64,000 bases of DNA from contig NC_021237.1 in NCBI RefSeq assembly GCF_000397205.1, forward strand, positions 6,803,981 through 6,867,980, given 5' to 3'. How positions within the stretch are numbered: position 1 is the stretch's first letter; every line of letters starts with the position of its first letter. The position numbers were made by a program, and so were the translations under genes. The DNA is from Pseudomonas protegens CHA0 (lineage in GTDB: Bacteria > Pseudomonadota > Gammaproteobacteria > Pseudomonadales > Pseudomonadaceae). A model generated the notes under the pieces. It had not been told where the DNA came from. It ran no database searches and worked only from the letters and a program-made list of their open reading frames with translations. Shown in pieces: positions 1 through 64,000 of the stretch.

Positions 1-258
1 CTTCGTCGGGCAGCTCCAGGGACAGGGATTCGGCCAGCGGCTGGTCCAGGGACAGCAGCAACTCGGCGAAGTCGGCGATGTGGGCCGGCAACTGGCGCTG
101 CCAGAGGCCGAGATTGACCTCATCCTCCAGCACCTGGGCGAGCACCGCCGGGGTGCTGCCGATGGCCTGGCGGCGAGAGACCGGCGCGGTCACGCTCGGC
201 AGCAGCAGCCATCTGGGCGGATTGGCCAGTGGAGTTACCGGCAAGTTCAGGGTCAGCA

Positions 259-259
<1 letters not shown>
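1..259 (-). CDS. DUF1826 domain protein (N-terminal part; runs off the left edge)
   Basis: Only the first 86 codons are in the window. The ATG overlaps the stop of the GTPase gene upstream (TGATG, one shared base), so the two are translationally coupled. The visible sequence starts with a proline-rich stretch, then a segment with W-Q-R and repeated leucines, as in DUF1826 proteins that follow COG0523 GTPases in pseudomonad zinc-starvation loci. The biochemical role of DUF1826 is not known to me. Co-transcription with zigA and dksA2 behind a Zur-type operator suggests a job in zinc limitation. The family call rests mainly on context and moderate sequence resemblance. Confidence 0.7.
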
Positions 260-1467
<1,208 letters not shown>

Positions 1468-1497
1468 GGGTTGTTCCTCATCAGGATCGCGGCTGGG

Positions 1498-1902
1498 TCA
1501 AAGCGCCCGTTGATGGCGTTCGCGCAGCTCTTGGCGTTCTTTGGCTTCGATACACAGGGTGGCGGTGGGCCGCAGCAGCAGGCGCTTGAGGCCGATGGGC
1601 TCGCCGGTGTCGCGGCACCAGCCGTATTCGCCACGGGCCAGGCGCTCCAGGGCTTCGTCGATCTTGTCCAGGAGCTTCTTTTCCCGCTCCAGCAGGCGCA
1701 GTTGCCACTGGCGCTGCTCTTCGGCACTGCCGATGTCGGCGGGGTCGCTGTGGGGTTCCTGCTCGCGCAGCTGGTCGAACTCGCCGGCAATGCGCTCCTG
1801 CAGATCACTGCGCTGGGCCAGCAGCAGCTGGCGAAAGAAGCCCTGCTGGGCTTCGTTCATGTAGTGCGTCTCGGGTTGGGCGAGAAGGTCTTGTTCAGTC
1901 AT
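1498..1902 (-). CDS. dksA: DksA2, zinc-independent paralogue of DksA
   Basis: 134 residues with the DksA layout: N-terminal helix, coiled coil (about 30-95) with the tip acidic pair D53 and D56, and a C-terminal zinc-finger-like segment. Canonical DksA has four zinc-binding cysteines in two CxxC pairs. Here only one Cys of each pair remains (C96 and C117), with Thr and Ala at the partner positions. This matches DksA2 proteins, which bind the RNA polymerase secondary channel and potentiate ppGpp without structural zinc. It is first in the operon, 30 bp from the Zur operator. A second in-frame ATG at codon 15 is a possible but less likely start. Confidence 0.93.
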   Translation of the reverse strand: MTEQDLLAQPETHYMNEAQQGFFRQLLLAQRSDLQERIAGEFDQLREQEPHSDPADIGSAEEQRQWQLRLLEREKKLLDKIDEALERLARGEYGWCRDTGEPIGLKRLLLRPTATLCIEAKERQELRERHQRAL

Positions 1903-1931
1903 GGCGAGTCACGGGTCAGGCTGTGTTTTAA

Positions 1932-1946
1932 TGTTATATTATAACA
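1932..1946. promoter_or_regulatory. Zur operator (divergent dksA2 / secreted-protein promoter)
   Basis: Perfect palindrome TGTTATA-T-TATAACA, an almost exact copy of the site at 3818-3832 and a match to the gammaproteobacterial Zur box core. It lies 30 bp before dksA2 and 78 bp before the secreted-protein gene on the other strand, so zinc-loaded Zur bound here could repress both directions. Confidence 0.88.
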
Positions 1947-2023
1947 ACACAAATTAGCCAACCTTCCCTTGCCGCCCACGACGAAGGGCGCGATGCTGCG
2001 CCCCTGTCGTCACGAGACTCGCC

Positions 2024-2401
2024 ATGCGCCCTGTCCTGCCCACCCTACTTTCAGGCCTGTTGCTGCTGGCTGGTCACGCCAGCGCGGCGGTGCCCAGTAC
2101 CCTGGCCACCTGCACCCGCAGCGCCACTCTGCTGGCCTGCGTCGACCCGCTGGGCAACGCCTACAGCGTCGCCACGGCCGGCAGCACCACCTACCTGCGC
2201 GGCTTCGAGGTGATCGGCAAGCGCTATTGGGCGCAGACCAACAGCCGCTACGGGCAGCTGACGTTCTTCACCGGCCTGGCCTCCGACGGCGAGGCCTGGG
2301 TGGGCTACAGCCAGCGCGTGGGCTGGACCACGCGCAACCGCTTTTCCAGCTCCGGCGGCAGCCGCGGGCAGTTCACCTGCAGCCGCATCAGCGGCTGCTA
2401 G
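2024..2401 (+). CDS. Small secreted cysteine-containing protein, unknown function
   Basis: 125 residues. Residues 1-21 form a clear Sec signal peptide (hydrophobic leucine run, cleavage after A-S-A), leaving about 104 residues rich in Ser, Thr, Gly and aromatics. There are four cysteines (30, 39, 119, 125), consistent with two disulfides in the periplasm or outside the cell. I recognise no enzyme motif and no obvious metal-binding cluster. It is divergent from dksA2 with a Zur palindrome between them, so it may be a zinc-starvation-induced exported protein. The ribosome-binding site is weak, and no other start gives a signal peptide. Confidence 0.7.
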   Translation: MRPVLPTLLSGLLLLAGHASAAVPSTLATCTRSATLLACVDPLGNAYSVATAGSTTYLRGFEVIGKRYWAQTNSRYGQLTFFTGLASDGEAWVGYSQRVGWTTRNRFSSSGGSRGQFTCSRISGC

Positions 2402-2423
2402 CTCCCTTTCCCGTACCGCCTGC

Positions 2424-2503
2424 GTAGGAGCTGGCTTGCCAGCGAAGACATCCTCAGCCACCCCATTCACCGGCCTCTTCGCCGGCAAGCCGGCTCCTGC
2501 AGG
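2424..2503. repeat. REP-type inverted repeat pair
   Basis: Two inverted copies of a pseudomonad REP unit: GTAGGAGCTGGCTTGCCAGC at 2424-2443 and its near reverse complement, GCCGGCAAGCCGGCTCCTGC, near 2481-2500. They lie between convergent genes, the usual place. The same unit recurs at 43438-43491. Confidence 0.85.
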
Positions 2504-2510
2504 TCGGCGT

Positions 2511-3734
2511 TCAGGCGGGGCGGTTGTTCTTGGTTTCCTGGAGCCAGGCCATGTAGCTGTTAACCGGTGGGTTTTTCTCGAAGTAGCGCTGCAGGCCGTT
2601 GAACAGGCCATCGGCAATCGCCTGCTGGTGGCGCGCGGTGACCAGGCGCTGGCTGTCGCGGCTGTTGGAGATGAAGCCGGTTTCCACCAGGATCGACGGC
2701 ACGTCCGGTGACTTGAGCACCGCAAAACCGGCCTGTTCCACACGCTTCTGATGCAGGGTGGTAATGCCCGACAGGCTCTGCAGCACAGTCCCGCCCAATT
2801 GCAGGCTGGCGGCGATGGTGGCGTTCATCGACATGTCGACAATCACCCCCGCCAGCATCGGATCCTTGTCCTTGAGGTTGAGCAGCGTCGTCGCCCCCAG
2901 CAGGTCGGCGCCGTTTTCCCGCTGGGCCATCAAGCGCGCGGTGGCCGAGGTGGCGCCACCTTCGGACAGGGCGTACACCGATGCGCCGGATGCGGTAAGC
3001 CGCGGCGCGGCATCGGCATGCACCGAGATGAACATGTCGGCCTGGTGCTTGCGGGCAATCTCCACGCGTTTGCGCAGCGGCACGAAGAAATCATCGTTGC
3101 GCACCAGCTTCACGTCGAAACCCTTCTCGCGCTTGAGCCGCTTGGCCAGCAGGCGGGCGATGGCCAGCACCACATCCTTCTCCCGTTCGCCCTTGGCCCC
3201 CACGGCGCCCGGGTCCTTGCCGCCATGGCCGGGGTCTACTACCACGATGATGTCGCGCTTGGGATGGGGCTTGCCTGTCGTGGCCTCGGGCTTGGCCAGC
3301 GGCGCGGCGGCCGCAGCGATCGGCAGGGCCAGCCTGGTGGCATTGGACAGATCCAGCACCAGCCGATGGCCCTGGCCATCCTGGGGCGGCAGGAGAAAAC
3401 TGTGGAGCTGCACCGGCTCGCGCAGGTCGAGGACGATCCGCGTATCGCCCTGGCCGAAGTGCCCGGAACGAATGGCGCGGATCACCGTGTTGGCCAGGGC
3501 CAGCTGGCTGAAATCACCGCTCAGGTGCGCGCCGTTCAAGTCGATGATCAAGCGCTCCGGGGCACTCAAGCTGAAGGTCTTGTATTGCACCGGGCCGCTC
3601 AGATCGAGCACCAGCCGCAACTTTTCTGCGTCCTTCCACAATCGTGCGTTGCAGATCTGCGCGGCGCGGACACTCCAGGGAAACATCAGGGCCGTACCGG
3701 CCAACAGCAGGTTGAGCAATTGACGTCTGTGCAT
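2511..3734 (-). CDS. amiA: N-acetylmuramoyl-L-alanine amidase (AmiA, Zur-linked)
   Basis: A 407-residue periplasmic cell-wall amidase. The chosen start, encoding M-H-R-R-Q-L-L, gives a signal peptide with an RR pair and cleavage after V-R-A; upstream codons would place an implausible tail before it. An AMIN domain (about 30-130) precedes an Amidase_3 domain (about 175-390). Metal-ligand motifs are visible: DPGHGG, a downstream Glu in E-K-D, F-I-S-V-H-A-D and the catalytic E-T-G-F. The enzyme cuts the amide between MurNAc and L-Ala at division. A zinc enzyme in a zinc-starvation locus may be a high-affinity or periplasm-loaded backup. It is divergent from folE2 across the Zur box at 3818. Confidence 0.92.
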   Translation of the reverse strand: MHRRQLLNLLLAGTALMFPWSVRAAQICNARLWKDAEKLRLVLDLSGPVQYKTFSLSAPERLIIDLNGAHLSGDFSQLALANTVIRAIRSGHFGQGDTRIVLDLREPVQLHSFLLPPQDGQGHRLVLDLSNATRLALPIAAAAAPLAKPEATTGKPHPKRDIIVVVDPGHGGKDPGAVGAKGEREKDVVLAIARLLAKRLKREKGFDVKLVRNDDFFVPLRKRVEIARKHQADMFISVHADAAPRLTASGASVYALSEGGATSATARLMAQRENGADLLGATTLLNLKDKDPMLAGVIVDMSMNATIAASLQLGGTVLQSLSGITTLHQKRVEQAGFAVLKSPDVPSILVETGFISNSRDSQRLVTARHQQAIADGLFNGLQRYFEKNPPVNSYMAWLQETKNNRPA

Positions 3735-3817
3735 GGCAAATACCGCGAAAAAAGGAGCGTCCCTACTCACAAGACAAGATGAACAACCGTCGAGGAAAAA
3801 TTTCCCATCGAACGTAT

Positions 3818-3832
3818 TGTTATAATATAACA
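3818..3832. promoter_or_regulatory. Zur operator (divergent amiA / folE2 promoter)
   Basis: Perfect palindrome TGTTATA-A-TATAACA with the same arms as the site at 1932. It lies 83 bp upstream of amiA and 31 bp upstream of the folE2 ATG, placed to repress both divergent transcripts when zinc is plentiful. Confidence 0.9.
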
Positions 3833-3863
3833 TGTGAAATCACTTCCCACGACGGACCTGTTC

Positions 3864-4757
3864 ATGAACGCGCTGACTCTGCCGGATATCGCCGCGCAGG
3901 CCTCACGCCAAGCCTTGCCCCTGGAATGGGTGGGCATGTGCGGCATTGCCTTACCTGTAGTGATCAACAACCAGCCAAGCGCAGCCAAGGCCGATGCCGG
4001 TGTCAGCCTCGACGATGGCGAGGCCCGGGGCATTCACATGTCACGCCTGTATCTGGCCCTGGAAATGCTGGAACAGGAGAACCTCACCCCCGCTCTGCTC
4101 CGGCGGATCTTGCAGCGTTTTCTCGATAGCCATGAAGGCCTGGCCCACAGCGCCTACCTGCGCATTCAGTTGGATCTACTGTTGAAACGCCCGGCCTTGG
4201 TCAGCCCGTTGGCCGGCTGGAAAAGCTACCCGCTGAGTATCGAAGCGCGGCTGAAAAACGCGATGTTCCACGTGGAACTAAAAATCGACGTGCCTTATTC
4301 CTCCACTTGCCCCTGTTCGGCGGCGCTGGCGCGGCAGTTGATCCAGCAGCAGTTCATCGAAGATTTTGCCAACCGGCCGTTGCAACACGCCGACGTCCTG
4401 GCCTGGCTGGGCTCGCCCCAAGGCATCGTCGCGACGCCCCATAGCCAGCGCAGCAACGCGGCATTGCATCTGCGCCTGGATGACTTCATCGACGAACTGC
4501 CGTTGATTGCCCTGATCAACGATGCGGAAAACGCCCTGGGCACCGCCGTGCAAACCGCGGTCAAGCGTGCCGACGAGCAGGCCTTCGCCCTGGCCAACGG
4601 GCAGAACCTGATGTTCTGCGAAGACGCCGCCCGCCGCCTGAACCTAGCCCTGCGCCGTTCCCCCGGAATCAACGCCTTTCAATTGCGGGTCGTGCACGCC
4701 GAAAGCCTGCATGCCCATGACGCCGTGGCCGAAAGCCGCTGGAACTGGGAGGCCTGA
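3864..4757 (+). CDS. folE2: GTP cyclohydrolase FolE2 (type IB)
   Basis: 297 residues. FolE2 converts GTP to 7,8-dihydroneopterin triphosphate, first step of folate synthesis, and replaces the zinc-dependent FolE (type IA) when zinc is short because it accepts other metals such as Mn. The family signature with the catalytic metal-ligand Cys (S-T-C-P-C-S) is near residue 147. Start: ATG at 3864 gives the typical M-N-A-L-T-L-P-D N-terminus; a GTG at 3834 abuts the Zur box and is unlikely. First gene of an eight-gene operon; its stop overlaps the ABC ATPase start. A parS-like palindrome lies inside it at 4264. Confidence 0.94.
   Translation: MNALTLPDIAAQASRQALPLEWVGMCGIALPVVINNQPSAAKADAGVSLDDGEARGIHMSRLYLALEMLEQENLTPALLRRILQRFLDSHEGLAHSAYLRIQLDLLLKRPALVSPLAGWKSYPLSIEARLKNAMFHVELKIDVPYSSTCPCSAALARQLIQQQFIEDFANRPLQHADVLAWLGSPQGIVATPHSQRSNAALHLRLDDFIDELPLIALINDAENALGTAVQTAVKRADEQAFALANGQNLMFCEDAARRLNLALRRSPGINAFQLRVVHAESLHAHDAVAESRWNWEA
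4264..4279. other. parS-like ParB-binding palindrome
   Basis: TGTTCCACGTGGAACT matches the pseudomonad parS consensus TGTTCCACGTGGAACA at 15 of 16 positions and has a perfect 14-bp palindromic core. It lies inside folE2. The same core recurs at 19842. Confidence 0.7.
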
Positions 4758-5422
4758 TGATCCGCTGCGAACACCTGCGTTGGGGCGCTCCGGGGCAACC
4801 CCTGACTCCAGCCCTGGATCTGCACCTGCCCAGGGCCAGCCTGAGCGCGATCATTGGCGCCAACGGATCGGGCAAGAGCAGCTTGTTGAAAGTCATCGCC
4901 GGGCTGCAGAAACCACTCGCGGGCAAGATCCACCTCGGCACTGCCCGAGGCGGCTTGTCCTTCTTGCCGCAGCAGCAACACCTGGATCGACAGTTCCCCA
5001 TCAGCCTGGAAGAACTGGTGGCCGGCGGCTTCTGGGGCAAGCGTGAACCGGCCAGGGTCAGGGCAGAAAAGCTGCGCACGGTCCTCGAAGACTGGTGCCT
5101 GAGCGGCCTGGAAAAGCGCCCGTTGATGGCCCTTTCCGGTGGTGAATTACAACGTGCCCTGCTCGCCCGATTGAGCCTGACCGAAGCCCCCTTGCTGCTG
5201 TTGGACGAGCCCCACGCCGCCCTCGACGAAACCGGCCAGGCCCTGCTCTGGCGTCACTTGTACAACTGGCACGCTCAGGGCCGGACCCTGGTGGTGGTCT
5301 GCCATGACCTGGCCGCCGTGCGCCAGCACATCCCCCAGACCCTGCTGGTAAAAAGCAGTGGCTGCGTATTCGGCCCCAGCCTGGAGCTGATCGCCCCACA
5401 ATCCTGCGCGCAGGTGGCTTGA
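4757..5422 (+). CDS. ABC metal importer, ATP-binding subunit (ZnuC-like)
   Basis: 221 residues. Walker A GANGSGKSS at about 34-42, Q-loop Q near 72, signature LSGGE at 126-130, Walker B LLLLDEP at 146-152 and a switch His in V-C-H-D near 180. It energises import of zinc (or Mn) through the permease encoded next. Start overlaps the folE2 stop by one base, and its own stop overlaps the permease start by one base. It resembles the zinc/manganese-chelate ATPases next to FolE2 in other pseudomonads. Family is certain; zinc specificity is inferred from the Zur-controlled operon. Confidence 0.92.
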   Translation: MIRCEHLRWGAPGQPLTPALDLHLPRASLSAIIGANGSGKSSLLKVIAGLQKPLAGKIHLGTARGGLSFLPQQQHLDRQFPISLEELVAGGFWGKREPARVRAEKLRTVLEDWCLSGLEKRPLMALSGGELQRALLARLSLTEAPLLLLDEPHAALDETGQALLWRHLYNWHAQGRTLVVVCHDLAAVRQHIPQTLLVKSSGCVFGPSLELIAPQSCAQVA

Positions 5423-6288
5423 TGCACTTCGCCGCACATTTCTGGCAGCCGTTCAGCGAATTCCTGTTCATGCGTCGGGCCCTGCTCGGCGGCCTGCTGC
5501 TGGCCTGCAGCACCGCGCCCCTGGGGGTGTTCCTGATCTTGCGGCGCATGAGCCTGATCGGTGACGCCGTGGCCCACGGCATTCTCCCGGGCGCCGCCCT
5601 GGGCTTCTGGTTCGCCGGTCTCAGCCTGCCGGCGCTGACCCTGGGCGGCCTCGGTGCCGGGTTGGGCATGGCCGGGCTGGCCGCCTGGATCACCCGGCGC
5701 ACCGGCCTGCGGGAAGACGCCAGCATCGCCGCCATCTACCCCATTTCCCTGGCCAGCGGCGTGCTGATCCTCGGGCTGGCGGGCAAGCGCCTGGACCTCT
5801 TGCACCTGCTGTTCGGCTCGGCCCTGGCGGTGGATGGCACGACCCTGAACGGCATGCTGCTGGTCTCGCTCTTCAGCCTGCTGGCCATGGCGCTGATCTA
5901 CAAAGCCCTGCTGCTGGACACCCTTGACCCGCTGTTCCTGCACAGCGTCAGCCGCCTCGGCCCCCTGGCCCACGGCCTGTTCCTGACCCTGGTGGTGCTC
6001 AACCTGGTGATAGGTTTCCAGGCCATCGGCGCGCTGATGGTGGTGGGCCTGACGATGCTGCCGGCCGCCGCCTCACGTTTCTGGAGCCGACGCCTGCCCG
6101 CCCTGATCGGCATCGCCGCGCTGTTTGGCTGCCTCTCGGTGTGGCTCGGCCTGCTGCTGTCGTTCCACTACTCGCTGCCCAGCGGCCCGGCCATCGTGCT
6201 GGTGGCCGGCGGCCTGTACCTGCTGTCCGTGGTGTTCGGTCCGGTGCACGGCTTGCTGCACCGCCCACCTTTGCTCACATCCCCATGA
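5422..6288 (+). CDS. ABC metal importer, permease subunit (ZnuB-like, ABC-3 family)
   Basis: 288 residues, almost wholly hydrophobic with eight or nine predicted membrane helices, typical of the ABC-3 (ZnuB/MntB) permeases. The cytoplasmic loop R-R-M-S-L-I-G-D-A-V-A-H-G near residues 41-53 is the family's conserved ATPase-coupling segment. The ATG at 5422 shares a base with the ATPase stop. It forms the inner-membrane channel for the metal delivered by the binding protein encoded next. Confidence 0.92.
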   Translation: MHFAAHFWQPFSEFLFMRRALLGGLLLACSTAPLGVFLILRRMSLIGDAVAHGILPGAALGFWFAGLSLPALTLGGLGAGLGMAGLAAWITRRTGLREDASIAAIYPISLASGVLILGLAGKRLDLLHLLFGSALAVDGTTLNGMLLVSLFSLLAMALIYKALLLDTLDPLFLHSVSRLGPLAHGLFLTLVVLNLVIGFQAIGALMVVGLTMLPAAASRFWSRRLPALIGIAALFGCLSVWLGLLLSFHYSLPSGPAIVLVAGGLYLLSVVFGPVHGLLHRPPLLTSP

Positions 6289-6299
6289 GGTGTTTCCCG

Positions 6300-7184
6300 A
6301 TGCGCGCTCTACTCGTGCTGTTCAGCCTGCTGTTGCCCTTGTCGCTGCCTACTGCCCAGGCGGCGGACAAGCTGGCGGTGGTCACCAGCTTCAGCATCCT
6401 CGCCGACATGACCCGCCAGGTCGGCGGTGAGCATGTGCACATCACCAACCTGGTGGGTGCCGACGAGGATGCCCACACCTACGAGCCGAGCCCGAATGAC
6501 GCCAAGGCCCTGCTCAAGGCCCGGCTGATCATCAAGAATGGCCTGGGTTTCGAACCCTGGCTGGACCGCCTGGTGGCCAGCACCGCCACCCAGGCCCAGG
6601 TCGTCACTGCCAGCCGCGGGGTTATTCCGCGCACCCTGGAGGAAGACGGCGAAAGCGTTCCCGACCCTCATGCCTGGCACAACCTGGCCAACAGCGAGCT
6701 CTATGTGAGCAACATCACCAAGGCGCTGATCGCTGCCGACCCGGCCCACCAGGCCGACTACCAGCGCAACAGCCAGGCCTACCTGAAACAGATCTATCGC
6801 CTGCTGGCCGAGGCCAAGGCCAAGCTCGGTTCCCTGCCCCCAGGCAACCGCAAGATCGTCACCTCCCACGACGCCTTCGGCTACCTGGGCCAGGCCTACG
6901 GTATCGACTTCATGGCGCCCCAGGGCCTGTCCACCGAGCGTGAACCTTCCGCCGCCGAAGTGGCTGCGCTGATTACCCAGATCCGCAACGCCAAGGTCAA
7001 GGCAGTGTTCATGGAGAACATCAAGGACGCCCGCCTGCTCAAGCAGATCGCCGACGAAAGCGGCGCCCATATCGGCGACACCCTGTACTCCGATGCGCTC
7101 TCGGCCAGCGGTCCGGCCAGTACCTTCACCGGCCTGTTCGAATACAACCTCGACACCCTGTACCAGGCCCTGAGCCAACCATGA
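6300..7184 (+). CDS. ABC metal importer, periplasmic binding protein (ZnuA-like, cluster A-I)
   Basis: 294 residues with a signal peptide (cleavage after T-A-Q-A near 21). Likely metal ligands fit the ZnuA/TroA family: H59 in D-A-H-T-Y-E, H124 and H127 in D-P-H-A-W-H, H190 in T-S-H-D and D265 in L-Y-S-D. It lacks the long His-rich loop of classical ZnuA, so it looks more like Mn/Zn-type cluster A-I proteins; zinc is favoured by the Zur operator and neighbours. Start at 6300 has a good ribosome-binding site (GAGGTG, 6286-6291); an ATG at 6285 lies inside it. Its stop overlaps hisI by four bases. Confidence 0.9.
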   Translation: MRALLVLFSLLLPLSLPTAQAADKLAVVTSFSILADMTRQVGGEHVHITNLVGADEDAHTYEPSPNDAKALLKARLIIKNGLGFEPWLDRLVASTATQAQVVTASRGVIPRTLEEDGESVPDPHAWHNLANSELYVSNITKALIAADPAHQADYQRNSQAYLKQIYRLLAEAKAKLGSLPPGNRKIVTSHDAFGYLGQAYGIDFMAPQGLSTEREPSAAEVAALITQIRNAKVKAVFMENIKDARLLKQIADESGAHIGDTLYSDALSASGPASTFTGLFEYNLDTLYQALSQP

Positions 7185-7624
7185 TCCGCCGCCCACCGCT
7201 GTCGCTGCTGGATCTGGAAGCCGCGCCCCAGGGCAGCCGCTGGGCCTTGACCGCGGTGCTCGCCGCCCTGCCCTGGAACAGCGACGGCCTGATCGCTGCC
7301 ATTGCCCAGCAGCACGACAGCGGCGAGGTGCTGATGCTGGCCTGGATGAACCGCCAGGCCCTGGGCGAAACCCTGGCCAGCGGCCAGGCCTGCTACTGGT
7401 CGCGCTCGCGTCGGTGCCTGTGGCGCAAGGGCGAAAGCTCCGGGCATCGCCAGCGCCTGATCGAAGCGCGCCTGGACTGCGACGGCGATGCCGTGCTGCT
7501 GCTAGTGGATCAGCAAGGACCGGCCTGCCACACCGGGCGCCCCAACTGTTTCTACAACGCCATTCGCGATGGCGCGGTGGAAGTCATCAGTTCCCCCTTG
7601 AAGGACTCGCGCCATGATTCGTAA
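7181..7624 (+). CDS. hisI: Phosphoribosyl-AMP cyclohydrolase paralogue (HisI2)
   Basis: 147 residues, third-step enzyme of histidine synthesis (opens the ring of phosphoribosyl-AMP). Signatures present: W-M-N-R-Q-A (55-60), Y-W-S-R-S-R (72-77), W-R-K-G-E-S-S-G-H (81-89), Mg site D-C-D-G-D (99-103). The three zinc cysteines C100, C116 and C123 keep the 16- and 7-residue spacing of characterised HisI, so this copy is not obviously zinc-free. It has about 30 extra N-terminal residues. It sits in the Zur-linked operon as a presumed backup for the main HisI elsewhere. Overlaps the binding-protein gene by 4 bp and the next gene by 11 bp. Confidence 0.9.
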   Translation: MIRRPPLSLLDLEAAPQGSRWALTAVLAALPWNSDGLIAAIAQQHDSGEVLMLAWMNRQALGETLASGQACYWSRSRRCLWRKGESSGHRQRLIEARLDCDGDAVLLLVDQQGPACHTGRPNCFYNAIRDGAVEVISSPLKDSRHDS

Positions 7625-8174
7625 AAACCCCTCCGGCGATCTGCCCGTGATCGCCGAGTCCGCCTACGTCGACAAGACGGCCATCATCTGCGGCAAGGTG
7701 GTGATCGGCGACAACGTCTTCGTCGGCCCCTACGCGGTGATCCGCGCCGACGAAGTGGACGCCAGCGGCCAGATGCAAGCCATCACCATCGGCGCCAACT
7801 CGAACATCCAGGATGGCGTGGTGATCCACTCCAAATCCGGCGCGGCGGTGACCATCGGCCAGCACACTTCCATCGCCCACCGCTCCATCGTCCATGGCCC
7901 CTGCGTGGTCGGCGACCGAGTGTTCATCGGTTTCAACAGCGTGCTGTTCAACTGCGAAGTGGGCGACGGCAGCGTGGTTCGACACAACTCCGTGGTGGAT
8001 GGCCGCGACCTGCCGCCGGGTTTCTACGTGCCCTCCACCACCCGCATCGGGCCCAAGACCGACCTGGCGCAGTTCCCTCCCGTGAGTGTCAGCGCTTCGG
8101 AGTTTTCCGAAGACGTGGCGCGCACCAACGTCGACCTGGTGCGTGGCTACAAGGCCCTGCAGAACGAGTTTTGA
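7614..8174 (+). CDS. Gamma-class carbonic anhydrase-like protein
   Basis: 186 residues of left-handed beta-helix hexapeptide repeats with a C-terminal helix. Candidate metal ligands H72 (V-I-H-S), H89 (I-A-H-R) and H94 (I-V-H-G) keep the 17- and 5-residue spacing of gamma-carbonic anhydrases. These can use iron or cobalt, so the protein could replace zinc-dependent beta-carbonic anhydrase under zinc starvation (inference from the operon). Many PaaY/CaiE-like homologues have weak or untested activity, so carbonic anhydrase activity is likely but unproven. Confidence 0.86.
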   Translation: MIRKNPSGDLPVIAESAYVDKTAIICGKVVIGDNVFVGPYAVIRADEVDASGQMQAITIGANSNIQDGVVIHSKSGAAVTIGQHTSIAHRSIVHGPCVVGDRVFIGFNSVLFNCEVGDGSVVRHNSVVDGRDLPPGFYVPSTTRIGPKTDLAQFPPVSVSASEFSEDVARTNVDLVRGYKALQNEF

Positions 8175-8176
8175 GC

Positions 8177-9511
8177 ATGAGCCGAATCCTCATCCGCAAT
8201 GCCCGCCTGGTGAACGAAGGGCGCGAATTCGACGCCGATGTGCTGGTGGCGCACGGGCGCATCGACACCATCGGCAGCCTGGACCACCTCAGCGCCGAGA
8301 TCGAAATCGACGCCCGCGGCCAGTGGCTGCTGCCGGGCATGATCGACGACCAGGTGCACTTTCGCGACCCCGGCGCGCCGGACAAGGGCAGCCTGTACAG
8401 CGAGTCGCGGGCGGCGGTGGCCGGTGGCATCACCAGCTTCATGGACATGCCCAACACCTCGCCGGCGACCCTGGATCTTGCCGCCCTGAACGACAAGAAG
8501 CGCCGCGCAGCGAGCGTTTCGGTGGCCAACTATGGCTTTCACTTCGGGGTCAGCAACGACAACCTCGACCTCGTCGCCGCCCTGGACCCCACGGAGGTGG
8601 CCGGGGTCAAGGTGTTCATGGGGGCCTCCACCGGCAACATGCTGGTGGACGATCCCGAGGTGCTGGACCGGCTGTTCCGCCAGGTGCCGACCCTGCTCCT
8701 GGCCCACTGCGAACACACCCCCAGCATCCAGGCCCGGCAACAGCGCTGGCTGCAACTCTATGGCGAGCAGATTCCCGCCGCCGCCCACCCGCACATCCGC
8801 GATGCCGAGGCCTGCTTTCGCTCCTCATCCCTGGCGGTGGAACTGGCGAAGAAACACGGCACCCGCCTGCACGTGCTGCACCTGACCAGCGCCCGGGAAC
8901 TGGCGCTGTTCGAGGACCGGCCCCTGGCGCAAAAGCGCATCACCGCCGAGGTCTGCGTACATCACCTGCTGTTCGATGACCGCGACTACCCGCGCCTCGG
9001 CCACCTGATCAAATGCAACCCGGCGATCAAGACCCAGGCCGATCGCGATGCCCTGCGCCAGGCCCTGAACAGCCAGCGCCTGGATGTCATCGGCACCGAC
9101 CACGCGCCCCATACCTGGGAGCAGAAACAGCTGCCTTACAGCCGCGCGCCCTCCGGCCTGCCGCTGGTGCAGCATGCATTGCCAGCGCTGCTGGAACTGG
9201 TGGCCGACCGGGTGCTGCCCCTGACCACCCTGGTGGAAAAAACCAGCCACCGAGTCGCCGACCTGTTCGCCATTCCCGATCGCGGCTACCTGCGCGAAGG
9301 CTACTGGGCCGACCTGGTGCTGGTCCGCGCCGAGCCCACAGGCCTGGCCGTGGACAGCCAGCCAATCCTCGCCCACTGCGGCTGGACGCCCTTTGCCGGC
9401 CAGCGCTTTCGCCACAGCGTCAGCAGCACCCTGGTGTCGGGCCAGCTCGCCTGGCACCAGGGCCGCCTGTACGACGACTGTCAGGGCCTGCCCCTGCGCT
9501 TCACCCGTTAA
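8177..9511 (+). CDS. pyrC: Dihydroorotase-type amidohydrolase with an altered metal site (PyrC2)
   Basis: 444 residues; amidohydrolase-superfamily dihydroorotase (carbamoyl-aspartate to dihydroorotate, pyrimidine synthesis). The first metal motif, normally DxHxHxR, reads D-D-Q-V-H-F-R, so Gln59 replaces the first His while H61 remains. Other ligands are present: K145 (V-K-V-F-M-G), H177/H180, H235 and D308 in G-T-D-H-A-P-H. Some dihydroorotases, including Bacteroidetes ones, share the Gln. This is probably the Zur-linked backup of the zinc enzyme. Start ATG at 8177 is preferred over a TTG at 8171 that overlaps the upstream stop. Confidence 0.9.
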
Positions 9512-9537
9512 TAGCCCGACCCCAAGGACCGCCGAAG

Positions 9538-11427
9538 ATGATCCGCATCACCCTGCCTGATGGCGCGTGCCGTGAGTACGACCAGCCGTTGTCCGTTTTC
9601 GAGGTGGCCGCCAGCATCGGCAGCGGCCTGGCCAAGGCCGCCGTGGCCGGGCGAGTGAACGGCCAACTGGTGGACTGTGACTACCTGTTGCACAGCGACG
9701 CCCGCTTGAGCATCGTCACTGCCCGCGACCCCGAGGGCCTGGAAGTACTGCGCCACTCCTGCGCGCACCTGCTGGCGATGGCGGTGAAACAGCTGTTCCC
9801 CTCGGCGCAGGTGGCCATCGGCCCGGTGATCGAGGATGGCTTCTTCTACGACTTCGCCTACGAGCGCCCCTTCACCCCAGAGGACCTGGAACTGATCGAG
9901 GCGCGCATGCATAGCCTGGCCGCCACCAATCATTCGGTGCGCCGCCGGGAATTGTCCCGGGAGCAGGCCCTGCAGCATTTCGCCGACCTGGGCGAGCACT
10001 ACAAGGTCGAGCTGATCCGCGACTTGCCGCCAGATGCCGTGCTTTCGCTGTACCGTCAAGGGGATTTCGAAGATTTGTGCCGTGGGCCACACCTGCGTTC
10101 CACTGGCCAACTGCGCGCCTTCAAGCTGACCAAGGTGGCCGGAGCCTACTGGCGCGGCGACGCCCGCAACGCACCGCTGCAGCGGATCTACGGCACCTGC
10201 TGGGGCACCCGCCCGGAACTTGAGGCCTACCTGTTGCGCCTGGAACAGGCGCAACAGCGCGACCACCGTAAGCTCGGCCAGCAGCTGGATCTGTTCCATT
10301 TCGACGACTGCGCGCCGGGCTCGGTGTTCTGGCACGCCAAGGGCTGGACCCTGTTCCAGGAACTGATCGGCTACATGCGCAGGCGCCAGGAACAGGCCGG
10401 CTACCAGGAAGTGAACACCCCCGACGTGATGGACCGCGGCCTCTGGGAAACCTCCGGGCACTGGCAGAACTACCGCGACCACATGTTCACCACCACCACG
10501 CAAGACCAGCGCACCTTCGCCCTCAAGCCGATGAACTGCCCCGGCGCGGTGGCGATCTTCGGTCATGGCCGCAAGAGTTACCGCGACCTGCCACTGCGCA
10601 TCGCCGAGTTCGGCAAAGTCCACCGCTACGAACCTTCAGGGGCCCTGCACGGCCTGTTGCGAGTGCGCCATTTCACCCAGGACGACGCCCACATCTTCTG
10701 CACCCCGCAACAGATGCAAAGCGAATGCGCCGCCACCATTGCCCTGGTATTCGACATCTACAAGGAGTTCGGTTTCGACCAGGTGGCGGTGAAGCTCTCG
10801 ACCCGCCCCGACCACCGCATCGGCAGCGATGAGGTCTGGGACCAGCTGGAAGAGGCCCTGGTCGGTGCCTTGCAGAGCATGCACATCGACTACCGGATCA
10901 ACCCCGGGGAAGGTGCCTTCTACGGCCCCAAGCTGGAGTTCGTGCTGCGCGACGCCATCGGTCGCGACTGGCAGTGCGGCACTCTGCAGGTGGACCTCAA
11001 CCTGCCCGAGCGCTTCGCCATCAGCTACATCGACGAGCGCGGCGAACGCTGCCAGCCGGTGATGCTGCACCGGGCGCTGTTTGGTTCCCTGGAACGCTTC
11101 ATCGGCATTCTCCTGGAACACCATGGCGGCGCCCTGCCCCTGTGGCTGGCACCGCAACAAGCGGTGGTGCTGAACATCAGCGAAGCCCAGGCCGACTACG
11201 CCCGGGCCATCAGCGACAGCTTGCGCCGTCACGGGCTGCGGGCCAGCGCCGACCTGCGCAACGAAAAGATCGGCTACAAGATTCGCGAACACAGCCTGCA
11301 GAAAGTGCCTTACCTGCTAGTGGTCGGGGAAAAGGAAAAGGACGGAGGCTACGTCAGCCTGCGCAGCCGAAATGGCGAAGACCTGGGCCGCCTGAGCCTG
11401 GAGCAGGCCCTGGCCCGGATGCGCTAG
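9538..11427 (+). CDS. thrS: Threonyl-tRNA synthetase, second copy (ThrRS2)
   Basis: 629 residues: TGS domain (1-60), editing domain with H73, H77 and the C181-H185 motif, class II catalytic core, anticodon-binding domain. The active-site zinc ligands C334, H385 and H511 are all kept at the same numbers as in E. coli ThrRS. One unusual change follows the zinc Cys: M-N-C-P-G-A instead of M-N-C-P-G-H. The ATG at 9538 begins a normal TGS domain; longer in-frame readings upstream only read through pyrC. Last gene of the Zur-linked operon, 26 bp after pyrC. Duplicate thrS genes under Zur occur in several bacteria. Confidence 0.93.
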
Positions 11428-11428
11428 G

Positions 11429-11451
11429 CGCTGCCCGGGGCACGGGCAGCG
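11429..11451 (+). terminator. Possible terminator hairpin after thrS
   Basis: A 9-bp GC-rich stem (CGCTGCCCG / CGGGCAGCG) with a 5-base loop begins 2 bp after the thrS stop. There is no T-run after it, so an intrinsic terminator is only possible. Confidence 0.4.
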
Positions 11452-11468
11452 TCAGCGTCAGCCAAAAG

Positions 11469-11993
11469 TCAGGAGGCGCGGGGTTTGACCGTGCCGCAGT
11501 CCTGGCCCAGCCACACCGCGCGGGTGTCCATGCTGCCCTTCTGCTGCAGGCCGGTGGCGTTGAAGGTGCCGGCCACGTTGGTGGTGAACTCACGATCGCT
11601 GATGAACGTGGCCACTCCATTGCCCTGGGCCTTGGGGCAACTGAAGCGGAACTTCCATTGATTGCCACTGCGTTCGGTCACCTGCTGCTGGCAACCCGAC
11701 TGCGGGTCCTGCAGCGGGATGGTGTCCGACTGCACCTGGGCCGGTGTCAGGCACACCCGAATCCCCTTGCCGCCCATGGTCACACCCTGTTTCTCCAGCA
11801 TCGCCCGCTGTTGCGGGGTCATCTGCTGCTGCAACTGGCCGAGAATCAGCGACAGGTCCGGCATGTTCTGGTCGTCGATCTTCATGTTGCTGCTGGTCAG
11901 CTCCCACAACCCCGGCTGCAGCATCTGCGCCTGCGCCACCACCGGAAGCGCCAACCCTGCCGCCAAGGCCCAACCCAGTAAACGAAGTTTCAT
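11469..11993 (-). CDS. DUF3617 family periplasmic protein
   Basis: 174 residues with a signal peptide (M-K-L-R-L-L-G-W start, cleavage after A-Q-A). The mature start, M-L-Q-P-G-L-W-E-L-T, is the hallmark of DUF3617 proteins, which are exported and of unknown function. Four cysteines (in R-V-C-L, S-G-C, F-S-C-P and Q-D-C-G) could form disulfides. AGGAG seven bases upstream supports the start at 11993. It converges on thrS and is not part of the zinc operon. Confidence 0.85.
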   Translation of the reverse strand: MKLRLLGWALAAGLALPVVAQAQMLQPGLWELTSSNMKIDDQNMPDLSLILGQLQQQMTPQQRAMLEKQGVTMGGKGIRVCLTPAQVQSDTIPLQDPQSGCQQQVTERSGNQWKFRFSCPKAQGNGVATFISDREFTTNVAGTFNATGLQQKGSMDTRAVWLGQDCGTVKPRAS

Positions 11994-12124
11994 CGAATGA
12001 CTCCTAGACAATAGTGGCCGTTAGACTTCAGCCGGGGCACGGTGTTGCATGCAGAATAAAATAGCGACATTCACCGTGGAACATGGTCTGTTAGGCATTG
12101 AATCTTCAGGAGCAAGGCTGCCCC

Positions 12125-13564
12125 ATGGATTATTTTGGCCCGCACATCTTCGGCTATCTCATCGCACTGCTGCATTTTCTCGGGTTGATCGCCGCGATCC
12201 ACGCGGTACTCACCGTCAGGACCGCCCAGGGCGCCATCGCCTGGGCCCTGTCGCTGCTGTTCATGCCCTACCTGACCCTGATTCCCTACCTGGTGTTTGG
12301 TCGCAGTACCTTCGACGCCTACATCCAGGCCCGGCGTCAGGCCAATGTGGAAATGCACAAAGCCATCAATGAGCTGAACTGGCGCCCCTGGGTGGAAGAA
12401 GCCCTAACCGCCCGCGCCTCCAAGGCCTACGCCTCGCTGCGGGCCATGCCCAAGCTGGGGCGCATGCCGTGCCTGGCCAACAATCAGGTGCGCCTGCTGG
12501 TCAACGGCGACGCCACCTTCGAAGCGATCTTCAATGCCATCCGCCGCTCCCACAAGGCGGTGCTGATCCAGTTCTTCATCATCCACGACGATGAACTGGG
12601 CCGGCGCCTGCAACGCCTGCTGCTGGAAAAGGCCGCCGAGGGCGTGTCGATCCACCTGCTCTACGACCGCATCGGCAGCCACTCCCTGCCCGCCAGCTAC
12701 GTACAGACCCTGCGCGACGCCGGGGTCCAGGTGCACGCCTTCGCCACCCGCAGTGGCTGGCTCAACCGCTTCCAGGTGAACTTCCGCAATCACCGCAAGA
12801 TCGTGGTGGTGGACGGCATGCTGGGGTTCGTCGGCGGGCATAACGTCGGCGACGAATACCTGGGCAAGAAGCCGCCCCTGGCGCCCTGGCGTGATACCCA
12901 CGTGCAGGTCAGCGGACCGGTGGTGGCCTGCCTGCAGGAGTCCTTTGCCGAAGACTGGTTCTGGGCCGCCCGGGAACTGCCGCCGCTGATCCTCCCGGAC
13001 ACCTACCCGGACGACGGCGTGCTCTGCCAACTGCTGGCCAGCGGCCCGGCCGATGCCTACGAAACCTGCTCGCTGTTCTTTGTCGAGGCCATCCACGCGG
13101 CCACCGAGCGGGTGTGGATCACCAGCCCGTACTTCATTCCCGATGAGGCGGTGTTCGCTGCCCTGCGCCTGGCGGTGCTGCGGGGCGTGGATGTGCGCAT
13201 CCTGCTGCCCGCCCGCCCGGACCACCGCATCGTCTATGCCGCCTCCAGCCTGTACGCCTTTGAAGCAGTGCGCGCCGGGGTGCGAGTATTCCGCTATCAG
13301 CCAGGGTTCCTGCACCAGAAGGTGGTGCTGATCGACAACGAAATCAGCGCCATTGGCAGCGCCAACCTGGACAACCGTTCGTTCCGCCTGAATTTCGAAG
13401 TGATGCTGCTGACGGTGGACGACGACTTCGCCACCGAAGTGGAACACATGTTGGAAGCCGACTTCGCCAAGGCCCGGGAAATCGCCAAGGAAGAAAGCCG
13501 CCAGACCCACCGCCTGCAACAACTGGGCATGCGGGTCGCGCGGCTGATTTCTCCGATCCTTTAA
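12125..13564 (+). CDS. cls: Cardiolipin synthase
   Basis: 479 residues, the usual length for ClsA. Two N-terminal membrane helices (about 8-30 and 38-60) precede two phospholipase D HKD motifs: H223/K225/D230 and H397/K399/D404. It condenses two phosphatidylglycerols to cardiolipin and glycerol at the inner membrane. The ATG at 12125 is preferred over a TTG at 12098; AGGAG lies at 12108-12112. It converges with cfa, 9 bp apart, so two lipid-modifying enzymes are neighbours. Confidence 0.93.
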
Positions 13565-13573
13565 GGGCCAGGC

Positions 13574-14761
13574 TTATGGATGGTAGAGGTCATCCCGGGT
13601 CCAGGGCAGTTCATGGCTGCCATCGGCATGGGGCTTGACCGCCAGGATCTGGTGCAGGTTGATCCAGCCCTTGGCAAAGGCATAGGCGCAGCCCGCCAGG
13701 TACAGCCGCCAGATCCGTAGCGCCTGCTCCGGAACCTGCCTGGCGGCGGCTTCCAGATTGTCTTCCAGGCGTTCGCTCCAGTGATCCAGTGTCCGCGCGT
13801 AATGCATGCGCAGGCTCTCGACATCGACAATTTCCAGCCCCGCCTCGCTGATGAACGCCGAGATCATTGCCAGGTGCGGCAGCTCGCCATTGGGAAACAC
13901 ATAGCGCTCGATGAAGTCCCCGGCCCCGCGGCCCACCGGGCGGCCGTCGGTGTGCTTGGCGGTGATGCCGTGGTTCATCACCAACCCGCCCTCGCGCACG
14001 GCCCTGAACAGGGTCTGGCAGTACTCCGGCAAGTTGGCGTGGCCGACGTGCTCAAACATGCCGACACTGACCACCTTATCGAAGCGGCCATCCTGGGGCA
14101 GGTCGCGGTAATCCAGCAGTTGCAGGTCCACCAGGTCGTCCAGGCCTTCGGCGGTCACTCGCTCGCGGGCCAGGGCCAGCTGCTCCTTGCTCAAGGTGAT
14201 GCCGAACACCTTGGCGCCGAACTCACGCGCGGCGTAGCGGGCCAGCCCGCCCCAGCCGCACCCGACATCCAGCAGGTAGTCCCCCGGTTGCAGGCGCAGC
14301 TTGCGGCACAGGTGGCGGAATTTGGCTTGCTGGGCCTGTTCCAGAGACTCGCTTCCGGTCTCGAAATAGGCGCAGGAATAGGCCATGTCGCTGTCGAGCC
14401 ACAGTTGGTAGAAGGCGTTGGAAAGGTCGTAGTGATAGGAAATCGCGGCTGCGTCGGTCGCCTTGTCGTGCAGCGAGCGCACCGGCTGGTTGCCGTCGTC
14501 ATCGTCGAGCAAGGCCTGGCTCAGTTCGTCGCAGACCCGGATGACTTCGCTGATGGAACCTTCCAGTTCCAGTTTGCCCTCGACAAAGGCGCCCCCCAAG
14601 GCATCCAGGCTAGGGTGAGTCAGCTGCGCCACCAATTGCGGGTCCTTGACCACGATCGTGACGTTGGGATCCGGCCCCAGATTGAATTCATGGCCGTCCC
14701 AGAGCCGCAGGCGTAAAGGCAAATGCAGATTCTGTAAGGCCGGTGGAAGTTGCGCGAGCAT
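13574..14761 (-). CDS. cfa: Cyclopropane-fatty-acyl-phospholipid synthase family protein
   Basis: 395 residues. The SAM-binding motif D-V-G-C-G-W-G-G is at 165-172, followed by the family's G-I-T-L-S-K-E-Q and the E-H-V-G-H motif involved in bicarbonate/acyl binding. It methylenates unsaturated phospholipid acyl chains using S-adenosylmethionine, usually in stationary phase. Strong ribosome-binding site (AAGGGGGG) before the ATG. A perfect 16-bp palindrome at 14778-14793 lies just upstream and could be an operator. It is downstream of the bufferin genes on the same strand, with an 84-bp gap. Confidence 0.9.
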   Translation of the reverse strand: MLAQLPPALQNLHLPLRLRLWDGHEFNLGPDPNVTIVVKDPQLVAQLTHPSLDALGGAFVEGKLELEGSISEVIRVCDELSQALLDDDDGNQPVRSLHDKATDAAAISYHYDLSNAFYQLWLDSDMAYSCAYFETGSESLEQAQQAKFRHLCRKLRLQPGDYLLDVGCGWGGLARYAAREFGAKVFGITLSKEQLALARERVTAEGLDDLVDLQLLDYRDLPQDGRFDKVVSVGMFEHVGHANLPEYCQTLFRAVREGGLVMNHGITAKHTDGRPVGRGAGDFIERYVFPNGELPHLAMISAFISEAGLEIVDVESLRMHYARTLDHWSERLEDNLEAAARQVPEQALRIWRLYLAGCAYAFAKGWINLHQILAVKPHADGSHELPWTRDDLYHP

Positions 14762-14777
14762 GGAAAATCCCCCCTTG

Positions 14778-14793
14778 TTTCAGACGTCTGAAA
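14778..14793. promoter_or_regulatory. Perfect 16-bp palindrome upstream of cfa (candidate operator)
   Basis: TTTCAGACGTCTGAAA is its own reverse complement. It lies 17-32 bp before the cfa ATG, typical for a TetR- or GntR-type repressor site. The regulator is unknown. Confidence 0.6.
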
Positions 14794-14845
14794 TGAGGGT
14801 AGACCATCCTAGAAAATAGCAGGCTATCGATTTGATAGTGGTTTT

Positions 14846-15634
14846 CTATGATTCGCTGCGCATCACCAGGCCATCTTCGACCCACTGTTTCAACCAGGTA
14901 ACCGCCTGCAGCGGGGCCCCCTCGGCATAAGTGACGGCCAGCCCGGCGCAGAGTTCCGCAAAATTCCACCGTTGCTCGATCATGCCCCGCAGTGCTGTGG
15001 CCTCTTCGGCTGGCAGGCTGCGATAACGGCAGACCCGGTCCGCTCGCCAGACCAGGCACAGCTGCTGCTGATCGAGTAAAGCACTGCGGGGGAAATCCGC
15101 CTGCTCCTTGACCGCGCGCCATTGGGCCACGCTGTTGTAGCGGCAGTCGAGCCATTGCACACAGGGCGCCAGGCGCAGTTGCAGCTGCGGCCATTGCTCG
15201 ACATCCAGCCCGGCCATGGCCGCCACCGTCAGCACCTGGGCTTCGGCTGCGTCGAAGGCCAGGGTGAAGGCCCACTCCAGGCGCGCCAGTTCCGCCAGGG
15301 GGGCGCCCTGCTCCGGCACCAGATGGCCCTGGATGAATTCGGCAAAGCCCTGCCCCAGCCAGCGCAGGCTGAAATGCCGGGACGGGCACTGGCGAATGTA
15401 GGCCTGCGTCAGGGCCTGGAATTCTGCATCCCCCAACCAGTGCAGGATGGCCGGGAAGTCGCTGCCCATGACCTCCTGCAACCGGGCCATGTAGGCATTG
15501 TGATAGATCGCCAGGCCGGTCTCGACATCCAGGGTCGGGCCACCGATCAGGCTGTCTTGCAGGACGGCGCGGGCCTGGGCCTGTTCGCCCAACAGATAGG
15601 CTTCAAAAGCCAGTTGCCAGTCGTTCAGGCGCAT
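14846..15634 (-). CDS. bufC: DUF2063 protein, bufferin-maturation partner (BufC-like)
   Basis: 262 residues. The N-terminus has the HvfC/BufC (DUF2063) pattern: L-x3-F-x3-L at about 9-14, then I-Y-H-N-A-Y (about 43-48), R-L-x3-M-G-x-D-F-P (51-61). In bufferin systems this protein partners the multinuclear iron oxidase and presents the precursor peptide. It overlaps bufB by 10 bp and is third in bufA-bufB-bufC. Family call is firm; function follows from characterised bufferin systems. Confidence 0.85.
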   Translation of the reverse strand: MRLNDWQLAFEAYLLGEQAQARAVLQDSLIGGPTLDVETGLAIYHNAYMARLQEVMGSDFPAILHWLGDAEFQALTQAYIRQCPSRHFSLRWLGQGFAEFIQGHLVPEQGAPLAELARLEWAFTLAFDAAEAQVLTVAAMAGLDVEQWPQLQLRLAPCVQWLDCRYNSVAQWRAVKEQADFPRSALLDQQQLCLVWRADRVCRYRSLPAEEATALRGMIEQRWNFAELCAGLAVTYAEGAPLQAVTWLKQWVEDGLVMRSES

Positions 15635-16470
15635 TGCTGCCTCCCGGCCAGGGTCTGTTGCCCGAGATCTCGGGCCTTGTGCAGTTCGCTGAGCAGCTCT
15701 TCCAGGGGCGGAAAATGATCATCGCGCTCCAGCAGGGTGGCCACCGGCCCCAGGTGTTCAAGGGTGCGTTGATACAGCGCCCACACGGGATCGCAGACCG
15801 GGTGGTCGTGGGTGTCGATCACGTAGTCGCCATAATCCTGGTGCCCGGCCAGATGCAGTTGCCGCACGCGCTGCGCCGGCAGCGCCTGGATGAAGTGCCA
15901 GGGATCGAAACCATGGTTGCGCGAACTGACGTAGACGTTGTTCACATCCAGCAGCAGTTCGCAGCCGCTGAGCTGGCTCAAGGCGGCGAGAAATTCCCAC
16001 TCGCTGAACTCGTCGGCCGCCGCCCGCACATAACTGGAGACGTTCTCCAGCACCAGGGGGCGCTCCAGAATGTCCTGCACCTGACGCACTCGCCCTGCCA
16101 CGTAGTGCAGGCTCTCCTCGGTGTAGGGCAGCGGCAGCAGGTCGTGCAGTTGATGGGCGTTGCCCCGGCTCCAGCACAGGTGATCGGAGATCCACGCCGG
16201 GTTTGCCCGGCTGGCCAGTTGCCTGAGCCGCAGCAGGTAATCCCGGTCCAGGGCATGGGGGCCGCCGATGGACAGCGACACCCCGTGCATCACGATGGGG
16301 TAGCGCTCGGCGATCGCATCCAGGTAATACAGCGCCTTGCCACCCTGCACCATGAAGTTCTCGGACACCACTTCAAACCAGTCGACGTCCGGCGCCTCGT
16401 CGAGAATCTGCTGGTAGTAGGCACTGCGCAAACCCAGGCCATAGCCCAGGCTGGAAGAAAATTCAGACAT
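15625..16470 (-). CDS. bufB: DUF692 multinuclear non-heme iron-dependent oxidase (BufB/MNIO)
   Basis: 281 residues, TIM-barrel DUF692 family. Conserved metal-ligand segments are visible: E-V-V-S-E-N (Glu), M-H-G-V-S-L-S (His), S-D-H-L-C-W (Asp, His), L-V-L-E-N-V (Glu), D-V-N-N-V-Y (Asp, Asn), a late His in L-H-L-A-G-H and D-T-H-D-H. MNIOs oxidise cysteines of RiPP precursors, giving oxazolone/thioamide groups in methanobactins and 5-thiooxazoles in bufferins. The start at 16470 has AAGGAG eight bases upstream. It follows the DUF2282 precursor by 65 bp. Confidence 0.9.
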   Translation of the reverse strand: MSEFSSSLGYGLGLRSAYYQQILDEAPDVDWFEVVSENFMVQGGKALYYLDAIAERYPIVMHGVSLSIGGPHALDRDYLLRLRQLASRANPAWISDHLCWSRGNAHQLHDLLPLPYTEESLHYVAGRVRQVQDILERPLVLENVSSYVRAAADEFSEWEFLAALSQLSGCELLLDVNNVYVSSRNHGFDPWHFIQALPAQRVRQLHLAGHQDYGDYVIDTHDHPVCDPVWALYQRTLEHLGPVATLLERDDHFPPLEELLSELHKARDLGQQTLAGRQQCA

Positions 16471-16535
16471 CGCCAACTCCTTGCCAAGTGGCCGCAGTGG
16501 TTGCCAACCCCACTGCGGCAGCACTCGAACGCCGC

Positions 16536-16787
16536 TTACTCGCCGACTTTGCCGCCTGCTTTGTCACACGCGGCCTGGGTCATGGCCTTGAAGCCCTGGC
16601 CTTTACAGGCGCCCATGCCCTTGCAGGCGTGGTCCTTGGTCTTGCAGTCGTTCTGCCCTTTGCAGGCGTTGACGCCGTAGCAGTGCACCTGGGCATCGGC
16701 AGCAGACGCTTGAGTCACGACACCGGCAAACAGAGTGGCGGCAGCAAAAGCCAGGGCAGCGCCGGCGGCGGTTTTCTTCATGTTCAT
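16536..16787 (-). CDS. bufA: DUF2282 bufferin precursor peptide (BufA-like RiPP)
   Basis: 83 residues: signal peptide 1-29 (cleavage after A-S-A), then a 54-residue mature region with six cysteines (H-C-Y-G-V, N-A-C-K-G, N-D-C-K, H-A-C-K-G, G-A-C-K-G-Q-G and A-A-C-D-K-A-G-G). The C-Y-G-V and C-K-G-x repeats are the DUF2282 signature. BufA proteins are exported peptides whose cysteines are modified by BufB/BufC and which bind copper in the periplasm. The core here has more C-K-G repeats than short bufferins, so it may carry more modified cysteines. Ribosome-binding site GAGGA is seven bases upstream. Confidence 0.88.
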   Translation of the reverse strand: MNMKKTAAGAALAFAAATLFAGVVTQASAADAQVHCYGVNACKGQNDCKTKDHACKGMGACKGQGFKAMTQAACDKAGGKVGE

Positions 16788-16860
16788 TTTTGTTTCCTCA
16801 ATAGTCGCAGGGGATCGGCGGGTGCTTGTGCAATCCCGTCATAGCACTAGAGAGAGGAAG

Positions 16861-16884
16861 CATCCCGGCGTTACAGCCGGGATG
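16861..16884 (-). terminator. Stem-loop between the P-type ATPase operon and bufA
   Basis: CATCCCGGC / GCCGGGATG form a 9-bp stem with a 6-base loop. Read on the minus strand it lies after the ATPase stop, but there is no U-run 3' of it, so it may be a weak terminator or mRNA end. Confidence 0.45.
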
Positions 16885-16905
16885 AAAAAAACTGCGCGGC
16901 GGCGT

Positions 16906-18810
16906 CTACAGCTTCAACAGCGGCTCCTGGAAACGCAGCAGGCGACCGGCATTGCCCAGCACCAGCAAGGTGCTCAGGTTGTGCAGCACCGCAGCGATCA
17001 TCGCCCCCGCCGCCCCCAGCCAGCCGAACGCGGCAAAGGCGACGATGGCCAGGGTCCAGCCCAGGCCGATGATCACGTTGACCTGCAAGGTCCGCCGGCA
17101 TTCACGGCTCAGGCGCACGCAGGTGCCCAGGCGTCGCAGGTCGCTGCCGATCAGCACCACATCCGCCGAAGCCAGGGCGATGTCCGCACCACCGGCGCCC
17201 ATGGCCACCCCCACCACCCCGGCCTTGAGAGCCAGGGAGTCGTTGATGCCGTCGCCGACCACCATCGGCCGGAAGCCCTTGTCGATCTCCTCCAGTACCC
17301 GCTCAAGCTTGTCTTGCGGCAGGGCCTGGGCCTCGACGTCGGCGATTCCCACTTCCAGCGCCAGGCTGTCGGCCACACTCTGGCGGTCGCCGGTGAGCAG
17401 CAACTGCCGGCCCAACCCCAGTTCGCGCAACTCGCCCAGGGCATGCCGGGCCTCGGGTTTGACGCTGTCGGCCAGCAACAGCCAACCGAGAAATTCGCCA
17501 TCAAGCGCCAGGCCGGCAATCGGCCCGTCGTGCCCCGGCACCGGGCTGGTGTCGATACCCAACTGGCGGAACAGCTCCGGGCGGCCAAGGGCCGCTTCGC
17601 CCTCCTCGGTACGGGCCACCACCCCCAGGCCCTGGCGTTCATGAATGTCCCCCAGTGGCCATTGCTCTTCCTGGGGCACCAGCCCTGCCAGGGCCCGGCT
17701 GACCGGGTGGCTGCTGGCCGAGCCGAGGCTGGCGGCCAGAGTGAGCAGGCTTCGCTGGTCTTCCCGGGGGCTGTCGATGGCCTGCAAACGCAAGGTGCCG
17801 TACGTCAGGGTGCCGGTCTTGTCCACGACCAGGGAGGTCAGGTCCGCCAGCTCCTCGAGAAAGGCCGAACTACGAATCAGGATGCCGTGGCGCGCGGCCA
17901 CAGCGATCCCGGCGATGGCGGTGGCCGGCGCCGACAGCACCAACGCGCAGGGACAGGCCGCCACCAGCACCGCGAGCATGGCTTGGGCATCGTTGGTGAT
18001 GAACCAGGTCACCGCCGCCAACAGCAACACCAGCACCATGTAACTGCCGGCATAGCGCTCCAGCAAACGGGTGATGGGCGGCTTGGCGCGCTCGGCGCTT
18101 TGCATCAGGGCAATCACCTTGCCCAAGGTCGACTCCTCGCCGGTACGGGTGACCTGCACACGCAACAGCCCATCGAGATTGATTGCGCCGCCAAATATCT
18201 GCATGCCCTGAACCGCTTCCAGGGGGACCGATTCGCCAGTGATCGGCGCGGTATCCAGGCTCGCCTGGCCGGACACCACCAGACCATCGGCGGGCACCCG
18301 ATCGCCAGCGCGTACTTCCACCAGGTCGCCGGCCTTGAGGCTGGCGTTGTCCACTTCCACGACGCTGCCATCGGCCCGTACCTGTCGCGCCAGGCTGCGG
18401 GTCAAGCGGCCCAGGGCGTCGATGGCTTCCTGGGAGCCGATCACGCTGCGCTCTTCCAGTACGTGGCCGAAGATCATGATGATCGGCAACAGGGCCGCGG
18501 TCAGCAGGTCGCCAGTGGCCCAGGCGCCGAGCATCGCCAGGGCGATCAGTTGGTCGGTAATGCCGTGCAGGCTCGGGTAACGCAGGCTGAACCAGGCCGA
18601 GCGCATCACCGGCACCGCCACCAGCAGCGAGGCGACACCCAACAGCAACTGGCTGACGCCCACCTGCCCTGGGGCCAGCCAGCGCCAGACCAGGCCAAGG
18701 GCCAGAAGCCCCAGGGCGAGCATGGCCAGGGTCAACTGGCGGGCGGCGCTGCGTTGCTCGGCCGAGGTCAGCATGCTGGCGGGGGGCGCGGCATGGGTGG
18801 TGGCAGTCAT
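16906..18810 (-). CDS. P1B-type heavy-metal ATPase without an HMA domain
   Basis: 634 residues. P-type motifs: TGES (191-194), C-P-C in the membrane (286-288), D-K-T-G-T with the phosphorylated Asp (330-334), the heavy-metal H-P dipeptide (368-369) and GDGIND (519-524). The C-terminal helix H-N-L-S-x-N-A-G-R-L-L is typical of P1B-2-like (Zn/Cd/Pb) or broader P1B pumps. There is no N-terminal CxxC domain, only a short tail. It is the last gene of an operon with three SPFH proteins, overlapping the previous gene by 4 bp. Metal and direction of use are not certain. Confidence 0.9.
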   Translation of the reverse strand: MTATTHAAPPASMLTSAEQRSAARQLTLAMLALGLLALGLVWRWLAPGQVGVSQLLLGVASLLVAVPVMRSAWFSLRYPSLHGITDQLIALAMLGAWATGDLLTAALLPIIMIFGHVLEERSVIGSQEAIDALGRLTRSLARQVRADGSVVEVDNASLKAGDLVEVRAGDRVPADGLVVSGQASLDTAPITGESVPLEAVQGMQIFGGAINLDGLLRVQVTRTGEESTLGKVIALMQSAERAKPPITRLLERYAGSYMVLVLLLAAVTWFITNDAQAMLAVLVAACPCALVLSAPATAIAGIAVAARHGILIRSSAFLEELADLTSLVVDKTGTLTYGTLRLQAIDSPREDQRSLLTLAASLGSASSHPVSRALAGLVPQEEQWPLGDIHERQGLGVVARTEEGEAALGRPELFRQLGIDTSPVPGHDGPIAGLALDGEFLGWLLLADSVKPEARHALGELRELGLGRQLLLTGDRQSVADSLALEVGIADVEAQALPQDKLERVLEEIDKGFRPMVVGDGINDSLALKAGVVGVAMGAGGADIALASADVVLIGSDLRRLGTCVRLSRECRRTLQVNVIIGLGWTLAIVAFAAFGWLGAAGAMIAAVLHNLSTLLVLGNAGRLLRFQEPLLKL

Positions 18811-19865
18811 TGTTCGGCTCCCTGAATGATCAGGCGTGAATCGTCTTGGGGATTGACCGTGGTCACCGAACCGGCTTGCCCGAGAATCTTCGGCAGGCGT
18901 TCACGGTAGATACGCAGCAGCATTTCCGGGTCGGTGCCGTTGCGCTGCGCCTGGGCCAGGCTCTGCACCGTGGCAGTCTGGGCCCGGGCCAGGGCCAGCC
19001 GTTCGCTGGCCTGGGCATGGGCCACTTGCAGGCTGCGGTCCGCCTGCTGGTTGGCGCCCTGGGTCAGCTTTTCCGCTTCGGTGCGGGCGTTGGCGACCGC
19101 CTTGTCGGCTTGCTGGCTGGCAGTGAGCACCGCGTTGAAGGCGCTGACCGCCGGGCCCGGCAGGCTCGATTGCACATCCACCCGCGTTGCCTCGACGCCA
19201 ATGCCCTGGCCGCTGGTGGCCAACTGCGCCAGGCGCTGGTTGATGCTTTGCAGCAGATCGCCCCGCAGCCGCTCACGACGCTCGGCGGCCTGGTTGTCGC
19301 TACCGATCAGTTCCGGGCGCGCCACCAGGATGGTGTCCAGGTCACGGGCGGCGGTCAGGGCCACGGCGCTGCGGGTCACCAACCGATCCAGGGCCGGCAG
19401 CACGTGGTCAGCCTGGAGCACATAGGCGTAGGGATCGCTGACCTTGTAGAACACCCGCACGTCCAGCTGTACCACACCGGCATCGCCAGTCAGCAGGTAA
19501 CCGGACCCGGCCAGGGTGTCGTTCAAAGGCGTGGCCAGGGTGGCAACCCGGTCCCCTTCCAGAGCCGCCTCGGAACGCAGCAAACCCTCCACCCGCCGCT
19601 CCAGTACCCGGTCGGCGGCGGGCAGCAGCACCACCTGCTCAAAAGGCTGGGGCCAGGCCAAGAGCAATCCGGCGCTCTGCACCCTTTCCAATTTGCCAAA
19701 GTGCAAGACCATGGCCCGGTTCTGCGGGTCTATCTGCCGCACATTGGAGAAGGCCCAGGCAAGCGCCGCCAGTACTGTCACCCCGTACAAGGCGATGAAT
19801 GCCAGACGCCCGGCCTGGATCCACGGGCTGCTCAACTCATTTGTTCCACGTGGAACCTTATTCAT
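18807..19865 (-). CDS. SPFH/band-7 membrane protein (HflK-like)
   Basis: 352 residues: an N-terminal membrane helix (about 18-42), an SPFH domain (about 50-230), then an Ala/Gln/Glu-rich coiled coil (about 230-320) ending near R-E-R-L-P-K. This is the HflK/stomatin plan. Such proteins form large membrane cages that organise microdomains or control proteases such as FtsH. It overlaps both neighbours by 4 bp. It is not the housekeeping hflK, which normally lies beside hfq-hflX. A parS-like site overlaps its first codons. Confidence 0.85.
   Translation of the reverse strand: MNKVPRGTNELSSPWIQAGRLAFIALYGVTVLAALAWAFSNVRQIDPQNRAMVLHFGKLERVQSAGLLLAWPQPFEQVVLLPAADRVLERRVEGLLRSEAALEGDRVATLATPLNDTLAGSGYLLTGDAGVVQLDVRVFYKVSDPYAYVLQADHVLPALDRLVTRSAVALTAARDLDTILVARPELIGSDNQAAERRERLRGDLLQSINQRLAQLATSGQGIGVEATRVDVQSSLPGPAVSAFNAVLTASQQADKAVANARTEAEKLTQGANQQADRSLQVAHAQASERLALARAQTATVQSLAQAQRNGTDPEMLLRIYRERLPKILGQAGSVTTVNPQDDSRLIIQGAEQ
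19842..19857. other. parS-like ParB-binding palindrome
   Basis: TGTTCCACGTGGAACC matches the pseudomonad parS consensus at 15 of 16 positions, with the same 14-bp palindromic core as the site at 4264. It lies in the first codons of the HflK-like gene. Confidence 0.7.
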
Positions 19866-20905
19866 GGTTGCGAACCAGCGGCTTTGCCCGGCAGGTTTGG
19901 CGGGCCATCCACCAGCACCCGGAAAGGCGCCGCGTCGGTGCGCAGGATCAACTTGGTGCCCGGAGTCACCACAGTACCCAGGGTGTCCAGTGAGCGCAGC
20001 AAGTTGTACAGCTGCGGGGAACTGGCGTAGGCGCGGCCATAAATCTGCGCCGCTTCAACCCGGGATTGCGCCTCGATATCCGCGGCCTTCACTGTGGCAT
20101 CGGCCTGGACGATCCGCGCATCGCGTTCGGCGCCAGAGCGGATTTGCGCCGCTTCGCGCTTGCCGATGGCGGTACGTTCCGTGGCGATGGTTTCACGCTC
20201 GGCGCGCATGCGGTCCACGGTGGCGGTAAGGGTCACCGAGGGCAGGGTCAGACGCTCCACCCCCACCTGCACCACTCGCACTCCATAAGTGGAAAGCAAT
20301 TGCTGTTCGATCTGCTGGCGCAGTTGCGCTTCGAAGTCGGCAATGCGCACCTGGCTGGCATCGGTGTTCACCAGGTTGGCCAGATCGAAGCTGCTGGCGG
20401 TGGTTTCCAGGGCCGAACCGACAAAGGTGCGGATCTGCCGCGCCGCTTCGTCCGGCTGGTTCTGCACCGCCCGCATGAAACGCTGCACATTGTCCGCGTC
20501 GCCCTGGACCCGCCAGGCCACGTAGGCCTGGACGATAATCCGCAAACCGTCGCGGGTGCCCACATCCTGCAAGCCACTGGACGTGGTGCGCAGGCGCAGG
20601 TCCACCGGGATCGCCGCTTCAAAGGGTGCCGGCCAGCGCCAGTTCAGGCCCGGCTCCAGCAGCACCCGCGCCGGGTTGCCGAAGCGGGTGATTACCGTGG
20701 CTTCGCCGGAGCGCACTTGCACCAGGCTCGCCGCGGCCACGGCAAACAGCACCAGTAGCACGGCCCAGCCCATGCGCCGCCAGGGGAAAGGCCCGGCCTC
20801 GGCCGGCGCCCCATGATGATGATGGTGGTGATGCCCGTGATGGTGGTGATGGCCGTGCCCGTGGTCGTGGCCGGCGTGATCGTGGGAATGGGAGGACTGG
20901 CTCAA
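19862..20905 (-). CDS. SPFH/band-7 membrane protein with a His-rich N-terminus (HflC-like)
   Basis: 347 residues. Residues 1-32 are extraordinarily His-rich (runs of five and seven His with Asp, Gly and Ser), a likely cytoplasmic metal-binding tail. A membrane helix follows (about 44-64), then an SPFH domain (about 70-270) and a short Ala/Glu-rich coiled coil. Second SPFH gene of the operon; overlaps both neighbours by 4 bp. The His tail beside a P1B ATPase gene suggests metal handling rather than protease control (inference). Confidence 0.85.
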   Translation of the reverse strand: MSQSSHSHDHAGHDHGHGHHHHHGHHHHHHHGAPAEAGPFPWRRMGWAVLLVLFAVAAASLVQVRSGEATVITRFGNPARVLLEPGLNWRWPAPFEAAIPVDLRLRTTSSGLQDVGTRDGLRIIVQAYVAWRVQGDADNVQRFMRAVQNQPDEAARQIRTFVGSALETTASSFDLANLVNTDASQVRIADFEAQLRQQIEQQLLSTYGVRVVQVGVERLTLPSVTLTATVDRMRAERETIATERTAIGKREAAQIRSGAERDARIVQADATVKAADIEAQSRVEAAQIYGRAYASSPQLYNLLRSLDTLGTVVTPGTKLILRTDAAPFRVLVDGPPNLPGKAAGSQP

Positions 20906-22851
20906 TGGACGGCTCCTGGCTGAGCGGCTTTACGCGGCGCCGAAGGGTCGGCCGGCAAGGTGAACGTACGCAGGTCGAGGGTCGGCGCGCTGTCGCCCCC
21001 CAGACGATGATCAAGAATCAGCAGCTTGGCCTGGCTCAGGCCCTGGCTCAGCTGGCTCAGGTACTGCTCGAGAACGAAGGCCTGCCCCGCACTGGCGAAG
21101 GCTTTCTGTTCGGCGGCAAAGCGCAGGTCGGCAGCCTGGGCCGCCGCCTGCACTTCGCGCGCATCGGCCTGGGCCTGGTCGCGGGCCACGCTGGCTTGCA
21201 ACTGCGCCTGGTTGGTCTGCTCGGCAGCCGCTCCACGTTCCCGGGAAATCAGCGCCTGGGCGCCAATCTGCGCCGCTTGCACACCGTGGTAGGCATTGGC
21301 CGCGCCAGCCGGTGGATGGATGGCCTCGACTACCGTGGCAAGAATCTCTACCCCGCTGTCGAGCCGGTCCAGATCGCCCTGCACGGCCCTGCCGATGTCA
21401 TCGGCCAGCCCGGTGCGGTCCTGCCCCAGCAGGCCATCGAGGGTGCGCGAGGCAAAGTCGTGCACCAGCACGCGGCTGGCGGTGCTGCGGATCAGCGTCG
21501 GCACATCGCTGCTGTTGTAAGTGGCGGCCAGCGCCGCAGCGTCGCCCAGGCCGATGCGGTAGACGAAGCGCACATCCATGTTGACGATCTGAAAGCTCTG
21601 TTGCTGGGCATTGCCGCTGGCGATCACCTGGGATTTGTCATTCACGTGGCTGGCATCCCACAGGCGGTTGGCAATGGCGGGGGCCGGGCCTTCGGCGGGG
21701 GCCGCTTGAAACGGCTGCGAGCTTTCGCCCACGCTGGTGGCCAGTTCATGGACCACGCCGTTTTCCACCGTCAGTACCCGCCCCAGGGGCCAGGGCAGGC
21801 CCAGATGCAGGCCCGGGCCAAAGACCTGTACCGGCTTGCCGAAACGCTCGTAAATACCGCGATTTTGCATGGAAAATTCATGAACGCCGGTCAACAGCCA
21901 ACCTACCGCCAACACCACCAGCAATACCGGTACAAAGGCCCGGCGCATATAGGCGAAGGCCCAGATCTGCCGCAGATCGATGCCAAAACGGTTGTGCAAT
22001 TCATGCTGCAGGCTGAGCAGGGGTTGGGGCGGCCAACGCAGCATGTCGGCAACAAAACTGTGGGCCAGAAGCCGTGGCTCCAGCTGTTCGCGCTGTGGGC
22101 TGAACAGCGACAACACCGCGCGCAACAACAACTCGCCGGCCACCAATGCCGGCAGCAGCCCCGTCAGCACCGCCAGCCGTACTGGCCACAAGGCCGTGTC
22201 GCTGCTGAACAACAGGCACAGGGCGCTCACCAGCAAACAGATAATCGCCACCCGCAGCAGCTGCGCCAGGGCGCCGGCTTCCGGCCATTCCCCTGGGTGC
22301 TCCTGGGCCAGTTGGCGTTCCAGCACCAGCAGGGCAAACGCCAGCAGCAGAGCCAGCACCGCCACCACGCTGGCACCCAGGCCCAGGGCGGTGGCGGGCA
22401 ACGAAAGGTTGAACACCTGCACCACGCTATACAGGATCAGCAGCGACCAGCCACCAAGCCACAGGGTAGGCGCGCCGATCTGCTGCAACAGGCGCCGCCC
22501 GCGCAGGGTCAGGGCAGCTGCCAGCCGGCCCTGTGGCTGCCGATCCTCCACGGCCTCGGGCGTGACAACCGGCGCCGGAGTGATCACCTCTTCGCGCCAG
22601 CGGCTGACCCAGCACGCCGATTGCAGCCCGGCCACCACCACCAGCAAGGCACACGAAAGGTTCACCAGCAGTGCCGGCCAGATGGTCAGCGCCGCAAACA
22701 GATCGACAAACACCGCCGCCACCAGCCCCAGCACCGCCAGGCCCAGCAAAGCGGCGCCCCAGCGCTGCAAACGCGCCGCATGGGACGCCGCCTGCTGAAA
22801 CCGTGGCAAGGCAGCCACCTCGCCACCTTGCGTCTCAAGATCGACTTGCAT
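20902..22851 (-). CDS. Large SPFH/band-7 protein with multi-helix N-terminal domain
   Basis: 649 residues. The first ~380 contain about six or seven membrane helices in pairs; the rest is an SPFH domain (about 385-570) and a Gln/Ala-rich coiled coil (about 580-640). Its SPFH start (R-G-I-Y-E-R-F-G-K-P) resembles HflK. The ATG at 22851 follows a GGGGTGG stretch; longer in-frame readings lack a ribosome-binding site. First gene of a four-gene operon (SPFH, SPFH, SPFH, P1B ATPase), all joined by 4-base overlaps. Confidence 0.83.
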   Translation of the reverse strand: MQVDLETQGGEVAALPRFQQAASHAARLQRWGAALLGLAVLGLVAAVFVDLFAALTIWPALLVNLSCALLVVVAGLQSACWVSRWREEVITPAPVVTPEAVEDRQPQGRLAAALTLRGRRLLQQIGAPTLWLGGWSLLILYSVVQVFNLSLPATALGLGASVVAVLALLLAFALLVLERQLAQEHPGEWPEAGALAQLLRVAIICLLVSALCLLFSSDTALWPVRLAVLTGLLPALVAGELLLRAVLSLFSPQREQLEPRLLAHSFVADMLRWPPQPLLSLQHELHNRFGIDLRQIWAFAYMRRAFVPVLLVVLAVGWLLTGVHEFSMQNRGIYERFGKPVQVFGPGLHLGLPWPLGRVLTVENGVVHELATSVGESSQPFQAAPAEGPAPAIANRLWDASHVNDKSQVIASGNAQQQSFQIVNMDVRFVYRIGLGDAAALAATYNSSDVPTLIRSTASRVLVHDFASRTLDGLLGQDRTGLADDIGRAVQGDLDRLDSGVEILATVVEAIHPPAGAANAYHGVQAAQIGAQALISRERGAAAEQTNQAQLQASVARDQAQADAREVQAAAQAADLRFAAEQKAFASAGQAFVLEQYLSQLSQGLSQAKLLILDHRLGGDSAPTLDLRTFTLPADPSAPRKAAQPGAVH

Positions 22852-22916
22852 ACCACCCCGCCGCTCTGGTCCGGCCCTGTGGATAAACCCACGGGCCGAA
22901 GAAATTCGAAACAATT

Positions 22917-22931
22917 CGTTACTATATAACG
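22917..22931. promoter_or_regulatory. Degenerate Zur-like palindrome upstream of the SPFH/P-ATPase operon
   Basis: CGTTACTATATAACG has 5-bp inverted arms (CGTTA/TAACG). Its core GTTACTATATAAC matches the GTTATATTATAAC core of the site at 1932 at 10 of 13 positions. It lies about 66 bp before the first SPFH gene. Weak candidate. Confidence 0.35.
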
Positions 22932-23096
22932 AGCCGAGTGAAATTTTTGTCCCCCGCCATGCCTTTTCATCTATTGCGTACGTCGTAGACACAGAGACAG
23001 CTGTTTGCTCATGACAAAACTTCTGATGTCAGCCCCCTGGCATTTAAGGCAATAATCCAGCCCTGCTCACCGCGTGCGACAAGGAACCGTCCCATC

Positions 23097-23720
23097 ATGC
23101 TCTCGATTTACCAGCTCAAACCGCGCTTTCAGAACCTGCTGCGGCCGTTGGTGCAGCGCCTGTACGACAACGGCACCACGGCCAACCAGATCACTGTCCT
23201 GGCCGCCGTCATCTCGGTCCTGGTCGGCACCGTCATCGCCCTGTTCCCCGGCCATGCCTGGCTGTTCGCCCTGATTCCCCTGTGGATGATCCTGCGCATG
23301 GCGCTCAATGCCATCGACGGCATGCTGGCGCGGGAATTCGGCCAGCAATCGCGCCTGGGGGCCTACCTCAACGAACTCTGCGACGTGGTCGCCGACAGCG
23401 CCCTGATCCTGCCTTTCGCCCTGTTGCCCGGGGCCAGCCTGCTGCTGGTGCTGGCCGTGACCCTGCTGGCGCTGTTCAGTGAGTACGCCGGGGTGCTCGG
23501 GCCCATGGTCGGGGCCTCGCGGCGCTACGACGGGCCCATGGGCAAGAGCGACCGCGCCTTCATCCTCGGCGTGCTGGCCACCGGCATCGCCCTGGGCTGG
23601 CTCAGCGCCCTGTGGATAAACGGCGTGCTGGCACTGGTCGCCGCACTGCTGGTCTACACCCTGATCAATCGGGTCCGCCAGGGCCTCAAAGAAGTTCAGC
23701 ACAATGCTCCCTCTGCATAA
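23097..23720 (+). CDS. CDP-alcohol phosphatidyltransferase family protein (YnbA-like)
   Basis: 207 residues, about six membrane helices. The family motif DxxDGxxAR(x8)GxxxDxxxD is recognisable at 71-96, but the first Asp is Asn71 and the third is Asn92; D74, G75, A78, R79, G88 and D96 are kept, and D100 follows. These enzymes transfer an alcohol to a CDP-activated lipid. The substrate is unknown. The gene heads a cluster whose domain set and lengths match E. coli ynbABCD. AAGGAA precedes the start. Confidence 0.85.
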   Translation: MLSIYQLKPRFQNLLRPLVQRLYDNGTTANQITVLAAVISVLVGTVIALFPGHAWLFALIPLWMILRMALNAIDGMLAREFGQQSRLGAYLNELCDVVADSALILPFALLPGASLLLVLAVTLLALFSEYAGVLGPMVGASRRYDGPMGKSDRAFILGVLATGIALGWLSALWINGVLALVAALLVYTLINRVRQGLKEVQHNAPSA

Positions 23721-23730
23721 GGAAATGGCT

Positions 23731-25488
23731 ATGCGCGACGCTCAACACCAGACGTTCCGAACCCATGACGGTGTCGAACTGTTCTACCGCCACTGGCCAG
23801 CCACTGAAGTGGCCCCTGGCGAACCGCGGCAAGCGGTGATGCTGTTCCACCGCGGTCACGAACACTCCGGGCGCATTGCCCACCTGGTGGAAGAGCTGAA
23901 CCTGCCCCAGTTCGATTTCTTCGCCTGGGATGCCCGTGGCCATGGCCAGTCGCCGGGCGCCCGTGGCGACAGCCCGAGCTTCGCTACCAGCGTGCGCGAC
24001 GTGCAGACCTTCTGTGATCACCTGGGCAGCGCCCACGGGATCGCCGAGGAAAACATCGCCGTGGTGGCCCAGAGCGTGGGCGCGGTGATCGCGTCCACCT
24101 GGGTCCACGACTACGCGCCGCGCATCCGCTCCCTGGTGCTGGCCTCGCCGGCGTTCAAGGTCAAGCTGTACGTGCCCTTCGCCCGGCCCGGCCTGGCCCT
24201 GATGCGGCGCTTTCGTGGCAACTTCTTCGTCAACAGCTACGTCAAGGCGCGCTTCCTGAGCCACGACCCGGAGCGGGTCCGCAGCTATGACAGCGACCCG
24301 CTGATCACCAAGGCGATCTCGGTGAATGTACTGCTGGGCCTGTATGAAGCGGCAGACCGGGTGGTAGCCGACGCCCAGGCGATCCAGGTGCCGACCCAGT
24401 TGCTGATCTCCGGCTCCGACTTCGTGGTGCATCGCAAGCCCCAGGAGCAGTTCTTCGAGCGCCTGGGCAGCCTGCACAAGGAAAAGCACATCCTCCCGGG
24501 CTTCTTCCACGACACCCTGGGGGAAAAGAACCGGGCGCCGGCCATGGCCAGCATCCGTCGCTTCATCCTGCAGAATTTCGAGCGCCCGCTGAACCGCCCT
24601 GCCCTGCTGGACGCCGACCGCCTGGGCGTTACCTGCGCCGAGTCCGAAGCCCTGGCCGCGCCGCTGCCGCACAATTCCCTGCGCGACCTGTACTGGCGCG
24701 CCACCCGTGCCAGCATGCGCCTGGGCAGCCAGCTGTCGGCGGGGGTCAAGCTGGGCTTCGACACCGGTTTCGACTCCGGCAGCACCCTGGACTACGTCTA
24801 CCGCAACCGCCCCACCGGGCATTCCGCACTGGGCCGGATGATCGACCAGAACTACCTGAACTCCATCGGCTGGCGCGGCATCCGCCAGCGCAAGCTGCAT
24901 GTGGAAGAACTGCTGCGCCTGGCCATGGAAAAACTCCGTGAGCAAAACAGCGAAGTGCGCATCGTCGATATCGCCGCCGGCCACGGCCGCTACATCCTCG
25001 AAGCCCTGCAAGGGGTCAGCCCGCTGCCGGAGTCGATCCTGCTGCGCGACTACAGCGATATCAACGTGCGCGACGGCAGTGCGCTGATCCAGGAGAAAGG
25101 CCTGGGGGACATCGCCCGCTTCGTCAAAGGCAACGCCTTCGACCGCGAGGACCTCGCAGCCCTGGACCCGAAACCCACCCTGGCGGTGGTCTCCGGGCTC
25201 TATGAGCTGTTCGCCGACAACCAGATGGTCGGCGGCTCCCTGGCGGGCCTGGCCAGTGCCGTGGAGCCCGGCGGCTACCTGGTGTACACCGGCCAGCCGT
25301 GGCACCCGCAGCTGGAACTGATCGCCCGCGCCCTGACCAGCCACCGCGAAGGCCAGGCCTGGGTCATGCGCCGCCGCACCCAGGCGGAGATGGACCAACT
25401 GGTGGAGGCCGCCGGCTTTCGCAAGGTCACCATGCGTGTGGATGAATGGGGGATTTTCAGCGTATCCCTGGCGCAACGGGTGCAATGA
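23731..25488 (+). CDS. Fused alpha/beta hydrolase and SAM-dependent methyltransferase (YnbC-like)
   Basis: 585 residues, the length of E. coli YnbC. N-terminal alpha/beta hydrolase of the monoglyceride-lipase kind (about 10-290): oxyanion segment F-H-R-G-H, W-D-A-R-G-H-G, nucleophile elbow A-Q-S-V-G, candidate Asp in S-G-S-D and His in F-F-H-D. C-terminal class I methyltransferase (about 370-585) with D-I-A-A-G-H-G-R near 413. Together with lipid enzymes it probably acts on a lipid or its head group. Start at 23731 has AAGGAA six bases upstream; ATG 23725 lies too close to it. Confidence 0.88.
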   Translation: MRDAQHQTFRTHDGVELFYRHWPATEVAPGEPRQAVMLFHRGHEHSGRIAHLVEELNLPQFDFFAWDARGHGQSPGARGDSPSFATSVRDVQTFCDHLGSAHGIAEENIAVVAQSVGAVIASTWVHDYAPRIRSLVLASPAFKVKLYVPFARPGLALMRRFRGNFFVNSYVKARFLSHDPERVRSYDSDPLITKAISVNVLLGLYEAADRVVADAQAIQVPTQLLISGSDFVVHRKPQEQFFERLGSLHKEKHILPGFFHDTLGEKNRAPAMASIRRFILQNFERPLNRPALLDADRLGVTCAESEALAAPLPHNSLRDLYWRATRASMRLGSQLSAGVKLGFDTGFDSGSTLDYVYRNRPTGHSALGRMIDQNYLNSIGWRGIRQRKLHVEELLRLAMEKLREQNSEVRIVDIAAGHGRYILEALQGVSPLPESILLRDYSDINVRDGSALIQEKGLGDIARFVKGNAFDREDLAALDPKPTLAVVSGLYELFADNQMVGGSLAGLASAVEPGGYLVYTGQPWHPQLELIARALTSHREGQAWVMRRRTQAEMDQLVEAAGFRKVTMRVDEWGIFSVSLAQRVQ

Positions 25489-26834
25489 TGGCCGCAGGCG
25501 CCTTGCCGGCCCGGGAGCCGGGCCTGCTGAAACCCGCGGTGCTCTGGCTGCTGTTGCTGGCACCGCTGTTCTTCAGCACCTACGGCTTCGCCACCTGGGT
25601 CACCGCCCAGCGCGACGATGTCGGCAGCATGGTCTTCGACTGGGAACGGCACATGCCGTTCTGGGCCTGGACCATCGTGCCCTACTGGTCCATCGACCTG
25701 CTCTACGGCTTCTCCCTGTTGTTGCCGCGCAGCCGTGACGAGCTCAAGCGCCACGCCCTGCGCCTGCTCACCGCCCAGGTAATCGCGGTCAGTTGCTTCC
25801 TGATCTGGCCATTGAGCTTCACCTTCTCCCGGCCGGAACTGGACGGGGTTTTCGGCTGGCTGTTCGCGGTGCTGGCCGGCTTCGACAAGCCCTTCAACCA
25901 GGCGCCGTCGCTGCACATCGCCCTGCTGGTGGTGCTCTGGGTCTGCTACGCACGGCATACCCAGGGTTTCTGGCGCTGGCTGGTGCATGGCTGGTTCGCG
26001 CTGATCGGGGTCTCGGTGCTGAGCACTTATCAACACCACTTCATCGATGTACCCACAGGCGCCCTGGCCGGCTGGCTGTGTGTCTGGCTATGGCCGCTGG
26101 ACCGTCCCAGCCCATTGTTCAGTGCCCGTGCGACCCAGGACCCGAAGCGCCGCCAGCTGGCCCTGCGCTATGGCCTGGGTGCGGCGCTGTTCGCCGGGGC
26201 AGCCTTTGCCTGGGGCGGCGCCGCGCTGTGGCTGATCTGGCCCGGCGTGGCGCTGTTGCTGGTGGCCCTGAACTACGCCCTGCTGGGTGCCGAGGGTTTC
26301 CAGAAGCGCCAGGACGGCAGCCTCAGCCCCGCTGCACGCTGGTTGCTGGCGCCTTACCTGGCGGCGGCCTGGATCAACTCGCGGCTGTGGACAAAAAAAC
26401 ATCCACAGCCGGACCCGGTTGTGGATAACGTCTGGCTCGGGCGCCTGCCGACACCGGCCGAGCTCAAGGACAGCCCGTTCGACGCCGTGCTCGACCTGTG
26501 CGCCGAGCTGTCCCTGGACAGCCGCGGGCTGCGGGCCTACCAGAGCCTGCCGGTGCTGGACCTGTGTGCCCCCAGTGCCGAGCAGTGCCTGGCCGCCGCC
26601 CACGCCATCGAACGCCTGCGCCTGCAAGGGCCGCTGCTGGTGTGCTGCGCCCTGGGTTATTCGCGCAGCGCCACGGCGATTGCCGCCTGGCTGCTGCACA
26701 GCGGCCGGGCAGCCACGGTGGATGCCGCCATCGTGCAGATCCAGCGAGCCCGCCCGCAGATCGTCCTGCACCCCGCCCACCGCCAGGCGCTGCAAGCCCT
26801 GAGCAGCGCCGGGAGAACGGCCCATGTCCACTGA
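25485..26834 (+). CDS. PAP2-like phosphatase fused to a dual-specificity phosphatase (YnbD-like)
   Basis: 449 residues. An N-terminal membrane domain of about seven helices carries PAP2-like motifs (K-P-F-N-Q-A-P-S-L-H near 140-150 and S-T-Y-Q-H-H-F-I-D near 185-193). The C-terminal ~150 residues are a Cys-based phosphatase with C-A-L-G-Y-S-R (C-x5-R) near 390. This arrangement equals YnbD. It could remove phosphate from a phosphatidyl-alcohol phosphate, as PTPMT1 does for phosphatidylglycerophosphate (inference). Start overlaps the upstream stop (ATGATG). Confidence 0.88.
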   Translation: MMAAGALPAREPGLLKPAVLWLLLLAPLFFSTYGFATWVTAQRDDVGSMVFDWERHMPFWAWTIVPYWSIDLLYGFSLLLPRSRDELKRHALRLLTAQVIAVSCFLIWPLSFTFSRPELDGVFGWLFAVLAGFDKPFNQAPSLHIALLVVLWVCYARHTQGFWRWLVHGWFALIGVSVLSTYQHHFIDVPTGALAGWLCVWLWPLDRPSPLFSARATQDPKRRQLALRYGLGAALFAGAAFAWGGAALWLIWPGVALLLVALNYALLGAEGFQKRQDGSLSPAARWLLAPYLAAAWINSRLWTKKHPQPDPVVDNVWLGRLPTPAELKDSPFDAVLDLCAELSLDSRGLRAYQSLPVLDLCAPSAEQCLAAAHAIERLRLQGPLLVCCALGYSRSATAIAAWLLHSGRAATVDAAIVQIQRARPQIVLHPAHRQALQALSSAGRTAHVH

Positions 26835-27279
26835 AATGCAGCTCTACAGCGTGGCCAGCCTGCTGCGCCGGGGCCGCGCCCTGGATCAGTTATCCACAGG
26901 CCTGACCCTGCTCGGCGCGCTGTATGGCCTGGGCCAGTACCTGCTGACCAGCGTCACCCTGGGCGGGCTGCTGGTCAGCCTGGCCCTGGTGCTGCTGGGG
27001 CTTGTGGAAAAGTACCTGGCGCTGCGGGTAGCCTTCGACGCCGACCTGTTTCAACGCGTGGCCGACGCCCCAACTACCCTGGAACACAGTACCCAGGCCC
27101 TGGACCAGGCCCTGAGCGCCCTCGGCCTGCAACCCGCGCAGCGCGGCGGCCGGCCCTGGGACCAACGCAGCCGCGGGGCCCTGGGCCTGCTGCGCCGCCA
27201 GGCATTACTGCTGGCAGCACAAGTGCTGGTGATACTGAGCGTGATCCTGGTCAGCCCCTGGCTGACCTTTGCCGGATAA
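26824..27279 (+). CDS. Small membrane protein, unknown function
   Basis: 151 residues. Two hydrophobic segments in the first half (about 26-42 and 46-64) and one near the C-terminus (about 128-147) suggest a three-helix membrane protein; the middle is Gln/Arg-rich and soluble. No motif recognised. It overlaps the phosphatase gene by 11 bp and precedes the acyltransferase by 9 bp, so it is co-transcribed with the lipid genes. Confidence 0.75.
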   Translation: MSTEMQLYSVASLLRRGRALDQLSTGLTLLGALYGLGQYLLTSVTLGGLLVSLALVLLGLVEKYLALRVAFDADLFQRVADAPTTLEHSTQALDQALSALGLQPAQRGGRPWDQRSRGALGLLRRQALLLAAQVLVILSVILVSPWLTFAG

Positions 27280-27288
27280 GGAATGCCC

Positions 27289-27912
27289 ATGTTCGAACCC
27301 CTGGTCGCCAATCTCATCACCTCCGCCGCCCGCAGCATCACCGGCGCCCGCAGCCTGTGGCTGGGCTCGGCACCGCGCGCGGTGCAGCGGATCTACTTCG
27401 CCAACCACAGCAGCCACGGCGACTTCGTACTGCTCTGGGCCTCCCTGCCGCCGGCCCTGCGCAAACTGACGCGGCCCGTGGCCGGCGCCGACTACTGGCA
27501 GAAAAGCAACCTGCGTCGCTACATCATCAATCGGGTGTTCAACGGCGTGCTGATCGACCGCGAGCGCAAGGAGGCTGTGGATAACAACCCCCTGCAACCC
27601 ATGATCGATGCCCTGGAGAACGGCGACTCGCTGATCATCTTTCCGGAAGGCACGCGCAACCCCGAAGACGGCCTGCTGCCGTTCAAGAGCGGGATCTACC
27701 ACCTGGCCAAGCGTTATCCACAGGTTGAGGTGATTCCGGTGTGGATCGCCAACCTCAACCGGGTCATGCCCAAGGGCCGCTTCCTGCCCCTGCCGCTGCT
27801 GTGCACCACCAGTTTCGGCGCCCCCCTGACCCTGGAAGAAGACGAAACCAAGGAACACTTCCTCGAACGCAGCCGCGCCGCGCTGCTGGCCCTGGCCCCG
27901 GAGCACGCCTGA
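27289..27912 (+). CDS. 1-acylglycerol-3-phosphate acyltransferase-type protein (PlsC family)
   Basis: 207 residues with the acyltransferase motifs N-H-S-S-H-G-D (39-45; catalytic NHxxxxD) and F-P-E-G-T-R (118-123). PlsC-type enzymes acylate lysophospholipids. Start at 27289 has TAAGGA six bases upstream; ATG 27283 overlaps it. One base separates it from the CdsA-like gene. The E. coli ynb locus lacks this gene, so the cluster here is more complete. Confidence 0.9.
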   Translation: MFEPLVANLITSAARSITGARSLWLGSAPRAVQRIYFANHSSHGDFVLLWASLPPALRKLTRPVAGADYWQKSNLRRYIINRVFNGVLIDRERKEAVDNNPLQPMIDALENGDSLIIFPEGTRNPEDGLLPFKSGIYHLAKRYPQVEVIPVWIANLNRVMPKGRFLPLPLLCTTSFGAPLTLEEDETKEHFLERSRAALLALAPEHA

Positions 27913-27913
27913 G

Positions 27914-28846
27914 ATGGATAAGCAGACCCTGATGTTATTCGGCGGCATCGGCGCCATTCTGGTGCTGGCCTCGCTGATCGGTTTCATCCTCCAGTGGCGC
28001 ACCCGTGGCGCGCCCAACCCGGTGATCGACAACCTCAATGCGCGGATCAATGCCTGGTGGGTGATGGTGCTGGTGATCGGTATCGCCTTCTGGCTCGGCA
28101 CCGCGGCGGTGATCCTGCTGTTCTATGCGGTGTCGTTCTACGCCCTGCGGGAATTCCTCACCCTGACCCCGACCCGGCGCAGCGACTATCCGGCCCTGGT
28201 GGCGGCCTTCTACCTGGCCCTGCCCCTGCAATACCTGCTGATCTACTCCGACTGGTACGGGCTGTTCTCGATCTTCATTCCGGTCTACGTGTTCCTGCTG
28301 CTGCCGATCCTCGCGTCGCTCGGTGGCGACAGCACGCACTTCCTGGAGCGTGCCTCCAAGGTCCAGTGGGGGCTGATGATCGCGGTGTTCTGCGTGTCCT
28401 TCGTGCCCGCCCTGCTGACCCTGGACATCGCCGGCTATGAAGGCCGCAACCTGCTGCTGATCGCTTACCTGGTGATCGTGGTGCAGCTCTCGGACGTGCT
28501 GCAGTACGTCTGTGGAAAACTCTTTGGCAAGCGCAAGATCGCCCCCAACCTGTCGCCGTCCAAGACCGTGGAAGGCTTTGTCGGCGGCATCCTGCTGGCT
28601 TCGATGATCGGCGGGGCGCTGTTCTGGATCACCCCGTTCAATGTCTGGCAGTCATTCCTCATCGCCCTGCTGATCAACCTGCTGGGCTTTGCCGGCGGCA
28701 TCGTCATGTCGGCGATCAAGCGCGATCGCGGGGTCAAGGACTGGGGGCACATGATCGAGGGCCACGGCGGCATGCTCGATCGCCTGGATTCGGTGTGTTT
28801 CGCCGCGCCGATCTTCTTCCACCTGGTGCGCTACTGGTGGACCTGA
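27914..28846 (+). CDS. Phosphatidate cytidylyltransferase family protein (YnbB/CdsA-like)
   Basis: 310 residues, about eight membrane helices. C-terminal CDS signature S-P-S-K-T-V-E-G-F near 211-219, then A-I-K-R-D-R-G-V-K-D and G-H-G-G-M-L-D-R-L-D-S near 270-295. It makes CDP-diacylglycerol from CTP and phosphatidic acid. This is a second copy, not the essential cdsA (which sits by bamA-lpxD in pseudomonads). It ends the lipid cluster and would supply the CDP-lipid to the YnbA-like enzyme. Confidence 0.9.
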   Translation: MDKQTLMLFGGIGAILVLASLIGFILQWRTRGAPNPVIDNLNARINAWWVMVLVIGIAFWLGTAAVILLFYAVSFYALREFLTLTPTRRSDYPALVAAFYLALPLQYLLIYSDWYGLFSIFIPVYVFLLLPILASLGGDSTHFLERASKVQWGLMIAVFCVSFVPALLTLDIAGYEGRNLLLIAYLVIVVQLSDVLQYVCGKLFGKRKIAPNLSPSKTVEGFVGGILLASMIGGALFWITPFNVWQSFLIALLINLLGFAGGIVMSAIKRDRGVKDWGHMIEGHGGMLDRLDSVCFAAPIFFHLVRYWWT

Positions 28847-28851
28847 ACCCT

Positions 28852-29325
28852 TCAGCCCGGTAGATGCCCCAATGGCAGGGGCCCCGGGGTTTTCACCGTG
28901 TGAATCGCGAAGTTGCTGCGGATGTCGCTGACCCCGGGGATCTTCAGCAAGTGGCCGGTCAGGAAGCGGTCATAGCCACGCAGGTCCGGGACCACCACTT
29001 GCAGCAGGAAATCCGATTCACCCGATACCAGGAACGCCGAGATCACCTCCGGCAACTGCAATACCGCCTGGCGGAAGGCTTCGGCCTCGGCATCGTTGTG
29101 TCGCTCCACCTTGACCCCGACGAACACGGTCAGCCCCAGGCCCACCTCGTCGCGGTCCAGGGTGGCCTGGTAGCCACGGATCACCCCGGCCTCTTCCAGC
29201 ATGCGCACCCGGCGCAGGCAGGGTGACGGCGACAGGCCGATCTCTTCGGCCAGTTGCACGTTGCTCAGGCGACCATCGCGCTGCAGCGCGGCGAGGATCT
29301 TGCGGTCATAGGCATCAAGTTTCAT
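28852..29325 (-). CDS. Lrp/AsnC-family transcriptional regulator
   Basis: 157 residues: winged helix-turn-helix (about 5-60; L-S-N-V-Q-L-A-E-E-I-G-L-S recognition region) and an AsnC/RAM effector domain (about 65-145). Such regulators bind amino acids and often control a divergent exporter, and here the divergent LysE gene starts 145 bp away. ATG 29325 gives the usual M-K-L-D-A-Y-D-R; an ATG three codons upstream is possible. Confidence 0.9.
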   Translation of the reverse strand: MKLDAYDRKILAALQRDGRLSNVQLAEEIGLSPSPCLRRVRMLEEAGVIRGYQATLDRDEVGLGLTVFVGVKVERHNDAEAEAFRQAVLQLPEVISAFLVSGESDFLLQVVVPDLRGYDRFLTGHLLKIPGVSDIRSNFAIHTVKTPGPLPLGHLPG

Positions 29326-29469
29326 GTTTGGCATATCCAGATGGTGATTCCGTTCATTAGTGGAACATTATGCCAATTTCAGCTTTCCCGTTGGTTGATT
29401 ACGCAAGCACCTGCCCTGCCCTGTGGCCCTAAACTGGGCGCACCGACTCGACAACGAAGGGGGTGCAAG

Positions 29470-30099
29470 GTGGCGCAACTGTGGATGTATTTCCTGGCTC
29501 TGGCGGTGGTCTACCTGCTGCCCGGCCCCGACATGATCCTGCTGCTGCAAACCGGCGCCCGCCAGGGCAAGGCCCAGGCTCTGGCCACCGCGCTGGGCCT
29601 GGCCCTGTCCCGCGGCTGCCATGTGGCCCTGGCCGCGCTGGGCCTGGCGGCGCTGTTCAAGGCCGCGCCCTGGACCTTCGACCTGGTACGCCTGGCGGGC
29701 GCCGCCTACCTGCTGTGGATTGGTATCCAGTGCCTGCGGGCGAACCTGTTGCCCAACCTTGAGCCCGGCACCGCCGCAGCCACGCCCCTGCGCTGGCGCG
29801 AGGCGATCCAGCGCGGCCTGTTGACCAACCTGCTGAACCCCAAGGCATTGCTGTTCTGTTCGGTACTGCTGCCGCAGTTCGTCGATCCCCAGGCCGGTGC
29901 GGTGGTCCCGCAATTCATGACCCTGGGGGTGCTGCTGGTGGCCGTGGGCGGCCTGTTCGACTGCTGCTACGCCCTGGCCGGTGCCGGGCTGGGCCGCTGG
30001 ATGCAGCGCAGCCCGTCGGCGCAACGAGTGCAGCAATGGCTGTTCGGCAGCCTGCTGATCGGCTTCGCCCTGCGCCTGACGTTCGTCCAGCAGGCCTGA
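29470..30099 (+). CDS. LysE/RhtB-family amino-acid exporter
   Basis: 209 residues, about six membrane helices. The LysE signature L-P-G-P-D-M near 17-22 and L-L-N-P-K-A-L-L-F near 127-135 are clear. Substrate is unknown. Starts with GTG behind AAGGGGG; the next ATG (29485) would cut into the first helix. Divergent from the Lrp gene, its likely regulator. Confidence 0.88.
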   Translation: MAQLWMYFLALAVVYLLPGPDMILLLQTGARQGKAQALATALGLALSRGCHVALAALGLAALFKAAPWTFDLVRLAGAAYLLWIGIQCLRANLLPNLEPGTAAATPLRWREAIQRGLLTNLLNPKALLFCSVLLPQFVDPQAGAVVPQFMTLGVLLVAVGGLFDCCYALAGAGLGRWMQRSPSAQRVQQWLFGSLLIGFALRLTFVQQA

Positions 30100-30103
30100 C
30101 GGC

Positions 30104-30260
30104 ACCTGTTGCCGCTGCCGAGCCTCGGCGAAGCTGCGCGAAGGTCCGCAGGACCTTGCCTGGCGATCCCCGGCAAAATGTTCGCCCCAGAAATCGCCGC
30201 GACCGCTGCGTCGGAGTGCCGCCCAGCTCGTACGCAGCCTGCCGCAGCGGCTACAGGATC
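30104..30260. repeat. Imperfect inverted repeat between convergent genes
   Basis: CCTGTTGCCGCTGCCGAG near the left end and the reverse complement of CCTGTAGCCGCTGCGG near the right end form the long arms of a pseudomonad intergenic repeat. The CCTGTAGCCGCTGCC unit also occurs near 33678. Confidence 0.55.
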
Positions 30261-30272
30261 CTGGGCACGCTT

Positions 30273-32423
30273 TTATGTCGCCTTGTGCGAGGACACCGCG
30301 CGGCGGCGTCGGAACAGGTAGGCCGCCCCCAACAGCAGCACGCCGGCACCGGCGCCGGCAGCCAGCCTGTGCTCGGCCACCGCGGAACGGGATGCGTCCA
30401 GCCACTGGGTCAGGTAGCGCTTGTTGGCGCTGCCGAAGTCCGGTTCCTCACAGTTCATGCCGAAGTTGCCGGCCCACTCCACAAAGGGACCGTTCTGCAC
30501 ATAGCGCCGGTAGTACTCGATCTCGGCATCGCTGCCCCGGGTCCAGCGCGCCGCCTTGCACAGCACCGCGGCATAGGCCTGGCTGGTGTGGGGCAGGAAG
30601 TCCGCCGCCTGGTTGCCCAGCTCGCCGGCCACGTAGCGATAGTGGTAGCGCACATCGGGTTCGGCAGTGGTGGCCTGCTGGCGCTGCACTTCGTCGGCAC
30701 TGATCAGCGGGCCGGCCTGTACCGGAGGGATTTCCAGGCTGTAGCTGCCCCACAGGCTGTGGTAGTCCGGACCCATCTCGTAGCCGAGGATTTCCATCCC
30801 CGAAGCCCGTGCCAGCTTGCCCGCCTGGTAATAGGCCTCGGCTCGCCGTGTTGGCAGCCAGGCCGACTCGGCGCTGCGCCGGTACTCGCCGTAGGCCTTG
30901 GCGATAGCCTGGCGCTCGGGGGTGTAGAAGTAGCCCCAGCCCTCTTCGTAGCGGCCCTCGCGCAACAGCCGCCGGCCCAGCAGTTCGCGCACCTGGGCGG
31001 CAATCGGCAGGCTCTCGTAGTAGGCATCGGGCTGCTGGGGGACGAGCGGCGGCGCCGGAACCTGGGTGTCGACGAAATGCTTGAGTTCATCCAGGGTCAG
31101 CACCCGCTCAGCCACGGTTGCCGCGTCGTGCCAGTAAATGTCGCCACTGCGGTAGAGCAGCTCGAACGCCTGCACATAGTCGCCACGGTCCAGGGCCAGC
31201 ACGGCGCTTTCGCCTTCTACCCGGCAGCCCGGCTTGAGGTCTTCGTAGTTGCCGTCGTAATCACCGCGAAAGCCCCAGCTCTCTTCCCGGGGGAAAGCCG
31301 CGGCGGCCTTGGCATAGGCCGCGGCAGCCGCCACCTTGTCGCCGTTGCGCACGGCCATCTTGGCCCGCAGCCACCAGGCCAGGCCGCCGTCGCCGGCATG
31401 TTCGAGCAACTGCTGGGTGGTGACGAAATCGCCGTTCTGGTAATTCAGCGCCGCCAGGCGGTCGGCGTTGTCGAAAGTGCCGGCGGTGCCCTGGCTCAGC
31501 AGCTTGATCAGTTTCACCTCGGATTCCGGCCGTTCGCCGAAGGACCAGCCCAGGTGCGAGACCAGCGAAGCGGTGAGCAAGCGCGCCACCGAAGGCTGCT
31601 TGAGCTGCTCGCGCAACTGCGCGTCCGACAGGCCGCCCAACTCCCCCACCACCTGCTTCAGCGAGCTGTAGCCGACGTCCGAACCCATCAGGTTCTGGCT
31701 GGCATACAGGTCGATGGCCTCGCTCCAGTGGTTCTGGTTCTTCAGAATGCGCGCCTCTTCCCCCAGGCTGGCGATGCCCAGTTCCAGGGGGTCGCTGAAG
31801 CCGTCGATATTCAATTGGCGGGTCTGGGCGAACGCCTGGCGCGCCGCCAGCAAAGTGTCGCTGCGCCCCTGATCATCCAGCTCGTTGGCTTCTTCACTGA
31901 TGGCTTGCAGGGCCCGGCCCAGGGAATAGGCGGCCCAGGTACTGCGCAGCGCCCGCTGCTCGGCGGGCAGCGCCAGCACCTTGCGGAAATACTCTGCCGC
32001 CCGCTCGTGATCCCCGGCGCTGAAGGCCACCGCGCCCGCGGTGTAGAGGTTGATCTCCGGCGGCAGGCTGGCCCCTTGCTGCTCCGCCAGGCGCGGGTCA
32101 TTGAGCGTGCGCAACTGCCTGACCAGGGTTTTCTGGGCGTCGTCCAGCCCTTGCTGTTCGGCCCAGTTACGCTCCTGCACCTCATAGCTTTCAGGCAGGT
32201 TGTAATCGCGGCTGAAGCCATCCTGGACGACTGGCTTGAGCCCGACGATGGGCTTGCCCAGGCGGCTGACCTCGAACAGGAAACTGCCTTCCGGCAACTG
32301 CGCCAGGGTCTGCGGGCGATCCCCCAGCAGGCGCATGGGAAAGGTCGGGCCGCACGCCAAGGCCGGGGCCAAGGGCAGGCACAGGCTCAGGCACAGCAGG
32401 TAGCGGGATCTAGGGACGAACAT
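30273..32423 (-). CDS. Large TPR-like exported protein with a C-terminal membrane anchor
   Basis: 716 residues. Signal peptide (R-S-R-Y-L-L-C-L-S; cleavage near A-L-A-C), long helical body with repeated A/L/Y-rich pairs typical of tetratricopeptide repeats (clear stretches near 125-180 and 300-380), then a glycine/leucine membrane helix followed by R-R-R-R at the very C-terminus, like a sorting or tail-anchor signal. No catalytic motif recognised. AAGGAG lies seven bases before the chosen start. It overlaps the DUF3142 lipoprotein gene upstream by 14 bp. Confidence 0.82.
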   Translation of the reverse strand: MFVPRSRYLLCLSLCLPLAPALACGPTFPMRLLGDRPQTLAQLPEGSFLFEVSRLGKPIVGLKPVVQDGFSRDYNLPESYEVQERNWAEQQGLDDAQKTLVRQLRTLNDPRLAEQQGASLPPEINLYTAGAVAFSAGDHERAAEYFRKVLALPAEQRALRSTWAAYSLGRALQAISEEANELDDQGRSDTLLAARQAFAQTRQLNIDGFSDPLELGIASLGEEARILKNQNHWSEAIDLYASQNLMGSDVGYSSLKQVVGELGGLSDAQLREQLKQPSVARLLTASLVSHLGWSFGERPESEVKLIKLLSQGTAGTFDNADRLAALNYQNGDFVTTQQLLEHAGDGGLAWWLRAKMAVRNGDKVAAAAAYAKAAAAFPREESWGFRGDYDGNYEDLKPGCRVEGESAVLALDRGDYVQAFELLYRSGDIYWHDAATVAERVLTLDELKHFVDTQVPAPPLVPQQPDAYYESLPIAAQVRELLGRRLLREGRYEEGWGYFYTPERQAIAKAYGEYRRSAESAWLPTRRAEAYYQAGKLARASGMEILGYEMGPDYHSLWGSYSLEIPPVQAGPLISADEVQRQQATTAEPDVRYHYRYVAGELGNQAADFLPHTSQAYAAVLCKAARWTRGSDAEIEYYRRYVQNGPFVEWAGNFGMNCEEPDFGSANKRYLTQWLDASRSAVAEHRLAAGAGAGVLLLGAAYLFRRRRAVSSHKAT

Positions 32424-33612
32424 GTGCAGCTCCTTGGTCAATTTTTGTACAGCGGGCCCAGCCCACGGCCCGGGTGCCGCCCGCCGCCAGACGGCCGGCC
32501 TGCTGGCGGGTCAATAGCAGCTGGCCGTCACGCAGCTCGGCGGCATAACCGCCCAGCCCGTCGAATCCGTCGCATTGGGCAACGGCCAGGGTCAGTTGTT
32601 CAGGCAAAGGGCGGTCGAGATTGCCCGGGTTGTCCAAGCGGATATCGAAGAGACCGTCCTGCTCCTGCAGGCTGATGCCCAAGCGGCTGTCCAGCACGTC
32701 TCCACGGGCCACCGCGCGCAGGGTATCCAGGCTCCAGGCGCGGACATCGCCCTTGAGCGGCAGGCGAAACCAGATCAGCCCGGCCAGATGGGCCGGCGGA
32801 TCATTGCGCAGGGTCTTGGCCAGTTGGCTCAGTTGCTCGGGGTCGGCCATCAGCTCCCGACGCTGGCCCCGGCGCGCAATGGGCGCCTCGCTTTCCACCA
32901 CTGGAGCCTGGGCGGTGCCGGGCAGCAAGGCCACGCCGTAGGCAGGCAGGGCCAGGTAGAACGGCTTGTCGCTTACCCCAGCCCAGCGCCTGGCCCATTG
33001 TTCAGCCTGGTGCGGGTCGAACAGCCCGCGCCGGGGGTCGCTGACCGCATGTACCTGGAGCACGCTGCTGTCGACCTGAGCCAGCAGCCCGGGCAACTCG
33101 CGGCTGTCGAGCCAGGCGGGCAGCGCGGTGATGCTCAGGGCCAGCTGCTGCGGCAGCACCTCGCGCAGCCGCCGCAGGAGCCCGGCATAGGCCGGCAGCC
33201 GGGCGCTGCCGGCATCGTGGTCGATCTCCAGGCCGGCCAGGGTCAGGCCCTGCCCTTGCCAGTCGGCCAGCAGTTGCTGCACCTGCTGGAGGATGTCGTC
33301 CTGGTTCAGGGACGGCAGTTGGCCATCCAGGCGCACCACCGCAATCAGTGGGCGACCGTCTTGCTTGAGCAAGGCGGCGTCGATCCGCGCCCGGCTCCAG
33401 CCGGCCTGTGGAAAAGCCTGCAGGGCCAGCACCCGGACGGTGGAAAAGTCCGCCCGCGAGCCTGCCAGGGCGTCGGCGTGGGCCGGGGTCCACTGGCGTT
33501 GCCAGATATAGAGCTGCTGATCCAGGGGCGGCCCCTCTTCATGACGACAGGCATTGAGCAGCAGCCCGCAGACCAGCACGGCGCAAAGACGGAGCAAAAA
33601 CCGGGGGAGCAT
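32410..33612 (-). CDS. DUF3142 family lipoprotein
   Basis: 400 residues. A lipoprotein signal peptide ends in L-L-N-A-C (lipobox, Cys near 22). The body has barrel-like segments (W-Q-R-Q-W, V-L-A-L-Q-A-F, G-L-E-I-D-H-D, A-L-S-I-T-A-L) reminiscent of glycoside-hydrolase-like folds; DUF3142 is the closest family. The conserved E-I-D-H-D and the C-terminal C-D-G-F-D may matter. Function unknown. Translationally coupled to the TPR-like gene by a 14-bp overlap, so the two probably act together at the envelope. Confidence 0.8.
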   Translation of the reverse strand: MLPRFLLRLCAVLVCGLLLNACRHEEGPPLDQQLYIWQRQWTPAHADALAGSRADFSTVRVLALQAFPQAGWSRARIDAALLKQDGRPLIAVVRLDGQLPSLNQDDILQQVQQLLADWQGQGLTLAGLEIDHDAGSARLPAYAGLLRRLREVLPQQLALSITALPAWLDSRELPGLLAQVDSSVLQVHAVSDPRRGLFDPHQAEQWARRWAGVSDKPFYLALPAYGVALLPGTAQAPVVESEAPIARRGQRRELMADPEQLSQLAKTLRNDPPAHLAGLIWFRLPLKGDVRAWSLDTLRAVARGDVLDSRLGISLQEQDGLFDIRLDNPGNLDRPLPEQLTLAVAQCDGFDGLGGYAAELRDGQLLLTRQQAGRLAAGGTRAVGWARCTKIDQGAAHVRP

Positions 33613-33667
33613 GAATCGTTGATTCCCTTTAACGCAAAAGCCCCGGAATACCGGGCGCCATACACCT

Positions 33668-33770
33668 GATCGACATCGCCTGTAGCCGCTGCCGGGCCCG
33701 CGAGGCAGCGAAAAGAACCGCAGGGCCTTCCCCCCTCACTTACAACCCGCAGCTACTGCGACAAAGCAGC
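33668..33770. repeat. Intergenic repeat fragment (CCTGTAGCCGCTGCC unit)
   Basis: Shares CCTGTAGCCGCTGCC with the repeat at 30104-30260, in the 217-bp gap before the flavoprotein pseudogene. Degenerate; I cannot mark both arms confidently. Confidence 0.4.
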
Positions 33771-33829
33771 CGCCAGCCTACGCAGCAGCGCGGTTGGCAG
33801 CAATCGCCGCAAGGACTTTTTTCCCGCTT

Positions 33830-35862
33830 CTACAGGTCCAGCACCAACGCTGGCACCAGGTTATCCACAGCCGCCGGCACCGCGCAGCAGATCAGCACCT
33901 GCCCCGGTTCCGGTAACTGTGCAGGCACCTGTGGATAATTCACCTGGCCGCTGATCAACCGGGTCTGGCAAGTGCCGCAGGAGCCGCCACGGCAACTGAA
34001 TGGCGGATGCAGGCCGGCGCTTTCCGCCAGTTGCAGCAGGCTGCCGCTGGTCGGCTCCCAGGACAGCTCCCGGCCGGCCTGCTGGAACCGCACTGCCACG
34101 GCCCGGGTGGCGGTTGGGCAAAGGGCACGGCCTCGGCGTCCGGCCGGCGGCGCAGGGTCGAAGGGCCGAAGGTTTCGGCATGGATCTGCCGGTCGTCGAT
34201 ATCCAGGTCCCGCAGGCTGTCGTACAGGCCCTGGGTAAAGGCCCCGGGGCCGCAGAGCACGAAGTCTGCGCGGTCAAGATCCAGGTCCGGTTGCGCCAGC
34301 AGCAGTTGCACGTCGATGCGCCCGCAATGATCGAAGCCAGCACCCGGCCGGGCCCCGGCTTCCGGCTGGCTGAGCAGGCGCAGCAGCCGCACTGAATCCC
34401 CAGCCTGCGCCAGCAGGGTTTGCAGCTCCTTGGCAAAGGGTTGCTCGGCAAGCGTGCGCGAACCCTGGATCAACCAGGTGGGCCGGGTATGCCGGGTGCG
34501 CAGGCCCTGGTACAGCACCTCCCGCAGCATCGACAGCAACGGTGTGATGCCGACCCCGGCCGCCAGCAGCACCAGTGGCTGTGACGACAGCGCATCGGCA
34601 GTGAAACGCCCCTGTGGGGCGCGGGCCTGCAGCAAGTCGCCGACCTTGAGTGCCTGATGCAGGTGGCGGGAAACCTGGCCCTCGCGCTTGACGCTGATAC
34701 GCAGAAAATCATCGGAAGGCGCGCTGGACAGGCTGTAGGTGCGAATCAGCGGCTGGCCGTCGAGCACGACCTGCACGGGCAGGTGCTGGCCGGGCACAAA
34801 GCTCGGGGCGCCGGCTGCATCCGCCGGCTCCAGGTAGAAGGAGCGAATGCTGCTGCTTTCGTCCTCGATCCGGGTCACCCGCAATGGCCGCCACTGCTGG
34901 CCCAGGGCCGTGGCGCGCAGCCGAGCCTCGGCTTGCGGCCAACTGCCGGTCAGCAGGCTGTTGGGGGAAAAACCCTGCAACTGCCAACGCAGGGACAGCG
35001 CCGCCGGGCGCCGTACCAGCCGCTCCACGGTAAAGCGCCACAACCGCTCGGCGCCCTGGAAGGCCTTGACCAGCGGCCCGTCGTGGATGATTTCGGTGCG
35101 GCCGCTGAGCTGCAGCAACTCACCGCTGTGAAAGTCGATGAACAACAAGCCGGCCCGGGGGTTGAGCAGCAGGTTGCCCAGGGTGTTGAAGTGCAGGTTG
35201 CCGGCAAAATCCGGGATGGTCAGGCAATTGCCCTCGACCCGGACGAACCCGGCCTGGCCGCCACGGTGGGACACATCCACCGAGCGCTGGCCGTCCAGGT
35301 CGACGTAGCTGGCGACAAAGAAAGTGTCGGCGCCACCGATCAGGGCCCGAGCCTCAGGATCCAGGCCGTCGCGATACTGTGCCGGCCGGCTGGCGGGGTC
35401 GCTCAAGGGCACCTGCTGCAGCTCGCGCTGCTGGATGTATTGCGGGCAATTGCCGAACGCCTGTTGCACCGTCACGCTGAAGCCGTGGCGGTCCACAGCA
35501 CTGACCCGGCCATTGAGGCGGTTGCGCCGCCGGGTGTGCAGTTCAATGCCCAGCAAGCCCAGGGCCGCACCTTCCTGCAACTGCACGGGGTCGTCGGCGG
35601 CCGGCAGGCTGCCCAGGCGCAGCCGGGTCGCCTCGGGGGCCTGGGCGAAACCGGGCGGGCCTTCGAGAATGCTCGCCCAGGGGTTGCCCTGGGCATCCAC
35701 CGCGCCCACCAGGATGAACGGCAACTGCCCGTAGAACTGCCGGTGCTGATCCGGCATCGCCTGGCGGATCACCTTGGTGCCAAAGGCCTCCATGCGCTCG
35801 GCCACTCCGGCCCGGGCCTGCAACTGCCGCTCGCCGGCATGCCAGGGGGAACTGCTGCTCAT
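33830..35862 (-). pseudogene. Pyridoxamine-phosphate-oxidase-like / ferredoxin-reductase fusion, frameshifted before its 2Fe-2S domain
   Basis: The reading frame from ATG 35862 (GCGGAGG upstream) encodes a flavin-dependent protein: PNPOx-like N-terminal domain (about 40-180), FR-type FAD domain (about 320-420; R-T-Y-S-L-S-S), NAD domain (about 430-540; G-V-G-I-T-P-L). Near 34106-34119 (CCACCCGGGCC) the frame changes: it continues 40-50 codons into nonsense and stops at 33955. In the next frame, 34099-33830 encodes a clear plant-type 2Fe-2S domain (C-R-G-G-S-C-G-T-C plus a later Cys). One extra base would join the two. Genuine pseudogene, natural two-part gene or sequencing error are all possible. 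Confidence 0.8.
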
Positions 35863-35885
35863 GGTGCTGCCTCCGCAGGTGCGCC

Positions 35886-36515
35886 TCAGGCGCTTTTGAG
35901 CCCCGCCGCCGTGGACGGCATGGGCACGAAGCCCGGCAAGGCCTCGATCCGCGCCAGCCAGGCCCGCACGTTGGGATAATCGGCCAGGGACACGTTGCCC
36001 TCCGGCGCGTGGGCGATATAGCTGTAGCCGGCGACGTCAGCGATGGTCGCCTGTTCACCCACCAGGAACGGCCGGTTCGCCAGTTCCTGGTCCATGACCT
36101 TGAGCAGGCCGTGGGCGCGGGCAATGACCTCCTCGGCATTGAAGGTGGCGCCGAACACCGTGATCAGTCGCGCCGCCGCCGGACCGAAGGCGATCGGCCC
36201 CGCCGCCACCGACAACCAGCGCTGTACCTGCGCCGCGCCCACCGGGTCGGTGGGCAACCAGCGGCCGCTGCCATAGCGTTGCGCCAGGTACACCAGGATC
36301 GCGTTGGAGTCCGCCAGCACCGTGCCCTGGTCATCGATCACCGGTACTTGGCCAAAGGCGTTGAGGGCCAGGAATTCGGGCTGCTTGTGGGCACCCTGGG
36401 CCAGGTCGACAAAGATGGTTTCGGTAGGCAGGTCCAGCAGCGACAGCATCAGCTCGACGCGGTGAGCGTGGCCGGACCGGGGAAAGTTGTAGAACTTGAT
36501 GGGAAGCAGGGACAT
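35886..36515 (-). CDS. Glutathione S-transferase family protein
   Basis: 209 residues: thioredoxin-fold N-terminus (1-80) with the glutathione-binding Q-V-P-V-I-D and L-A-D-S-N-A (S-N-A in place of the usual S-x-A/S-x-I), and an all-helical C-terminal domain (about 90-200). GCGGAG eight bases upstream supports M-S-L-L-P-I-K-F as the start. It is 23 bp upstream of the flavoprotein gene and probably co-transcribed. Confidence 0.88.
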
Positions 36516-36641
36516 GCTCGACTCCGCAGGCTGGGACGCGGTCGAAGGGCCGCGCTGGCAGGGCCATCTTGGTCCATGACGCAAAACAACAGAATCACCA
36601 GAAATCGCAATCCGGCATTTCAGCCAGCGCAATAAAGCTGA

Positions 36642-37544
36642 TCAAGTATTGAGCGATGGATGCTCGCGCAGGGCCTGCACGGCGAAATCGACAAAGCTGC
36701 GTACCCGCGCCGGCGCCTTGCGACCGCCCTGGTACACCACGTGGATCGGCAAGGGCGGCAGCTCGAAATCCGCCAACACGATCTGCAACTGGCCGGCAGC
36801 GACCTGATCGGCCACCTGATAGGACAGCACCCGGGTCAGGCCCAGCCCCAGGCAGGCGGCACTGATGGCGGCCTGGTTGGCGCTCACCAGCAGCCGCGGT
36901 TCCGGGCGCAGGCTCAGAGCGCGCCCGGCGTCGTTGAATTGCCAGTGGCGCGCCTGGCCGGTGGAGGATGGCGCAATCAGCGGAGCCTGGCGCAGGTCAT
37001 CGGGGTGCTGGGGGCAACCATGGGCCGCCAGGAATCCGGGGGCTGCACAGACCACCCGGCGCACCTGGCCTACTCGGATGCTGTGCTGGCCGCTGTCCGG
37101 CAATTCGCCGATGCGCACCGCCACATCGATGCCTTCATCCACCATGTTCGCCACTCGGTCCACCAGCAAGGCGTTGATGCTGACCTGTGGATAACGTTGC
37201 AGGTAACGCACCAGCAGCGGGGTGACGAACAGATCGCCGAACAGCACCGGCGCAGTCAGGCTCAGTTGCCCCCGTGGCTGGGCGTGGATGCCGGCGGCCG
37301 AGGCCTCGGCATCCTGCACCTCGGCGAGAATGCGTCGGCAGTCCTCCAGATAACGTTGCCCGGCTTCGCTCAGGTGCACCTTGCGGGTGGTGCGTACCAG
37401 CAACTGGGTGCCGATGCGCTGTTCGAGGGCTGCCACGGCCCGGGTGACGCTGGCCGCCGACAGGTTAAGGCGCCGCGCAGCCGCGGCGAACCCCTGCTCC
37501 TGGGCGACACAGACGAACACCTGCATTTCCTGAAACCTGTCCAT
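36642..37544 (-). CDS. LysR-family transcriptional regulator
   Basis: 300 residues. Winged HTH at 1-60 (A-A-A-R-R-L-N-L-S-A-A-S-V-T-R) and a periplasmic-binding-like effector domain (about 90-295). The sequence resembles the CrgA/DhcR subgroup (L-V-R-T-T-R-K and A-P-V-L-F-G). It lies upstream of the GST gene on the same strand, 126 bp away, so may control the GST-flavoprotein pair, though many LysR genes are divergent from their target. Confidence 0.9.
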   Translation of the reverse strand: MDRFQEMQVFVCVAQEQGFAAAARRLNLSAASVTRAVAALEQRIGTQLLVRTTRKVHLSEAGQRYLEDCRRILAEVQDAEASAAGIHAQPRGQLSLTAPVLFGDLFVTPLLVRYLQRYPQVSINALLVDRVANMVDEGIDVAVRIGELPDSGQHSIRVGQVRRVVCAAPGFLAAHGCPQHPDDLRQAPLIAPSSTGQARHWQFNDAGRALSLRPEPRLLVSANQAAISAACLGLGLTRVLSYQVADQVAAGQLQIVLADFELPPLPIHVVYQGGRKAPARVRSFVDFAVQALREHPSLNT

Positions 37545-37614
37545 GTCTTATCTCACCTGGCAGCGCCCGCCCGACAGGCGCCCCGCACGCGCAGCATAAT
37601 CCACGGCCACGACG

Positions 37615-37935
37615 TCAGGGAGCGCACCAGGTCTGCACCTCGTGCTTGTCGAATCCAGGGCAACGGTTGGTTTTGGCAATCAACCGGTAAGGTTGGTCTT
37701 GGGCGTAGGAAAAATAGAAGTAGTACTGCTGATCTTCACCGTATAGCCAATAGGAAGAGGAACCCTGGTTGATCAGGGTCGGTTCAAAGGTCCAGATGGA
37801 CGATTCAGCAGGAATGAAATTGGTTCGGTCCATCAGCAGCAAGAGGCTGTTGGAGAGCACTGGGGTCAGGACTCCCAGGCCCAGGACAGCCACCATCAGA
37901 ACGATCATCCATCCATGAATCAGGCGAAGTGTCAT
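37615..37935 (-). CDS. Small membrane protein, unknown function
   Basis: 106 residues. One strong membrane helix at about 9-36, then a polar, aromatic-rich exported part (S-S-Y-W-L-Y-G-E, Y-Y-F-Y-F-S-Y) with two cysteines (in N-R-C-P-G and T-W-C-A-P) that could form a disulfide. No family recognised. Base composition is lower in GC than neighbouring genes, as in the type VI locus beyond it. Start follows a weak GGAA site. Confidence 0.65.
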   Translation of the reverse strand: MTLRLIHGWMIVLMVAVLGLGVLTPVLSNSLLLLMDRTNFIPAESSIWTFEPTLINQGSSSYWLYGEDQQYYFYFSYAQDQPYRLIAKTNRCPGFDKHEVQTWCAP

Positions 37936-38286
37936 TGGTTTTCCATTAGCGCGCTAAAAAATTCCGGCCTGTGCACAAGTCGGGATTCGCCGGGGCGTCC
38001 ACTGGCACTCGCAGTGGATTCGCAGAACCAAAACTGTCGCACAAAAATAACACTCTGATTTCAATTGTTTTTCGAAGATCCAACGCGGACAGGCGAGCAA
38101 GGACAAGGGTGCACCCCAGACGTTTGGTTCCTTCCCGCCGGCGGCGTGAAGCGCGAGTGGTCCCCTGTGACGACAGACTGCCTTTCAGCTCTTGCCGCGC
38201 CCCTGGTTACTCTTTGATAATCCGCCGCTCGGGCCACCCACTGGCCCCAGGGAAGATGCGTATCGCATCGCAGGCGGAGTCTCAGC
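37936..38286. other. Gene-free stretch before the effector gene
   Basis: 351 bp, more AT-rich than average (especially 38035-38075). Contains the perfect palindrome TTAGCGCGCTAA (37946-37957) just upstream of the small membrane-protein gene, possibly part of its leader or operator, and presumably the promoter of the effector operon. No gene supported. Confidence 0.6.
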
Positions 38287-39513
38287 ATGGATGTACAGGC
38301 CGCAGCGCGGTTGGGCGACGACATCGCCCATGGATTCGGAGTTGCTGCCATGCTCGCCGGCGCGGTCGCAGGCGCTCTCATTGGCGCGGCCATCATTGCG
38401 GCGACCGCGGCAACAGGCGGCCTGGCGGTGGTGATCCTGGCGGGTTCGGTCGCCGCCGGTGGCCTGTCGATGTTCCAGCTGGTGAAGGGGCTGTCGACCA
38501 TCTTCGATCTGCCCGAGCCAACCACCGGTGAACTCATAAGGGGCAGTCCCAACGTATTCGTCAACTTGCGCAATGCCATGCGTGCCGGCGAGGACGTGTC
38601 CAGTTCCTGTACCGGCTTTCCCGTGGCGCATCCCCCCTGGCCCTTCCCGGTCACCATCGCCGAAGGCAGCGCTACCGTGTACATCAACGGCAAGCCGGCG
38701 GCGCGACTGAGCAGTAAGATGACCTGCGGCGCGCATATCAAGTCGGGTAGCCCGAACACCTTCATCGGCGGTCCGACGCTGCAGGTGGAATTCGTGCTGG
38801 ATATCGAGGGCTGGCTGCATACCGGCCTGGAGGCGCTGGGCCTGGTCGCCGCCGCCGGCGCGCTGGTGCTGGCCGCCATGGCCGGCCTCGCGGCCCTGCT
38901 GACCACCGTGGCGGTGGGGGCCGCGATCTATGGCGGCATGGAGTTGCTGGGCCAGCTCGGCGACCGGCTCGGCCCGGGCTACCGCGACCTGCTGCAAGGT
39001 ATCGCCGGCCTGGCGCTGCTCGGCGCCGGGCCGAAAATGGCCAAGTTGAGCGCCGAACGCAATGCCGCGCGACTGGCCAACCAGTCGCAGGTGCTCGAGG
39101 TGCGCACGGCCGCCCAGGTCAACGAGGCGATGGTCGCCGAGGGCAACTTGCCGGCTTGGCTGGAAGGCACCCAGGTCAAGACCGAAATAGTGCCACCGGG
39201 AAGGCAATACCAGATGGTCGTCGCCAAGGGCCAGGCCGAAGCCATCATGCAGGGCAAGCCAGCCTTCGGAGGTTTCGCCGCCCCCGAGCCGATTCCCAGC
39301 CAGGCCTACGCTCGGGATAAACTGGTGATCCTCGATCGATTCAAGACAGACGTATCCCATGTGATCACCGTCGAAACCACCGCACCGCAAAAGATTCACA
39401 GTGGTATCACCGGCCCGCTGGAGAACTACAAGGGCGGCGTGCAGCAGGTGGAGTTCGTCGGTGACAGGAATCTGAAAATTGTCGGCACGCCTGGTGTGCT
39501 GCCTGTGGAGTGA
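38287..39513 (+). CDS. tne2: prePAAR-PAAR type VI secretion effector, probable NAD(P)ase Tne2
   Basis: 408 residues. The prePAAR motif A-A-R-x2-D-x3-H is at 6-15, followed by a membrane segment (about 18-66), a PAAR spike-tip domain (about 78-163; candidate Zn ligands H115, C147, H150), a second membrane region (about 176-247) and a C-terminal toxin domain (about 270-408). The toxin begins near W-L-E-G and has a G-G-F-A core and a later V-E-T-T motif. Domain order, host group and position by glmS match the P. protegens NADase effector Tne2 as I remember it; the enzyme activity is not proven by sequence. GGAG is seven bases upstream. Confidence 0.78.
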   Translation: MDVQAAARLGDDIAHGFGVAAMLAGAVAGALIGAAIIAATAATGGLAVVILAGSVAAGGLSMFQLVKGLSTIFDLPEPTTGELIRGSPNVFVNLRNAMRAGEDVSSSCTGFPVAHPPWPFPVTIAEGSATVYINGKPAARLSSKMTCGAHIKSGSPNTFIGGPTLQVEFVLDIEGWLHTGLEALGLVAAAGALVLAAMAGLAALLTTVAVGAAIYGGMELLGQLGDRLGPGYRDLLQGIAGLALLGAGPKMAKLSAERNAARLANQSQVLEVRTAAQVNEAMVAEGNLPAWLEGTQVKTEIVPPGRQYQMVVAKGQAEAIMQGKPAFGGFAAPEPIPSQAYARDKLVILDRFKTDVSHVITVETTAPQKIHSGITGPLENYKGGVQQVEFVGDRNLKIVGTPGVLPVE

Positions 39514-39518
39514 AAGTT

Positions 39519-39980
39519 GTGATTAGTGATTTCGAGCGGATCCGCGAAGACGGCAAGGTCATCGACGAAAACATGACGGTGGACCAGATGATCGCCCTCG
39601 GGTGGTCTCCTTGCCGGGTCGTCGAGGCTCGCTGGCGCTGGCAGGAACAGCTCCTGAGCGTGGTCAACAGCCGCGGCCTGCTGGCGATCGTGGTGCCGGA
39701 TCGGCAACACCTGGCCATCCTGTGGAACGATGACGATACGGGCGTGGCCGCAACCCTCTACGTGGTCTCCGGTGACCGCCAGCAACAGATCAGGATTGCC
39801 GACCAGTTACTGATCAATGGCCAGCTCGAGGCAGGTATCTACAGCTGGTTCGAACAGTTCCCGCAGGTTTCGCCCAGCATCTTTACCTGCATGTTCAGCC
39901 GTCAACGTGACCAGGCAATGTTCAGGGTGGATATCGACGCGTCGACTGGCGACATTGTTTCGATACAGCATTCGCGCTGA
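39519..39980 (+). CDS. tni2: Immunity protein for the PAAR effector (probable Tni2)
   Basis: About 153 residues, acidic and soluble, no signal peptide. It follows the toxin directly. GTG at 39519 has GGAG eight bases upstream; an in-frame GTG at 39510 overlaps the toxin stop by four bases but has no ribosome-binding site. Position and size are standard for a cognate immunity protein that blocks the toxin in the cytoplasm. I recognise no separate domain. Confidence 0.75.
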   Translation: MISDFERIREDGKVIDENMTVDQMIALGWSPCRVVEARWRWQEQLLSVVNSRGLLAIVVPDRQHLAILWNDDDTGVAATLYVVSGDRQQQIRIADQLLINGQLEAGIYSWFEQFPQVSPSIFTCMFSRQRDQAMFRVDIDASTGDIVSIQHSR

Positions 39981-40043
39981 GCGCTGTTCAGCACCGCCAC
40001 GCCTGAGCGACGAGCGCTGCAGGCAGGCAAAGGGAAATAACAA

Positions 40044-40073
40044 AGAGGGGAGCCCGGCTGGGCTCCCCTCTTG
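40044..40073 (+). terminator. Strong hairpin after the effector-immunity pair
   Basis: Perfect 13-bp stem AAGAGGGGAGCCC / GGGCTCCCCTCTT with a 4-base loop, 63 bp after the immunity gene stop. Works in either direction in form; a T-rich end (CTCTT) follows. Confidence 0.8.
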
Positions 40074-40261
40074 CTGTGTCAGCTTCGATGATCCAGGACC
40101 ATCACTTGAGTGATAGTGAAGATTAAAGACTGTCTCGCCGGCCCAAGAAAATATCGCCCCGAATGCTGTCGCGGAATTGTTTCCTACTGATGCTGGCAGC
40201 GGCATGGCGCTGAGATGGGCTTGCCAATTTGGCAAACCATCACAGTAGAGAGAGGCCTGAT

Positions 40262-40648
40262 ATGCCCACTTTGAATCCTGCAATCACGCTGGTCGGCAAC
40301 CTTGACCAATTCAACCATGATGGTTTCGAGATCGAAGCCATGAACTTCCTCTTCGATCGCCTTGATCGTGGCAACCTGACGGTGGATGGCGAGCCCCTGT
40401 ACATTGGCAATCAAGCTGTCCATCACTACACCTGGCGCGACAAACAACGTAACCGCACCTGCTCAATGTTCTACACGTATGGCAATACCCCGAGCAGTCA
40501 TCTTTCGGTTTATGGCCTGGGCAAACACGTTGGTGACAGCGACAAGGAATACGCGCTCTACACCTGGATCGACAAGAAAGAACAGCTGTACACCCTGGCC
40601 CCAACCCGCAGCGATTCACGCTTTCGCTCGCTGCTAGCGCCCAACTGA
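40262..40648 (+). CDS. Orphan small protein, unknown function
   Basis: 128 residues, soluble, with H-H-Y-T-W, Y-T-Y-G and Y-T-W-I motifs rich in aromatics and no signal peptide. AGAGAGG lies eight bases before ATG 40262; a start at 40229 would be behind no site. It stands alone between two hairpins. It does not look like an Eag (DUF1795) chaperone, which prePAAR effectors normally need. Possibly another immunity- or adaptor-type gene (inference from position). Confidence 0.65.
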   Translation: MPTLNPAITLVGNLDQFNHDGFEIEAMNFLFDRLDRGNLTVDGEPLYIGNQAVHHYTWRDKQRNRTCSMFYTYGNTPSSHLSVYGLGKHVGDSDKEYALYTWIDKKEQLYTLAPTRSDSRFRSLLAPN

Positions 40649-40673
40649 GTCGGCGCCATGTGAAGCAGCCCCC

Positions 40674-40708
40674 TGCAACAAGGCGCTCATCTGGAGCGCC
40701 TTGTTGCA
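40674..40708. terminator. Bidirectional terminator between the orphan gene and glmS
   Basis: 15-bp perfect stem (TGCAACAAGGCGCTC and its complement) with a 5-base loop between convergent genes. Serves both the orphan gene and glmS. Confidence 0.82.
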
Positions 40709-40741
40709 AGAGCGAGCACCTGGGCGGTCACTGTGGATAAC
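40709..40741. other. Expected attTn7 insertion position downstream of glmS
   Basis: Tn7-family elements recognise the 3' end of glmS (kept here) and insert about 25 bp beyond its stop, near 40717. The short stretch between the terminator and glmS is intact with no Tn7 ends visible. Position follows established Tn7 biology, not a sequence motif. Confidence 0.55.
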
Positions 40742-42574
40742 TCACTCCACGGTCACCGACTTGGCGAGGTTGCGCGGCTGGTCGACGTCGGTGCCCTTGA
40801 GCACGGCCACGTAGTAGGACAGCAGCTGCAGCGGGATGGTGTAGAGGATCGGCGAGAGGATGTCGTGGATGTGCGGCATCTGGATCACGTGGGTGCCTTC
40901 GCCATTGGTCATGCCGGCCTGCTCGTCGGCGAACACGATCAGCTCGCCGCCACGGGCGCGCACTTCCTGCAGGTTGGACTTGAGCTTTTCCAGCAGCTCG
41001 TTGTTCGGTGCCACGGTAACCACCGGCATGTCGTTATCCACAAGCGCCAGGGGGCCGTGCTTGAGCTCGCCGGCCGGATAGGCTTCGGCGTGGATGTAGG
41101 AAATCTCCTTGAGCTTGAGCGAGCCTTCCATCGCCACCGGGTACTGGGCACCACGGCCGAGGAACAGGGTGTGGTGCTTGTCGGCAAACAGCTCGGCCGT
41201 TTTTTCCACCACGCCATCCATGGCCAGGGCTTCGCCCAGGCGGATCGGCAGGCGACGCAGCTCTTCCACCAGCTCGGCTTCCACGCCGGCGGCCAGGGTG
41301 CCACGTACCTGGCCCAGGGACAGGGTCAGCAGCAGCAGGCCCACCAGTTGGGTGGTGAAGGCCTTGGTGGAGGCCACGCCGATCTCGCGACCGGCCTGGG
41401 TCAGCAAGGTCAGGTCCGATTCACGCACCAGGGAGCTGATGCCGACGTTGCAGATCGCCAGGCTGGCGAGGAAGCCCAGCTCCTTGGCATTGCGCAGAGC
41501 GGCCAAAGTGTCGGCGGTTTCGCCGGACTGGGAGATGGTCACGAACAGGGTGTCGGGCTGCACCACCACCTTGCGGTAGCGGAACTCGCTGGCCACTTCC
41601 ACCTGGCAGGGGATGCCGGCCAGTTCTTCCAGCCAGTAACGGGCGACCATGCCGGCATGGTAGCTGGTGCCGCAGGCGACGATCTGCACATTGCGCACCT
41701 TGGCGAACAGCTCGGCGGCTTGCGGACCGAAGGCCTGGACCAGTACCTGGTTGGCACTCAGGCGGCCTTCCAGGGTGCGCTGCACCACGGATGGCTGCTC
41801 GTGGATTTCCTTGAGCATGAAGTGGCGGAACTCGCCCTTCTCTGCCGCTTCGGCGCCATCGCGGTACTGCACCGCTTCGCGTTCCACGGCCTTGCCGTTG
41901 ATGTCCCAGATCTGCACGCTGTCGCGGCGGATTTCGGCGATATCACCTTCTTCCAGGTACATGAAGCGGTCAGTGACCTGGCGCAGGGCCAACTGGTCGG
42001 AGGCGAGGAAGTTTTCCCCCAGGCCCAGGCCGATCACCAGCGGGCTGCCGCTGCGGGCCGCAACCAGGCGGTCCGGCTGGCTGGCGCTGATCACGGCCAG
42101 GCCGTAGGCACCATGCAACTCCTCGACGGTGGCCTTGAGGGCCTTGGTGAGGTCTCCCAGGTCCTTGAGCTTGTGGTTCAGCAAGTGGGCGATGACTTCG
42201 GTGTCGGTGTCCGAAGTGAACTCGTAACCCAGGGCGCCGAGCTGCGCGCGCAAGGCTTCGTGGTTCTCGATGATGCCGTTGTGCACGATCGCCAGGTCGC
42301 CGGAGAAATGCGGGTGGGCATTACGTTCGCATGGCGCACCGTGGGTGGCCCAGCGGGTGTGGGCGATGCCCAGGCGGCCGACCAGCGGCTCACTGGCCAG
42401 GGCCTGCTCCAGTTCGCTGACCTTGCCCGGGCGCCGCATGCGCTCCAGCTTGCCGGCATTGGTATAGACCGCCACACCGGCGCTGTCGTAGCCGCGGTAT
42501 TCGAGGCGCTTGAGGCCTTCCAGCAAAATGGCGGTGATATTGCGTTCAGCAACGGCGCCAACAATTCCACACAT
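40742..42574 (-). CDS. glmS: Glutamine:fructose-6-phosphate aminotransferase GlmS
   Basis: 610 residues. N-terminal glutaminase: Cys2 nucleophile (M-C-G-I-V-G), R-W-A-T-H-G, H-N-G-I-I-E-N. Two SIS sugar domains (about 285-605) with S-Q-S-G-E-T-A-D and the C-terminal K-S-V-T-V-E. It makes glucosamine-6-phosphate for cell wall and LPS. It sits 10 bp after glmR on the same strand and shares the region with glmU. Its 3' end is the attTn7 recognition region. Confidence 0.97.
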
Positions 42575-42584
42575 GGTTTCTCTC

Positions 42585-43352
42585 CTAGCTGACAGCCGCG
42601 CAAATCAGAGTTATGCCGCGGGCCTGGATCTGGTCGCGGACCTCTAAGGGCAGGCGATCATCGGTAATAAGGGTATGGACGCTGCTCCACGGCAGCTCCA
42701 GGTTGGGAATCTTGCGGCCGATCTTGTCGGATTCGACCATCACCACCACTTCACGGGCCACTTCGGCCATGACCCGGCTCAAACCCAGCAGTTCGTTGAA
42801 GGTGGTAGTGCCACGGGCCAGATCGATGCCATCGGCACCGATAAACAGCTGGTCGAAGTCGTATGAGCGTAGAACCTGCTCGGCCACCTGGCCCTGGAAG
42901 GACTCGGAATGCGGGTCCCAGGTGCCACCAGTCATCAACAGCACCGGCTCGTGCTCCAGCTCGCTCAGAGCGTTGGCCACATTCAGCGAGTTGGTCATGA
43001 CCACCAGGCCAGGCTGCAGGCCCAGCTCGGGGATCATCGCGGCGGTGGTGCTGCCACTGTCGATGATGATCCGGGCATGCTCACGGATACGCTGCACCGC
43101 AGCGCGGGCAATGGCCTGCTTGTAGAGGGATACGGGCTGGCCAATATCGCTGACCAGTTCCTGGGGCATGGTGATCGCTCCACCGTAGCGGCGCAGCAGC
43201 AAGCCATTGCTCTCCAGGGCGGCCAGGTCCTTTCGAATCGTAACTTCAGAGGTTTCGAAACGCTTGGCCAACTCGTCGACACTCACTTCGCCCTGTTCAT
43301 TGAGCAAGGCGAGGATGTTGTGGCGACGTTGAGGTGTGTTGCGTTTTGACAT
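42585..43352 (-). CDS. glmR: DeoR-family regulator upstream of glmS (GlmR)
   Basis: 255 residues: N-terminal DeoR winged HTH (about 5-60; [17 protein letters not shown]) and a sugar-phosphate-binding C-terminal domain ([15 protein letters not shown]). In pseudomonads this gene precedes glmS and controls amino-sugar metabolism. The start at 43352 ([10 protein letters not shown]) is the standard one. Ten bases separate it from glmS. Confidence 0.9.
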
Positions 43353-43437
43353 GATGGCTTTAAGTTTCGATTCGAAAGATAACGGAAGCAATAAAAACCC
43401 AAGATCGAAACTTCGTCAAGCGCACAGGTGAAAAAAA

Positions 43438-43491
43438 TCGCCGGCAAGCCGGCTCCTACAGATGGGTGTAAGAGCCAGCTTGCCGGCGAAC
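43438..43491. repeat. REP-type inverted repeat pair between glmR and glmU
   Basis: TCGCCGGCAAGCCGGCTCCT (43438-43457) and an inverted copy ending GCTTGCCGGCGAA near 43490 flank a short spacer. Same unit as at 2424-2503. Located in the 163-bp glmU-glmR gap; it may form the 3' end of the glmU mRNA. Confidence 0.85.
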
Positions 43492-43515
43492 AGGGTTCCG
43501 CGGTTGTGGATAACC

Positions 43516-44883
43516 TCAGTCCTTCTTGATCTTCTCCGGCCGTTTCCAGCCGTCGATGTTCTTCTGCCGGGCGCGGCCGACCGCCAGTTGAGCCGGGGCC
43601 ACATCCTGGGTGATGGTGGAACCGGCAGCCGTGGTGGCGCCGGAGGAGATATCCACAGGTGCTACCAACGAGTTGTTGGAGCCGATGAACACGTCTTCGC
43701 CCATGATCGTCTTGTGCTTGTTCACCCCATCGTAGTTGCAGGTGATGGTGCCGGCGCCAATGTTGGTGCGCGCACCGATCACCGCGTCGCCCAGGTAGGT
43801 CAGGTGGCCGGCCTTGGCACCCTGGCCCAGGTGGGCATTCTTCAGTTCGACGAAGTTACCCACATGAGCCCTGGCTTCCAGCACGGTACCGGGACGCAGC
43901 CGGGCGAACGGACCGGCATCGCTGCCCTCGCCCATCACCGCGCCATCGAGGTGGCTGTTGGCCTTGATCACCGCGCCCTTGCGCAGGGTGCTGTCCTTGA
44001 TCACGCAGTTGGGACCGATTACCACGTCGTCCTCGATCACTACCCGGCCTTCGAGAATCACGTTGATGTCGATCAGCACGTCGCGGCCCACCGTGACTTC
44101 GCCGCGTACGTCGAAGCGTGCCGGGTCGCGCAAGGTCACGCCCTGGGCCATCAACCGGCGGCCGGCCCGCAGCTGGTAGTGCCGCTCCAGCTCGGCCAGT
44201 TGCTTGCGGTCGTTGGCGCCCTGCACTTCCATGGCGTCGTGGGGCTGCTCGGTGGCGACGATCAGGCCGTCGCTGACCGCCATGGCGATCACGTCGGTGA
44301 GGTAGTACTCGCCCTGGGCGTTGTTGTTGGACAGCCGGCCGGTCCAGTCGCCCAGGCGCTTGCCGGGCACTGCGAGAATGCCGGTGTTGCCTTCGGTGAT
44401 GGCGCGAGTGGCTTCGTCAGCATCCTTCTGCTCGACGATGGCGACGACTTTGCCGTCGGCATCACGAACGATGCGCCCGTAGCCGGTAGGGTCGTCCAGC
44501 TCGACGGTAAGCAGGCCCAGTTGCTCCGGCCCCACCTGCTTGAGCAGGCGCTGCAGGGTCTCGACTTCGATCAGCGGCACGTCGCCGTAGAGGATCAGCA
44601 CCGTGTCAGCAGTGATAAAAGGCACGGCCTGGGCCACCGCATGGCCGGTACCCAGTTGCTTGTCCTGCAGCACGAAATTCAGGTCGTCGGCGTCCAGCCG
44701 CTCGCGCACCGCATCGGCACCGTGGCCGATCACCACATGGATACGCTGTGGGTCGAGTTGCCGGGCGCTGTGGATAACATGCCCGAGCATGGAGTTGCCG
44801 GCGACCGGGTGAAGAACCTTGGGCAGCGCCGAACGCATGCGGGTGCCCTGGCCTGCGGCGAGGATAACGATTTCGAGAGACAT
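43516..44883 (-). CDS. glmU: Bifunctional N-acetylglucosamine-1-phosphate uridyltransferase / acetyltransferase GlmU
   Basis: 455 residues. N-terminal nucleotidyltransferase with L-A-A-G-Q-G-T-R-M (8-16) and a C-terminal left-handed beta-helix acetyltransferase of hexapeptide repeats (about 250-440). It acetylates glucosamine-1-phosphate and forms UDP-GlcNAc, feeding peptidoglycan and LPS. It follows the atp operon terminator on the same strand. Confidence 0.97.
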
Positions 44884-44945
44884 GACTGGCTACCAATCCT
44901 GGAAGGTCAGACTGCGACCAAGAGGGGGGGTGAATGGCGGAAAAT

Positions 44946-44973
44946 AAAAAGGGTAGCCGAGGCTACCCTTTTT
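44946..44973 (-). terminator. Intrinsic terminator of the atp operon
   Basis: GGGTAGCC / GGCTACCC 8-bp stem flanked by A5 and T5 gives a U-run on either strand. It lies 27 bp after the atpC stop, reading toward glmU. Confidence 0.93.
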
Positions 44974-44999
44974 AATCAATCACACAGAAAGCCTGCGAC

Positions 45000-45425
45000 T
45001 TAGCCGCCGAACTTCTTGCGGATCTGCTGGACGGTACGCAGCTGAGCTGCGGCCTCGGCCAGACGTGCAGCAGCAGAACCGTAGTCGAAATCTGCGCCTT
45101 TTTCATTCAGGGCCTTCTCAGCAGCCTTGACGGCTTCCTGAGCGGAGGCTTCGTCCAGGTCGGCAGCACGTTGCACGGTGTCGGCAAGAACCTTGACCAT
45201 GTTCGGCTGAACCTCGAGGAAACCACCGGAGATGTAGAACACCTCGGCTTCCCCGCCCTGCTTGATCAAGCGGATCGGACCTGGCTTCAGGTTGGTGATC
45301 AGCGGTGCGTGACCCAGAGCGATACCAAGATCACCCAGTTCACCGTGCGCAACCACCATCTCCACCAGACCGGAGAAGATTTCCCCTTCCGCGCTGACGA
45401 TATCGCAATGGACTGTCATAGCCAT
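45000..45425 (-). CDS. atpC: ATP synthase F1 epsilon subunit
   Basis: 141 residues: N-terminal beta barrel ([18 protein letters not shown]) and C-terminal two-helix regulatory domain. Couples the rotor to catalysis and can inhibit hydrolysis. Last gene of the nine-gene operon, 45 bp after atpD, followed by an intrinsic terminator. Confidence 0.97.
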
Positions 45426-45470
45426 CTGCTTGCCTCAACCTAAATTAGCGCCCGTTGCCGGGCGCCGGGA

Positions 45471-46874
<1,404 letters not shown>

Positions 46875-47735
46875 TTAAACCGCGGCAGCGCCGCCGACGA
46901 TTTCCGAGATCTCTTGGGTGATCGCAGCCTGACGCGCCTTGTTGTAGATCAGCTGCAAATCGCTGATCAAATCACCGGCGTTGTCGGTAGCGTTCTTCAT
47001 TGCGATCATCCGCGCCGCTTGTTCAGCTGCGTTGTTCTCGACCACCGCCTGGTAGACCTGCGACTCCACGTAACGGACCATCAAGCCGTCCAGCAGCTCC
47101 TTGGCATCCGGTTCGTAGAGGTAGTCCCAGTGGTGCTTGAGTTCTTGATCCGGGGTTGCCTCCAGTGGAATCAACTGCTCCACGGTCGGCTGCTGGGTCA
47201 TGGTGTTGATGAACTTGTTGGATACCACGGACAGGCGGTCAATCCGGCCTTCCAGGTACGCATCCAGCATCACCTTGACGCTGCCGATCAGATCATTGAT
47301 CGACGGCTCTTCACCCAGATGGCTGATAGCTGCAACGACGTTACCGCCGAAGTTGCGGAAGAAGGCCGCACCCTTGCTACCGACCACACACAGATCGATC
47401 TCGACGCCTTGTTCGCGGTTTACCGCCATGTCCTTGACCAGGGCCTTGAACAGGTTGGTGTTCAAGCCACCACACAGACCACGGTCACTGCTCACCACAA
47501 CGTAACCGACGCGCTTGATAGCACGGTCGATCATGAATGGGTGACGATATTCCGGGTTGGCGTTGGCCAGATGACCAATAACCTGGCGGATGCGCTCCGC
47601 ATAAGGACGGCTAGCAGCCATGCGCATTTGTGCCTTGCGCATTTTGCTGACCGCCACTTTTTCCATGGCGCTGGTAATTTTTTGCGTGCTTTTGATGCTC
47701 GCAATCTTACTGCGAATCTCTTTTGCGCCTGCCAT
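46875..47735 (-). CDS. atpG: ATP synthase F1 gamma subunit
   Basis: 286 residues; long N- and C-terminal helices ([19 protein letters not shown] at the start) forming the central shaft, with the conserved [10 protein letters not shown] core near 80. 50 bp after atpA. Confidence 0.97.
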
Positions 47736-47785
47736 GTAACACCTATCAGGTTAGCAAGCGGGAGCCTTGCGGCTCCCGCTGCGGC

Positions 47786-49330
47786 TTACCAGGTTTGGGT
47801 GGCTTTGAACTTCTCGATACCGGCTTTCAGGCCAGCGTCGATTTCGTCATTGAAGTCACCCTTCACGTTGATCTTCGCCATCAGGTCGGCGTGATCGCGG
47901 TTGAAGTAAGCAATCATGGCCTGTTCGAAGCTACCAACTTTGGCAATCTCGACGTCCGTCAGGAAGCCACGTTCAGCGGCATACAGGGACAAGGACATGT
48001 CGGCGATGGACATCGGCGCATATTGCTTCTGCTTCATCAGCTCGGTAACGCGCTGACCATGCTCAAGTTGCTTACGGGTCGCTTCGTCCAGGTCAGAAGC
48101 GAACTGGGCGAATGCCGCCAGTTCACGGTACTGAGCCAGAGCGGTACGGATACCACCGGACAGCTTCTTGATGATCTTGGTCTGAGCGGCACCACCCACA
48201 CGGGATACCGAAACACCGGCGTTCACAGCAGGACGGATCCCGGAGTTGAACATGGCCGATTCCAGGAAGATCTGACCGTCGGTGATGGAAATCACGTTGG
48301 TCGGAACGAACGCGGAAACGTCGCCAGCCTGGGTTTCGATGATCGGCAGAGCGGTCAGGGAACCGGTCTTGCCAGTCACTGCGCCGTTGGTGAACTTCTC
48401 TACGTACTCTTCGGAAACGCGGGATGCGCGCTCCAGCAGACGGGAGTGGAGATAGAACACGTCGCCTGGGTAAGCTTCACGGCCTGGTGGACGGCGCAGC
48501 AGCAGGGAAATCTGGCGGTAAGCCACTGCTTGCTTGGACAGATCGTCATAAACGATCAGCGCGTCTTCACCGCGGTCGCGGAAGTATTCGCCCATGGTGC
48601 AACCGGAGTACGGAGCCAGGAACTGCAGTGCTGCAGATTCCGAAGCGCTCGCTGCAACGATGATGGTGTTAGCCAGTGCACCGTTTTCTTCCAGCTTGCG
48701 AACCACGTTGGCGATGGTCGATTGCTTCTGACCGATAGCCACGTAGACGCAGAAAATGCCGCTGTCTTTCTGGTTGATGATCGCGTCGATCGCCAGAGCG
48801 GTCTTACCGATCTGACGGTCACCGATGATCAGCTCACGCTGGCCACGGCCGACTGGGATCATGGCATCGACAGCCTTGTAGCCAGTCTGTACAGGCTGGT
48901 CTACCGACTTACGCCAGATCACGCCTGGAGCAACTTTCTCGACCGCGTCGGTCTCGGTGTTGTTCAGCGGACCTTTGCCGTCAACTGGGTTACCCAGTGC
49001 GTCGACTACGCGACCCAGCAGTTCCTTACCAACCGGAACCTCCAGGATGCGGCCAGTGCACTTGGCGCTCATGCCTTCAGCCAGACTGGTGTACGCGCCC
49101 AATACAACGGCACCTACGGAGTCTTGCTCCAGGTTGAGGGCCATACCGTAGACGCCGCCCGGAAACTCGATCATCTCGCCGTACATAACGTCGGCCAGAC
49201 CGTGAATCCGCACGATGCCGTCAGATACGCTGACGACAGTGCCTTCGTTACGGGCTTGGGAGGTCACATCGAGCTTTTCGATGCGGCCCTTGATAATTTC
49301 ACTTATTTCGGAAGGATTGAGTTGCTGCAT
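47786..49330 (-). CDS. atpA: ATP synthase F1 alpha subunit
   Basis: 514 residues. Non-catalytic nucleotide site with Walker A G-D-R-Q-I-G-K-T near 169-176 and the arginine-finger region V-S-R-V-G near 370. Forms the hexamer with beta. 21 bp after atpH. Confidence 0.98.
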
Positions 49331-49351
49331 TGCTCTGCTGCCCCTTCAAAC

Positions 49352-49888
49352 TCAAGATTTCAATGCTTCGGCAAGGTTCGCGAGTTTGCCGCGAATCGAG
49401 CCATCGATAACCAGGTCGCCGGCGCGGATTACGACGCCACCAATAAGGCTGGCATCCTCCGCAGCGTGCAGTCGCACTTCCCGGCCGAGCCGTGCACTGA
49501 GAACCTTGGCGAGTTTGTCTTGCTGTTCTTGGTTCAATGCGAACGCACTGGTCACATCCACATCCACCGATTTCTCTTGCTCGGCCTTGTACAGGTCGAA
49601 CAGAGCGGAGATCTCCGGCAACAGCAGGAGACGGTCGTTTTCGGCGGCAACGTGAATGAAATTCTGTGCCTGTGCATCAAACTTGTCGCCACACACTTCG
49701 ATAAAAGTGCTGGCCTTTTCTGCGCTCGTCAGTCGCGGGGCCTTAAGCACGCGCTGCATGGTGTCATCTTGTGACACCGCTGCAGCCAGGCCGAGCATGG
49801 CTGACCAAGAGGCCAGCTGCTGGTGGGCCTGAGCGTGCTCGAAGGCCGCCTTAGCGTAAGGTCGGGCCAACGTGGTCAGTTCTGCCAT
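49352..49888 (-). CDS. atpH: ATP synthase F1 delta subunit
   Basis: 178 residues. N-terminal helical bundle ([10 protein letters not shown]) and C-terminal [12 protein letters not shown] region typical of the delta/OSCP stalk subunit. 12 bp after atpF. Confidence 0.96.
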
Positions 49889-49900
49889 GATCGCCCTCGC

Positions 49901-50371
49901 TTAAATTTCAGCAGCCAGTTTGTTAACCAGCTCTGCGTGCGCGTTTTGATCGATTGTGGCACCCAGGATCTTCTCTGCGCCGTTGACTGCCAGGCTGCCC
50001 AGTTGGGCGCGCAGCGCGTCTTTGACGCCGTTCAGTTCCTGTTCGATCTCGGCCTGAGCCTGAGCCTTCACACGTTCAGCTTCGACACGAGCCTGTTCAC
50101 GGGCTTCGTCGACGATCTGAGAACCGCGCTTCTTGGCTTGCTCAATGATTTCAGCTGCCTGAGCTTTAGCTTCGCGCAGTTGCTGACCCGCTTTATCTTG
50201 GGCCAGTTCCAGGTCACGAGCTGCTCGGCTGGCAGCGTCCAGTCCATCCGCGATCTTCTTTTGACGTTCGTGCAGAGCTGCAATGACCGGAGGCCAAATG
50301 AACTTCATGCAGAACAATACAAAAATTAAGAACGCAACGGACTGGCCAATCAGGGTTGCATTAATGTTCAC
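49901..50371 (-). CDS. atpF: ATP synthase Fo b subunit
   Basis: 156 residues: N-terminal membrane helix (about 5-26) and a long charged helix rich in Ala, Glu, Lys and Gln (about 30-150), forming the peripheral stalk dimer. 57 bp after atpE. Confidence 0.97.
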
Positions 50372-50428
50372 GCCAACACCTCGCTCGTTCGTTGTCCGTC
50401 ACACCAATCAACTCGAAGAATCGAGTGA

Positions 50429-50701
<273 letters not shown>

Positions 50702-50818
50702 TTACGTCGTATGGTTTAGGTTTTTTAGATTAAAGCGGTAAAACAAATCGTTTCATTGACCCGAGACGGGCCCCCTCTCGCCGCAACGAGAGGGACATCA
50801 GACTAGTCGAGACTGGTC

Positions 50819-52115
<1,297 letters not shown>

Positions 52116-52263
52116 CGCTCTTGCTCCTCAAGGGTCGGCTGCCAGAATTCAATAACTTGGCATAATTTGTGCCGACAAAATGCGCGCAGAGTATAGGGGC
52201 GGTTCAGCCCCTATTCAACTGCCGGGTAGTGATTTCCGACTGCGCGCTACATAAGGAAATGTT

Positions 52264-53136
52264 TCAGCGGATGTGAGCGAGGACGCCTTGCAGCTCATCC
52301 AGGGAGTTGTAGCCGATCACCAGCTGACCTTTACCCTTCTTGCCGTGGCGGATCTGCACCGCAGAGCCCAGGCGCTCGGCCAGGCGCTGCTCGAGACGGG
52401 CGATATCCGGGTCTGGCTTGACCGGTTCAGCAGGTTCCTGTTTGCCGCTCAGCCACTGGCGAACCAGGGCCTCGGTCTGGCGCACGGTGAGGCCCCGTGC
52501 GACAACGTGTCGCGCCCCTTCAACCTGTTGATTTTCCGGCAATCCGAGCAATGCACGGGCATGACCCATTTCCAGGTCGCCGTGGGACAGCATGGTCTTG
52601 ATCACCTCAGGCAAGGCGATCAGGCGCAGCAGGTTGGCCACGCTGACGCGGGACTTGCCCACGGCTTCGGCGACCTGTTGCTGAGTCAGCTGGAATTCCT
52701 GCTGCAGGCGCTGCAGGGCCACCGCCTCCTCGATGGGGTTGAGGTCTTCACGCTGGATGTTCTCGATCAGAGCCATGGCGATAGCGGTTTCATCCGGCAC
52801 ATCGCGGACCATCGCCGGGATGGTTTCCTGACCAGCCTGCTGGCTGGCGCGCCAGCGGCGCTCGCCGGCAATGATCTCGAAACGACCACCACCGATGGGC
52901 CGGACCACGATCGGCTGCATCACGCCCTGGCTCTTGATCGAATTCGCCAGTTCTTCCAGCGCTTGCGGGTCCATGTCCCGACGCGGCTGGTACTTGCCGC
53001 GCTGGATCAGGTCCAGGGGCAGGTGTTGCAGCTCACGCTGGTCGGCCTGCACCGCTTGTTCTTCCAGTGCGCTGACAGTCGGACCACTCAACAGTGCATC
53101 CAGTCCACGTCCGAGACCTCTTTTCTTGACGGCCAT
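52264..53136 (-). CDS. parB: Chromosome-partitioning protein ParB
   Basis: 290 residues. N-terminal R-G-L-G-R-G-L-D-A-L-L (ParA-stimulating), ParB/Srx CTPase core with G-E-R-R-W-R-A near 91-97, helix-turn-helix parS-binding domain (about 140-210) and a C-terminal dimerisation domain. It loads at parS and spreads as a CTP-dependent clamp. 9 bp after parA. Confidence 0.97.
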   Translation of the reverse strand: MAVKKRGLGRGLDALLSGPTVSALEEQAVQADQRELQHLPLDLIQRGKYQPRRDMDPQALEELANSIKSQGVMQPIVVRPIGGGRFEIIAGERRWRASQQAGQETIPAMVRDVPDETAIAMALIENIQREDLNPIEEAVALQRLQQEFQLTQQQVAEAVGKSRVSVANLLRLIALPEVIKTMLSHGDLEMGHARALLGLPENQQVEGARHVVARGLTVRQTEALVRQWLSGKQEPAEPVKPDPDIARLEQRLAERLGSAVQIRHGKKGKGQLVIGYNSLDELQGVLAHIR

Positions 53137-53145
53137 GGGGATTCC

Positions 53146-53943
53146 TTAAGTTGGCTGGGCGGCTGCGACGCGCGATTGTTTACGTTGCCGGCGAACCATC
53201 TCGCCCGCCAGGGCCAGGTAGGCCAGCGCGCCACGGGATTGTTTGTCGTACGCCAACGCCGGCATACCGTAGCTCGGCGCTTCGGCCAAACGGATGTTGC
53301 GCGGAATCACGGTGTCATACAGCTGATCGCCGAAGTGTTCCTTGAGCTGCGCGGAAACATCGTTCATCAGGCTCAGGCGCGGGTCGAACATGGTGCGCAG
53401 CAAGCCTTCGATCTTCAGCTCCGGGTTGAGCAGTTCGGCGATGCGCTTGATGTTATCCACAAGGTCGCTCAAACCTTCCAGCGCGTAGTACTCGCACTGC
53501 ATGGGGATAATGACCCCATCGGCGGCGACCAGGGCGTTGAGGGTGAGCATCGACAGCGACGGCGGGCAGTCGATCAGGATGTAGTCGTAGTTTTCACGGA
53601 TTGGCGCCAGGGCGCTGCGCAGACGGCTTTCCTTCATCTGCATTTCCAGCAGCACCACCTCCGCGGCCGTCAGGTCGCGGTTGGCCGGCAGCAACTGGTA
53701 ACCGCCGTGCTCGGAGAAATGCATGGCCTGGGCCAGGTCGCACTCACCGATCAGCAGGTCATAGACCGAGTTTTCCAAACCGTGTTTATCCACACCGCTA
53801 CCCATGGTGGCGTTGCCCTGTGGATCAAGATCGATCAACAGCACCCGGCGCTTGGTCGCTACCAGGGATGCTGCGAGGTTGATGCAGGTGGTGGTCTTGC
53901 CCACGCCACCTTTCTGGTTCGCTATCGCGAATACCTTAGCCAT
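53146..53943 (-). CDS. parA: Chromosome-partitioning ATPase ParA (Soj)
   Basis: 265 residues, deviant Walker A K-G-G-V-G-K-T-T near 9-17 with the signature lysine, Walker B L-I-D-C-P-P near 123-129. Non-specific DNA-binding ATPase that pulls ParB-bound origins apart. The ATG at 53943 gives M-A-K-V-F-A-I-A-N; a TTG 18 bp upstream is less likely. Confidence 0.96.
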   Translation of the reverse strand: MAKVFAIANQKGGVGKTTTCINLAASLVATKRRVLLIDLDPQGNATMGSGVDKHGLENSVYDLLIGECDLAQAMHFSEHGGYQLLPANRDLTAAEVVLLEMQMKESRLRSALAPIRENYDYILIDCPPSLSMLTLNALVAADGVIIPMQCEYYALEGLSDLVDNIKRIAELLNPELKIEGLLRTMFDPRLSLMNDVSAQLKEHFGDQLYDTVIPRNIRLAEAPSYGMPALAYDKQSRGALAYLALAGEMVRRQRKQSRVAAAQPT

Positions 53944-53961
53944 TCTTGCTTGTGTTCCCAA

Positions 53962-54606
53962 TCATGCCGTGCGGCGCAGTATCAGCAGATGGCGTTGGCC
54001 TTGGCAACCGGGTACGGCCAAGGCGTGTTCGCTATCGAGGTGGAAGTCTGCCGGCAATGCTAACAGCTCATCCGAGGGATGGACGCCCTTCATTGCCAGC
54101 CAGCGTGTATCGCGGTCGCCCAGGTGGCGGGTCCAGCTGGTGAAGTTCTCCATGCTGCTGAACGCCCGGGAAATGATCCCGTTGAAAGGCTGCTCAGGGG
54201 TGAAGGCTTCGACCCGACTGTGGATAACTTGCAGGTTTTCGAGCTTGAGTTCGAGTTTGACCTGGGTCAGGAAGCGGGTTTTCTTGCCGTTGCTGTCCAG
54301 ACAGGTGACTTGCGACTCGGGAAACAGGATCGCCAGCGGGATGCCGGGCATGCCGCCACCGCTGCCGACGTCCAGCCAGCGGCCGTTTTCGATGAACGAC
54401 ATCACGCTCAGGCTATCGAGCAGATGGCGGGAGACCATTTCATCGGGATCGCGCACCGCAGTGAGGTTGTAGGCCTTGTTCCACTTGATCAACAGGGCCA
54501 GGTAACCCAGCAGCAATTGGTGCTGGGTCGGGCTCAGCTCGACGCCGAGCTGGCGAGCGCCTGTGGATAACTCATCCGCGTGTTGTGGGGTGACCATAGA
54601 ACTCAA
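53962..54606 (-). CDS. rsmG: 16S rRNA (guanine-527-N7) methyltransferase RsmG
   Basis: 214 residues with the SAM motif [11 protein letters not shown] near 78-88 and the N-terminal K-W-N-K-A-Y-N-L-T. Methylates G527 of 16S rRNA. I use the TTG at 54606, which overlaps the mnmG stop by 4 bp and has GGAG eight bases upstream; the ATG at 54597 is possible. Confidence 0.94.
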
Positions 54607-56498
54607 GCGCTTTGCTCCAACTGACGGCCCGCGCCGCGTTTTTTCAAGTGAATCATCAACAGGGAGATCGCTGCCGGGGTCACACCGGGAATCCGCGAGG
54701 CCTGGCCCAGGGTTTCCGGGCGGGTCGCGCCGAGCTTGCTCTGGATTTCCTTCGACAGGCCGGAAATACCGCTGTAATCGATATCCACAGGCAATTTGGT
54801 GTCTTCACTGGCGCGCAGGCGAGCAATTTCGTCCTGCTGGCGATCGATGTAGCCGGCGTACTTGGTCTTGATCTCGACCTGTTCCGCGACCTGCGGATCT
54901 TCCGCACCATGCCCGGTCACTTCGACCAGACCAGCGTAGTCGATTTCCGGACGGCTCAGCAGGTTAAGCAGGTTGTACTCGTGAGTCAGCGGGGTGCCGA
55001 ATTTCTGAGCGATCGCATCACCCTGCTCGGTACCCGGACGAACCCAGGTGGACTTCAAACGTTGTTCTTCCTGGGCAATGCCTTCGCGTTTCTTGCAGAA
55101 AGCGGCCCAGCGCACGTCATCCACCAGCCCCAGTTCGCGACCTTTTTCGGTCAGACGCAGGTCGGCGTTGTCTTCACGCAGGATCAAGCGGTATTCCGCC
55201 CGGGACGTGAACATCCGGTACGGTTCCTGGGTGCCCAGGGTAATCAGGTCATCCACCAGTACCCCGATATAGGCCTCGTCGCGACGCGGGCACCAGCTGT
55301 CTTTGCCCTGAGCACGCAGTGCCGCGTTGGCCCCGGCCAGCAAACCTTGGGCACCGGCTTCTTCATAGCCGGTGGTCCCATTGATCTGGCCTGCGAAGAA
55401 CAGGCCACCGATGACTTTGGTTTCCAGGCTGTACTTCAAGTCCCGCGGGTCGAAGTAGTCGTACTCGATGGCATAGCCCGGGCGCACGATATGGGCGTTT
55501 TCCATGCCGCGAATCGACTGCACGATCTGCAATTGCACGTCGAATGGCAGGGAGGTGGATATCCCGTTCGGGTACAGCTCGTGGGTAGTCAGGCCTTCGG
55601 GCTCGATGAAGACCTGGTGGCTTTCCTTGTCGGCAAAGCGATGGATCTTGTCTTCGATCGACGGGCAGTAACGCGGGCCAATACCTTCGATCACCCCGGA
55701 GTACATCGGCGAACGGTCGAGGTTCGAAGCAATGATTTCGTGGGTGCGGGCGTTGGTGTGGGTAATCCAGCAACTGACTTGCGGTGGATGCTGCTCTTTC
55801 GACCCCAGGAACGACATCACGGGAATCGGGGTATCGCCAGGTTGCTCGGTCATTACCGAGAAATCCACAGAACGGCCATCAATACGCGGCGGTGTGCCGG
55901 TTTTCAGGCGGCCGACACGCAGAGGCAGTTCCCGAAGTCGTTGCGCCAGGGCAATCGAGGGCGGATCACCAGCACGACCGCCGGAGTAGTTCTGCATACC
56001 GATGTGGATAAGTCCGCCGAGGAAGGTACCGGTGGTCAACACCACGGATTCGGCGAAGAAACGTAGGCCCATCTGGGTCACAACACCACGGACCTGATCC
56101 TGTTCAACGATCAGGTCGTCAGCTGCCTGTTGAAATATCCACAGGTTGGGCTGGTTTTCCAGAATCTCGCGAACAGCTGCCTTATACAGAATGCGGTCGG
56201 CCTGGGCGCGGGTAGCGCGCACGGCTGGGCCTTTGCGGCTATTCAACACGCGAAACTGGATGCCGCCCTTATCAGTAGCCATGGCCATCGCGCCGCCCAG
56301 GGCATCGATTTCCTTGACCAGGTGGCTCTTGCCAATGCCGCCGATCGCGGGATTGCAGCTCATGGCACCGAGGGTTTCCACGTTATGCGTCAGCAACAGG
56401 GTTTTTGCCCCCATGCGTGCTGATGCAAGTGCTGCCTCGGTACCGGCATGACCGCCGCCGATGACGATCACTTCAAAACGGGAAGGGAAATCCACCAC
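54603..56498 (-). CDS. mnmG: tRNA uridine-34 carboxymethylaminomethyl modification protein MnmG
   Basis: 631 residues. FAD-binding G-G-G-H-A-G-T-E near 13-20 and the family G-P-R-Y-C-P-S motif near 272. With MnmE it makes (c)mnm5U34 in the anticodon wobble position. Starts the mnmG-rsmG-parA-parB run and is separated from mnmE by two unrelated genes here. Confidence 0.97.
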
Positions 56499-57041
56499 GC
56501 ACCTCGTGCCTGCTTCAAGTAGGAGTAATTAGGAGTAGTTGTCGGGTTGGTTTTTGGACCAAGGCGGCAAGTATAGGGACTTCGACCTTTCTAAAGAACC
56601 CTTTGCACAAAATTTAACCAGCTGTGGATGACTGGCGGACAATAGAAATTAAAAGAGAGAGATTTATTAAAACCTTGTTTTTATGTTTATTCTTATACAG
56701 CACCCTATCTGTGGATAGATCGCTGTATCCCTTTATTTACAATGTGTACAGAGATTTTAAAGTCTGTGGTTAGGTGGCAATGAGGCCCTTGGATAACCGG
56801 TTTAAGCCTGTGGATGAATGGGGCTGTTATCCACAGGGGTGGTTTTCCTCAGTTTTGGAGCCCGGTTATCAACTGAGCTGAAGGGCAGTTATTCACAGGG
56901 CTTAATCCACAGAAAAACCTGCTTTCCACTGATAGACGCCCACAGCTACCCCCCTTCGCCCAGGGCAAAGAACGAAAATGGAAGCTGGATAACGCGAAAA
57001 GACAGGCCGCGAGCGCGACCTGCCGGTGGATAAATGCCCGT
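56499..57041. other. AT-rich DnaA-box cluster downstream of mnmE, upstream of mnmG (second origin-like region)
   Basis: 543 bp without a gene. An AT-rich core (56630-56760, many A/T runs) is flanked by DnaA-box-like 9-mers: TTATCCACA (perfect, 56827-56835), TTATTCACA (56889), TGTGGATGA (56623 and 56810), TGTGGATAG (56709), TAATCCACA (56903) and others. The layout resembles the oriC region at the right edge. It also holds the mnmG promoter. Confidence 0.6.
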
Positions 57042-57863
57042 TCAGGCCAGGTCGCGAGGCCACAAACGTGGAAACAGCTCATGTTCCAGAGCGGCGCCGG
57101 CGGCCAACTGTTCGACCAGGCCGGGGAATTCCGGTGAGGTTCGCCATGGTCTCGGGGCATGGCGCATGTCTTCTCCGAGAAAACGCAGGGAAAATGCCCG
57201 CCGTCGTCTATTTCCGCCTACACCGCCGGCCCCATGCAGGGTCAGCATGTGGAAAAACACTGCGTCGCCGGGCTGCAGTTCCCAGCCCAGAATGTTCCAT
57301 GCTGAACGATCGGCCTCGATGTCCGGAAGATCAGCCAGGCTGCCCTCGGGGAACCACCTGGCCTGGTTGTCGAGAAAGGTTCGCGGCATCAGCCAGGGCC
57401 CCAGGTGCGAGCCGGCAATGAACTCCAGGGTCGATTCCCGGGCCACCGGGTCCACCGGCATCCACATGCTGCAGTTCTGCCGGCCTTCGACGTTGTAGTA
57501 CGGCTGGTCCTGGTGCCAGGGCGTGCGTTGCCGGGTATTGGGTTCCTTGACCAGCAGGTGGTCGTGATACAGGCGAGCCTGATCGCTGCCCATCAGTTGC
57601 GCAGCCACATGGCCAACCCGGCTCTGGAAGATGAACTGCCGATAGGCCGGGTTCTCTTGCCAGTTGCAGAAGTCCTCGAAGAACCAGCCAGGGTCGTCCG
57701 GACGGCTGGCGACCTTGGCCCGTTCGCTGGGAAACGCCAGGTTGTGCTCGATCCCCCGCTCCAGCAGGCCGACTTCATCGCTGCTGAACAGTTGGCGAAT
57801 GCACACAGCGCCATCGCGCTGAAAGGCTTCAATGGTTGTAGGCGGCAACTCGAACGATCCCAT
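57042..57863 (-). CDS. Phytanoyl-CoA dioxygenase (PhyH) family protein
   Basis: 273 residues. Fe(II)/2-oxoglutarate ligands visible: H-x-D in P-W-H-Q-D near 118-120, distal His in L-T-L-H-G-A near 210 and a 2OG-binding Arg in S-L-R-F near 225. Substrate is unknown; the amino-acid permease gene just upstream and co-oriented suggests an amino acid or derivative (as for proline/ectoine hydroxylases), but this is inference. The two genes are inserted between mnmE and mnmG. Confidence 0.88.
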   Translation of the reverse strand: MGSFELPPTTIEAFQRDGAVCIRQLFSSDEVGLLERGIEHNLAFPSERAKVASRPDDPGWFFEDFCNWQENPAYRQFIFQSRVGHVAAQLMGSDQARLYHDHLLVKEPNTRQRTPWHQDQPYYNVEGRQNCSMWMPVDPVARESTLEFIAGSHLGPWLMPRTFLDNQARWFPEGSLADLPDIEADRSAWNILGWELQPGDAVFFHMLTLHGAGGVGGNRRRRAFSLRFLGEDMRHAPRPWRTSPEFPGLVEQLAAGAALEHELFPRLWPRDLA

Positions 57864-57866
57864 GGG

Positions 57867-59279
57867 TTATCCCTTTTCCTGAGTTCCGATACCGGGCTCG
57901 GCGGCGGCCGAGCCGGTGGTATCCGGTTTGATCCATATCCAATAGGCCAGCGACAGCAGCGCCAACCAGCCCAGCCCCACATACAGTGCCAGGCGCGTAT
58001 CGGCAAATGCGCCCAGCACACCGAAGATGAACAACATGAAAACCACGGCACAGGCCTGACCCGCTGCGCCCAGGGGTACCGGAAACTTCAGTTCGTGGAT
58101 TTCCCTGGCACTCATGCCACGACGCATGGCCATTTGTGACAGCAGGATCATCAGCCAGACCCAGACCACGGAAAAGGTCACCAGCGAGGCAAAGATCAGG
58201 AACAGTTCCTGCGGGATCCAGTAGTTGAGCAGCACCCCCAGCAGCAATGCCACCGACATGACCAACACCGTCATCCAGGGCACACCGAACCGGGAGGTCC
58301 TGGCGAACACCGCCGGCGCCTGCCCGATCGCCGCCATGCCATACATCATTCGCCCGGCACTGAAGATATCGCTGTTGATGGCCGAGACCACGGCGGAAAT
58401 CACTACGATATTCAGCACCGTGGCCGCCGAACTGATCCCCAGGCTGCTGAAGATCTGCACGAACGGGCTGCCATGGCTACCGATGCTCGACCAGGGCGCC
58501 AGGGTCAACAGAATCAGCAAGGTCAGTACGTAGAAGATCAGGATCCGCAGCGGTACCGAGTTGATGGCCTTGGGGATCATGCGCTGCGGGTCCTTGGCCT
58601 CGCCGGCGGTGATGCCGATGACTTCGATTCCACCAAAGGCGAACATGACGATGGTGAAGGAGGCGATCATGCCCTCCACGCCATTAGGGAAAAAGCCGCC
58701 GTATTCCCAGAGATTGGCCAGTCCTCCCCGGCTTTGTTCCTCCCCAAGCTGGATGCCGAAGAACAGCAGGGTAAAGCCGCCGACGATCATGGCTACAATG
58801 GCGCCAACCTTGAGCAGCGACAGCCAGAACTCCAGCTCGCCGAACACCTTTACGCTGCACAGGTTCAAGGCGCCAATGCCCAGGACAATGCTCAGCACCC
58901 AGATCCAGCGGGGAGTATCGGGAAACCACAGGCCCATGTAGACGCCGAATGCGGTGACGTCAGCCAGGCACACCATGAGCATGGAAAAGGCGTAGCTCCA
59001 GCCGGTGAGAAACCCCGCAAAACGTCCCAGATAACTGCTGGCGTAATGTCCGAAAGAGCCTGAAACAGGAGTCCTGACTGCCATCTCTCCCAGGGCGCGC
59101 ATGGTCAGGTAGATGGCTGCGCCGCCAATCAGATAGGCCAGCAGAACCGAAGGCCCCGCCCGTTGAATGGCGGCCGCCGAACCGTAGAACAAGCCTGTGC
59201 CGATCGCAGAGCCCAGGGCGATAAAGCGGATGTGCCGGGTGCTCAGGCCACGCTGTAGAACAGTGCCCGCGTCAGCCAT
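57867..59279 (-). CDS. Amino-acid permease (APC/AAT family)
   Basis: 470 residues, about twelve membrane helices. AAT signatures: G-S-A-I-G-T-G-L near 23-30, A-L-G-E-M-A near 62-67 and F-A-F-G-G-I-E near 224. It resembles the ProY/AnsP group. Substrate is unknown. The gap to the dioxygenase gene is 3 bp, so they form one operon; the upstream 311 bp should hold the promoter. Confidence 0.9.
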
Positions 59280-59590
59280 TTCAGCTCCTTGAATGCAGGT
59301 TCATGAAGACCAGCCGGCTTCCAACCGTCGGCCCAGGCGACGCATGCCGGGGAATTTCCCGAGATGTATAAACCTGTACAAGAAAAGGATGCAAATAGGG
59401 AACCAAGTCGGCGTTTATGCGAACTTCTGCGATATGACGGCTATTGGTTGATTAACCGGGGGATAAAGCGGTGATTTTCAGGCAGGCGCTGTTACTCAAT
59501 GTCGCAGCGGGCTTGGATGGGGGATAAAGGTAACGCCCGCAGACGGTATCCCGGAGGGAGTTGTCCACAGGCGCTTGCTCGGAAGGATGA
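59280..59590. other. Gene-free stretch between the permease gene and mnmE
   Basis: 311 bp; presumably the permease promoter and mnmE 3' end. I see no strong hairpin with a T-run, DnaA box or gene. Confidence 0.6.
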
Positions 59591-60961
59591 TTACTTGCCG
59601 ATGCAGAAGCTGGAGAAGATCCGCCCCAGCAGGTCATCGGAACTGAAGGCCCCGGTGATTTCCCCCAGCGATTGCTGGGCCTGGCGCAAGTCCTCGGCCA
59701 GCAGTTCGCCGGCACCTGCCAGGGTCAACTGTGCCCGGCCATGTTCCAGGGCGGCACTGGCGTAGCGCAATGCCTCCAAGTGCCGGCGGCGCGCACTGAA
59801 GCTGCTTTCGGACGTCTGTTCATAGCCCATGCAGGCTTTCAGGTGGTCCCGCAGCAGTTCCAGCCCGCTGCCCGCTGTCATGGCACTGAGGCTGATGGTG
59901 ACATGGCCATCGTCACAGGTTTCCAGGGCAATGGGTTCACCGGTCAGATCGGCCTTGTTGCGAATCAGCGTGACCTTGGCCGGGTCTGGCCGCTGTTCGA
60001 GAAACTCCGGCCACAGGGCGAAGGGGTCCGCTGCTTCCGCCGCGGTGGCGTCCACCACCAGCAACACCCGGTCGGCCTCGCTGATGGCCTTGAGGGCCCG
60101 TTCGACACCGATCTTTTCCACCTGGTCCTCGGTGTCCCGCAGCCCTGCGGTGTCCACCACGTGCAACGGCATGCCGTCGATGTGGATATGTTCGCGCAGG
60201 ATGTCCCGGGTGGTGCCGGCGATATCGGTGACGATGGCAGCCTCGCGCCCAGCCAGGGCGTTGAGCAGGCTGGATTTGCCGGCATTTGGGCGCCCGGCGA
60301 TCACCACGGTCATGCCATCGCGCAGCAAGGCGCCCTGCCCGGCTTCCCGCAGTACTGTGGATAACTCGTCACGCACTGCATCGAGCATGCTCAACACATG
60401 GCCATCGGCAAGGAAGTCGATTTCTTCCTCGGGAAAATCGATCGCCGCTTCGACATAGATCCGCAGGGCGATCAGTTGCTCGGTCAAGTTATGCACACGT
60501 TGGGAGAACGCCCCTTGCAGCGAACGCAGGGCATTGCGCGCAGCCTGTGCCGAACTGGCCTCGATCAGGTCGGCAATGGCTTCGGCCTGGGCCAGGTCCA
60601 GTTTGTCGTTGAGGAACGCACGCTCGCTGAATTCCCCCGGCCGAGCCAGGCGGCAGCCCAGTTCCAGGCAGCGCTGCAGCAGCATGTCGAGAACAATCGG
60701 GCCGCCGTGGCCCTGCAGTTCCAGCACGTCTTCGCCGGTGAAGGAGTTCGGCCCGGGGAAATACAGGGCAATGCCCTCATCCAGGACTTCTTCTTGCTTA
60801 CTGAGAAACGGCCCGTAATGGGCAAACCGCGGCTTCAGCTCACGGCCGCTGATGGCTTTGGCTGCCGCGCCCGCCAGGGGCCCGGAAATCCGTACGATAC
60901 CCACGCCGCCGCGGCCCTGGGCGGTAGCAATGGCAGCGATGGTTTCACGAGGGACATTCAT
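59591..60961 (-). CDS. mnmE: tRNA modification GTPase MnmE
   Basis: 456 residues. N-terminal formyl-tetrahydrofolate-binding domain, helical domain, G domain with G-R-P-N-A-G-K-S near 223-230 and D-T-A-G near 270, and C-terminal C-I-G-K with the conserved Cys. Works with MnmG on wobble uridine. ATG 60961 gives the usual M-N-V-P-R-E-T start. A hairpin separates it from yidC. Confidence 0.97.
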
Positions 60962-60996
60962 AACCCGACATCCAGACAAAAGTGACAGATAGCAAA

Positions 60997-61015
60997 ACGC
61001 CCCACTAGGGGGCGT
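60997..61015 (-). terminator. Terminator after yidC
   Basis: ACGCCCC / GGGGCGT stem with a short loop, followed on the minus strand by T-rich TTTTGC. Lies between yidC and mnmE. Confidence 0.75.
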
Positions 61016-61040
61016 CTTGTGTGGTTATCCACAGCGTAGG

Positions 61041-62741
61041 TCAGGCAGCTGCTTTCTTGGTAGCCGCTTCGATCTTACGAGTGATGTACCACTGTTGAGC
61101 GATCGACAGGCAGTTGTTCACTACCCAGTACAGCACCAGACCCGCCGGGAACCACAGGAAGAAGAAGGTGAAGATGATCGGCATCATTTTCATCACCTTG
61201 GCCTGCATCGGATCCGGAGGCGTCGGGTTCAGCTGCTGCTGGATGAACATGGTGGCGCCCATGATGATCGGCAGGATGAAGAACGGATCCTTGATCGACA
61301 GGTCGGTAATCCACAGCATGAACGGTGCCTGGCGCATTTCCACGCTTTCCAGGAGTACCCAGTACAGGGACAGGAAGACCGGCATCTGCACCAGGATCGG
61401 CAAGCAGCCGCCCAGCGGATTGATCTTCTCTTTCTTGTACAGCTCCATCATCGCCTGGGACATTTTCTGACGATCGTCGCCGAATTTTTCCTTCAGCGCG
61501 GCCAGTTTCGGAGCCACTGCACGCATGCGTGCCATGGACTTGTAGCTGGCAGCCGACAGTGGGAAGAAGATCCCCTTGATCAGCATGGTCAGGAAGATGA
61601 TCGACCAGCCCCAGTTACCCACCAGGCTGTGGATATGTTGCAGCAGCCAGAAGATCGGCTGGGCAATGAACCACAGGAAACCGTAGTCCACGGTCAGTTC
61701 CAGGCCTGGGGACAACTCTTTCAGCACGGCCTGGCTTTTCGGGCCGGCGTACAGAATGGCGCTGGTTTCAGCCTTGGCACCCGGAGCAACGGTCATCGAA
61801 GGGCCGGTGTAGCCGATGATGTAGTTGCCTTTGCTGTCTTTACGCGCCAGAACCTGGTTGTTCTCGCCTTTTGGCGGAATCCAGGCGGTCACGAAGTAGT
61901 GCTGCAGCCAGGCAACCCAACCACCCTGAACATTTTCAGTGATGGGTGCCTTGGATTTGTCCTCGTTCACCTTGTCCATGTCTTTCATGGACACTTTTTT
62001 GTACGGCTCGGAACTTGTCCACAGGGCGGCGCCCAAGTAAGTCGCGGTGCCGGTGGCGGTGCTGGAGGATGGATCGGAACTGGCGTCGCGCTTGAGCTGG
62101 GCGAACATCGCACCGGTCCAGGGCTGCGCGCTTTCGTTGTCGATCAGGTAGGAAACGGTGATGTCATACAGGCCACGCTTCAGGGTGAAGCGCTTGATGT
62201 AGTTGACGCCGTCCTTGCTGAACTTCAGGTCGACCACCAATTGGTCCTGACCGTCAGCCAGTTGATAACTTTTCTTCTCGGCCGAGTAGATCGGGCGACC
62301 GGCCGGGCTTGCGTCCGGGCCGTTGCTGCCAATCAGGCCACTTTGTGCCAGATAAGTCCGCTCGTTGCCGTTATCGAACAGCTGGAACGGGATTTCCGGG
62401 TGGTCCTGACGACGTGGATACAGTGGCAAACGCAGTTGCGCGATATCCCCACCTTGTGGATCGACAGCCAGGTCGAGCACATCCGTTTTGATCTGAATGA
62501 GATCTTTGCTTGCCGCTACAGGCGCTTCAGCGGGTGCGGTGGTGTCGCTTGCCGCGCGCGGAATGTCGTCGTTGGCAGCGGAAGTGCCTGTTGGCGCATC
62601 CGGCAAGCCCGGGGCGGTCGTGCTGGAAGCAACATTCTGAGTCGGCAGGGCAGCTTGGCCATAATCCTGGTTCCATTTAAGAACCATGACATAGGACACG
62701 ATTGCCAGGGCGACGATCAGGATCGTGCGTTTGATATCCAT
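61041..62741 (-). CDS. yidC: Membrane protein insertase YidC
   Basis: 566 residues. N-terminal membrane helix (5-25), large periplasmic domain (about 30-340) and the conserved 60KD_IMP core with about five helices (about 350-550). Inserts membrane proteins, including Fo subunit c encoded in this window. 2 bp after yidD. Confidence 0.97.
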   Translation of the reverse strand: MDIKRTILIVALAIVSYVMVLKWNQDYGQAALPTQNVASSTTAPGLPDAPTGTSAANDDIPRAASDTTAPAEAPVAASKDLIQIKTDVLDLAVDPQGGDIAQLRLPLYPRRQDHPEIPFQLFDNGNERTYLAQSGLIGSNGPDASPAGRPIYSAEKKSYQLADGQDQLVVDLKFSKDGVNYIKRFTLKRGLYDITVSYLIDNESAQPWTGAMFAQLKRDASSDPSSSTATGTATYLGAALWTSSEPYKKVSMKDMDKVNEDKSKAPITENVQGGWVAWLQHYFVTAWIPPKGENNQVLARKDSKGNYIIGYTGPSMTVAPGAKAETSAILYAGPKSQAVLKELSPGLELTVDYGFLWFIAQPIFWLLQHIHSLVGNWGWSIIFLTMLIKGIFFPLSAASYKSMARMRAVAPKLAALKEKFGDDRQKMSQAMMELYKKEKINPLGGCLPILVQMPVFLSLYWVLLESVEMRQAPFMLWITDLSIKDPFFILPIIMGATMFIQQQLNPTPPDPMQAKVMKMMPIIFTFFFLWFPAGLVLYWVVNNCLSIAQQWYITRKIEAATKKAAA

Positions 62742-62743
62742 GA

Positions 62744-62989
62744 TTACTCGGCCATCGAAGAAGAACGGGAGGTAGGGATAGGTGGAACCGGGTCATAACC
62801 ACCGGGATTCCACGGATGACAGCGACCTAAACGACGAAAGGTCAGCCAGCCACCGCGCAGAAGGCCATGATTTTCGATGGCTTCCAACGCGTAGCAGGAA
62901 CAACTGGGGTAGAAACGACAGTGATTGGCCATCAGAGGACTAATGGCATAGCGGTAAAACTGGATCGGAACGAGTGCCAGTTTACGCAT
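62744..62989 (-). CDS. yidD: YidD, membrane protein insertion efficiency factor
   Basis: 81 residues; N-terminal amphipathic segment, then [12 protein letters not shown] and the C-terminal [11 protein letters not shown]. Helps YidC insertion. Overlaps rnpA by 8 bp. Confidence 0.95.
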
Positions 62990-63383
62990 CGGGACTGTCT
63001 ACCCCTACAGTTTCGGAGTTGGCTGCTGGTACCGGCTTGTTGCGTGCCAGGCGTTTCCAGAGTTTGCCGAAATGCTGAATCAATTCGGGGTTTTCTACAT
63101 CGCCCAAACCTTTGCGCGCGACGATAACGATATCCCATCCGACCAGTGAGTCCTGGTGGAGACGAAACGATTCGCGCATCAGACGCTTGAGGCGATTGCG
63201 CTCAACGGAGAGTTTTACGCTCTTTTTCCCGATCACGAGCCCCAGACGGGGATGATCAAGATCGTTGTTGCGCGCAAGGAGCAGGAGATTTTTCCCCGGA
63301 ACCTTGCCGGTAGGGGAGTCAAAGACCGCCTTGAAGTGCCGGGGAGTAAGCAGACGCTTTTCCCGACTGAAGTCCTGACTCAC
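62982..63383 (-). CDS. rnpA: Ribonuclease P protein component RnpA
   Basis: 133 residues. R-N-R-L-K-R-L-x-R-E-S-F-R motif near 62-74 and G-L-V-I-G-K-K near 47-53. Assists the RNA catalyst in tRNA 5' processing. Starts at GTG 63383 (V-S-Q-D-F-S); GGAG overlaps the start, so translation may be coupled to rpmH, whose stop is 16 bp upstream. Confidence 0.93.
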
Positions 63384-63399
63384 CTCCAGTGCCGGATTA

Positions 63400-63534
63400 T
63401 CAAACTGCCAGACGCGCACGACCTTTGGCGCGACGACGCGACAGGACGGCACGACCGTTCTTGGTAGCCATGCGAGCACGGAAACCGTGGGTACGAGCGC
63501 GTTTGATAGTGCTTGGTTGGAAAGTACGTTTCAT
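63400..63534 (-). CDS. rpmH: Ribosomal protein bL34
   Basis: 44 residues, very basic: M-K-R-T-F-Q-P-S start, [11 protein letters not shown] and K-R-L-A-V-like end. Large-subunit protein; first gene of the rpmH-rnpA-yidD-yidC run beside oriC. Confidence 0.97.
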
Positions 63535-64000
63535 GTCGTGTTACCTGGTTCGTCCACAACGGGCCGGAATGGCCCCCGTTTTAAGAGATCGGCGATTCTA
63601 GAGAAAGCAAGCCTCTAGGTCAATTTCCAACCAGCTTTTCCTTTATCTATGTATGTCCGGGTACGGGGTTGTGAGCCAGGGTCGGCTAGATATAAAAATA
63701 AAGAAGGAAAGTATTTAAAGCTTTTCTGTAAAGCTTATAAAGACTAGGAACGGCCTCATCTGTGGATAACTGACTCAAGCCCTTCTAGTCCGTACTGTAC
63801 AGAGAATGACAACACGGTTGAGAAACGGTGTCCTGCCTGTGCTGCGCCATCGGAAAACCTGTGTGTGGAACCGTCGGTTATCCACAGGCGAGTTACCCAC
63901 AGAGTTTCGCCCCGAGTTGTGCAATGGCCTCAAGTGGGGTTATCCACAGAGCTTATGCACATACCGCTGGTCGTGTTTATTCGGGGTAAGGCGTTGATTC
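63535..64000. other. Probable chromosome origin (oriC) between rpmH and dnaA
   Basis: 466 bp with no gene. An AT-rich stretch (about 63640-63760) is followed by DnaA boxes: TGTGGATAA (63761-63769), TTATCCACA (63878-63886 and 63940-63948), TTACCCACA (63893-63901) and TTATGCACA (63953-63961). rpmH is divergent on the left; dnaA is expected just beyond the right edge. This is the known pseudomonad oriC position. Also carries the rpmH promoter. Confidence 0.85.

Follow-up and report, generated by a model that had tools for sequence, protein, structure and literature searches.

What function brings three different SPFH (Band_7) proteins and a P1B-type metal ATPase together in one operon, and does it serve to expel, store or obtain metal? 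The operon in question lies within 64,000 nucleotides of the Pseudomonas protegens CHA0 genome (hereafter the window), and an earlier note had suggested that its SPFH proteins may form a platform for metal efflux or storage, in an arrangement not known to be characterised. The analysis described below indicated that the operon most likely helps cells to obtain scarce zinc rather than to expel or store metal, and that the cluster, known but little studied, looks like the zinc-starvation-induced hmtA type.

Organization of the locus

The features of the locus are as follows.

22918..22930, minus strand: Zur-box-like palindrome, core GTTATATAGTAAC within TCGTTATATAGTAACGA, 66 bp upstream of the SPFH-A start
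20902..22851, minus strand: SPFH-A, 649 aa, counterpart of PA2439/PaFlo5 (PF01145, 73 bits)
19862..20905, minus strand: SPFH-B, 347 aa, TTG start, counterpart of PA2438/PaFlo6 (Band_7, PF01145; HflC-like)
18807..19865, minus strand: SPFH-C, 352 aa, one TM helix, counterpart of PA2437/PaFlo7 (Band_7, PF01145; HflK-like)
16906..18810, minus strand: P1B-type ATPase, 634 aa, counterpart of HmtA (PA2435) (TIGR01525, TIGR01512)
16787-14846, minus strand: bufABC (BufA2, BufB and a BufC-like gene), downstream of the ATPase gene

From 22851 to 16906 on the minus strand, the three Band_7 (PF01145) genes and the ATPase gene were arranged head to tail with a 4-base overlap at each of the three junctions (TTGA, ATGA and ATGA), so that the operon structure described in the earlier note was borne out. 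The longest reading frame of SPFH-A starts at 22992 (GTG); because this extension would contain the palindrome at 22918-22930, the start at 22851 (ATG after GGCGGGG) was judged likelier. The promoter scan gave no sigma-70 match, and no tRNA was found at 12000-26000 of the window. A stem-loop was spotted by eye between the ATPase and bufferin genes; the stem-loop scan did not list it.

Conservation and distribution of the four-gene unit

The four-gene order was identical in 103 of 103 loci, all picked by carrying an SPFH gene (the best 80 of 186 relatives, 9 of 19 and 3 of 11 further hits, all ten plasmid records, and the window), the ten plasmid records not being ten independent cases since several from Rhizobium are near-copies. 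Because the same order recurs throughout, the arrangement does not reflect chance. In a draw across the phylum, SPFH-B and the ATPase were present in the same 11 of 398 genomes, as judged from at most 3 or 5 candidates per genome; on the same basis, a class-level draw of 369 genomes showed the unit only in the genome of the window, by SPFH-A and by SPFH-B. SPFH-A occurred in 19 of 148 genomes drawn from the family. Furthermore, pairwise distance matrices of the four proteins from 17 loci were correlated at 0.89-0.96, a level reached in 0 of 999 permutations, for which shared descent alone may account. Some aligned rows (e.g., SPFH-A of L084 and L130) extend beyond the true stop, an alignment overshoot that affects the signature, conservation and distance analyses. 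The view that the pump and the three SPFH proteins move together as a single unit linked to metal handling is thus supported.

Zur box and zinc regulation

The motif GTTAYNNNRTAAC was found without mismatch upstream of SPFH-A in 81 of 81 Pseudomonas loci, against a background of 1 in 3000 windows with the operon promoter excluded (an earlier count, 106 in 5000, had included it). Of 22 more distant loci, 14 had the box with no more than one mismatch (29 of 3000 background windows did so), and in the other 8 it was weak or absent. Over the whole genome, a loose box pattern matched 27 places versus 46 for the reversed control and was hence no commoner than the control. Three of the 27 places fall in the window, and near four of those outside it (L008, L009, L016 and L022) no zinc gene was present among the ORFs scanned. 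Meanwhile, positions 259-7184 of the window carry zigA, dksA, folE2 and an aztABC-like transporter together with two exact Zur-type boxes.

The P. aeruginosa counterpart has appeared in print as PA2434-PA2439 (hmtA). In a znuA mutant, five listed genes of this cluster were raised 5.6 to 14.4-fold; the PA2439 promoter was completely shifted by Zur in EMSA, only with zinc; and HmtA and the PA2437-2439 proteins were more abundant without zinc, most clearly PA2438. PA2437-2439 were also raised by NAC, described in the same paper as mainly a zinc chelator, hmtA being absent from the rows covered of the corresponding table. One P. aeruginosa study found hmtA mRNA to be low throughout, with no drop on zinc addition, and a review states that Zur binds every zinc-uptake gene promoter except that of hmtA, a statement at odds with the PA2439 promoter EMSA. 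Zur regulation has accordingly been demonstrated by published work on the P. aeruginosa cluster, and from the conserved box we infer it for the operon in the window. Since the box is present here and since, in P. aeruginosa, Zur binds the counterpart and zinc depletion raises its expression, the operon appears to belong to the zinc-starvation response; because of this Zur control, the metal efflux or storage proposed earlier was rejected.

The SPFH trio and its kinship with HflK/HflC

In the phylogenetic tree, SPFH-B grouped with HflC (98/92) and SPFH-A and SPFH-C with HflK (99/99), although the program warned of long branches, and the best Foldseek hits were HflK for SPFH-A and HflC for SPFH-B. 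The scores nevertheless remained below the curated cut-offs: SPFH-C and SPFH-A reached 87.7 and 58.4 with the hflK model TIGR01933 (cut-off 159.4), and SPFH-B 100.0 with the hflC model TIGR01932 (cut-off 134.4), whereas a separate hflKC pair in the genome scored 378.6 and 281.4, above the cut-offs. Given these scores and the separate pair, canonical HflK/HflC identity of the trio was rejected. Other carriers of the unit likewise encode HflK elsewhere in the genome (8 of 8 tested).

SPFH-A comprises an N-terminal membrane domain (approximately residues 18-254), a conserved linker, a further TM helix, the SPFH domain and a long helix; its several hydrophobic helices before the SPFH domain correspond to the multi-helix domain noticed earlier. 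In a model with a mean pLDDT of 67.8, weak in the SPFH part, the predicted fold of the membrane domain bore a tentative likeness to the six-helix CDF fold. In CDF transporters, zinc is held by conserved Asp/His residues in the second and fifth helices. No conserved Asp or His was found in these helices of the SPFH-A domain, in which the conserved charged residues were R86, E178, R179, E191, E240 and R244. PF01545 matched 0 of 45 SPFH-A members at E up to 1, HHalign against CDF gave a probability of 0.04-1.2%, and identity to the CDF/ZnT transporters YiiP, ZnT1, ZnT3 and ZnT7 was 14%. CDF homology by sequence was therefore rejected on the Pfam and HHalign results and survives only as a fold lead.

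SPFH-B consists of a His-rich N terminus, one TM helix and an HflC-like SPFH region, its model (mean pLDDT 59.4) being weak in the SPFH part and too weak for detail. The earlier note had described a tail of more than 20 His; a His-rich segment indeed lies on this protein, but at the N terminus and with 18 His within the first 35 residues. The N-terminal His count is 1 in L158 and 11 in each of three Rhizobium loci, and in relatives the His-rich segment sits on SPFH-B, on the ATPase, or on both.

The kinship above raises an alternative in which the trio would act as zinc-starvation FtsH modulators, replacing or supplementing HflK/HflC so as to restrain or retarget FtsH, a zinc protease, with the ATPase as a merely co-regulated neighbour. 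Besides the tree, this explanation draws on the many database records named HflK or HflC, on two zinc papers that use the term FtsH modulators, and on the other zinc-free substitutes in the Zur regulon, such as dksA2 and folE2. We consider it unlikely, however, because the ATPase was never missing from the 103 loci and occurred in the same 11 genomes as SPFH-B, all three proteins fell under the HflK/HflC cut-offs, and the genome's own HflK and HflC have neither a large extra membrane domain like that of SPFH-A nor a His-rich segment like that of SPFH-B. In addition, the trio is sparse, yet FtsH occurs in nearly all cellular organisms (PMC13086221).

Features of the P1B ATPase and the direction of transport

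The ATPase scored 517.5 bits with TIGR01525 (cut-off 346.25) and 490.9 bits with TIGR01512 (cut-off 313.5), and contained CPC, DKTGT, TGES, HP and GDGIND motifs; as previously noticed, it is a metal pump without an HMA domain, none being found by Pfam. Zinc/cadmium exporters of the P1B-2 group (ZntA) are characterised by CPC in TM6, Lys in TM7 and Asp in TM8, and the P1B-4 group (CoaT/CzcP) by SPC in TM6 and HEGxT in TM8. The present enzyme has CPC in TM6 and HNLST in TM8, and in the alignment with 4UMV the Lys is matched by Thr and the Asp by His. It was thus assigned by motif neither to P1B-2, as CPC is present with the TM7 Lys and TM8 Asp absent, nor to P1B-4. The signature of CPC plus HNx(S/G)T was found in the pump of every locus examined. 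Another ATPase of the genome, the ZntA-like L148, has the Lys and Asp of the P1B-2 group.

Passages in reviews citing Lewinson 2009 attribute zinc and copper import to HmtA, and a review describes higher cell zinc and copper upon its overproduction; P1B ATPases mostly export, and the review that reports import by HmtA asks for more proof. It could accordingly be supposed that the pump works outward, for zinc export or periplasmic supply, and that the SPFH cage and the His-rich segment keep a periplasmic or membrane-side store. This would accord with the prevalence of exporters among P1B ATPases, with the NCBIfam assignment to a cadmium-family subfamily and with the closest solved structures being named efflux or translocating ATPases. 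Zur control and induction under zinc depletion, the separate ZntA-like ATPase, and the reported rise in cell zinc and copper on HmtA overproduction all argue against it, and we regard it as decidedly improbable.

A joint copper-handling role of the ATPase, the trio and bufABC (16787-14846) is scarcely credible. BufA2, BufB and the BufC-like gene do follow on the same strand, and copper has also been named as a substrate of HmtA. However, only 32 of the 80 named loci have bufferin genes, which lie between the ATPase gene and cfa and leave the four-gene order unaffected, and these genes were thus rejected as part of the unit. The stem-loop noticed by eye also lies between them and the ATPase gene, and the Zur box points to zinc.

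Proposed role in zinc acquisition

We therefore favour, as the probable though by no means certain explanation, that the locus is the Pseudomonas hmtA operon, a Zur-repressed zinc-starvation unit in which an SPFH ring or cage holds HmtA and zinc is supplied to the cytosol. In this scheme, Zur with zinc would occupy the palindrome before SPFH-A and keep the operon off; as zinc falls, one mRNA would yield SPFH-A, -B and -C and the P1B ATPase. The three SPFH proteins would probably co-assemble into a hetero-oligomeric ring or cage at the periplasmic side of the inner membrane; by analogy with HflK/C and FtsH, this structure may enclose HmtA or keep it alongside. The His-rich N terminus of SPFH-B, presumably cytoplasmic, could accept zinc from the pump or hand it over, replacing the missing HMA domain, as suggested by the topology and by the placement of the segment on SPFH-B, the ATPase or both in relatives. 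The net outcome would be zinc, perhaps copper, delivered to the cytosol in scarcity, if the import direction reported for HmtA, which is disputed, is right.

A more specific version, which we regard as quite doubtful, would make SPFH-A a fusion of a degenerate CDF/ZnT-type membrane domain with an SPFH domain, and the trio a dedicated zinc-import compartment: a periplasmic cage, a floor with CDF-like domains and HmtA, and a His-rich cytoplasmic exit catching zinc. If true, the SPFH cage here would be adapted to serve a transporter, not a protease, which could explain a P1B ATPase working as an importer.

The zinc-supply reading joins two bodies of work, namely the zinc papers, where PA2437-2439 appear as FtsH modulators belonging to the Zur regulon, and the SPFH paper, in which the same genes were deleted and hmtA goes unmentioned. 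An orphan SPFH set thereby gains a candidate partner in the P1B ATPase, and zinc starvation becomes the condition to examine, best in a znuA-lacking background. The constant association of the pump with the trio and its own TM6/TM8 signature, in every locus examined, also provide a way into the question of whether a P1B ATPase can act as an importer and, if so, by what means.

Comparison with known systems

The P. aeruginosa cluster PA2439-PA2438-PA2437-(PA2436)-PA2435-PA2434 consists of the same gene families, identically ordered, with a Zur site before PA2439. In seven loci of genus g280, taken as that of P. aeruginosa, identities were 55-61% (SPFH-A), 74-85% (SPFH-B), 62-69% (SPFH-C) and 77-85% (ATPase). 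The one named P. aeruginosa record compared, for SPFH-B only, was the HflC-named P0181, 82% identical over 86% of SPFH-B and likewise with a His-rich N terminus. Unlike in the window, where the genes overlap, SPFH-C and the ATPase lie more than 600 bp apart in 5 of the 7 loci; in L124 the gap holds a gene for a 150-aa protein with a signal-peptide-like start, absent from the window and probably PA2436. The ATPase of this genus also carries a His-rich N terminus.

PaFlo5-PaFlo6-PaFlo7 of PA14 is the same trio as SPFH-A/B/C, PA14_33070/33080/33110 being PA2439/2438/2437 by a table in PMC9431628. According to the main text of PMC13086221, its deletion in PA14 gave no strong phenotype, zinc limitation not being among the conditions reported there; that text leaves hmtA or an ATPase gene unmentioned and names zinc once, for FtsH. 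It also rules out origin by duplication, whereas the present tree groups the trio with HflK/HflC. The arrangement is hence not as uncharacterised as had been claimed, the cluster having been printed as PA2434-PA2439 and the trio deleted as paFlo5-6-7; no paper working out an SPFH role for the pump was found in the open-licence library searched.

With ZntA (4UMV), CopA (3RFU) and 7QBZ, the ATPase has in common the core domains as well as a motif of the CPC or SPC type. The residue aligned to its TM8 His is Asp in 4UMV and Met in 3RFU; in 7QBZ, the best PDB match, the TM8 His, Ser and Thr all align, but the His stands within HEGST, with SPC in TM6. Lastly, the trio resembles the HflK/HflC-FtsH complex (7VHP, 7VHQ, 7WI3, 9CZ2), to which the best sequence and fold hits point, in its N-terminal membrane anchor and in the SPFH domain followed by a long helix, and differs from it in having three paralogs rather than two, an extra membrane domain on SPFH-A, a His-rich segment on SPFH-B and, as the partner gene, a P1B ATPase in place of FtsH.

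Organization and conservation of the operon

The three SPFH genes and the ATPase gene were encoded by overlapping ORFs, and the features of this region are as follows.

Features of the operon and its surroundings
22851-16906, minus strand: four-gene operon (SPFH-A, SPFH-B, SPFH-C, and P1B ATPase), overlapping ORFs
First gene, minus strand: SPFH-A, 649 aa, Pfam Band_7
Second gene, minus strand: SPFH-B, 347 aa, TTG start, Pfam Band_7
Third gene, minus strand: SPFH-C, 352 aa, Pfam Band_7
Fourth gene, minus strand: P1B ATPase, 634 aa
22918-22930, minus strand: palindrome core, 66 bp 5' of the SPFH-A ATG
14846-16787, minus strand: genes of a bufferin cluster immediately 3' of the ATPase (profile matches), comprising BufA2 (NF050166, 95.5 bits, cut-off 60), the MNIO maturase BufB (NF050167, 377.6 bits, cut-off 310), and a BufC-like protein with DUF2063 (profile match)
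23097-25488, plus strand: CDP-alcohol phosphatidyltransferase and fused hydrolase-methyltransferase, divergent neighbours of the operon

The gene junctions were, in order, TTGA, ATGA, and ATGA, each representing a 4-base overlap. In a Pfam search, each of the SPFH proteins matched Band_7, and the ATPase showed no HMA domain. The earlier note, which had described three band-7 proteins joined by such overlaps to a metal pump lacking that domain, was thus borne out. The 20-plus-His tail it had also reported proved to be a His-rich segment at the N terminus of SPFH-B, having 18 His within 35 residues. Based on the positive-inside rule, this segment, which precedes the sole TM helix and its basic WRRM flank, is presumably cytoplasmic, and the SPFH domain would be periplasmic as in HflK/C. 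In SPFH-A, a helical membrane domain is followed by a conserved linker, a further TM helix, and the SPFH domain. A structural model of SPFH-A (window 20905-22851) predicted a six-helix CDF/ZnT-like fold for residues 18-254, joined to the SPFH domain, a likeness to which sequence comparison gave no support.

All four genes occurred in the same order in 80/80 Pseudomonas loci, 9/9 loci fetched from genomes of the same family, 3/3 loci of other families, and 10/10 plasmid loci (Rhizobium, Burkholderia, Paraburkholderia, and Klebsiella). With the window, the order was kept in 103/103 loci, all of which were picked via an SPFH gene, so that what carries weight here is the constant presence of the ATPase. 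A draw of 398 genomes from the phylum gave matches to SPFH-B (E ≤ 1e-40) and to the ATPase (E ≤ 1e-110) in a single shared set of 11 genomes, with neither protein matched outside it. The distance matrices of the four proteins at 17 loci were correlated at 0.89 to 0.96, a value reached by 0 of 999 permutations for each of the six pairs, and shared descent alone could produce such correlations. The His-rich segment was carried by SPFH-B in the window (18 His) and by both SPFH-B and the ATPase in the presumed genus of P. aeruginosa (e.g., locus L124); on the Klebsiella plasmid, the ATPase had 6 His in the stretch read and SPFH-B had 1. This distribution on SPFH-B, the ATPase, or both hints that their N termini may work in the same place.

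Several variants were observed among the loci. The bufferin genes lay between the ATPase and cfa in 32/80 Pseudomonas loci, and the divergent neighbours were found in 16/80 within the DNA stretch compared. At L124:10178-10630, SPFH-C and the ATPase are separated by a gene, probably PA2436, for a 150-aa protein with a signal-peptide-like start. In a Buttiauxella-like genome (L144:7980-8963), an in-frame stop splits SPFH-B and the neighbouring genes are open. On a Paraburkholderia sprentiae plasmid (L157:1-5232), genes for metal ABC transporters and for a copper chaperone of the PCu(A)C type precede the unit.

Probable correspondence to the hmtA cluster and zinc regulation

In P. aeruginosa, PA2434-PA2439 are described as the hmtA-containing cluster, in which PA2439 is of the HflK family, PA2438 is HflC, PA2437 is of the HflC family, and PA2435 is HmtA (PMC4542158); by table, PA2439/2438/2437 correspond to PA14_33070/33080/33110 (PMC9431628). 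SPFH-B was 82% identical, across 86% of its length, to a record named P. aeruginosa HflC, whose own N terminus was likewise His-rich, and SPFH-A, SPFH-C, and the ATPase were taken as probable orthologues on the basis of gene order, family, and close relatives. The operon and its regulation are already in print and do not constitute a new kind of system, which qualifies the earlier view of an arrangement not known as characterised; what stands of that view is that, in the open-licence literature searched, no paper was found that links the SPFH trio to the function of HmtA. A study of P. protegens under zinc limitation (Lim 2013), cited in two papers, may list this operon.

Zur binding and induction have been shown in print for the P. 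aeruginosa counterpart. In a znuA mutant, expression of five listed cluster genes increased 5.6- to 14.4-fold (PMC4542158), the PA2439 promoter was fully shifted by purified Zur only with zinc (PMC8531726), and cluster proteins were more abundant without zinc, most clearly PA2438 (p 0.011 in one method; PMC11761036). N-acetylcysteine, which the paper describing this effect finds to act mainly as a zinc chelator, raised PA2437-2439, and hmtA was absent among the table rows covered (PMC9431628). According to a review, hmtA is the one zinc-uptake gene whose promoter Zur does not bind, a statement at odds with the PA2439 promoter EMSA, and one study reported that hmtA mRNA stayed low, without repression by added zinc.

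The pattern GTTAYNNNRTAAC was present without mismatch 5' of SPFH-A in 81/81 loci (the window and 80 Pseudomonas loci, which were the best 80 of 186 relatives, from one genus, and not independent), against a background of 1/3000 windows outside that upstream region. Among 22 further loci of genomes and plasmids, the box with at most one mismatch was found in 14 and not in 8 (background 29/3000), and it was exact in L144 and L145, which both come from an Enterobacteriaceae-like genus. Counting against the box, the loose pattern GTTATNNNATAAC, allowing one mismatch, was not enriched genome-wide (27 places versus 46 for the reversed control). The exact box occurred at four places in the genome, two being at 1933 and 3819 of the window. 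Both belong to a zinc-starvation island (window 259-7184) containing zigA, a dksA-family gene, an amiC-like amidase, folE2, and an aztABC-like transporter, the last scoring under curated cut-offs. A Fur-family gene in the genome adjoins genes resembling, by eye, znuA and znuC, and is thus likely Zur. On balance, there is good support for assigning the operon to the Zur response.

Comparison with characterized ATPases and HflK/HflC

The operon ATPases exhibited ACPC(A/V) in TM6 (103/103) and HN-x-ST in TM8 (101/103; HNVGT in 2). The TM8 His aligns with the His of HEGST in 7QBZ, whereas Asp in ZntA (4UMV) and Met in CopA (3RFU) stand opposite to it, and the TM7 Lys of ZntA (4UMV) stands opposite Thr. 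The three other readable P1B ATPases of the genome (loci L147, L148, and L150) have CopA-like or ZntA-like ends instead. The transport direction of HmtA is disputed; import was reported, and a review wants further analyses.

Against the curated NCBIfam HflK/HflC models, the trio scored 58 to 100 bits, under the cut-offs of 159.4 and 134.4, whereas the genome's own HflK/HflC pair at 0.66 Mb scored 378.6 and 281.4 bits; a separate HflK was located elsewhere in the genome in 8/8 other carriers tested. In a maximum-likelihood tree of 58 rows, for which the program warned of long branches, SPFH-A, SPFH-B, and SPFH-C each formed one group, with SPFH-B placed with HflC (98/92) and SPFH-A and SPFH-C with HflK (99/99); the grouping of SPFH-A with SPFH-C was unsupported (85/41). 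This placement differs from the view taken in a paper from 2026 on the SPFH proteins of P. aeruginosa, in which duplication was ruled out by neighbour joining (PMC13086221). The same paper regards the trio as rare and perhaps transferred (PMC13086221), in agreement with the plasmid-borne units found here.

Considering the observed gene content, order, conservation, co-occurrence, and box, we propose as the most likely course that, when zinc falls, Zur would leave the palindrome and the operon would be transcribed. On the membrane, the trio would then form an HflK/C-like assembly whose client is HmtA in place of FtsH, and the His-rich segment, if cytoplasmic, could serve as a zinc acceptor or relay substituting for the HMA domain. 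An SPFH assembly serving a P1B ATPase would, if true, add a new variant to the HflK/C type.
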